DNA of 32,615 nt from assembly GCA_945870035.1 (NCBI GenBank), contig CAMBQQ010000041.1, forward strand, positions 1-32,615. Reading direction: 5' to 3'. This stretch comes from Rhizobium sp. Q54. Lineage in GTDB: Bacteria > Pseudomonadota > Alphaproteobacteria > Rhizobiales > Xanthobacteraceae. The position numbers were made by a program, and so were the translations under genes. Each line of letters starts with the position of its first letter. Positions within the stretch are counted from its first letter, which is position 1. A model generated the notes under the pieces. It was not told the origin of the DNA and did not search any database. It saw only the letters and a list, made by a program, of their open reading frames with translations. Shown piece after piece: positions 1-32,615 of the stretch.

Positions 1-46
1 AATATTCCGCAACGAACAGTGCCTGCTTGGGCGTCAAATCATTCAT
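1..46 (-). CDS. Terminase small subunit, N-terminus only (runs off left edge)
   Basis: Reading leftward from the ATG at 46-44, 15 codons give MNDLTPKQALFVAEY before the window ends. LTPKQ followed by FV.EY is the characteristic opening of the Terminase_2 small-subunit family, where it precedes a DNA-binding HTH. The small terminase recognises the phage packaging site and recruits the large terminase. In phage satellites a private TerS redirects helper-phage packaging to the satellite genome. I see no strong Shine-Dalgarno sequence before the ATG. Only 15 residues support the call, so it depends on motif memory, and the rest of the gene is outside the window. Confidence 0.6.
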   Translation of the reverse strand, partial: MNDLTPKQALFVAEY

Positions 47-251
47 GCGCGAACAATATCAGCTAATGGTATCGGCGTTCTACCGACCAACAATTACCAA
101 CATCGACGCTTCGGCAGAGTGTTTTGGACAGGCGAATTTCAGCGCGCCCATCATGCTGGGCTCTAACCGGCAGAGGTCGAGGGCTTCTCACTTCTGCGCG
201 CAACATTGCCTCATTCTCGGGCGGATTGTTGCGCATATCACAACGGCGATC

Positions 252-374
252 TGGTACGCGGTGGAACGCGATCCACTTCACTGTATTCAATATTTTATAT
301 TATATCCCCGCTTATATACCCACCTATACTTTTTCACACATGCAATGGTGGGGACCGCGTTCCACCGCGTACCA
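252..374. other. Candidate replication origin: 19-bp inverted repeat around an AT-rich core
   Basis: Positions 252-270 (tggtacgcggtggaacgcg) and 356-374 are a perfect 19-bp inverted repeat enclosing 85 bp. The part at about 283-340 is very AT-rich (runs such as tattttatattatat), unlike the rest of the window. Within the right arm the hexamer ccgcgt occurs at 355-360 and 365-370, exactly 10 bp apart. The left arm carries its complement acgcgg at 256-261 and the near-match acgcga at 266-271. Short iterons at one helical turn flanking a melting region, next to a primase-helicase gene, is how SaPI-type and P4-type origins are built. The functional role is inferred. A recombination or regulatory site is the alternative. 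Confidence 0.45.
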
Positions 375-390
375 AGATAAAAATGCTGAC

Positions 391-423
391 AAAAAAAGGC
401 CGCTCATTATGTGAGCGGCCTTT
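391..423 (-). terminator. Rho-independent terminator of the primase gene
   Basis: A perfect 12-bp stem (aaaggccgctca at 395-406, its complement at 412-423) closes a 5-base loop. On the minus strand it is followed by a run of seven T (391-397 read in reverse, partly in the stem). It begins 17 bp after the primase stop codon and separates that gene from the candidate origin and the terS-like gene. The symmetric stem could also work on the plus strand. Confidence 0.85.
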
Positions 424-439
424 GGTCGATCAATGTCGC

Positions 440-2044
440 TTAGAATTCAGACGGGCAATTCTTCAAAGCGATCCCCTCATAGTATCTCTCCCTGCCGCCA
501 TCTGTGCGGGGGTGGCTCATCTTGAGCCCGGCCACGGCTGATCGAAGGTCCCGACCGAAGGTCTGCTTTGATCCTGCCGTGCTTCGACCATTAGCCGCAC
601 ACCACTCGACCCATTCGCGATACAAGGCCATTGGCGCGACCTGTCCGCCTGGCGCGACGGTGCACTTCTCTTTCAGGAACGTCGTGATAGGCGATCCCAA
701 CTCGGCAAGTTCGCTTACTGCATCCTGGGCGCTGTCGGGTTGTGTGAAATATCCGCGCTCACGCAATCTACGATAGCCATCCAATGCCCAGTTAAGAATA
801 CCACTAAGCTCACCGATTAGGCGTTTGCCAAGGCCACGATCCTCTTTGCCGTAAAAACTTTGACACATGGTCAGCACGACAAAACGAGACGCAAGCGCAC
901 CAGATGCATCGGCGATACGTGGAATCTCGTTCGTGAAGATGAGAAACCGCGCACCCAACCTGCCTGTCCATGCACTCTGAAACTTGCGGTCAATCGTGAG
1001 GGCGTCCTCTCCTGAGATAGAAAGCAGCCGTTCGGCTATTGCCGCCTGATCCGCCTTGGCACTAAGCCGGGCATCACTAATGATCGCGAGGGACTTCCCG
1101 ATAAGCGGAGCTATACCGAAGTTCATTGCGAGGCTCGCTAGTGTCGGCTGGGCCACGCTGCTTTGTCCCAGCAAGGCGGTTAGGACCCGAGCGATCGTAC
1201 CCTTGCCACTGCGCTTAGGGCCCACAATTAGCCCGATCTTTTGCTGCGACGTGTCGGGCGAGAGCAGATAACCGAACAGGTCTTGAAGCGCCTCAATGGA
1301 TTGCGGATCGTCAGGCCAAACCTGGCCGAGAAATTTCAGCCATTTGGTTGGCTCGGGCGCGTCAGGATCGTAAGCCACGCCAGAAGCGTTGAGGCCGAAG
1401 TATGCTGGCGTGGCCGGGTGCAGATCGCCGCTTGCAAGATGGAGAAGGCCGTTGCTGACCGCCAAGAATTCGTCGGCAGGCGGCATATCTCTGCTGTCGG
1501 CCAGCCATACTGGCGCTTCAATGACGGCGGGTAAATTCGATGCCGCCGCAAGAGCCGAAAACACATCCCCAACGCGAGCGCGGGTCGGCTGAAATGGCTT
1601 CGTTTCTTCCTTTGTCGCATGCAGCGACCATTCGAGGAACCGCCAGATTTCAGCATTCACCGCGTCTTGGTCAACGTGCTCGTAGCAAGCGCCGTTCCAC
1701 GAATAAAACCCGCCGCGATAGTGGTGCATCGTGACAATGTTGCCGATGGTATAACTGTCTGCAATCAAAGCTCGCGCCGATGGCATGGGATCGCGGCGGT
1801 CCAAAATCAAGGACCGGCGTGGCTCCGTCGCGGCGGCTTCGATTGCCGTGCGCGGCATCGTCTTCGACGGCCCGGCAAGCGGTGCCGCGTGAGCTTCCGG
1901 CGTAGGCGGCACCCACGGCTTGACCGTCGCGCGCATGAACCCTTCGATGTCTTCGATGGTCCAACCGTCGCGGATCGCGTCAGCGCAATCCCACCCCTTC
2001 GGCGGCACGTCGCCGTTCTGGAAATCTTGAAATGAATAGGTCAC
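440..2044 (-). CDS. P4/D5-family primase-helicase (phage replication protein)
   Basis: A 534-residue protein of the phage/plasmid primase P4 C-terminal family. The D5_N-like region spans about residues 95-240. A superfamily 3 helicase core follows: Walker A GPKRSGKGT at 275-283, Walker B-like SLAIISDARL at 318-327, motif C RFLIFTNEIPRIAD at 366-379 and an arginine finger candidate at R387. The N-terminal 90 residues show no TOPRIM or zinc primase motif, so this is probably the helicase/origin-binding part, shorter than the 770-residue P4 alpha protein. The start is GTG at 2044, overlapping the upstream stop in a GTGA junction, which indicates translational coupling. It probably opens the AT-rich segment at 252-374 for island replication. 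A terminator follows the gene. Confidence 0.88.
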   Translation of the reverse strand: MTYSFQDFQNGDVPPKGWDCADAIRDGWTIEDIEGFMRATVKPWVPPTPEAHAAPLAGPSKTMPRTAIEAAATEPRRSLILDRRDPMPSARALIADSYTIGNIVTMHHYRGGFYSWNGACYEHVDQDAVNAEIWRFLEWSLHATKEETKPFQPTRARVGDVFSALAAASNLPAVIEAPVWLADSRDMPPADEFLAVSNGLLHLASGDLHPATPAYFGLNASGVAYDPDAPEPTKWLKFLGQVWPDDPQSIEALQDLFGYLLSPDTSQQKIGLIVGPKRSGKGTIARVLTALLGQSSVAQPTLASLAMNFGIAPLIGKSLAIISDARLSAKADQAAIAERLLSISGEDALTIDRKFQSAWTGRLGARFLIFTNEIPRIADASGALASRFVVLTMCQSFYGKEDRGLGKRLIGELSGILNWALDGYRRLRERGYFTQPDSAQDAVSELAELGSPITTFLKEKCTVAPGGQVAPMALYREWVEWCAANGRSTAGSKQTFGRDLRSAVAGLKMSHPRTDGGRERYYEGIALKNCPSEF

Positions 2045-2247
2045 TTGGCCAGAACCTTGCGGACTTGCGAACGGAGATTGAGGTCATCGCGGCGCACCGC
2101 GTTGTCGATATCGCTGAAAGTCGCGGTGCAGGAGATAGTCACCTGCTCCGCGTAGCTCTTAGAGTTGTCCAGCTTCGGGGCAACGGCCCCGCGGCGCGGA
2201 AACTGGAGCACATTCGAAACCGCTTCGTCTGAAAGGTCGTCGGTCAT
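2041..2247 (-). CDS. Small island protein of unknown function
   Basis: I do not recognise this 68-residue protein (begins MTDDLSDEAVSNVLQFPRRG). A longer reading from 2301 exists, but the ATG at 2247-2245 overlaps the upstream stop by one base (TAATG), and the gene ends in a 4-base GTGA overlap with the primase gene. This start therefore makes a tight coupled three-gene array. The protein is hydrophilic with an acidic N-terminus and a basic C-terminus (RSQVRKVLAK), and has no membrane segment or clear domain. Its position just before a primase-helicase suggests a replication accessory role, which is inference only. Confidence 0.6.
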   Translation of the reverse strand: MTDDLSDEAVSNVLQFPRRGAVAPKLDNSKSYAEQVTISCTATFSDIDNAVRRDDLNLRSQVRKVLAK

Positions 2248-2624
2248 TAAATGTCGCCCCCGACGAAAAAACGATTTTCGATGCGCGCGACGTATGCGCA
2301 CACGCGCGCGATGTAGTTCACATGATTTTGGAGCATTTCGCCCATCACACCGCCCGCGCCAGCGAACACGTGGTACGGCACTTGCGGCAGACTGAGATCG
2401 GCCTCAGGAAGTGCCAGCTGGTGCGTGAGGCGAACGAGAACCGGCTCGATCTTGGACAATCGCGATCGTTCTTTCAAAAGTCTTCCGTATTCGACCTCAG
2501 TCAACCCGCCAGCGTCCAGCAGATTGCGGATGCGCAGGTCGAGCGCGTCTATAATTGGATGGTCGAGTGGGAAGCGGACCTTATGCCTGCCCTGAGAGGG
2601 TTTTTGATCTTGATGTTGTTGCAT
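2247..2624 (-). CDS. Unknown island protein, 125 residues
   Basis: This family is not one I recognise. The protein is 125 residues, with a charged N-terminus (MQQHQDQKPSQGRHK), a predicted helical middle rich in Leu/Glu/Arg at about residues 25-75, and a C-terminal part with a short glycine/alanine run (VFAGAGGVMGEM) followed by Tyr/Val-rich sequence. It lacks a signal peptide or membrane segment. It starts at the ATG at 2624, preceded by a weak AAAGG, and its stop overlaps the next gene by one base. It is the first gene after alpA in the replication array and is probably cotranscribed with the primase gene. Confidence 0.6.
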   Translation of the reverse strand: MQQHQDQKPSQGRHKVRFPLDHPIIDALDLRIRNLLDAGGLTEVEYGRLLKERSRLSKIEPVLVRLTHQLALPEADLSLPQVPYHVFAGAGGVMGEMLQNHVNYIARVCAYVARIENRFFVGGDI

Positions 2625-2761
2625 TGGTGGTGCCTTTGAGCTTGCATCGGCGGCACCCTGTTGCTAAAAACACAACGCCAATCGCGTTATAGCAATCAAA
2701 TCGCCGCCCGGTTTCAGAAATGGAGCCGGGCGCGTTCTTTTGCGCACCGGTTCGGCGGGTG

Positions 2762-2965
2762 TCAGTCGGCGGCTTTTTTCGGTTTGTACGCGGACATGGC
2801 ATCAATGAAGGCGGTCAGGTCCGCGCGCTTCACGAACGTCCTTCGCCCGGATTTTACTGCGGCAAGTTTTCCGTCGCGCAGGAAGCGATAAATGCTCGCT
2901 CTGCAACGTCCTGTCTGCTGCGTCACTTCATCGATACTGAAAAGCGGTTTGTCGATCATTGTCAT
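2762..2965 (-). CDS. AlpA/excisionase-like helix-turn-helix DNA-binding protein
   Basis: A 67-residue protein whose core (LFSIDEVTQQTGRCRASIYRF at about 8-28, then DGKLAAVKSGRRTFVKRADL) is the winged HTH_17/excisionase fold of AlpA, Xis and MerR-like regulators. The ATG at 2965 (or the next in-frame ATG at 2959) is chosen because GGAG stands 4 or 10 bases upstream. The longer reading from 3121 would run back through the end of int and has no family match. AlpA proteins activate integrase expression, or act as directionality factors for excision. The tandem 23-bp repeat just upstream (3056-3101) is a plausible binding site. It is separated from int by about 118 bp and has the same orientation. 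Confidence 0.8.
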   Translation of the reverse strand: MTMIDKPLFSIDEVTQQTGRCRASIYRFLRDGKLAAVKSGRRTFVKRADLTAFIDAMSAYKPKKAAD

Positions 2966-3055
2966 CGGTCTCCGTTGCGATGACCGACCAATTAAACCCC
3001 GAAAGGTATTGGCGTCGAACACATAGGTACAGAAATATACGCATGAACGTCTACA

Positions 3056-3101
3056 GTCGCTTATTTGCTTTACGTAGTGTCGCTTATTTGCTTTGCGTAA
3101 T
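3056..3101. repeat. Two tandem 23-bp repeats at the int/alpA junction
   Basis: Units 3056-3078 and 3079-3101 match at 21 of 23 positions. Both start gtcgcttatttgcttt. The second copy covers the last codons and stop of int, the first lies in the int-alpA gap. They read CAAATA on the minus strand, a core that also occurs in the 10-bp repeats before int (4458-4478), there on the plus strand. Arm-type integrase or Xis binding sites typically look like this. That function is inferred. Confidence 0.6.
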
Positions 3102-4445
3102 CGGGATGATGTTCCCTCCATCCTGCGGGACTAGCGGCATAACGGCGGCGGCAGCCATGTCGCCAAGCCCGTCCGCGATCCAGTGGCCATAATGCCGTTC
3201 GATCATCGCGACCGATGTATCGTGTAGGGCAGCTACTAACCGAATGGGCAAGTTCGCCCGGATCCCGCGCACAATCGAACTGTGGCGCAATGCGTAAGGG
3301 ATCACAGATGGCATCCCTGCTCGCTCCCGGATTAACCGCCAAGGCCGCGTCAATTCGCCCGCCGCCATCCATTGACCGCGCCCGGCTCGCTGCCACTGAA
3401 TGCCTCCAGCAACTTGTTCGTGACGCCACCGCTCAAGCAACGCCGCGTCTTTTGCGCGCCCGGTCGCAGCCGGTAAAAGCGCATCGAGCACGTCGACCCC
3501 GACCGGCACGGGAGCGTGGCTGGTCTTCCCTTCCCGGCCCTTACGGGACGCAGGAACCATGATTCGCGCCTGCTCTCGCTGTAAGTCGCCGACGCGAGCG
3601 CGCGCGGCCTGGGAGAAACGCGCGCCCGTGGCCGCGAGAACAACGACAACACGAAATAGATCGCCGTCCCATTTTTCCTCCGCGTCGACCTCTCGCGCCG
3701 CCATCAGCAGTTTGCCGACCTGGGCATCCGTCAGAATTTGGTTCTCGCGCGCCAGCGGCGCGGCTTCGTCTTGCTCACTCGCCGTTGCTTTCAGGCCAGC
3801 CTTGATGATGGCAGGCAGGACAGCCGGCAGGCGGTCGCGGTGCGCGGCGTGGGCGCGGTTCAGCGCGGCCTTTAGATCGTTGACGAGGCGCTGCTTAGTC
3901 GCGGCCTTCATCGTTTCGGGCAGGCTGGAAACCCACTCACTCAGATCGCGTTCGCACAGGGTATGCAACGCCACCTTTGCCAGCGCCGCCGCCTCGGTGC
4001 CCGCTCGCTTCCCACGCTTGTCATTGCCGAGAACGTACCGGCAGAGACGCTGGCTGGCGTCCGAGCGCACCTGCCGGGCTTTCCTGCGGCTGTCGCGCGC
4101 ATCGCGCCTCGAAATATATTCTTCCACCGCAGGTCTGACAGTGAGTAACGGTCCTTCGGCGGTCGCCTTGGCCTCCGCACGTGCGGCCTCAACCGTCATC
4201 CGCGATACGCGGATAGCGGCATTAAAATCCAGCGTGCCTTCGCGCAATTCATCATCGGCGGTGCCGATGGGCGTCTGCCGATATCCCGCGCCGTTGCGCC
4301 AGCGCACAAGCCACACGCCACCGCGCCGCCCCTTTCGATAACCGAGATGAACGTCCGGATCGACGCCGCGCCAGTGTAGACCGGCTCCAAGCTTTGCTCT
4401 TGCGGCCCTGGTTGTGATCGCGGCTTCGCTTAGGACTTTGGTCAT
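3084..4445 (-). CDS. int: Site-specific tyrosine recombinase (integrase)
   Basis: A 453-residue phage integrase. The N-terminal part (about 20-100) is a basic arm-binding-like region. A core-binding SAM-like domain lies at about 102-215, and the catalytic domain at about 235-425. Catalytic residues visible are R277 (TGARFSQ), a lysine candidate near 302-307 (KGREGK), R387 (ALRH), H408 (LHDTS) and the nucleophile Y419 (ERHYGHW). The first histidine of the usual HxxR box is tyrosine (YALR), a known variant. The gene reads away from the att site, 137 bp from the tRNA-Glu fragment it presumably targets. The ATG at 4445 is used. Direct repeats (ccgtcaaata) just upstream suggest control or arm binding at its promoter. 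Confidence 0.95.
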   Translation of the reverse strand: MTKVLSEAAITTRAARAKLGAGLHWRGVDPDVHLGYRKGRRGGVWLVRWRNGAGYRQTPIGTADDELREGTLDFNAAIRVSRMTVEAARAEAKATAEGPLLTVRPAVEEYISRRDARDSRRKARQVRSDASQRLCRYVLGNDKRGKRAGTEAAALAKVALHTLCERDLSEWVSSLPETMKAATKQRLVNDLKAALNRAHAAHRDRLPAVLPAIIKAGLKATASEQDEAAPLARENQILTDAQVGKLLMAAREVDAEEKWDGDLFRVVVVLAATGARFSQAARARVGDLQREQARIMVPASRKGREGKTSHAPVPVGVDVLDALLPAATGRAKDAALLERWRHEQVAGGIQWQRAGRGQWMAAGELTRPWRLIRERAGMPSVIPYALRHSSIVRGIRANLPIRLVAALHDTSVAMIERHYGHWIADGLGDMAAAAVMPLVPQDGGNIIPITQSK

Positions 4446-4457
4446 GGCATCCCCAAA

Positions 4458-4478
4458 CCGTCAAATATCCGTCAAATA
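4458..4478. repeat. Direct 10-bp repeats in the integrase promoter region
   Basis: ccgtcaaata occurs at 4458-4467 and again at 4469-4478, spaced 11 bp, immediately upstream of the int ATG. On the minus strand each gives TATTTGACGG, so TTGACG could also be a -35 box. A regulator or integrase-arm site is inferred. The spacing of one helical turn favours protein binding. Confidence 0.45.
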
Positions 4479-4582
4479 AACACCTGTGTACGCTCATATC
4501 CATTAGTACAACAATTCTGCATAAGCCATTGATTTTATTAGACACGCATAGACGCCGGTAGACCGGCGGGGGCTGCAAGTCA

Positions 4583-4630
4583 CGCCCTTTCACGGCGGTA
4601 ACAGGGGTTCGAATCCCCTAGGGCGCGCCA
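4583..4630 (+). other. attR: 3' fragment of tRNA-Glu(TTC), integration site
   Basis: The 48 bases contain the anticodon stem-loop (cgcc-ctTTCac-ggcg), variable loop, T-arm (aggggttcgaatcccct), acceptor strand agggcgc, discriminator g and encoded CCA, matching alphaproteobacterial tRNA-Glu. The sequence upstream has no D-arm and no gcgccct acceptor strand, so the tRNA is truncated at the anticodon stem: a base just before it breaks pairing. This is the usual crossover region for tRNA-targeting integrases. The intact tRNA-Glu should lie at the other island end, outside the window. Confidence 0.85.
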
Positions 4631-4661
4631 GCAATTTTTTTCGGAGGACGGAAGCGCCGGC

Positions 4662-5051
4662 TTACCGGCCCCGGCTTCGCCTCTCTGGAGCCGCCTCGCG
4701 GCGCTCGGCAATCAGGGACGGAGGAGCAAGGCCGATCCTGGCACGGCTGGGATTCGGGTTTTTCTTCAGCTCCACCGTCGTCGATCCCCAATGGCGGCAG
4801 CCAATCTTGGAGATTTTCGCATAGGGCTTGAGCGCCTTGTTGCCGCGGACCGCGCGACGAACGCGAAGGCCGAAATAGCCGGTGTTTGTGTTGACAAAGC
4901 CCGGCGTAATGCCTCGGCCTCTGCCATGCCCGTGGACGATAAGAAATTCAGAAGCGCCGATTCCCCAAGCCTGTTTGACGAGATCCGGGATGTCGATTTC
5001 GTCCGGATGATAGCCATGGAGATCGATTTCGATGCGTTGCGCCTCGGCCAT
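4662..5051 (-). CDS. Smr-domain protein
   Basis: A 129-residue stand-alone Smr (MutS2 C-terminal-like) domain. The two hallmark motifs are present: IDLHGYHPDEI near residues 8-18 and LIVHGHGRGRG at about 37-47. Smr domains are nucleic-acid binding modules, often with nicking or ribonuclease activity. The role of small stand-alone versions is not settled. The tail from about 100 on is basic and low in order. The ATG at 5051 has GGGAG five bases upstream. The gene converges on the tRNA-Glu fragment and is the first host gene beyond the island. Confidence 0.8.
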   Translation of the reverse strand: MAEAQRIEIDLHGYHPDEIDIPDLVKQAWGIGASEFLIVHGHGRGRGITPGFVNTNTGYFGLRVRRAVRGNKALKPYAKISKIGCRHWGSTTVELKKNPNPSRARIGLAPPSLIAERREAAPERRSRGR

Positions 5052-5203
5052 AACGTCTCCCAGATAGCGGCCTTCCTTGTTCCTGCTTCGCTGTTATGGG
5101 AAAACTTTACCGCCTGCTCGGGCCTGGCGTACGAATTCCGGCGATCGTCCACACATTTTGCGCGGAAGTGACGGCAACACCGGGTGATGCCGCCATGCGG
5201 TCC

Positions 5204-6262
5204 CTACGAGGCCTTGTAGGCGTGGCGCTTGCCGTTGAAATCCTCGACTGACACCCCCTCGCCGTCCGGCGCGAGATAATTGGGCCCGACCGGCGATTTG
5301 CCATGGCCGCCTGGAATGTCGAGCACATAAGTCGGCTGGCACAGGCCCGACACGCGCCCGCGCATTTCCTTCATCAAGGCCTGCCCGGTTTTGATGTCGG
5401 TGCGCAAATGCGAGGTGCCAGGCGCGAGATCGCCGTGGTGCAGATAATACGGCTTGATGCGGCATTCGACCAAGGCGCGCATCAATGCGGCGAGAGTTCC
5501 CGCACTGTCGTTGACGCCTTTAAGCAGCACGGTCTGGGCCAGCAACGGCATGCCGGCATCGGCCAGACGGTCAATGGCGGCGCGTGCATCGGGCGACAAT
5601 TCGCGGGCGTGGTTGACGTGCAGCGCCACATAGGTCGCCGTGCCTTTGACCTTCATCGCCCGCACCAGCTCCGGCGTAATCCGCTTCGGCTCGGCGATCG
5701 GGACGCGGGTATGGATGCGGACGATCTTGACGTGATCGATGGCGCCCAGCGCCTGCATGGTCTCGCGCAGGCGCCGCGCCGACAGCACCAGAGGGTCGCC
5801 GCCGGTCAGGATGACCTCCCAGATGTCTTGATGCGTCCTGATGTAATCGAGCGCCTTGGCCAGCGCATCTGCCGACAACGCATTGGGCTTGTCGGGCCCG
5901 ACCATTTCGCGGCGGAAGCAGAAACGGCAATAAACCGCGCAGACATGGGTCAACTTCAGCAGCACGCGGTCGGGATAGCGATGCACGATGCCTTCAACCG
6001 GCGAATGGGCGTCATCGCCGATCGGATCGAGCAGTTCTTCGGACCGCTGCTCCAACTCGGCTGCGTCAGGCACGAACTGCCGCGCGATCGGATCGTTCGG
6101 ATCGTTCCTGTCGATCAGGTCAGCGAGCGCCGGCGGCAGCGCCACCGCGTAACGGGCGGCGACTTCCTCAAGCGCGACGCGCTGTTCGGGCGCGGCAAAG
6201 CCTTCGTCGACGATCTGACCGGCGGTGCGCAAAGTCCGCAAAGTGCGAATGTGCTTGTTCAT
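5204..6262 (-). CDS. epmB: EF-P lysine 2,3-aminomutase (radical SAM)
   Basis: A 352-residue radical SAM enzyme of the KamA/EpmB family. The cluster-binding motif is C108-AVY-C112-RF-C115, and TGGDPL follows as the SAM-binding glycine motif. EpmB converts L-lysine to (R)-beta-lysine, which EpmA attaches to elongation factor P. Catabolic lysine 2,3-aminomutases are longer (over 400 residues). This length, and the position 7 bp downstream of epmA and one gene from efp, support the EpmB role. The 152 bp beyond its stop, up to the Smr gene, contain nothing I recognise. Confidence 0.92.
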   Translation of the reverse strand: MNKHIRTLRTLRTAGQIVDEGFAAPEQRVALEEVAARYAVALPPALADLIDRNDPNDPIARQFVPDAAELEQRSEELLDPIGDDAHSPVEGIVHRYPDRVLLKLTHVCAVYCRFCFRREMVGPDKPNALSADALAKALDYIRTHQDIWEVILTGGDPLVLSARRLRETMQALGAIDHVKIVRIHTRVPIAEPKRITPELVRAMKVKGTATYVALHVNHARELSPDARAAIDRLADAGMPLLAQTVLLKGVNDSAGTLAALMRALVECRIKPYYLHHGDLAPGTSHLRTDIKTGQALMKEMRGRVSGLCQPTYVLDIPGGHGKSPVGPNYLAPDGEGVSVEDFNGKRHAYKAS

Positions 6263-6269
6263 GTCCGTC

Positions 6270-7316
6270 TCACAAGTCCTGAACCGGCGTCCATATCACC
6301 TGCTCGATGCGTTCGGCGCCGGTCGCCAGCATCACCAGTCTGTCGAAGCCAAGCGCGATACCGGAGGCCTGCGGCATTTCTGCGAGTGCCGCCAAAAAAT
6401 CCTCGTCGACCGGATAGCGCTCGCCATGAATGCGTTGTTTCTCGTCCATCGCAGCCGTGAAACGGGCGCGCTGCTCGGCGACATCGGTCAATTCGCCGAA
6501 GGCATTGCCGAGTTCGACGCCACAGGCATAAAGCTCGAAGCGCTCGGCAACCTTGTCGCTCCCGGCCTTGGCGCGCGCCAGCGCGGCCTGCGGCAGCGGA
6601 TACTCATATAATATCGTGGCGCGGCCATTGCCGAGATGCGGCTCGACCCGCTCGGCGAGAATGCGGCTGAAGATGTCGCCCCAGCTGTCGTCATCGGCAA
6701 TGGCCACGCCGGCTGTGCGCGCGCCTCGCGCCAAAGCGGCGCGGTCGCCCTCGCCGTCCTGGATTGTCGCCAGCAAATCAATGCCGGCGTCGCGGGCAAA
6801 GGCCTCGGCCACGGTCAGCCGTTCTGGCGCGGCAAAGGGATCGATACTACGGCCGCGAAACGAGAACTGCGTCGTACCGGCGGCGCGCGCGGCCTCAGCC
6901 ATGAGCGCGGCGCAGTCGTCCATCAGCGCCTCATAGGTCTCGTTGGCGCGGTACCATTCCAGCATGGTGAATTCGGGATGATGCAGCGCGCCGCGCTCGC
7001 GGTTGCGGAACACCCGGGCAAAATCGAAAATGCGGGTCTCGCCGGCCGCAAGCAGTTTCTTGCAGGCGAATTCCGGCGAGGTACGCAGATACATCTCATG
7101 CCGCTCGGTGTCGGGCCCAATCAGGCCGGTCGAAAAGGCGTGCAAATGGGTCTCGTTGCCGGGCGAAACCTGCAAGGTCGCGGTTTCGACCTCAAGAAAC
7201 CCCGCCCCGGCGAACCAGCCCCGCAAAGCGGCTGCGATCCGGCCGCGCGCCAGCAAATGCGGCCGGCGGGCGGCATGGCGGCCGGGCAGCCAGAATGGAG
7301 GGCTTTGGCCAGCCAT
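6270..7316 (-). CDS. epmA: EF-P--(R)-beta-lysine ligase
   Basis: A 348-residue paralogue of the lysyl-tRNA synthetase catalytic domain lacking the N-terminal anticodon-binding domain (GenX/PoxA/YjeA family). Class II motif 2 is seen as [19 protein letters not shown], and motif 3 as [12 protein letters not shown] near the C-terminus. It activates (R)-beta-lysine as adenylate and transfers it to the conserved lysine of EF-P, relieving ribosome stalling at polyproline. It heads an epmA-epmB operon and is divergent from efp, with 130 bp between, so both arms may share a promoter region. Confidence 0.94.
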
Positions 7317-7446
7317 TCAGGCCATTCCCGCCGGGTGGCCGGAGGGCTGGCGCCGCGCGCCAGGATCGCTATGGTGCGGCCCGAATCCGGCCCCGCACTC
7401 GGGGCCTGTCCGAAATTCGCCTGCCAAACATTTGAGGGTTGCACTC

Positions 7447-8013
7447 GTGAAGGTCATCGCCAGCCAAATCCGTAAGGGCAATATCGTCGATCTCGACGGC
7501 AAGCTCTGCGTCGTCCTGCATGCCGAAAGTTTCCATCCCGGCAAGGGCACGCCGACCACGCAGATCGATATGCGCCGGATTTCCGACGGCGTGAAGACCC
7601 AGATGCGCTACAAGACCACCGATCCGGTCGAGCGCGCCCATGTCGAAGAGGTCGAATATTCCTACCTCTATCAGGACGCCGACGGCTTCCACTTCATGAA
7701 CGACTCCACCTACGATCAGGTCCAGATCCAGGCCGACGTCGTCGGCGACGCCGCGCCCTACATGCAGGAAGGCATGAAGGTGCAATTGTCGATGCATGAA
7801 GGCACCGCCATCGCCATCGAGATCCCGCAGAAGATGACGCTGGAAATCACCGATACAGAGCCGGCCATGAAGGGCCAGACCGCGTCGGGCTCGTTCAAGC
7901 CGGCGATCCTGTCGAACGGCGTCCGCACCATGGTGCCGACCCACATCACCGTCGGCACCCGCGTCGTCATCATGACCGAGGACGGCTCTTACGTCGAACG
8001 CGCCAAAGATTAG
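7447..8013 (+). CDS. efp: Elongation factor P
   Basis: A 188-residue, three-domain EF-P, beginning [12 protein letters not shown]. The domain I loop reads HPGKGT with K33 at the tip, the residue that EpmA modifies. The C-terminal half has the [28 protein letters not shown] ending typical of alphaproteobacterial EF-P. I use the GTG at 7447, which GAGG precedes at nine bases. The open frame extends far upstream in the GC-rich divergent region, but that part has no family similarity. It lies divergent to its own modification enzymes epmAB. Confidence 0.95.
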
Positions 8014-8051
8014 GCTTGGGCTGAGGCAAGAACCGTTTATCGGGGCTTATA

Positions 8052-9659
8052 TTGGGGCGTGTATTGAGGTTTCCGGTCATCGTCAGCGCGGCGTTGCTGG
8101 TTGCCAGCAGCGCCGCCGCTGAAATCCAGGCCCCCCGCGTCACCATCACCCAGGTCGATTGGGCGGCGGCCGCGGCTTCGCTGCCCGATCACGGCAGCGA
8201 GCCGCCGGCGGCTGAATTCGCCCGCATCAACGCGCAGACCGAGAAGCGTTTTCCGGGCATTGCGAAAAGCAGCGTGCCGGTACTGCTGCCGCTCGACAGC
8301 GGCCCGTTTCAGCCGACCAAATATTTCCTGCCAGGACCTGCCGGCTACACCGGCACGTTCCTGCTCAATCACGGCGATGGCGGTTTCAAACTTCTCTATA
8401 AAAAGAAGCCGGTCGAGATCGAAATCACCGGCGCCGGCTACACCTACGATCTCGAAGGCCCCGACCACCACGAGACGTTTCCAGCCAAGGATTTGCAGGA
8501 TGCCTTCCCCGGCATCCGCCGCATCCTGCATGAAGCGCATGTGCGATACGTGTTCGAACGCTTCGGCGTGCCCTACATTGTATCCATCCAATGCTACGAT
8601 CGCAGGCCGTCATCGAGATACCCGTCATGCCGCGAGGTCGATCCTGTCGCGGTGAAATTTCTGCAGATGCTGCGCACCGCTGGCGGCACGCCTCAGAAGA
8701 TCGCAAAGCCGCAGCTCGATCTGACGCAGCCGACGGCGCCATCCGATTTCACCTATTACGGTCCCGGCGATCTCATTCCGAATTCCGGCTGGCGCAAGAT
8801 GCCGGGCCGCGCCGACTATCGTGTCTATGCCGAGATGCGTTTCCCCATCGCCAATGCGCCGGCCTATGTGAAGTCGCAATCCTTCATGCCGTGGGGCGAC
8901 TGCTATCGCAGCGGCCACACCGGCCGGCTCGGCCGCAAGGACAGCCCCTATAGCTGCAAGGTGAACGGCATTCCGCTGACGTTCAACGAAGCGGCGGCGG
9001 TCAACTTCACCTATCCGTGGCGCGACAATTTTTGCGAACTGCGCGACTTTCTGGTCGGGCAATGTCCCGGCGGCTACGGCCACCAGGGCCAGGACATGCG
9101 GCCGGGCAATTGCGTCGTCAAGAACGAAGGCGCCGACCGCTGCCTGCCCTATCAGCATAGCATCGCCGCGGTGCGCGACGGCCTGATCTGGCGCATGCCC
9201 GGCAATCTCGGCGCCTATATCGTCATCAACACGCCGAACGAATTCGTGCGCTTTCGCTATCTGCACATGAATCCGAAATTCATGGATGACGAAGGCCTCA
9301 TCTCCGGCCGTCAGGTCAGCCAGGGCGAGATCATCGGCAAGGTGGCGACCTGGGGCGATTTCGAAAGCGGCACTTCGTACCACTTGCATTTCAACATGCA
9401 GGTCGTCACCAAGCTCGGCTGGGTCTGGGTCAATCCGTACATGTCGCTGGTGCTGGCCTATGAGCGCATGATCGGGGGGCGCGGCACTGAAATAAAGCCG
9501 GGCGACCCTGCGCCAGTGGTTCCGGACAAGCCGCCGGTCATCTTGAATCCGTTGCCGCCGGGCAACGCCAATGCGGCGGAAGCAAAACCGGCCGAAGCAA
9601 GGCCGCGCAAAAAGACACGGCGTCATTTGCGCAAGCGGCCTCGCCAACGCGACGAATAG
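8052..9659 (+). CDS. Secreted cysteine-rich M23-family peptidase
   Basis: A protein of about 535 residues with a signal peptide (LRFPVIVSAALLVASSAAA at 5-23). The C-terminal half carries a LytM/M23 metallopeptidase fold: H344-GQG-D348 variant of the HxxxD motif, H405 (RYLHM), and H444-L-H446 as the HxH motif. M23 enzymes cut peptide cross-links in peptidoglycan. The N-terminal half is not recognised. Eight cysteines (181, 193, 284, 302, 328, 338, 354, 364) suggest four disulfides, unusual for M23. The tail is proline-rich, then strongly basic (about 515-535). No ATG is available: TTG at 8052 or, with GGGG at better spacing and a cleaner signal peptide, TTG at 8064. It follows efp by about 40 bp. 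Confidence 0.85.
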   Translation: MGRVLRFPVIVSAALLVASSAAAEIQAPRVTITQVDWAAAAASLPDHGSEPPAAEFARINAQTEKRFPGIAKSSVPVLLPLDSGPFQPTKYFLPGPAGYTGTFLLNHGDGGFKLLYKKKPVEIEITGAGYTYDLEGPDHHETFPAKDLQDAFPGIRRILHEAHVRYVFERFGVPYIVSIQCYDRRPSSRYPSCREVDPVAVKFLQMLRTAGGTPQKIAKPQLDLTQPTAPSDFTYYGPGDLIPNSGWRKMPGRADYRVYAEMRFPIANAPAYVKSQSFMPWGDCYRSGHTGRLGRKDSPYSCKVNGIPLTFNEAAAVNFTYPWRDNFCELRDFLVGQCPGGYGHQGQDMRPGNCVVKNEGADRCLPYQHSIAAVRDGLIWRMPGNLGAYIVINTPNEFVRFRYLHMNPKFMDDEGLISGRQVSQGEIIGKVATWGDFESGTSYHLHFNMQVVTKLGWVWVNPYMSLVLAYERMIGGRGTEIKPGDPAPVVPDKPPVILNPLPPGNANAAEAKPAEARPRKKTRRHLRKRPRQRDE

Positions 9660-9759
9660 CCAGCCGGAACCGAAACCTGCCTGGACCGTTGGTATGAGGT
9701 TCACCGCGCACAGCATCGCGGCGGGAACCCAATCAATCCAAATGCCGAGGAGGAATTCC

Positions 9760-10062
9760 ATGAAGTTGTTTAAGACAGCGCTGCTTGCCGGTGCTTTCGC
9801 CCTTGCGACCACCGTTTCGTTTGCTCAAGTCGGCGTTGGCGTCGGAACCGGAGCGACTGGCGGCGCCAATATTGGAACCGGTAACGCTGGCACCCAAATG
9901 AAGTCGAATACGGACGTGAACGCCAATGTCGGCGGCACCCGTGCCAAGGTCGGCGCCGATGCGTCCGGCAATGCCGCGATGAAGAAGAAGTCGAACACGA
10001 CTACGGGTTCCGGCGCAGCCGGTGCCGGCGTCGGCGTCGATGTGAACGGCACGCGTAAATAA
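9760..10062 (+). CDS. Small Gly/Ala-rich exported protein
   Basis: I do not recognise a family. The 100-residue product has a signal peptide (MKLFKTALLAGAFALATTVSFA), then a low-complexity mature part of about 78 residues rich in Gly, Ala, Val, Asn and Thr, with repeated GVGV and GTG motifs and two basic patches (AAMKKKSN and the terminal GTRK). GAGGAGG stands 7-8 bases before the ATG at 9760, a strong signal for this start rather than the upstream one. Such short glycine-rich exported proteins are common in Bradyrhizobium relatives with no known role. There are about 100 bp to the M23 gene upstream. Confidence 0.75.
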   Translation: MKLFKTALLAGAFALATTVSFAQVGVGVGTGATGGANIGTGNAGTQMKSNTDVNANVGGTRAKVGADASGNAAMKKKSNTTTGSGAAGAGVGVDVNGTRK

Positions 10063-10106
10063 ACGTTCGTAAAAAGCGAACTATTCGTACGAGTTGCGCA
10101 TCGACA

Positions 10107-10139
10107 TCGGCCTCCGTGGCGTTCCGCCGCGGAGGCCGA
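10107..10139. terminator. Stem-loop, possible terminator after the Gly-rich protein gene
   Basis: tcggcctccgtggcg pairs with cgccgcggaggccga across a ttc loop (15 bp with one G-U pair). No T-run follows on either strand, so it may be a factor-dependent or mRNA-stabilising hairpin instead of a classical terminator. The rest of the 146-bp gap up to the transglycosylase gene shows nothing recognisable. Confidence 0.5.
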
Positions 10140-10208
10140 AACGATTCGGCCCTGACGCATTCCGGTTTCGGCGTTGTTTGAACTCCTGCAGCCGTTACAC
10201 TGCCGGAC

Positions 10209-11471
10209 ATGAACCGAATCGATTGCAAGACCGGCCTCGCCCTCCCCCTTCATCGCCGTGCTTTGCTCGGTGGAGCGTTTGGCTTTGCCGCCAGTATGCT
10301 CTTCGGCGGCGCGGCCTTCGCGGCGCAGTCGCCGGGCTTCGCGCGCTGGGTCGCCGCCTTTCGCGGTCAGGCTTTGCGGCGCGGCGTGTCGGCGGCCACC
10401 TATGACCGCGTCATGAGCACGGTGACGCCTGACACCGCCGTCTATGAGTTGCAGCGCAAGCAACCCGAATTCACCGAACAGATGTGGCAGTACATCAACC
10501 GCCGCTGCTCGGACTGGCGCGTCATCACGGGCAAGGAGCGCGCCAAAGAACATGCCAACCTGTTGGCGCGCCTTGAAGCCGACTACGGCGTCGATCGCTA
10601 TGTGCTGCTCGGCCTTTGGGGCATGGAGTCGTCGTTCGGCGACGTCATCGAGAATCCGAAATACATGCGGCCGGTCATTCCAGCATTGGCCGCGCTCGCC
10701 TATGGCGAGCCGCGCCGGCGCAAATACTGGGAAACCGAACTGATCAATGCGCTCACCATCGTCGATCGCGGCTGGGCGCAACCGTCCGCCATGATCGGCT
10801 CATGGGCCGGCGCGATGGGACATACACAATGGATGCCGGAAGTCTGGCTGCGTCTCGGCACCGACTACGATAAGGATGGCCGCGCCAATCCGTTCGGCAA
10901 ACCGGACGACGCCTTGGCCGGCACCGCGCGCTATCTGGTCGAGCGCGGCAAATGGCGGCGCGGCGAAGCCTGGGGCTGCGAGGTGAAACTGCCCGCCGGC
11001 TTCAACAGCCGTCTTGCCGACAACAAGAGCTTCCGCAGCTACGAGAAGTGGCAGGCGCTCGGCGTCAAGCGCGCCGACGGCGCGGCCTTCGCGCGGCCCG
11101 ACGATCAGGTGAAACTGTGGCTGCCGGTCGCCGGCGGGCCGGCCTTTCTGGTCGGACAGAATTTCCGCGCGGTCTATTCGTACAATCCGTCGTGGAGTTA
11201 CGCGCTGGCGCTGGTGCATCTCGGCGATCTCGTTCGCGGCGATGGCGGCTTCCGCCAGCAGTTTCCCGGCGGCGAGCGCGTGCCGACGCTGGACGAGATC
11301 AAGGAAATCCAGCGCCGCCTGACCGAACGCGGCTTCAAGACCGACGGCATTGACGGCCGCACCGGCAGCGACACGGTCAAAGCCATCGGCGCGTTCCAGA
11401 GAAGCGTCGGCATGAAGCCGGACGGCTATGCCGGCCTGAAGGTTCTGGCGCGCCTGCGTCAGCCCGGCTGA
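10209..11471 (+). CDS. MltB-family lytic murein transglycosylase with peptidoglycan-binding domain
   Basis: A 420-residue exported protein. The Tat-like signal has HRRALLGG at 15-22, then a hydrophobic stretch ending AAFAAQ. The SLT_2/MltB catalytic domain spans about 42-345, with catalytic E140 in GLWGMESSFG and the conserved MIGSWAGAMGHTQWMPE segment. A PG_binding_1 domain occupies about 355-418 (EIQRRLTERGFKTDGIDGRTGSDTV). It cleaves the MurNAc-GlcNAc bond to make 1,6-anhydro ends in the periplasm. It matches the MltB_2 subfamily usual in alphaproteobacteria. A strong Shine-Dalgarno sequence is lacking before the ATG. Confidence 0.93.
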   Translation: MNRIDCKTGLALPLHRRALLGGAFGFAASMLFGGAAFAAQSPGFARWVAAFRGQALRRGVSAATYDRVMSTVTPDTAVYELQRKQPEFTEQMWQYINRRCSDWRVITGKERAKEHANLLARLEADYGVDRYVLLGLWGMESSFGDVIENPKYMRPVIPALAALAYGEPRRRKYWETELINALTIVDRGWAQPSAMIGSWAGAMGHTQWMPEVWLRLGTDYDKDGRANPFGKPDDALAGTARYLVERGKWRRGEAWGCEVKLPAGFNSRLADNKSFRSYEKWQALGVKRADGAAFARPDDQVKLWLPVAGGPAFLVGQNFRAVYSYNPSWSYALALVHLGDLVRGDGGFRQQFPGGERVPTLDEIKEIQRRLTERGFKTDGIDGRTGSDTVKAIGAFQRSVGMKPDGYAGLKVLARLRQPG

Positions 11472-11483
11472 GCATTTTAGTCG

Positions 11484-11554
11484 AGCATGATCCTATCCGA
11501 AAACCGGTTCCCACCCCCGATCGGGTCGGGGGCAGGCTTTTTCGGGATCATGCT
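11484..11554. repeat. Rhizobial-type palindromic intergenic repeat
   Basis: The 71-bp element has inverted ends agcatgatcc (11484-11493) and ggatcatgct (11545-11554), with inner ccgaaaaccgg and a cccccgatcgggtcggggg hairpin. It resembles the dispersed palindromic repeat with gcatgat ends and a gaaaaccgg motif found in many copies in Bradyrhizobium and Rhodopseudomonas genomes. It fills the gap between two converging genes and covers the LysR gene's last codons and stop, so it may end transcription from both sides. Confidence 0.7.
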
Positions 11555-12447
11555 GCGTCGAAATTCCGTTCGCGCATCCAAACTTTCAGGTATTCGACGA
11601 AGGCCCGCACCTTGGCCGGCGTGACCAATGCTTTTGGATAGACCGCCAGCAGCGGCCGCGGCGCGACTTTGTAGCGTGGCAAGACGATTTCCAGAGCGCC
11701 GCTGGCGAGTTCGCCGGTGACGGCGTAGCGCGGGATCATCGTGATGCCGAGACCGGCGACCGCGGCCTTGCTCAACGTGACTGAACTATCCGCCGAGAAC
11801 GCCGCCCGTACCTTGACCGAAACTGGCCCCTCCGGCCCGTTCAGCCGCCACACGACGTCGTTCGGCTGCACGTTGATGTGCACGAGACAGGAATGGTCGG
11901 CCAGCGCCGCCGGCTCGCTCGGCTTCCCGGCCTGCGCAAGGTATTCGGGCGAAGCGCATAACACCCAATCGAGCGACACGATCTTTTCCTCGATCACGGC
12001 CGCTCCGCGTATCGTCGAGAAACACATGACCACATCGAGATCACGCTCGGCAAAATCATACGAGCCGCGATAGGGTGTATTTTCCAGCATCAGCGACACG
12101 CGCAGACGCGGCTGCGCCTTGGCGAAACCGATGACGGCGTCCGACAGATGCAAGGCGCCGAACGATTTCGGCGCCAAGATTTTCAGCGTACCGGCCGGCT
12201 CCGTGCGGGTGCGGCGAATGGCGTGCTCGTTGGTCTCGATCTCGCGCATCACCTTCTCGCAGAATTCGAGATAGGCGGCACCTTCTTCGGTCAGAGCGAG
12301 CGAGCGCGTCGAGCGATTGAGCAGCCGCACACCGAGATGCGCCTCGAGATCGCCGATGTGGCGCGACACCAGAGCGCGCGACAGACCGAGCTGGCTCGCG
12401 CCGACGGTGAAGCTGCCGGCGCGCACCACCCGCACGAAACTTTCCAT
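11548..12447 (-). CDS. LysR-family transcriptional regulator
   Basis: A 299-residue LTTR. The N-terminal winged HTH (about 1-60; SFTVGASQLGLSRALVSRHIGDLEAHLGVRLLNRSTR) is followed by a LysR_substrate domain (about 88-290). The family usually begins MDR..-MESFVRVV. In-frame codons upstream of the ATG read (CTG) D R F R T M, and AGGAG stands six bases before that CTG at 12465, so translation may start there with CTG, adding six residues. It is divergent from the TPP enzyme and ABC transporter genes and probably controls them through the 12466-12653 gap. Its inducer is unknown. The stop codon lies inside a palindromic repeat. Confidence 0.92.
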   Translation of the reverse strand: MESFVRVVRAGSFTVGASQLGLSRALVSRHIGDLEAHLGVRLLNRSTRSLALTEEGAAYLEFCEKVMREIETNEHAIRRTRTEPAGTLKILAPKSFGALHLSDAVIGFAKAQPRLRVSLMLENTPYRGSYDFAERDLDVVMCFSTIRGAAVIEEKIVSLDWVLCASPEYLAQAGKPSEPAALADHSCLVHINVQPNDVVWRLNGPEGPVSVKVRAAFSADSSVTLSKAAVAGLGITMIPRYAVTGELASGALEIVLPRYKVAPRPLLAVYPKALVTPAKVRAFVEYLKVWMRERNFDAA

Positions 12448-12465
12448 GGTCCGGAAGCGGTCCAG

Positions 12466-12653
12466 GCGGCGCTCCTATTGGTGTGAAATCTGCAACAATG
12501 ACGTGCGAATTTATTGGCTATTATGCGCTAATGTCAAAGCCTATAGTGCGCGTGAGCAACAAAACGCGCCGGACCAATGGGCGCCATGATGGGGAGAAAC
12601 GTCGGCCTGACAGGGCCTCTGTGCAAACAGGGGAATGCGGCCCGACAACGCGC
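12466..12653. promoter_or_regulatory. Divergent control region between LysR and TPP-enzyme genes
   Basis: The stretch around 12500-12560 is more AT-rich than its surroundings (for example tttattggctattatgcgctaatg) and separates the divergent genes. It is where a LysR-type T-N11-A operator would be expected. I cannot pin a unique site or promoter by eye. Confidence 0.35.
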
Positions 12654-14456
12654 ATGCCGAATTCCAATTCCGCCAATTCAAAGGGCGCCGCGGCCGACAC
12701 CGCCGCCGTCGATCGTCCCGTTCCCGCCGGCATCAATGCCGCGGCTTTCGGCAGCGACGTCATCGCCGACGCCATTCGCGCGCTCGACATCCCCTATATC
12801 GCGCTCAACCCAGGCGCGAGCTATCGCGGTTTGCACGACAGCCTGGTCAATTATCTCGGCAATGAGCAGCCGCAAATGCTGCTGTGCCTGCACGAGGAAA
12901 GCGCGGTCGCCATCGCGCACGGCTACGCCAAGGTCACCGGCAAGGCGATGGCCGCAGCCGTCCATTCCAATGTCGGCCTGATGCACGCCACCATGTCGAT
13001 TTTCAACGCCTGGTGCGACCGCATGCCGATGCTGATTATCGGCGCTACCGGCCCGAACGATGCGAACAAGCGCCGGCCCTGGATCGAATGGATCCATACG
13101 GCGCGAGACCAGGGCGCGCTGGTGCGCGGCTATACCAAATGGGACGACCAGCCGGGCTCGGCGGTTGCGGCCCGTGAATCGGTGCTGCGCGCCGCCTGGA
13201 TCGCCAACACCGCGCCCTGCGGGCCGACTTACGTCAATCTCGATGTCGAATTGCAGGAAGCCAAGCTCGCGGAGCCGGTCGCTCCCATCGACGCTAAACG
13301 TTACATGCCGCCAGTCAGAAGCGCCCCCAATGCCGAGGCGATCCAGGCGGCGGCAACTTTGCTGCGCGGCGCCAAGAAACCGGTCATCCTCGCCGGCCGC
13401 GTGTCACGCGACGTTGAGGCCTGGAAAACCCGTATTGTGCTCGCCGAGCGCCTCGGCGCCCGCGTCCTGACCGACCTGAAAGTCGCCGCCGCCTTCCCGA
13501 CCGACCATCCGCTGCATGCGGGCGCGCCCGGCGTGATTTCTCTGGCGCCGGAAGCCGCCGAGGCCATCCGCCAGGCCGACGTCATTCTCAGCCTCGACTG
13601 GCTCGACATCGCCGGCACGTTCAAGAGCGTCGGCGGCACGATTACCGCCAAGGTCATCCAGATGTCGGTCGACCATCGCCTGCACAATGGCTGGAGCATG
13701 GACTATCAGGGCCTGCCGCCGGTCGATGTGATGATCGATTGCGAGCCCGACGTCGCGGTGCCGCATCTGCTCGAAGCGCTCGGCCCCGGCACAACGCGCG
13801 AACTGCCGAAGACGCCGCGCGAATTTCCGAAACTCTCCGGCAGCAAGATCACCGTCGATCACATGGCCGACGCGCTGCGCCGCGCCGTCGGCGAGCGCCC
13901 CACCACCCTCACCCATGTATCGCTGTCGTGGAACGGCGCCAGTTGGCCGCTGCGCCATCCGCTCGATTATCTCGGCTCCGACGGTGGCGGCGGCGTCGGC
14001 GGCGGCCCCGGCATTTCGGTCGGCGCAGCATTGGCGCTGAAAGGCTCCGGCCGGCTCGCGGTCGCCATCTGCGGCGACGGCGATCTGCTGATGGGCGTGA
14101 CGGCGCTGTGGACCGCGGTGCATTACCACATTCCACTGCTTATCGTGGTCGCCAACAACCGTTCGTTCTTCAACGACGAACTGCATCAGGAGCGCGTCGC
14201 CCGGATGCGCAGCCGGCCGGTGGAAAACCGCTGGATCGGCCAGCGCATTTCCGAACCCGACATCGATCTCGCCGGCATTGCCCGCGCACAAGGCGCACAA
14301 GGCTTCGGCCCGGTCGAAGCGCTCGGCGATCTCGCCGGCGCGTTTGAAAAAGCCATTGCCGCGGTCGAAGCGGGCGGCGTCGCCGTCGTCGATGTGCGCG
14401 TCGAAGTCGGCTACGCCGGTACGACGGCGCAGGCGGCCACCGGCAAAAGCGAATAG
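12654..14456 (+). CDS. Thiamine pyrophosphate-dependent enzyme (acetolactate synthase/decarboxylase superfamily)
   Basis: About 600 residues with the three-domain POX/ALS-like layout. In the N-terminal PYR domain the activating glutamate lies in LHEESAVAIAHGYAKVTG (E81 or E82). The middle domain lies at about 215-375. The C-terminal PP domain carries the TPP motif GDGD at 474-477, ending in NN at 501-502. A glycine-rich SDGGGGVGGGPG sequence sits at about 442-453. The substrate cannot be read from sequence: benzoylformate decarboxylase-like or C-C lyase activity are options. The ATG at 12654 suits the domain start, but no good Shine-Dalgarno sequence precedes it, so a GTG at 12621 or the far upstream ATG at 12483 remain possible. 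It leads directly into an ABC transporter operon, implying a role in using the imported compound. Confidence 0.88.
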   Translation: MPNSNSANSKGAAADTAAVDRPVPAGINAAAFGSDVIADAIRALDIPYIALNPGASYRGLHDSLVNYLGNEQPQMLLCLHEESAVAIAHGYAKVTGKAMAAAVHSNVGLMHATMSIFNAWCDRMPMLIIGATGPNDANKRRPWIEWIHTARDQGALVRGYTKWDDQPGSAVAARESVLRAAWIANTAPCGPTYVNLDVELQEAKLAEPVAPIDAKRYMPPVRSAPNAEAIQAAATLLRGAKKPVILAGRVSRDVEAWKTRIVLAERLGARVLTDLKVAAAFPTDHPLHAGAPGVISLAPEAAEAIRQADVILSLDWLDIAGTFKSVGGTITAKVIQMSVDHRLHNGWSMDYQGLPPVDVMIDCEPDVAVPHLLEALGPGTTRELPKTPREFPKLSGSKITVDHMADALRRAVGERPTTLTHVSLSWNGASWPLRHPLDYLGSDGGGGVGGGPGISVGAALALKGSGRLAVAICGDGDLLMGVTALWTAVHYHIPLLIVVANNRSFFNDELHQERVARMRSRPVENRWIGQRISEPDIDLAGIARAQGAQGFGPVEALGDLAGAFEKAIAAVEAGGVAVVDVRVEVGYAGTTAQAATGKSE

Positions 14457-14468
14457 AGAGAAAAACGC

Positions 14469-15314
14469 ATGACACCCCCCGCTGCCCAACAATCTAATAA
14501 CGATATCCTGGTCGTCGATGATGTCGTCGTGCGCTTCGACACGCCCGACGGTTCGGTCACCGCCGTCGATCATGTTTCCTTCGGCGTGCGTCCCGGCGAA
14601 TTCCTGTCGGTGATCGGCCCGTCCGGCTGCGGCAAGTCGACTTTGTTTAACGTCATCGGCGGCCTGCTCGGCCATACCGAAGGCATGGTCAGCGTCGCCG
14701 GCGTGACCATCAACGGCCCGCATCAATCGATCGGCATGGTGTTCCAGGAAGAATCGACCTTCCCCTGGCGCAGCGTCACCGACAATGTCGCCTTCCCGCT
14801 CGAACTCATCGGCATGCCGAAGGCACAACGCATCGAACGCGCCCGCCATTTCATTTCGCTGGTCGGTCTCGACGGTTTCGAAAACCGCTACCCGAACGAA
14901 TTGTCCGGCGGCATGCGCCAGCGCGTCTCGCTGGCCCGCACGCTCGCCTCCGAGCCGAAGATCCTGCTGATGGACGAGCCCTTCGCCGCGCTCGACGAGC
15001 AGACGCGGTTGCTGCTCGGCGACAAGGTGCTGCAAATCCAGCAGCAGCTCAAGCAGACCACGCTCCTCATCACGCACAACATCACCGAAGCGGTGCAGAT
15101 GTCCGACCGCATCCTGGTGATGACCTACCGGCCGGGCCGCGTGAAGCGCATCGTCGATATCGACCTGCCGCGCCCGCGCACATCCGAAATCGTCGGCAGC
15201 GAAGCCTTCGGCCGCTATGTCGCGCAGATCTGGGCCGACTTGCGCGAAGAAGCCAGCCGCGGCATGCGCGATGAAGAAGACCACATGATGCATCCGGCGG
15301 GCAGCAAATCATGA
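14469..15314 (+). CDS. NitT/TauT-type ABC transporter ATP-binding protein
   Basis: A 281-residue ATPase. It shows Walker A GPSGCGKST at 50-58, Q-loop VFQEE at 91-95, signature LSGGM at 145-149 and Walker B ILLMDEP at 165-171, followed by the H-loop ITHN. The sequence resembles the SsuB/TauB/NrtD group that drives import of sulfonates, nitrate, taurine or related anions. It sits 12 bp after the TPP enzyme gene, with GAGAG before the ATG, and overlaps the next permease gene by four bases (ATGA), so the transporter is translated as one unit. Confidence 0.95.
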   Translation: MTPPAAQQSNNDILVVDDVVVRFDTPDGSVTAVDHVSFGVRPGEFLSVIGPSGCGKSTLFNVIGGLLGHTEGMVSVAGVTINGPHQSIGMVFQEESTFPWRSVTDNVAFPLELIGMPKAQRIERARHFISLVGLDGFENRYPNELSGGMRQRVSLARTLASEPKILLMDEPFAALDEQTRLLLGDKVLQIQQQLKQTTLLITHNITEAVQMSDRILVMTYRPGRVKRIVDIDLPRPRTSEIVGSEAFGRYVAQIWADLREEASRGMRDEEDHMMHPAGSKS

Positions 15315-16099
15315 GCATGACCGCCACCACACCGGTGCGGCGCTTCTCGCTCGCCAATGCTTTACCGGCATTGACCGGCATTGGCACGCTGGTGACGTTC
15401 TTCCTGATCGTTGAACTGCTGATCCAGACCGACATGCTCAGCCGTTTCATCGTGCCGCCGCCGTCTGAAATCATCGCCAGCTTCCCGCGTGTCATCGTCG
15501 AGGAGCATGTGCTGCAACGCTTCGTGCAGACCCTCGGCGAATGCCTGACCGCCGGCGTCATGCTGACCGTGGTCGGCGTCGCCATCGGCGTCCTCATGCA
15601 GCGTATCAAGCTACTGCAGCAGGCCTGTGAGACCTGGGTCGCGGCGCTGGCCTCCGCGCCGGTGGTGCTGTGCTATCCGTTGTTCATGGTCATCTTCGGC
15701 CGCAACGCCTGGACGATCATCATGATGGGTTTCGTCGCCGGGCTGCCGCCGGTGATTCTGAAAACGCTGGAAGGCATTTCCGGCACCCGCAAGGTGCTGG
15801 TCAATGTCGGGCGCAGCTTCAACCTGACATCGTCGCAGCAATTCTGGAAAATCCTGTTTCCGGCGGCGCTGCCGACCATCTTTGTCGGCATCCGGCTCGG
15901 CCTGATCTTCGCCCTCATCAATGTCGTCGGCGTCGAGTTTCTCATCAATTTCGGCGGACTCGGCCAGCTCATCAACGAACTGGCCGAACGCTACGATCTC
16001 GCCGGCACCTATGCGGCGATCTGTTTCGTGGTGCTGGTCAGCGTTCTGTTCTTCATGGCGGTTGAAAAGGCTGAGCGATGGCTGACACGAGCCGAGTAA
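15311..16099 (+). CDS. ABC transporter permease, NitT/TauT type (first)
   Basis: A 262-residue inner-membrane protein of the BPD_transp_1 family with about six membrane segments. The first is at about 20-40 (ALTGIGTLVTFFLIVELLIQ). The cytoplasmic EAA-like coupling loop lies near 150-185 (LEGISGTRKVLVNVGRSFN). It starts within the ATPase gene's stop (ATGA) and overlaps the next permease gene by 22 bases. With the second permease it forms the heterodimeric channel. Confidence 0.93.
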   Translation: MSMTATTPVRRFSLANALPALTGIGTLVTFFLIVELLIQTDMLSRFIVPPPSEIIASFPRVIVEEHVLQRFVQTLGECLTAGVMLTVVGVAIGVLMQRIKLLQQACETWVAALASAPVVLCYPLFMVIFGRNAWTIIMMGFVAGLPPVILKTLEGISGTRKVLVNVGRSFNLTSSQQFWKILFPAALPTIFVGIRLGLIFALINVVGVEFLINFGGLGQLINELAERYDLAGTYAAICFVVLVSVLFFMAVEKAERWLTRAE

Positions 16100-16872
16100 C
16101 CCCCCTGGCCGCGCCGGCGCCGGTCATGAGCCCGGTGACCCTGCTGCGCATCGTCATCATCCTCACCGTTCTGGCGGTGTGGGAATTGCTGTCCTATTCC
16201 GGCTGGCTATACCAGGATGTCGTGCCGTCGCTCCTGGCCATCGGCGGGGCGCTCATCGACCTGCTCACGCATGGCGAGTACTACTTCAACCTCGCCGTCA
16301 CCGCCGGCGAAGTCGGCACGGCACTGTTGCTGGGCGGAAGTCTCGGCCTTATCGTCGGCATCACGTTAGGGGCCAACCGCTTCCTGTCGAAAGCCTTCGA
16401 GTCCTACCTGTATTATCTGGGACCAACGCCGAAAATCATCTTCTTTCCGATCATGATCATGTGGTTCGGCGTCGGCCCGGGCTCGAAGATCGCGCTCGGC
16501 ACTTTGTCGTGCTTCTTTCCGGTCGCGTTGTCGGCCGCCGCCGGCATGCGCCAGATCGACAAGACCCTGATCCGCGTCGGCAAGAGTTTCCGCGCCTCGA
16601 CCGCGCAAATGGTGTTCAAGATCTACCTGCCGGCGATGCGCCACCCGATCATCAACGGCGTGCGCCTCGGCCTCGGCGTGGCGCTGATCGGCACGCTGCT
16701 GGCTGAAACGAAACTGTCCAACAAGGGCATCGGATTTCTAATCATCAACGCCTACAGCACTTTCGACATGCCGCGCATGTACGCCATGCTGATCGTGCTT
16801 TTCATTCTCTCGATCGGCGCCAATGCCGTTGTTGGCCGCCTCGGCGGTCTCGACACCATCAAGCGAAACTGA
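16078..16872 (+). CDS. ABC transporter permease, NitT/TauT type (second)
   Basis: A 264-residue SsuC/TauC-like permease. The N-terminal segment (LLRIVIILTVLAVWELLSYS) is a membrane helix, and the EAA-like loop is visible at about 160-185 (AAGMRQIDKTLIRVGKSFRA). Its ATG overlaps the preceding permease gene by 22 bases. It partners the first permease. The binding-protein gene follows after 26 bp. Confidence 0.93.
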   Translation: MADTSRVTPLAAPAPVMSPVTLLRIVIILTVLAVWELLSYSGWLYQDVVPSLLAIGGALIDLLTHGEYYFNLAVTAGEVGTALLLGGSLGLIVGITLGANRFLSKAFESYLYYLGPTPKIIFFPIMIMWFGVGPGSKIALGTLSCFFPVALSAAAGMRQIDKTLIRVGKSFRASTAQMVFKIYLPAMRHPIINGVRLGLGVALIGTLLAETKLSNKGIGFLIINAYSTFDMPRMYAMLIVLFILSIGANAVVGRLGGLDTIKRN

Positions 16873-16898
16873 AAACGACAAAAAAAGGAGGTAGCACG

Positions 16899-17864
16899 AT
16901 GAAACATGTCCACCGTATCGCAGGCTTCGCGGCGATTGCCGCGGTTACGCTCGCAAGCCCCGCCAGCGCCGACGACCTCGTCAAGATGACCATCGGCCAG
17001 CGCGGCAACTGGGACACCGCCGTGCCGCACCTCGGCGAAAAGGCCGGAATCTTCGAAAAGCACGGCATCAAACTGGAGATGGTCTATACCCGCGGCAGCG
17101 GCGAGACCGTGCAGCCGGTGATCTCCGGCAATGTCGATCTCGGCATCGCGGTCGGCACGTTAGGCGCCATCGGCTACTTCGCCAAGGGTGCGCCGATCCG
17201 TATCGTCGGCGCCGAAGCCACCGGCGCCGCCGACTACTGGTATGCCAAGAACCCGGCCATCAAATCGCTGAAGGACCCGGCGCAGTCGAAGGGCAAGTCG
17301 ATTGCGTTTTCAACCAACGGCTCCTCGACCGACTCGATGGTCAAGGCCTTCATCAAGGAATGGAAACTTGACGTGAAGCCGGTGGCGACCGGCGGCCCGC
17401 CGGCCACCTTGACCAGCGTGATGAGCGACCAGGTCGATATCGGCTGGGCGGCGCCGCCCTTCGGCCTGAAGGAAATCGATGAAGGCAAGATCCATCTGGT
17501 TGCGCGCGGTGGCGATACCAAGATCATCGGTGGCCAGACCATCCGGGTCATCATCGCCAATACCGATGCGCTGAAAAACCGGGCCGACGTGCTTAAGCGC
17601 TATTTCAAGGCGTACCGCGAGACCATCGACTATATGTATTCGGACAATCCGAAAGTGATTGCGGACTATGCCGAATTCGCCAAGATCACACCGGCCCTGG
17701 CCAAGCGGGTGCGCGACGAGTTCTTCCCGAAGTCGATCCTGCAACTGACCGAGATCAAGGGCCTCGACGACATGCTCAAGGACTCGGTCGAGCTGAAATA
17801 TGCGCCGAAGGTGCTTAGCGCGGCCGAGGTCAAGGAACTGATCCAGACCGATATCGCCAAATAG
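16899..17864 (+). CDS. Periplasmic substrate-binding protein of the NitT/TauT ABC transporter
   Basis: A 321-residue type 2 periplasmic binding protein of the NMT1/THI5/SsuA-like family. The signal peptide covers about 1-25 (HRIAGFAAIAAVTLASPASA). The family features are GEKAGIFEKHGIKLE near 45-60 and a GSGETVQPVISGNVDLGI pocket segment. A perfect AGGAGGT precedes the ATG by seven bases, suggesting higher expression than the membrane parts, as is normal for binding proteins. It closes the transporter operon. The ligand is unknown: aromatic or other organic anions and sulfonates are candidates. Confidence 0.93.
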   Translation: MKHVHRIAGFAAIAAVTLASPASADDLVKMTIGQRGNWDTAVPHLGEKAGIFEKHGIKLEMVYTRGSGETVQPVISGNVDLGIAVGTLGAIGYFAKGAPIRIVGAEATGAADYWYAKNPAIKSLKDPAQSKGKSIAFSTNGSSTDSMVKAFIKEWKLDVKPVATGGPPATLTSVMSDQVDIGWAAPPFGLKEIDEGKIHLVARGGDTKIIGGQTIRVIIANTDALKNRADVLKRYFKAYRETIDYMYSDNPKVIADYAEFAKITPALAKRVRDEFFPKSILQLTEIKGLDDMLKDSVELKYAPKVLSAAEVKELIQTDIAK

Positions 17865-17879
17865 GGCGCATAGCCCGCA

Positions 17880-18590
17880 TCAGACAACCGGCGGGTCGAA
17901 GCCAACCTCGGCCCAGACCTGCCGGTTTTCCGGCGCGCCCAGGAATCGGACCAAAGCAGCCGCGGGCTCCGCGACTGCGCTGCCAGTGACCGCAGCCGCA
18001 CCATAGACATTGTCGAAGGCGACGCCGGGCGGCAGCAGGCCGACGACGCTGACGCCATCGACATTCACGACTTCGCTTTTCGGATAGATGCCGAAATCGG
18101 CCTCGCCGCTCTGAAGGGCTTGCAAGCCGCCTTCCAGCGCCGGCTTGTAGATTGTTTTCTTCGCCATGACATCGGCGATGCCGAGCTGCTCCATCATTTT
18201 GGCGCAATGCGCGCCGCTCGGCGTCGCGATTGCCGGCGAATGCGCGATGGCGCGCGCCGCCAGCAACGCCGCGCCAAAGCTCTCCACCGACGAGAGATCC
18301 GGGGCCGTGCTGCCGGTCTTCATCGCAATCGCGGTCCGCACGGTGCCAAGCGCCGAGCGCGCATCATCGCGCACGATGTTCTGCCTGGCATAGCCATCGA
18401 GCAGACCGGCCGGCATGATGAGAATATCGGGGCGCTCGCCGGCGGCGATTTTTTCGCGAATGACACCGAGCACATTGTAATGAACGATCGGCTTGAAGCC
18501 GGCCTGCTGCGCGAACCGGGGCAGCAACTGGAGAAAACCGGTTTTCGGCGCGTAGCCGCTCATCAGATGAATTTCGGTCGTCATGACCAT
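17880..18590 (-). CDS. ModA-like binding-protein-fold protein without signal peptide
   Basis: A 236-residue protein resembling the molybdate-type (SBP_bac_11) extracellular binding-protein family. It has SGYAPKTGFLQLLPRF at the N-terminus, GERPDILIMPAGLLDG in the first lobe, and GLQALQSGEADFGIYPKSEV and the PGVAFDNVYGAAAVTGS strand near the end. Unlike true periplasmic members it starts directly at the fold, with no signal sequence, so it is probably cytoplasmic. It converges on the ABC operon with only 15 bp between stops and lies just downstream of the dihydroxyphthalate decarboxylase-like gene. Its ligand and role are unknown. Confidence 0.78.
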   Translation of the reverse strand: MVMTTEIHLMSGYAPKTGFLQLLPRFAQQAGFKPIVHYNVLGVIREKIAAGERPDILIMPAGLLDGYARQNIVRDDARSALGTVRTAIAMKTGSTAPDLSSVESFGAALLAARAIAHSPAIATPSGAHCAKMMEQLGIADVMAKKTIYKPALEGGLQALQSGEADFGIYPKSEVVNVDGVSVVGLLPPGVAFDNVYGAAAVTGSAVAEPAAALVRFLGAPENRQVWAEVGFDPPVV

Positions 18591-18645
18591 CGCCCTTGGG
18601 CTGGCGCTTTGGATCCGGACATGGGATCCGCAAGCCGTCTTATCG

Positions 18646-19632
18646 CTAGATTTTAAACGCCTCGTGGGTGCCGGGATGAAACATCTCTTCCGGCGTCACC
18701 AGGCGCGAGGACAGGCCCTGGCTGTGGTGATGCTTGAAGAAGCTTTCCAGAGTCTTCCGGTTCGCACTTAAGCCATATGACCAGAAATCTTCGCCCATCA
18801 GCGACTTTGCCTCGGCCAGCCGCTCCTCGACGAAGGGCAGCGTCACCTTGGTTGCGGAGGTGTCGCTCAGGAGGTCAAGCGCCTTGGCCTTCGACTGCTC
18901 GAAGGCTTTGAACACTGCGCCGGGCAGCCACGGATGCTGCTCGGCCAGTGTGCGCCGCACACCGACGATATGCATGATCGGGAAGATGCCGGTGCGCTTG
19001 TAGTAGTCCTTGGCGGCGGCGACCGGATCGGGAAACAGCCAGCCGACATTCGGCGTGTTCTTCGGCAGCGACGGCGGCCGCGGCGCGATGAAGCCGTCGA
19101 TGGTGCCCTCCGCCAGCATCGCCGAGATCGACTTGCCGGCAGGCGCATCCTCGAGCTTGACGTCGGCGGGAAGCTTGATCGTTATCTTCTCCGGCCGGTC
19201 GGCATCCTCGATGCCGCCGCGCACCCACTGAATGTCGGACGGCTTGACGCCGTAATCGTCCTCCAGGATGGCGCGCGCCCAAACATTGGCGGTCAGTTGA
19301 TATTCCGGCACGCCGACGCGCTTGCCCTTGAGGTCTTCCGGCTTCTTGATGCGGTCGGTGCGCACATAGATCGAGGTGTGGCGGAACGCGCGCGACACGA
19401 AGGCCGGCACGCCGACATAGGGTCCTCCGCCTTGCGCGGTCTTGACCGTGAAGCTCGACAGCGACAATTCGCAGATATCGAATTCGGCATGGCGAAAAGC
19501 GCGAAAGAAGATTTCCTCAGGCGACAAGGTCATGCAGGACGGGTTGACGCCGTCGATCTGCACCGATCCGTCGATCAGCGCCCGCGTGCGGTCATAGGGG
19601 CCAACGGCGACGGAGAGATTGAGCTTGGTCAT
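18646..19632 (-). CDS. 4,5-dihydroxyphthalate decarboxylase-family protein
   Basis: A 328-residue protein whose start (MTKLNLSVAVGPYDRTRALIDGSV) and the EEIFFRAFRHAEFDICELSLSS segment match the Pht5-type 4,5-dihydroxyphthalate decarboxylase family, which has a periplasmic-binding-protein-like fold. Many members are annotated by name only and may be binding proteins or act on other substrates. The ATG at 19632 gives the family N-terminus. The 34 residues available upstream look like translated intergenic sequence. There is no signal peptide. It shares orientation with the ModA-like gene and could work with the TPP enzyme on an aromatic acid. Confidence 0.8.
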   Translation of the reverse strand: MTKLNLSVAVGPYDRTRALIDGSVQIDGVNPSCMTLSPEEIFFRAFRHAEFDICELSLSSFTVKTAQGGGPYVGVPAFVSRAFRHTSIYVRTDRIKKPEDLKGKRVGVPEYQLTANVWARAILEDDYGVKPSDIQWVRGGIEDADRPEKITIKLPADVKLEDAPAGKSISAMLAEGTIDGFIAPRPPSLPKNTPNVGWLFPDPVAAAKDYYKRTGIFPIMHIVGVRRTLAEQHPWLPGAVFKAFEQSKAKALDLLSDTSATKVTLPFVEERLAEAKSLMGEDFWSYGLSANRKTLESFFKHHHSQGLSSRLVTPEEMFHPGTHEAFKI

Positions 19633-19700
19633 GAAGAACGCCTGGGTTTCGAAGCGTGGATTTTGAGGCCATCTCATAGGCGAAACGGCGCGCGAACGCA

Positions 19701-19729
19701 AAAACGGCGGCCCCTTCGGACCGCCGTTT
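19701..19729 (-). terminator. Terminator closing the sox cluster
   Basis: Inverted repeat aaacggcgg (19702-19710) and ccgccgttt (19721-19729). On the minus strand the stem is followed by TTTTTGCG, a T-run. It lies 24 bp beyond the soxF stop and before the next gene in the same orientation, so it separates sox transcription from the dihydroxyphthalate decarboxylase-like gene. Confidence 0.8.
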
Positions 19730-19752
19730 GCCAACTCCTGGAACCTTTGAGT

Positions 19753-21033
19753 TTAGCCGAAAATATCGGCCGAGATGCCGTTATACCAGTCGACCGATTC
19801 CTTGTAATTCTGCTTGCGCAGATCGGCGCTTTCGTTGCGCTGGCTGACGAAACTATTCGACGCCTTTATGACACCATCGACCGGCTCGTAACTGGCGCCG
19901 ACCTTGATGTCGTCGTCGGGCGCGATCAGGCTCCAGCACGTATTGGAATAGCGCGCCGGAAATGCACGCGACTGCGTTAACTCGGAACGAATGACCATGG
20001 CCGCGACCTTGGCCTGACTGTTGGCCGAGAAGGCCGATTTCGGCATATCGCCGGCGATCGAGGCGTCGCCGACGACGAAGATGTTCGGGTCGACCGTCGA
20101 CTTCATCGACGCCGCGTCGATCGGGCAGAAGCCGGACTGGTTGGTGAGCCCCGCATCGCGCGCGATCTTGCCGGCATGCTGCGCCGGGATGACGTTGACC
20201 AAAGCCGGCTTGTAATTGGTGAAGTCGGTCTTCACCTCGCCGGTCTTGACATCGACGCCCTTGATGCCGCCATGGATCTTCGGGTCCTGCCACTCGATCA
20301 TGCCGGGATAATGCTTCTCCCAGCCTTCGGTGAACACGCCCTGCTTGGAGAAGGCCGGCTTCGGATCGAGAATGACGATGCGCGATTTCTTGTGGCCCTT
20401 CTTCTTGAGCACATGCGCGAACATCGACACGCGCTCATAGGGGCCCGGCGGGCAGCGATAGGGATTGGGCGGCGCGATCATGACGATCTGGTCGCCGTCT
20501 TTCAGCGCGTTGAGCTTCTTGACCAGAAGCTGCGTCTGCGCTCCCGGCTTCCAGGCATGCGGCATGATCTCGGCGGCTTTTTCCGAATAGCCGGGCACCG
20601 AGTCGAACTTGAGGTCGATGCCGGGCGCGACCAGCAGCCGGTCGTACGGCACCTTGCCGCCGCCGGCGAGCGTCACCTGCTTCTTGTCGCGGTCGATCGA
20701 TGCGGCCATCGCGTGCACGACCTTGACGCCGCCTTTCTTCACCTTGTCGTAATTATGCGTCAGCGATTTGTAATCGCGGAAGCCGCCGACATAGAGGTTG
20801 GAGAAGAAACAGGTCGTGAAGGTTTTTTGCGGCTCGATCAAGGTCACGTCGATGGCGCCGTTCGATTCCTTGGCGATGTAGCGGGCCGCAGTCGCGCCGC
20901 CCGGTCCGCCGCCGATGATGACGACGCGCGGCTTGCCCTGCGCCAAGGATGGCGCGGACAGGATCGGCAGGCCGAGCGCCGTGAGTGACGCTCCGGCCAT
21001 GAACCCGAAATGACGGCGAGTGATGTCAGTCAT
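19753..21033 (-). CDS. soxF: Flavocytochrome c sulfide dehydrogenase flavoprotein subunit (SoxF)
   Basis: A 426-residue FAD-dependent oxidoreductase of the FccB/SoxF family. The Tat signal is TRRHFGFMAGASL at about 5-17. The dinucleotide-binding motif IIGGGPGGATAA lies at about 39-50. The redox-active cysteine region is YRCPPGPYE (C194), with C366 (NTCWSL) the likely disulfide partner by comparison with FccB. The second FAD motif is PNIFVVGDASIAG at about 317-329. It oxidises sulfide in the periplasm and passes electrons to the cytochrome SoxE, encoded 15 bp upstream. GGGGG stands before the ATG. It is the last gene of the cluster. Confidence 0.93.
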   Translation of the reverse strand: MTDITRRHFGFMAGASLTALGLPILSAPSLAQGKPRVVIIGGGPGGATAARYIAKESNGAIDVTLIEPQKTFTTCFFSNLYVGGFRDYKSLTHNYDKVKKGGVKVVHAMAASIDRDKKQVTLAGGGKVPYDRLLVAPGIDLKFDSVPGYSEKAAEIMPHAWKPGAQTQLLVKKLNALKDGDQIVMIAPPNPYRCPPGPYERVSMFAHVLKKKGHKKSRIVILDPKPAFSKQGVFTEGWEKHYPGMIEWQDPKIHGGIKGVDVKTGEVKTDFTNYKPALVNVIPAQHAGKIARDAGLTNQSGFCPIDAASMKSTVDPNIFVVGDASIAGDMPKSAFSANSQAKVAAMVIRSELTQSRAFPARYSNTCWSLIAPDDDIKVGASYEPVDGVIKASNSFVSQRNESADLRKQNYKESVDWYNGISADIFG

Positions 21034-21048
21034 AGATTCCCCCTTTGG

Positions 21049-21387
21049 TTATTTCGGCTTTTTGGCCGTCGCGAAATAGGCTGCGAGCGCTGAAATCTCC
21101 TCATCGCCCAGACGGACGGCGATGCTCTGCATCACCGGATTGGGCAAGGCCTTGGCGCGGTAGGCTCTCAGGACTTCGACGAAATGCGCTTCGCCGAGGC
21201 CGTGAATATCCGGAATCGTGCTGTCCGACTTCGATGCGCCGTGACAGGTGGCGCACTCGGCGGAAAGATGGCGGCCGTATTCGACATCGGCGCTCCACGC
21301 CGGCGAGCCGATGAGGCCTAACGCCATTGCGCCGCCGATCACCACAAGTCGCGTTGCCGAAATCCGTGCAGGCATCGCCCGACGCAT
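21049..21387 (-). CDS. soxE: Monohaem cytochrome c, SoxE-like
   Basis: A 112-residue exported class I-like cytochrome with a signal segment (ATRLVVIGGAMALGLIGSPAWSA), a haem motif C45-ATC-H49 and a likely axial methionine in NPVMQ. The start at 21387 is preferred over the upstream ATG (21414) because GGGAGG lies nine bases before it. As the partner of the SoxF flavoprotein it corresponds to FccA/SoxE. Paracoccus SoxE is dihaem and longer, so this is a short one-haem form. Confidence 0.85.
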   Translation of the reverse strand: MRRAMPARISATRLVVIGGAMALGLIGSPAWSADVEYGRHLSAECATCHGASKSDSTIPDIHGLGEAHFVEVLRAYRAKALPNPVMQSIAVRLGDEEISALAAYFATAKKPK

Positions 21388-21498
21388 TGACGAAAGCCTC
21401 CCTAGCCGTCGCATCGATTGAACGTGACATGGCCTGCCATGCCGCCCAATTCATTCTTCTTGCGTCGCTGCCGACAAATTGTCGCAGCGAATATTCTT

Positions 21499-22170
21499 CT
21501 AGTCCACGCCGCCTTTACGGGGCGTTTTGTCTTCAGGCGTCACATCGATGACAGCGGCATGCCCCGTGATTTTGACCGGCGGCCGGCAATCTTTCATGCA
21601 GGGCTTAGAATTCCAGAACGCCTTCTCGCTTGTCTCGCGGTCGTCGTCGTAAAAACCGTCGCGATTCGGCATCTTGACCTGCGACCATGTTTCCTTCGAC
21701 AGCACGAATTTGTCGTCGACGATGTCGTTGAGGTTGAGCACATAGGCAGTCACCGCGTACAGCTCGTTATCTTTAAGCGATTGCGCATCGCCGAACGGCA
21801 TGGCGCGACGGACATAGTCGAACACGCTCGACACGTAAGGGAAGTAAGACCCTACGGTCTTGACCGGGTCATGCGAGGCCAAGGTGCCCTTGCCCTGCGC
21901 CAACTGCGGCCAGCGGCCGGCGCTCTCGCCGAACTCGCCGTGACAGGCGGCGCAGCGCTCGACATAGAGCTTCTCGCCGTCCTTCACTGAGCCTTTACCC
22001 GGGGGCAAGCCAAGACCATCGGGACGTACATCGATGTCCCAACCGGCGATCTGCTCGGGCGTCGCCACTTGGCCGATGCCGTATTGGCGCGGCGGGGATT
22101 TTTTGTCCTGCGCCAGCGCCGGCGAGGCCAGCATCAGCACCATGACAAACAGACTAACCGACCTCGACAT
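21499..22170 (-). CDS. soxD: SoxD, short single-haem cytochrome subunit of sulfane dehydrogenase
   Basis: A 223-residue exported cytochrome with signal peptide MSRSVSLFVMVLMLASPALAQ and one haem motif C73-AAC-H77. A SoxD-typical segment SSVFDYVRRAMPFGDAQSLKDNELYAVTAYVLNLNDI follows, with methionine M(P) as likely axial ligand. The C-terminus has a C-MKDC pair (NSKPCMKDC). SoxD accepts electrons from the molybdenum subunit SoxC. Paracoccus SoxD is a longer dihaem protein of about 380 residues: the second haem domain is absent here. The ATG at 22170 overlaps the soxC end by 17 bases and has GAGG upstream. A longer reading from 22461 is an artefact inside soxC. Confidence 0.9.
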   Translation of the reverse strand: MSRSVSLFVMVLMLASPALAQDKKSPPRQYGIGQVATPEQIAGWDIDVRPDGLGLPPGKGSVKDGEKLYVERCAACHGEFGESAGRWPQLAQGKGTLASHDPVKTVGSYFPYVSSVFDYVRRAMPFGDAQSLKDNELYAVTAYVLNLNDIVDDKFVLSKETWSQVKMPNRDGFYDDDRETSEKAFWNSKPCMKDCRPPVKITGHAAVIDVTPEDKTPRKGGVD

Positions 22171-23416
22171 TCTCGACCTCCCCGCTCGCTTTAAGTGCCC
22201 AGGTCTGGATGCCGTTGTTGTGATAGATCGAATTGACGCCGCGAATTTTGCGCAGATCGTCCTTGCTCGGCTGCACATAGCCGGTTTCATCCATGGCGCG
22301 CGATTGCAGCAGCCACGGCTCGCCGTTCCACTCGGCCTCGGCGTAGAAGCGCACACAGCATTTATCGAGCACCGGTCCGTCGAGGCGCGCCGCGCGCCAG
22401 TTGCGGCCGCCATCGAGCGATACGTCAACGCGGGTGACCTTGCCACGACCCGACCAAGCAAGACCGGAAATAACCTGGAAGCCCTTGTGCTTGACCGGCA
22501 TCTGTGGCGACGGCGATGTAATCACCGACTTTGCATCCATGACGAAGGTAAACTTGCGCGCCTTGCCGTTTTCCATCAGGTCGGTGTATTTCGATGTCTC
22601 TTCGCGCGAGTACCACGGCTGATCGCCGACCTCGATGCGGCGCAGCCACTTGACCCAAATATTGCCTTGCCAGCCCGGCACGACGAGACGCACCGGATAG
22701 CCCTGCTCGGGGCGCAGCATCTCACCATTCTGCCGATAGGCGATCATGCAGTCGTCGAGCGCCTTGGCGAGCGGCAGCGAACGGTTGAGACCGGAGGCAT
22801 CGCCGCCTTCGACCAGCAGCCATTTGCCGGCGGGCTTGACGCCGGCTTGCTCCAGCAACAGCTTCAACGGCACGCCGGTATATTGCACGGTGTGGATCAT
22901 GCCGTGGGTGTATTGGCAGCCATTGAGCTGCGCGCCGCGCCACTCCATGCCGGTGTTGGCGGCGCATTCGAGGAAGTAGATGCGGTTGACGCGCGGCAGC
23001 CGCTTCAGATCGTCGAGCGTGAAGATCAAAGGCTTGTCGACCAGGCCGTGAATGATGAGCCGGTAGTCGTTCGGATCGATCTCGGCGATGCCGGCATGGT
23101 GACGCTCGAAGCACAGTCCGTTCGGCGTGATGATGCCGTCGAGTTCATGCAGCGGCGTGAAACTGACCGACGACTCGCGGCTGGCGGTCAGCCATTGCAC
23201 GTCGCGGCGGATGACGTCCTTCTCGAATTTCGACGGATGGCCGTAAGGCCGCACGGCGACGCCCTCGCCCAAATGCTTGCTCCAGTCAGCGACATTCGGC
23301 GGCAGATTCTTGTCGTTGGCCAGCGCGCTACCCGTTGCGCCCGCAGCCGCCAATCCGGCGGCGCCCGCCAGAAACCGGCGACGCGAGGTGCGCGCCTCGT
23401 CGTTCGAGTCCGTCAT
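22154..23416 (-). CDS. soxC: SoxC, molybdenum subunit of sulfane dehydrogenase
   Basis: A 420-residue sulfite-oxidase-family protein. The Tat signal is SRRRFLAGAAGL at 11-22. The molybdopterin domain has the ligand cysteine C151 in YFLECAANTGMEWRG. A Mo-co dimerisation domain fills the C-terminal third, including RVDVSLDGGRNWRAA. SoxCD removes six electrons from the SoxY-bound sulfane. The ATG at 23416 has GGGAG seven bases upstream and directly precedes the Tat motif, so the longer reading from 23458 is not used. An ATTC-N8-GAAT palindrome stands 41-60 bp upstream. Confidence 0.95.
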   Translation of the reverse strand: MTDSNDEARTSRRRFLAGAAGLAAAGATGSALANDKNLPPNVADWSKHLGEGVAVRPYGHPSKFEKDVIRRDVQWLTASRESSVSFTPLHELDGIITPNGLCFERHHAGIAEIDPNDYRLIIHGLVDKPLIFTLDDLKRLPRVNRIYFLECAANTGMEWRGAQLNGCQYTHGMIHTVQYTGVPLKLLLEQAGVKPAGKWLLVEGGDASGLNRSLPLAKALDDCMIAYRQNGEMLRPEQGYPVRLVVPGWQGNIWVKWLRRIEVGDQPWYSREETSKYTDLMENGKARKFTFVMDAKSVITSPSPQMPVKHKGFQVISGLAWSGRGKVTRVDVSLDGGRNWRAARLDGPVLDKCCVRFYAEAEWNGEPWLLQSRAMDETGYVQPSKDDLRKIRGVNSIYHNNGIQTWALKASGEVENVEVG

Positions 23417-23456
23417 CGTTAACTCCCGGCGTATTCTCTCCCGTTGGCTTTCTATC

Positions 23457-23476
23457 ACATTCTAATTATTGAATGT
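23457..23476. promoter_or_regulatory. Operator-like palindrome upstream of soxC (ATTC-N8-GAAT)
   Basis: ACATTC-TAATTATT-GAATGT is a perfect 6+6 palindrome with an 8-bp spacer, in the soxB-soxC gap 41 bp before the soxC ATG. ATTC-N8-GAAT is, as I recall, the site consensus of persulfide-sensing ArsR-family repressors (SqrR/BigR, and related to SoxR sites in sox clusters). Binding is inferred. No such regulator is encoded in the window. Confidence 0.6.
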
Positions 23477-23534
23477 AACAAAATCGTCGCGTAGCCCACG
23501 AAGTTTTTTTGGTCCCGCTGCCGAGTCCCAGTTT

Positions 23535-25223
23535 CTAGATACCGGATATCTTGACGGACGAGTTCGGCGTCACCCGTACCGTCTTTTCGGCGGCGATATG
23601 GCGCTCGACCACGTCCCAGATATTGGGGCCTTGCGTGCCCTCATTCACACTCGCCCAGCCTGCGACCGCATATTCGCGTTGCGGCTCAATGGCTTTGCCG
23701 CTCTTCAGGTGGGTCATGCCGGAAATGCGCTGGCCAATCGGTTTCGACACGTCGATCGAATAGCCAAGCCCGCCGCAGCGCACCATATCGCCGCCCTGCT
23801 GGTAATAGGGGTCGGGATTGAACAGGTTATCGGCGACGTCCTCGAGCACCTCCTTGAGGCGCTCGCCGGTCATCGCAATGCGGTAGACCTGCGGATAGGT
23901 AATGGCGGTCGCGTTGTGGATGTCCTCGACCGTGATCGGCGCCCCCGGCAGCACGCTGGTGCCCCAGCGGAAGCCCGGCGACAGCGCGATCTCGGCATCG
24001 CGCTCTTTCAGCAGCGCCGCGCAGATCAGGTCGTCGAACGTGCCGTTGAAATTGCCGCGCCGGTACAACAGTGACTCCGTGTGCCCAACGACGCGTGACA
24101 ATTCCTTGGCGTAAGGCGCGCGCGCCTTGGCGATCGCCGCCGCCATCGCCGGGTCCGGCTTGATGACGTCGGCAAACAGCGGAATGAGCTTGTACCGATA
24201 GCCTTTCACCGCCCCGCCCTGCACGTCCAGATCGAGCCGCGAGACAAACTTGCCGTGGCTGCCCGACGCGATCAGCAACGTCTTGCCGACCGTGACCGCT
24301 TCCGGCAGCGCGTCATGGGTGTGTCCGGTCAGGATCACGTCGATGCCATCGACGCGCGCGGCCAGCTTGCGGTCGACGTCGAAGCCGTTATGCGACAGCA
24401 GCACCACAAGCTGCGCGCCGCCCTTGCGCGCCTTGTCGACCTGCGCCCGCACTTCGTCCTCGCGAATGCCGAAGGACCATTTCGGCATCATCCAGCGCGG
24501 ATTGGCGACCGGCGTATAAGGAAACGCCTGGCCGAGCACGGCGATCTTGACGCCGCCCTTCTCGACCATCCTGACGGCATCGAACACCGGCTCGTTCCAT
24601 TCCGTGTCGCGGATGTTCAGCGCCAGAAAAGGGAAATCCAGGCTCTTGATCAGCTCCTGCATGCGCGCTTCGCCATAGGTGAATTCCCAATGGCCGGTCA
24701 TCGCATCGGGCTTCAACAGCGCCATGCAGTCGACCATGTCCTGGCCGCGGCTGGAATTGGCGCCAAGCGAGCCCTGCCAGGTGTCGCCGCCGTCGAGCAG
24801 CAACACCTTGCCGTCGCGCTCGGCGCGCACCTGGCGCACGACCGTCGCCAGCCGGTCGAGGCCGCCGATCTTGCCGTAGCTCGCGGCCAGCGCGGTGAAG
24901 TCCTGGTCGGTCATCGCATAAGCCGCGGCCGACTTGGCCGGAATGCCGAAGCGTTTGAGAAAATCGGCGCCGGTCACATGCGGCGGCAGTCCCTTGGCCT
25001 CGCCGACGCCAAGATTGACGCTCGGCTCACGGAAATGCACCGGCATGAGCTGGCCGTGAATATCGGTGACGTGCAGCAACGTGACATTGCCGAGCGCGTC
25101 AAAGCGCGTCAGGTCGTCTTGCGTCAGTGTTTGCTGCGCGAAAGCACGCGACAAACCGCCAGAACCCGCGACAAGCGCCGCGGTCGCGGCGCTAACCTGA
25201 AGCATTTCACGGCGTGTGATCAT
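23535..25223 (-). CDS. soxB: SoxB, thiosulfohydrolase
   Basis: A 562-residue dimanganese enzyme of the 5'-nucleotidase/metallophosphoesterase family. The Tat signal is TRREMLQVSAATAAL. Metal-binding residues visible are D54 and H56 (TDIHG), the DGGDTWQGS motif at 144-152, H178 in GHWEFTYG, H278 in LLSHNGFD and H301/H303 in TGHTHD. It hydrolyses the S-sulfonate from the SoxY cysteine-bound intermediate to release sulfate. Length is normal for the family. The ATG at 25223 directly precedes the Tat motif. It lies 131 bp after soxXA. Confidence 0.96.
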   Translation of the reverse strand: MITRREMLQVSAATAALVAGSGGLSRAFAQQTLTQDDLTRFDALGNVTLLHVTDIHGQLMPVHFREPSVNLGVGEAKGLPPHVTGADFLKRFGIPAKSAAAYAMTDQDFTALAASYGKIGGLDRLATVVRQVRAERDGKVLLLDGGDTWQGSLGANSSRGQDMVDCMALLKPDAMTGHWEFTYGEARMQELIKSLDFPFLALNIRDTEWNEPVFDAVRMVEKGGVKIAVLGQAFPYTPVANPRWMMPKWSFGIREDEVRAQVDKARKGGAQLVVLLSHNGFDVDRKLAARVDGIDVILTGHTHDALPEAVTVGKTLLIASGSHGKFVSRLDLDVQGGAVKGYRYKLIPLFADVIKPDPAMAAAIAKARAPYAKELSRVVGHTESLLYRRGNFNGTFDDLICAALLKERDAEIALSPGFRWGTSVLPGAPITVEDIHNATAITYPQVYRIAMTGERLKEVLEDVADNLFNPDPYYQQGGDMVRCGGLGYSIDVSKPIGQRISGMTHLKSGKAIEPQREYAVAGWASVNEGTQGPNIWDVVERHIAAEKTVRVTPNSSVKISGI

Positions 25224-25323
25224 GGATTGTCTCTCTGTTCAGCTCGATGCGACTCGCGATCCATCGGTGGCAATCCCGGCCGTGACGCCGGAATTTCCTG
25301 ACTTCATTGCAGCGTTAGCGTGA

Positions 25324-25346
25324 ATGGCCGGGCGGCGCCCGGCCAT
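25324..25346. terminator. Perfect stem-loop between soxXA and soxB
   Basis: atggccgggc (25324-25333) and gcccggccat (25337-25346) pair perfectly over a 3-base loop, just past the soxXA stop codon. There is no T-run, so transcription probably continues into soxB. The hairpin may protect the upstream mRNA or act as a partial terminator. Confidence 0.5.
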
Positions 25347-25354
25347 GACCTATC

Positions 25355-26602
25355 TCAATGGCGGATGCCGGGCACGCTCATCTTCAGGCCCTCGTTCTGC
25401 GAGGCGAGATAGAGCTCGAGGTCGCCATATTCCTTGGAATCCGGCGGCAGCTCGTTGCCGCGGATGTTGACCGAACACCACTGGAAGCGCTGCCGGATGT
25501 CCCAGACCGCCAGCAGGCTGGTGCGCCAGGTCGGGAAGTGATCGTACTGGCCCTTCGGCTCGCCCATCCACTGACCGCGGATCCATTTGTTGACCGCGAT
25601 GCCGTGGCAATCGGTGCACGCCATGTTCAGCGCGCCGACCTTGCGCTTGGTCAGTTCGACGCCGCGCGCGATGGCGGCCTTGGCTTCGGCGCTCTCGGTA
25701 TCGACCTTGATCGGCGTGCCGTTGGCGAGGAAATGCAGATAGACCGACATCGCGCGGTTATTGTCGGTTTCCATCAGCCAGGTATCGCCCGTCGTTGCCT
25801 TGGCATGGCGCGTCACGAATTCCTCGACGCCTAGAACCTTGTTAAGCCGCGGCTCCCATTTCGGCATCGTTGCCGCCCAGGTCTTGAACGACGACGCCGG
25901 ATCGCTATGGCAGGTGTTGCACGAGAAGCCGGCCGTCGTTTTGACTTTCCAAAGCTCCTGCCCTTTCTCGACCGCCCACATGCCGGGGTTTTCGAGCGGG
26001 TCGAGATTATCGCGCTTCTCGATCGGCTGCGGACGCTTTTCCGGATTGTCGAGCGCGGTCTTGAACACGGCCGGCGCTTTCAGCGTCTTGAGAAAGGCGA
26101 CCATGTCGCGGATTTCGGCATCCGTGAAAAAGCCGTGGCTGCCCCAAGGCGGCATCACGGTTTCCGGATTGTAGACGCGCGCATCGAAGACGTAGTTGTA
26201 GAGCCACTCGTCCTCGCGGCCGGCATTGCCGATTTCCGACAGGTCGGGCGCGACGTTGCCCGGCAAATCCGCATTGCCGGCCGGGCCCATGACGTGACAC
26301 GCCAGGCATGAACCGCCGCGGCGGCGGTCGGCGACCAGTTTGGCGCCCTTGGCGGCATCGCCTTCGACCGGGCCAGTGAGCTTGATCGGTTCTTTCGGCG
26401 CCGGCGCGGAGGCCAGATTGCCAAGCGTGTTGTATTTCGAGTAGTCGGCCGCCGGCCAGCCAGGATAACGCTTCCACGGCGACATCGACGCGCTCGGCCC
26501 GGTATCAAGCGGAGTCGGCCTTTTGGCCTGCGCATTGGCTTCCGATAAGCCTGCTGCTACGAAAATGCCAATTGCGACCGCCGCCAGAATCCCTGCCCGC
26601 AT
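25355..26602 (-). CDS. soxXA: Fused SoxX-SoxA trihaem cytochrome
   Basis: One 415-residue frame holds both subunits that are normally separate. Residues 1-24 are a signal peptide. Residues about 80-175 are SoxX: haem C99-LAC-H103 and axial M150 (TVMPPWG). Residues about 200-415 are SoxA: haems C228-NTC-H232 and C329-TDC-H333, and the active-site thiolate C376 (RFQWCSVNIRG). SoxXA couples thiosulfate oxidatively to the cysteine of SoxY. The position where SoxA's first haem normally has a Cys ligand (INxCR) reads VTRH266, so His may replace it. No separate soxX or soxA occurs in the cluster. The start at 26602 has GGGGAGG nine bases upstream. Confidence 0.9.
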   Translation of the reverse strand: MRAGILAAVAIGIFVAAGLSEANAQAKRPTPLDTGPSASMSPWKRYPGWPAADYSKYNTLGNLASAPAPKEPIKLTGPVEGDAAKGAKLVADRRRGGSCLACHVMGPAGNADLPGNVAPDLSEIGNAGREDEWLYNYVFDARVYNPETVMPPWGSHGFFTDAEIRDMVAFLKTLKAPAVFKTALDNPEKRPQPIEKRDNLDPLENPGMWAVEKGQELWKVKTTAGFSCNTCHSDPASSFKTWAATMPKWEPRLNKVLGVEEFVTRHAKATTGDTWLMETDNNRAMSVYLHFLANGTPIKVDTESAEAKAAIARGVELTKRKVGALNMACTDCHGIAVNKWIRGQWMGEPKGQYDHFPTWRTSLLAVWDIRQRFQWCSVNIRGNELPPDSKEYGDLELYLASQNEGLKMSVPGIRH

Positions 26603-26688
26603 CGTCGTTGTCCTCCCCACACGAAAATTCGTTTTCTTATATACCTCAGGCGCCAGGTTGCGCCCGGGTATTTTATTTCAACGTTTCA

Positions 26689-27012
26689 TCAGGATACGGT
26701 AATTTTTTCTTCCGCCGTGGTGACCGAGCCGTCGTCGTCGGTCCAACTGAACTTGAACGTGCCGCTCTCGTCGACTTTGGCGAAGAACTGCAAATACGGA
26801 TTGGCAGCGACCGCCGGCTCGATGGTCGTCGAGAACACCGGCTTGCCGTTAAATTCAACCGCGAACTTGTTGATGATCTTGCGCGGGATGACTTTGCCCT
26901 CGCGATCCTTGCGCTGACCGCTTTCCATGATGTGCGGCAGCAACGTCTTGATCTCGATAACGTCGCCCTTCTTGGCGGTCTTGGGAACCCTGATCTTCGG
27001 CGTTTCGGCCAT
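26689..27012 (-). CDS. soxZ: SoxZ, sulfur-carrier complex subunit
   Basis: A 107-residue immunoglobulin-like protein without signal peptide, exported as a complex with Tat-dependent SoxY. It begins PKIRVPKTAKKGDVIEIKTLLPHIMESG, as in SoxZ throughout the family, with NPYLQFFAKVDESGTFKFSWTD in the second half. It forms the SoxYZ heterodimer that carries the sulfur intermediates. AGGAG stands six bases before the ATG. soxY lies 53 bp upstream. Confidence 0.95.
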   Translation of the reverse strand: MAETPKIRVPKTAKKGDVIEIKTLLPHIMESGQRKDREGKVIPRKIINKFAVEFNGKPVFSTTIEPAVAANPYLQFFAKVDESGTFKFSWTDDDGSVTTAEEKITVS

Positions 27013-27065
27013 CTCTATCTCCTGAAATTCGAATGCCGCTATAGGTGCGTATCGGCTTTAATCGA

Positions 27066-27521
27066 TCAGCCGCCGCAGCCGCCAATGGTGACCTTGACCA
27101 GCTTGCTCGCGGTGAAATATTTGCCGCCGCTGGTTTTTGCGACCACGACGATGTTCTGGGTGGTGGCGAGCCTGATGCGGGTTGAGGCTTCCGCCTTGCC
27201 CGACAGCGGCGTGAAGTGGAAAGTGGCGACGCCCGGGTTCGGATTGCCTTCGGCAACCACCAGCACATCGCTGACGTAGTCGGCGCTGGTCATCGGCGCA
27301 TCGACCGAAATCGACAGCGGCACGGTGTTGCCGTTCTCGGCGATCTCCGGCAACTCGATTGAAATCTTGCCGGTTTCAGGCTTGGCACCGCCGGTGAACT
27401 TGGCGATGTCAGCGGCGGCGGCCTGCGGCGTTGCCGACGCGCTTTTGCTCCAGCCGACCAGAGCGATGGCGGCGCTGCCGGCGCCGAGCGCCAATGCTGC
27501 GCGACGGGACAGGTGTCGCAT
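27066..27521 (-). CDS. soxY: SoxY, sulfur carrier
   Basis: A 151-residue carrier protein with Tat signal SRRAALALGAGSAA and the invariant C-terminal swinging arm GGCGG, whose C149 carries the sulfur substrate through the cycle. The ATG at 27521 has GGGAGG eight bases upstream, so the longer reading from 27569 is rejected. It heads the soxYZ-XA segment. An operator-like palindrome is centred about 95 bp upstream. Confidence 0.96.
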   Translation of the reverse strand: MRHLSRRAALALGAGSAAIALVGWSKSASATPQAAAADIAKFTGGAKPETGKISIELPEIAENGNTVPLSISVDAPMTSADYVSDVLVVAEGNPNPGVATFHFTPLSGKAEASTRIRLATTQNIVVVAKTSGGKYFTASKLVKVTIGGCGG

Positions 27522-27607
27522 TGATAATTCCTCCCGGGAAAACCATAGGGCTGTCTTGAGCCCTTCCAATCACGACCATAACCACCGCTACGGCCGCGTC
27601 AAATCAT

Positions 27608-27623
27608 ATTCACAAAAAAGAAT
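27608..27623. promoter_or_regulatory. Operator-like palindrome upstream of soxY (ATTC-N8-GAAT)
   Basis: ATTC-ACAAAAAA-GAAT in the soxW-soxY gap, 87 bp before the soxY ATG, with the same half-sites and spacer length as the soxC site. Two matches in the two main promoter regions of one sox cluster strengthen the case for an ArsR-type persulfide sensor controlling both. Confidence 0.58.
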
Positions 27624-27660
27624 GTACGTGCTGCTGCACCGCACCCGGACAGCATAAAAT

Positions 27661-28236
27661 TCAGCTCGGCAGCGCTTTCACATAATCTCGGAAGCTCTTG
27701 TCCCGATAAGCTTTTTCCCGAACGTAGCGAAACATTGCGATAAAATCCTCGGGCCGCAAATAGCCCGGCGCCCGCGCCACTTCGCGTTTCTGCGGCACCA
27801 AATCCTTCAGGCCGGCAGCCCGCTCGGCGAAGAACTGGAAGGTCGGCGTGAATCGCACGCCGTATTTCGCCGCCATCTCTTTTTCCGACAGCTTGGCACC
27901 GTCGAAGTCGGTGACGATGCGCGACCCGATGATATTGAGTTGAAGTACCTCGAAATTGGCCTTGATGTAGTCGGAAATTTCCGGCCGGGCGAAATTGACG
28001 AAATGGGTTTCCTTGCAATAGGGGCAGCCCTTCAACTCCCACATGACAGCGAAGCGCTTGCCGGCCTTGGCCGCGTCGTCGAGGTCCTCGGAAAGATCGA
28101 GGAAGCTCTCCAGAAACCAGGGCTGCTTGTAGAGGCCGCCATCGGTCAGGATCGGGTCGCTGGCGCGCGCCGCCCCTGCGCCAAGAACCGTGGCGGCCGC
28201 AGCCCCCAACATCAGTTGCCGCCGTGATAGATTCAT
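27661..28236 (-). CDS. soxW: Exported thioredoxin-fold protein of the sox cluster
   Basis: A 191-residue protein with a Tat-like signal (LSRRQLMLGAAAATVLG) and a thioredoxin fold with active site G-C71-PY-C74 and cis-proline region RFTPTFQFF. Periplasmic thioredoxins in sox clusters (SoxW, SoxS) keep SoxYZ or the SoxXA cysteine reduced and active. Assignment to SoxW versus SoxS is by size and context only. It is the first gene of the leftward cluster, divergent from an unknown exported protein, with 97 bp between. Confidence 0.83.
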   Translation of the reverse strand: MNLSRRQLMLGAAAATVLGAGAARASDPILTDGGLYKQPWFLESFLDLSEDLDDAAKAGKRFAVMWELKGCPYCKETHFVNFARPEISDYIKANFEVLQLNIIGSRIVTDFDGAKLSEKEMAAKYGVRFTPTFQFFAERAAGLKDLVPQKREVARAPGYLRPEDFIAMFRYVREKAYRDKSFRDYVKALPS

Positions 28237-28333
28237 GGTCGTCCGCCGTAAAGTGAATGGGCAAGAACAGACTCGCCGCGACTGTTATATTCATAGTATC
28301 CGATATCTTCGTCTCACAGTGCGGTGAACATCT

Positions 28334-29065
28334 ATGCTGGCCAGCCTTGCGCGTATCGCAGCCCTCGGACTTGCCGTGCTGGCAGCCTCAAGCCCTGCTC
28401 GCGCCGGCGATCTGGCCGAATTTAACGCGGCGGTCGAAAAGGCCGCCGGCCATAACCGCGTCGCCATCGGCTATCTGCGCACCGGCAATACAGACCTCGC
28501 CGCGCTGGAAATCGACCGCCTGCGCGCCGCCTGGAGCGCGCTGACCGCGCGCTTTTCCGGCAAAGCGCCGGACGCCTTCGATGGCAATGCGCTCTACGGC
28601 ACGACACTCGTCGGCATCAATGCACGTCTGGTCGGTACGGACATGATGCTGAAATCAGGACGTCCCGAGGCCGCCAGCCAGTCGCTCAACGCCATCCGCG
28701 GCGATCTCTACGCTTTGCGCCAATCGGCCGGTATCGTTGTGCTGGCGGACTGCGTCCGCGACGCCAACGCCGCCGCCGACGCCATCATGGTCTATAACGA
28801 CCCGGCCCTGGACTGGACCAAGCCGCAGGTCCGCTTCGGCATCGCCAACAAGGCGTCGATCTACGGCTACGTCCTCAAGCGCTGCGACGGCATCGCCAGC
28901 GCTACCGTGCATAACAGCCCGGAATTCCGCCGGCTGGTCGATGGCGCCAAGGCCGGCCTCGATCTGATCCCGACCGCGATCAACACGCGCGACACCAACC
29001 TGTTGCACCGCATCCTGATCGAACTGCGCTCGTTCGACAATCTGCTGGCGTTCCGGTTCGGCTAG
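28334..29065 (+). CDS. Exported helical protein of unknown function
   Basis: The 243-residue protein has a signal peptide (LARIAALGLAVLAASSPARA) and a mature part that looks all-helical, with no haem motif. Two cysteines occur, in LADCVRD and LKRCDGIA. I do not recognise a family. The size and helical pattern recall cytochrome c'-like bundles lacking haem. It is divergent from soxW and could be part of the sulfur system. The stop overlaps the convergent dehydroquinase stop by four bases (CTAG shared by both strands), leaving no space for a terminator. Confidence 0.75.
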   Translation: MLASLARIAALGLAVLAASSPARAGDLAEFNAAVEKAAGHNRVAIGYLRTGNTDLAALEIDRLRAAWSALTARFSGKAPDAFDGNALYGTTLVGINARLVGTDMMLKSGRPEAASQSLNAIRGDLYALRQSAGIVVLADCVRDANAAADAIMVYNDPALDWTKPQVRFGIANKASIYGYVLKRCDGIASATVHNSPEFRRLVDGAKAGLDLIPTAINTRDTNLLHRILIELRSFDNLLAFRFG

Positions 29066-29490
29066 ACTATTTCGCGCATGGCGGCGACGGCGTGGCGATA
29101 GCCATCGGTGCCGAGCCCGGCGATCACAGCGGTCGCCACCTTCGAGACATACGAATTATGGTAATACGCCTCGCGACGATGAATGTTCGTGATGTGCAAT
29201 TCGAAGATCGGCCCCGGAAACATCTTGAGCGCATCCATGATCGCCAGCGACGTGAACGTATAGGCGGCCGGGTTGATGATGATGCCTGCGCCCTCGTCGA
29301 TCGCTTCGTGGATCCAGTCGATCATCTGGGTTTCGCTGTTGGTCTGGCGAAACACGATTGTCCTGTCGCCGGCGGCCTGCCGGCATTGCGCCTCGACCTC
29401 GGCCAAAGTCGTCTTGCCATAGATTTCCGGCTCGCGCTTGCCGAGGCGATTCAAGTTCGGGCCGTTGAGGATATAGATCGGTTTTGTCAT
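29062..29490 (-). CDS. aroQ: Divergent type II 3-dehydroquinate dehydratase
   Basis: A 142-residue protein of the dodecameric type II dehydroquinase family: NGPNLNRLGKREPEIYG with R19 and Y24, QTNSE, N73, catalytic H99 in ELHITN, and R106. Two positions that contact substrate in Mycobacterium AroQ differ: the His of YTHTS is F79 (YTFTS), and the Arg of EEFRxHS is Y110 (EAYYHNS). The activity may therefore be shifted or weakened. The ATG at 29490 gives the normal family start. It follows dctM by seven bases and ends the TRAP operon, suggesting catabolic use of an imported cyclic polyol acid such as quinate-type compounds. That substrate is inference. Confidence 0.85.
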   Translation of the reverse strand: MTKPIYILNGPNLNRLGKREPEIYGKTTLAEVEAQCRQAAGDRTIVFRQTNSETQMIDWIHEAIDEGAGIIINPAAYTFTSLAIMDALKMFPGPIFELHITNIHRREAYYHNSYVSKVATAVIAGLGTDGYRHAVAAMREIV

Positions 29491-29497
29491 CGTGCGT

Positions 29498-30793
29498 TTA
29501 GCCTTTGTAGCCGAGCAACCGCGGCAGCCAGAGGACGAGATCCGGGCTGAATGTGAGGATCGCCAGCGCAACGATCATCGCCACCATGAACGGAATGGTA
29601 TCGCGAATGATGAGGCGTAGCGGCGCTCCGGAGATCGCCGAACTGATGAACAGCAACAGCCCATAAGGCGGCGTTATCAGCCCGATCATGATGTTGACCA
29701 CCGTGACCACGCCGAAGTGCACCAGGTCGATGCCGAGCGCCTGCGCGGTCGGGATGAAGATAGGCAAGACCACCAGGATGATGGTGCTGCCTTCGAGCAG
29801 GCAGCCCAGCACCAGCAGGATGATATTGACCACGAGCAGGAACATCGTGGCGGACAGGTCATAGCCTTCCAGCATGGTTTTAACCGCCATCGGGATCTGC
29901 TCGATGGTCACCACGTAATTGAAGATCAGCGCCCCGGCGATCAGCATTCCGATCGAAGCGGTCGACCGCGCGCTGTTCAGCACGGCGGTGTAGGTCTCGC
30001 CGACGGTAATGTTGCGATACCAGAGCGCCGCGACCATGAATGCATAGGCGACGGCAACGGCGGCAGCCTCGGTCGGCGTCATCACGCCGCCATAGATGCC
30101 GCCCAGCAAAATCACCGGCATCAGCAAAGCAGGCACCGCGGTCACGGTAATGCCGGGCCATTCGCGCAGGGGAATTGGATTCTCGACCGGGTAGTCGTGG
30201 CGGTGCGCCTGGATGGTATTGATCGTCATTTGCGCGACCGCCATCAGGATTCCCGGAATGATGCCGGCGAGGAACAGATAGCCAATCGAGGCGTCTGAAA
30301 TCAACGCATAGAGCACCATCGGAATCGACGGTGGGATAATCGGTCCGATCACGGCCGACGCCGCGGAGATGGCGGCGGCATAGCTGACCGGATACCGGTT
30401 GTTTCGCGTCATCATGCTGATGCTGATGCGCCCGGTGCCGGCGAGGTCGGCAATCGCCGAGCCGGACATGCCGGCAAAGATCATGCTCTGGACGATGTTG
30501 ATATGGCCGAGGCCGCCGCGAAACCGCCCGACCAGCATGTCGCAGAAGCGCACCAGATGCGCGGTCATGTTGCTGACGTTCATCAGTTCGGCGGAGAACA
30601 AAAACAGCGGCACTGCGAGCAGGACATAACTACTGTAAAGACCGTTCAGAATCTGCTCGGCGGAGGTGCCGAGATCGAGTCCGGCCAGGATCAGATAAAC
30701 AATCGAACCGGCGATCATCGAATAGCCGATCGGCAATCCGAGAAGGCCGAGCGCCAGAATGCTGCAAAGGCAGATTGCGAATGGCGTGATCAT
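29498..30793 (-). CDS. dctM: TRAP transporter large membrane subunit
   Basis: A 431-residue polytopic protein of the DctM family with many membrane segments. It shows family motifs FAGMSGSAIADLAGTG (about 105-121), PIIPPSIPMVLYALI, and near the end NIMIGLITPPYGLLLFI. It catalyses sodium-coupled import of the acid delivered by DctP. The ATG overlaps the dctQ stop by four bases (ATGA), and the dehydroquinase gene follows after seven bases. Confidence 0.95.
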   Translation of the reverse strand: MITPFAICLCSILALGLLGLPIGYSMIAGSIVYLILAGLDLGTSAEQILNGLYSSYVLLAVPLFLFSAELMNVSNMTAHLVRFCDMLVGRFRGGLGHINIVQSMIFAGMSGSAIADLAGTGRISISMMTRNNRYPVSYAAAISAASAVIGPIIPPSIPMVLYALISDASIGYLFLAGIIPGILMAVAQMTINTIQAHRHDYPVENPIPLREWPGITVTAVPALLMPVILLGGIYGGVMTPTEAAAVAVAYAFMVAALWYRNITVGETYTAVLNSARSTASIGMLIAGALIFNYVVTIEQIPMAVKTMLEGYDLSATMFLLVVNIILLVLGCLLEGSTIILVVLPIFIPTAQALGIDLVHFGVVTVVNIMIGLITPPYGLLLFISSAISGAPLRLIIRDTIPFMVAMIVALAILTFSPDLVLWLPRLLGYKG

Positions 30794-31341
30794 GGTGCGG
30801 ACCCGGATCCGATCTGGATATCGGGCGCGCGCCCGCGTATGGCGAACCAGGTCAGCGCCGCATAACGCACGATCACGGCGACCGAGAAGATGACGTAAAT
30901 CGAATAAAGAAAGTCCAGGCGAATACCGAGATAGGCTGATTTCTCGACCTTGAGGAAGGTGATGTAGCTGTAGACCGCGGGCAATGCCACTGAAAACAGG
31001 GCAACGGCGATGACGCCGGTGATGATCGTGAATATGCGGCGGGTGTTTTCACTGACCGCGCTGTAGATGATGTCGAAGCGAAGTTCGTCGCGCTCGCGAA
31101 CGACAAAAACAGCGCCCCAAAGCGTGCACCAGATCCAGCACAGCACACTGACTTCATCGGTCCAGCCGAGCGGATAGTTAAAGACATACCGCGCCACAAT
31201 CTGAAGTATAAAACACAGGAACATGGAGAGCAGCAGCAGCGCGGAGAAGTTCTCGGCGCGCCGGCGAAACCAGCGCGCGGCTGTCACCAGTCTATCAATG
31301 TTGAATTTTGCCAATGTCATGTGCGCGCGGACCAATCCCAT
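30790..31341 (-). CDS. dctQ: TRAP transporter small membrane subunit
   Basis: A 183-residue DctQ-family protein with four predicted membrane segments, at about 33-53 (ALLLLSMFLCFILQIVARY), 63-80, 105-125 and 145-168. The family signature NYPLGWTDEVSVLCWIW is present. ATG 31341 is used, though the in-frame ATG at 31320 is also possible, as neither has a clear Shine-Dalgarno sequence. It is translationally coupled to dctM. A hairpin separates it from dctP. Confidence 0.92.
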   Translation of the reverse strand: MGLVRAHMTLAKFNIDRLVTAARWFRRRAENFSALLLLSMFLCFILQIVARYVFNYPLGWTDEVSVLCWIWCTLWGAVFVVRERDELRFDIIYSAVSENTRRIFTIITGVIAVALFSVALPAVYSYITFLKVEKSAYLGIRLDFLYSIYVIFSVAVIVRYAALTWFAIRGRAPDIQIGSGSAP

Positions 31342-31396
31342 GATCCCGCGTCGCAGGGCGGGCGCGGGTCAGGCATTTCACGGCAGTCTAAGCTCA

Positions 31397-31430
31397 ACCG
31401 CCGGCCACTGCCTAGGCAGCGATCGGCGGT
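31397..31430. other. Intergenic hairpin between dctP and dctQ
   Basis: accgccg and cggcggt form an outer 7-bp stem around an inner ctgcc-ta-ggcag stem, with a small internal loop. It lies 21 bp past the dctP stop without a T-run. In transporter operons such hairpins often stabilise the binding-protein mRNA or reduce read-through, giving more DctP than membrane subunits. That effect is inferred. Confidence 0.5.
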
Positions 31431-31450
31431 CAGGATTCAGTCAGGCTAAC

Positions 31451-32443
31451 TTACTTGATGGCGTTGATCTTCTCGATCGCACCCTTCGGCCATTCACTGG
31501 CGTATTTGTCGAGATACTTCTTCTGCGCGAACTTGCGGAAGGCTTCCTGGTCCGGCGCATAGACCTGCTTGCCTTCCTTCTTGAAGAACTCGATCGCTTC
31601 GGCCTGTTGCGCGTCGTATTTGGCTGCGTTGGCGTCGAACGCCTTGTCGGCTTCGGCGCGGAATTTGGCCTGCGTCTCCGGCTTCATCGCGGCCCAGGTC
31701 TTCTTCGAGACCGCCAGCATGTCGTAGCCAATGACGTGGTTGGTCAGGACGAACTGCGACGTCACCTCGTAGAACTTCATGGTCCGGCCCGCCACCAGCG
31801 GATTGTCCTGGCCATCGACAGCGCCGGACTGCAGCGCGGTGTAAAGTTCGGAATAAGCCACCGGCGTCGGATTAGCACCGAGCGACTCACCGAGGAACTG
31901 CCAGAATTCGCCCGGCGGCATGCGCAGCTTCAGTCCGGCCATATCGGCAGGCGTGTTGATCTTCTTGGTTGGCTTCAGGTTGACCTGGCGCGCGCCGAAA
32001 TAGACAGGGCGGATGAGCTCGATGCCGAGCTGGTCGCGCGCCATGTTGATGAAGTCTTTGCCGACGTCACTCTGGAACGTTTTCTTCAGATGCGCATAGT
32101 CGCGGAATAGATAGGCCGACGTCAGCAGCGACCATGCCGGTATCTGCTTGGAGATATCGGCCGGCGCCAGATTGCACAGTTCGAGGTTCTCGCGCTGCAG
32201 CGCGACCAGTTCGGTGCCCTGCTTGAACAAAGTGTTGGTCCAATAAGGCTCAAGCTCGAAGTCGTTCTTCATCGCCGCAGCGAAGGCCTTGAAGCCCTCC
32301 GCACGCAGATCGCTTTCCGATGCTGCCAGGCTCAATTTGAGTTTCGGCTTGGCTTGGGCGAACGCAGGCAGGTTGCCCGCGCCGAGTGCAAGAATGGAAG
32401 CGCCGCCGGCAACGACCGCGCGGCGTGTGAACGTCGATTTCAT
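31451..32443 (-). CDS. dctP: TRAP transporter substrate-binding protein
   Basis: A 330-residue periplasmic DctP-family protein. The signal is Tat-like (TRRAVVAGGASILALGAGNLPAFA). The mature part has the ligand-binding arginine region YFGARQVNLKPTKKI, followed by GLKLRMPPGEFW and the conserved GAVDGQDNPL motif. It captures an organic acid for DctQM. GGAGGAG stands five bases before the ATG at 32443. First gene of the dctPQM-aroQ operon. An insertion-sequence gene begins divergently about 120 bp upstream. Confidence 0.94.
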   Translation of the reverse strand: MKSTFTRRAVVAGGASILALGAGNLPAFAQAKPKLKLSLAASESDLRAEGFKAFAAAMKNDFELEPYWTNTLFKQGTELVALQRENLELCNLAPADISKQIPAWSLLTSAYLFRDYAHLKKTFQSDVGKDFINMARDQLGIELIRPVYFGARQVNLKPTKKINTPADMAGLKLRMPPGEFWQFLGESLGANPTPVAYSELYTALQSGAVDGQDNPLVAGRTMKFYEVTSQFVLTNHVIGYDMLAVSKKTWAAMKPETQAKFRAEADKAFDANAAKYDAQQAEAIEFFKKEGKQVYAPDQEAFRKFAQKKYLDKYASEWPKGAIEKINAIK

Positions 32444-32467
32444 GTGTTCTCCTCCCTTGGCGCTTCG

Positions 32468-32497
32468 CTATGTGTTCCATCCCGGATGATCACATAG
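32468..32497. repeat. Short inverted repeat between dctP and the transposase gene
   Basis: ctatgtg (32468-32474) and cacatag (32491-32497) are a 7-bp inverted repeat with a 16-bp spacer. It could be an operator for the TRAP operon or sequence near the insertion-sequence end. I cannot tell which. Confidence 0.3.
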
Positions 32498-32564
32498 ACC
32501 CTCGTCGCTCTGCTTTTTTCATGGCAAGATCGATCCTGAGGGACATTCGAAGCGGGGTTCGGGC

Positions 32565-32615
32565 ATGTTGATCCAACTTCACAGCCAAGCAACGACGACG
32601 CCGAAGGTGCGGGCG
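32565..32615 (+). CDS. IS481-type transposase, N-terminus only (runs off right edge)
   Basis: Seventeen codons, MLIQLHSQATTTPKVRA, are visible before the window ends. This matches the opening I know from IS481-family (DDE, rve core) transposases of alphaproteobacteria, in which an HTH domain follows. The left end of the element should lie between the dctP start and this ATG, but I cannot define its terminal repeat. Only a short N-terminus supports the call. Confidence 0.55.
   Translation, partial: MLIQLHSQATTTPKVRA

Follow-up and report, generated by a model that had tools for sequence, protein, structure and literature searches.

A probable PICI-like phage satellite at tRNA-Glu(UUC) in Rhizobium sp. 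Q54, and relatives that carry podovirus-type ejection proteins

The window analysed here is a stretch of 32,615 nucleotides from Rhizobium sp. Q54 that makes up a whole contig (G000:C41), so that its position 1 is also an end of the assembly. The protein genes within positions 1–4630 are read in one direction, on the minus strand, and the features of this region are as follows:

1..46, minus strand: start of a small terminase gene (TerS), first 15 codons, Terminase_2-like, MNDLTPKQALFVAEY, cut by the contig end
252..374, no strand: origin candidate whose arms, mirrored on either side of a core of 66% AT, hold two 9-bp iterons each (TGGTACGCG, TGGAACGCG)
395..423, minus strand: terminator-like hairpin in the Rep-origin interval, with 12-bp exact arms and a T run on the Rep strand
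440..2044, minus strand: Rep, a helicase-type replication protein of 534 aa with D5_N and DUF5906, both families above cut-off
2041..2247, minus strand: small ORF of 68 aa, with a homologue in one relative
2247..2624, minus strand: small ORF of 125 aa, its stop overlapping the next start
2762..2959, minus strand: HTH_17 regulator of 65–66 aa, AlpA/excisionase-like (HTH_17 39 bits, cut-off 27)
3056..3099, no strand: two 21-bp direct repeats, 95% alike and 23 bp apart, between genes and overlapping the integrase 3′ end
3084..4445, minus strand: tyrosine integrase of 453 aa (PHROG integrase, E 1.1e-18)
4583..4630, plus strand: tRNA-Glu(UUC) 3′ end, the att copy at the integrase end, with the chromosome to its right

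The initial annotation, made from the sequence, had listed an integrase, an AlpA-like helix-turn-helix gene, two coupled genes of unknown function, a P4-type primase-helicase, a candidate origin and the start of a TerS gene, and had read them as a probable phage satellite in a tRNA-Glu gene. Apart from the primase part, each of these elements was recovered where the initial annotation had put it. The integrase was recovered with PHROG, and its Pfam Phage_integrase score (26.9 bits) falls just below the cut-off of 27.1. Similarly, the regulator has a PHROG excisionase/regulator match (E 2.8e-7) and a homologue in the related genome G439 (E 2.1e-10), but its Phage_AlpA score of 17.1 bits lies under the cut-off of 21. 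The direct repeats at 3056..3099 may possibly serve as sites for the regulator or an excisionase. The two small ORFs do overlap, have no match in Pfam or PHROG, and a search with each of them returned a single weak homologue, in G439 for the 125-aa protein (E 3.3e-4) and in G009 for the 68-aa protein (E 1.2e-8). Concerning the primase-helicase, the helicase part was borne out by D5_N and DUF5906 (by eye, GPKRSGKGT is a Walker A motif, and a winged-helix match at the C-terminus stays below threshold), whereas the primase part was not detected with Pfam or PHROG, since the best PHROG, phrog_6088 (E 5.4e-73), aligned solely over profile positions 348–765 of 772. A PDB search with Rep gave one match, the DNA primase 7ola (E 1.7e-9). 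P4-like satellites carry the psu, delta and sid genes and an alpha protein with primase and helicase; no psu, delta or sid family was among the Pfam and PHROG matches of the window.

Using Rep as query, matches were obtained in 8 of 43 genomes of the genus, in 11 of 391 genomes of the family (E ≤ 1e-60) and in 7 of 397 genomes of the order (E ≤ 1e-40), the own genome being counted each time, as well as at two loci of the genome_contigs collection; an IMG/VR scan with Rep confirmed no relative. Six other genomes, hereafter the near relatives, encode a Rep 59–76% identical to that of the window: G009 (Rhodopseudomonas sp. RI_341), G369 (65%, among the closest), G413, G439 (Hyphomicrobium sp. CS1BSMeth3), G540 and G584. 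A TerS-type gene directly follows Rep in each of them. The TerS start of the window comprises 15 residues, too short for scoring alone, and its identification rests on the look of the sequence together with the TerS found at the same place in these six genomes. In addition, a Terminase_2 search of G009, G369, G413 and G439 returned the TerS after Rep as the sole match per genome, and the best phage matches of the G413 TerS include Pseudomonas phage UFJF_PfDIW6 at 47%.

Between Rep and TerS, the candidate origin at 252–374 was upheld, with exact 19-bp inverted arms in each of which the iterons lie ten bases apart. Equivalent iterons were read in G540 (TGAGGCGCG), G413 (TGATGCGCG) and G584 (TGGTCCGCG), and their copies agree inside an island but differ from island to island. 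A motif-free scan for two similar 9-mers with a period of 10, mirrored 45–115 bases away, found one cluster each in five of the seven island loci (window, G413, G540, G584 and G439), always in the Rep-TerS gap and nowhere else in those loci; no cluster was returned for G009 and G369, in which the arms show less regularity. Across 23 other loci (444,643 bases), the sole match was one masked N stretch in L139 (all 190 hits), and 102,615 bases of shuffled sequence gave none; this control included three islands with a different, 724-aa replication gene (L104, L105 and L111) and the island of G073 (L117), where no such origin was found. The plain arm score was weaker, as it was equalled in 2 of 200 random same-locus windows for the window, in 5, 9, 6 and 9 for the other four, and in 21 (G009) and 32 (G369) of 200. 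The origin cores contain 53–70% AT, compared to 37–42% for the loci. We suggest paired inverted iterons between rep and terS as a signature for finding more members of this group.

At the other end of the element, 18 of the 42 further genomes sampled from the genus contain the 48 bp of 4583–4630 without a change, and the tRNA-Glu 3′ end is identical over 49 bp to that of G041, whose tRNA is intact and followed about 0.4 kb beyond by a kamA-like gene. Thus, positions 1–4630 correspond to the integrase end of an island in tRNA-Glu(UUC), as had been proposed. The second 48-bp att copy expected by the initial annotation is absent from the assembly (searched with a 42-bp stretch of the att sequence, allowing up to 3 mismatches), and a Terminase_2 search of the own genome found no protein; consequently, the far half of the island appears to be missing from the assembled genome, which is 91% complete. 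A search of this genome with both ejection proteins of G009 (see below) also gave no match. A tRNA-Glu match on contig C92 was considered as the other end of the island and rejected, as it is an intact gene with a CTC anticodon followed by ordinary-looking genes.

Complete islands were delimited in five near relatives with readable far ends, G584 being represented by a contig of 3.3 kb only:

G413: 28-bp repeats, 96% identical and 16,256 bp apart, inside a coding gene which we take to be comM
G369: island at tRNA-Gln, about 15.8 kb
G439: 14 bp of tRNA-Ser repeated, 17.2 kb
G009: 14 bp of tRNA-Leu repeated, about 16.7 kb provided that its two contigs adjoin
G540: 14 bp of tRNA-Ala, 17.2 kb

These sizes (15.8, 16.26, ~16.7, 17.2 and 17.2 kb) lie within the range of about 8–18 kb with few or no capsid genes that had been predicted for a satellite. 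Indeed, a large terminase, portal, major capsid or tail-tube gene was not recognised in the five islands by Pfam and PHROG scans, which covered most of the larger proteins and left out part of the small ORFs. Note that a head-assembly-related gene may be present: phrog_458 is weakly matched by a G439 protein of 229 aa (E 3.4e-4), which has a relative in G540 (38%), and the same family is matched by the protein that immediately precedes the major head protein in a prophage of G315 (E 7e-11). An island between 15.8 and 17.2 kb without a recognised capsid set fits a satellite and not a prophage. Positions 1–4630 could nevertheless belong to an ordinary temperate phage, as its early end, with the structural genes situated past the end of the contig, since an integrase, a regulator, a replication gene and TerS are also found in full phages, phages carry similar Rep proteins at less than 60% identity (1110 records), and the far half of the window island is outside the assembly. 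We consider this unlikely, because none of the five readable near relatives is a full prophage (i.e., one of more than about 30 kb that encodes a large terminase, portal, capsid and tail) and because their TerS, placed after Rep and the origin, is not followed by structural genes, unlike phage UFJF_PfDIW6, in which TerS is followed by TerL and the portal gene. We therefore read positions 1–4630 as half of a PICI-like phage satellite, the half with the integrase, inserted in tRNA-Glu(UUC), and give this reading a probability of roughly 0.8. This reading is well supported by sequence comparison, through the relatives rather than through the half-seen island of the window itself.

The islands of the near relatives encode more than the early genes. 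In three of the five (G009, G413 and G540), TerS and some small genes are followed by genes for a pair of podovirus-type internal-virion (ejection) proteins of 882–971 aa and 1248–1256 aa. In G009 and G540, the first protein (~900 aa) has a VanY peptidase domain and the second (~1250 aa) matches phrog_342 (internal virion protein with endolysin domain) and phrog_16310, and the pair of G413 was assigned by BLAST to that of G009 (41% and 66% identity). Instead of the pair, G439 encodes a giant internal-virion-like protein of 2212 aa, whose relative in phage UFJF_PfDIW6 lies between ‘structural lysozyme’ and ‘tail spike’; ejection-type proteins are thus present in four of the five readable near relatives. 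The fifth, G369, has no ejection genes and carries a serine recombinase and O-antigen-ligase-like proteins instead, with several proteins lacking any family match, including its presumed integrase (491 aa, HxxR-type motif by eye). This content, and the fact that sets of helicase, integrase and HTH genes are common on many islands, would suit another integrative element (e.g., a mobilizable element) moved by conjugation and not by phage particles. However, TerS adjoins Rep in all six near relatives, virion-type proteins occur in four of the five, and no relaxase or conjugation family was among the Pfam and PHROG matches obtained for the window and the islands, which makes a conjugative island the least likely of the accounts considered here. 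For the distant Rep relatives (26–44% identity; G030, G057, G277, G184, two loci of G429, G731 and G509), BLAST against the reference set found no TerS or ejection genes, this annotation leaving aside G737, G001, G652, G674, G025, G022, G013, G028 and the second loci of G009 and of the own genome.

When the order was searched with the ~1250-aa protein, relatives were found in 19 of 397 genomes, and an IMG/VR scan with the 1254-aa protein confirmed none. Neighbourhoods were read for 16 stretches from 15 of these 19 genomes and for G413 (G105, G412 and G435 being left out). The pair lies within a prophage-like structural cluster in seven of them, of which G315 has PHROG matches to connector, major head, tail and tail-fibre proteins and G385 to a large terminase, and G358, G372, G217, G339 and G334 were classed by gene order and look-alike ORFs. 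The stretch of G256 is prophage-like less clearly, and those of G421, G357, G219 and a second one of G302 are unclear or cut by contig ends. Three other genomes (G388, G302 and G265) have islands with an integrase and the same ejection pair combined with the different replication protein of 724 aa; 19-bp repeats of tRNA-Thr bound these islands in G302 (15.7 kb) and G265 (14.9 kb), the far end was not found in G388, and their PHROG scans concerned two proteins, both from G302. Finally, the island of G073 lies at tRNA-Ser and measures 12.2 kb.

In a tree of 20 ejection proteins, built with a quick method without bootstrap and with some long end branches, the prophage copies are separate from a clade (SH-aLRT 99) that unites six satellite copies and spans islands with two kinds of replication gene. 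The hypothesis that all seven satellite proteins go back to one origin was rejected (AU p 8e-8), as the copy of G073 groups with phages. Our reading of this tree is that ejection genes were captured in one main event and kept in satellites, with at least one more capture. The genes are under purifying selection in the pairs compared, with dN/dS of 0.09 (G388 vs G302), 0.17 (G413 vs G540) and 0.18 (G413 vs G009) for the ~1250-aa protein, and of 0.13 (G388 vs G302) and 0.28 (G388 vs G265) for the ~900-aa protein. These values bear on the view that the element is a decayed prophage remnant keeping such genes by chance, for which it can be said that islands with few phage genes are often remnants and that ejection genes also stand at the end of the structural cluster in prophages. 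A remnant is nonetheless very unlikely, given this dN/dS range of 0.09–0.28, the ejection ORFs of about 880–1256 aa that are intact in several genera, the iterons that agree within an island and differ between islands, and the same compact plan with paired att repeats that recurs at different tRNA genes and one protein gene.

Returning to the satellite reading, by analogy with its relatives the far half of the window island probably encodes large podovirus-type ejection proteins. At somewhat less than even odds, we tentatively propose that the window island belongs to a distinct Hyphomicrobiales satellite lineage with podovirus-type ejection proteins of its own (one of ~900 aa with a VanY domain, the other an internal-virion protein of ~1250 aa), which would obtain head, portal and tail from a helper and load the helper shells with satellite-made ejection proteins. 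For induction, packaging and the role of the ejection proteins, we infer the following course. Once a helper phage is active, the AlpA-like HTH protein and the integrase would excise the island, and Rep would open the iteron origin and drive replication. The satellite TerS would then steer the helper's large terminase to satellite DNA, which would be carried in helper heads, while the ejection proteins would be built into the helper-made particle and form the passage across the next cell's envelope. The delivery machinery would in this way come from the satellite itself, and head, portal and tail from the helper.

No helper phage was identified among the 11 genomes tested with the major-head family phrog_247. 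This family was found in one of them, G413, in a prophage whose gene order looks long-tailed, as judged without family models, and the own genome of the window had no match; a helper podovirus in the same genomes is thus unsupported. As a lead only, the TerS match of G413 and the place of the relative of the G439 giant, both in UFJF_PfDIW6, point to temperate podovirus-type phages as helper.

Among known systems, the element may belong with the PICIs, with the PICMIs or to a separate lineage. Gram-negative PICIs comprise an integrase, an AlpA-type regulator and a replication gene followed by an origin, some of them with TerS, according to the available part of their description (Fillol-Salom et al. 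2018, PMC6092414). The window is like them in its genes read in one direction, in its integrase with a specific attachment site (here the 48-bp tRNA-Glu 3′ end) and in its replication gene with an iteron origin directly downstream; its HTH_17 regulator may be of AlpA type, and the 15 codons at the contig end may belong to a TerS. The satellite call of the initial annotation probably holds, through the size of the relatives and the absence of a recognised capsid set in them. Two points differ from the PICI plan: Rep is without a detected primase part, and most near relatives (4/5) add podovirus-type internal virion proteins, which are unlisted in the available part of that description. Note that the text of PMC6092414 has no word starting with ‘Rhizob’. 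PICMIs have a core of integrase, AlpA and DUF5906-type primase, and their model, in the accessible sections of PMC10803314, was derived from elements of Vibrionaceae that sit at fis and whose gene set is reduced. The HTH_17 and DUF5906 families used in the PICMI search model are shared with the window, but the relatives lie mostly in tRNA genes, measure 15.8–17.2 kb and carry TerS and large virion-type genes, and the window itself shows a tRNA-Glu site and a TerS start after Rep instead of a fis site with integrase, alpA and primase only.

Regarding the ejection genes, EcCIMP1 is an E. coli PICI with helper Kapi1 in which a terminase gene was not identifiable, and transfer by a helper named EcoP is also reported; a full-length ejection pair, as in the islands here, is not described in the accessible part of that paper (PMC11773190). 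As far as the available text of PMC11389934 goes, cf-PICIs are likewise satellites carrying part of a virion gene set, but they make their own capsids, whereas the islands here have internal virion proteins only, with no capsid, portal or tail recognised. The ejection proteins of P22/T7/N4-type podoviruses, as outlined in the portion of PMC8954989 at hand, are large, have peptidoglycan-cutting domains and are encoded by adjacent genes late in the structural cluster; the proteins of the islands share their size, adjacency and domains, but the former belong to complete phages and the latter to islands without recognised head or tail genes. Ejection-type genes in a satellite are not entirely unprecedented. 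In the literature searched, we found no description of a satellite lineage with a full-length ejection pair, no paper joining phage satellites with internal virion proteins, and no alphaproteobacterial group of PICI-like satellites. Such elements may be included in the large satellite survey of de Sousa et al.

Altogether, the interest of the window island is the group to which it belongs, which we offer as a set of PICI-like satellites from Alphaproteobacteria. In the available part of PMC11389934, satellites divert packaging, alter the size of the head or build capsids of their own. A recurrent lineage bringing only DNA-entry proteins would point to delivery, beyond packaging, as a ground of competition for satellites, and would make it possible to test a case in which two elements share one ejectosome. 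If this is true, the satellite would control the entry into the next cell (e.g., which envelopes are crossable) or, alternatively, would label its own particles and inactivate those of the helper that incorporate the foreign proteins.

Beyond the Rep-bearing relatives, the podovirus-type ejection-protein pair (~900 and ~1250 aa, internal virion proteins) was found in islands with another replication gene, and an ejection-protein pair that was apparently captured separately lies in one further island. Islands close to tRNA-Ser genes carried a distant Rep. The features concerned are listed below.

Features of the window, the own genome and the compared loci
Window 3056-3099: two direct repeats of 21 bp with 95% agreement, located before the HTH gene where the integrase gene has its 3' end
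L117 (G073) 3094-15291: island of 12.2 kb at tRNA-Ser that encodes an integrase as well as an ejection-protein pair
Own genome, G000:C17:3235-4269: second, distant Rep-like match (23% identity)
L138 2578-2847, L064 4388-4657 and L127 10456-10752: PrtN (pyocin activator)-like gene, in three islands, close to the non-integrase end
L064 (G413) 3049-3741 and 17111-17722: Fic/DOC-family and DUF3800 proteins, at the two island edges
L062 (G369) 9849-16465: serine recombinase and two O-antigen-ligase-like proteins, in the position held by the ejection genes in other islands

Three tRNA-Thr islands (L104, L105 and L111, from G388, G302 and G265; 15.7 kb in G302 and 14.9 kb in G265) carry the same ejection-protein pair together with a 724-aa replication protein unlike Rep, and no Terminase_2 match was found on their contigs. 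The G073 pair clusters with phage proteins and was apparently captured separately. Two islands close to tRNA-Ser genes (L067 in G277, L068 in G184) encode a distant Rep (31–36%) and a ~630-aa protein with a similar N-terminal start in both, and they possibly represent another satellite type.

Concerning the remaining genes, the PrtN-like family is labelled excisionase in PHROGs, and the Fic/DOC-family and DUF3800 proteins are possible cargo. The G369 region, in which one of the two O-antigen-ligase-like proteins exceeds the Pfam cut-off, could bring about a change of the cell surface. In the window itself, the 21-bp repeats are possible binding sites.

To the right of the island (window 4662-32615) the genes are chromosomal; the ten proteins scanned there include lysine-2,3-aminomutase-like, EpmA, murein transglycosylase, SoxB and TRAP transporter permease proteins, and one that matches SoxX as well as SoxA. 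In seven genomes (G001, G002, G007, G012, G014, G025 and G042), ~4–19 kb separate the 3' end of tRNA-Glu(UUC) from the kamA-like gene; at the one of these sites that was read (G042), no match to the reference set was detected. Since this spacing is 0.4 kb in G041, where the tRNA gene is intact, the tRNA-Glu(UUC) site may be open to other insertions.
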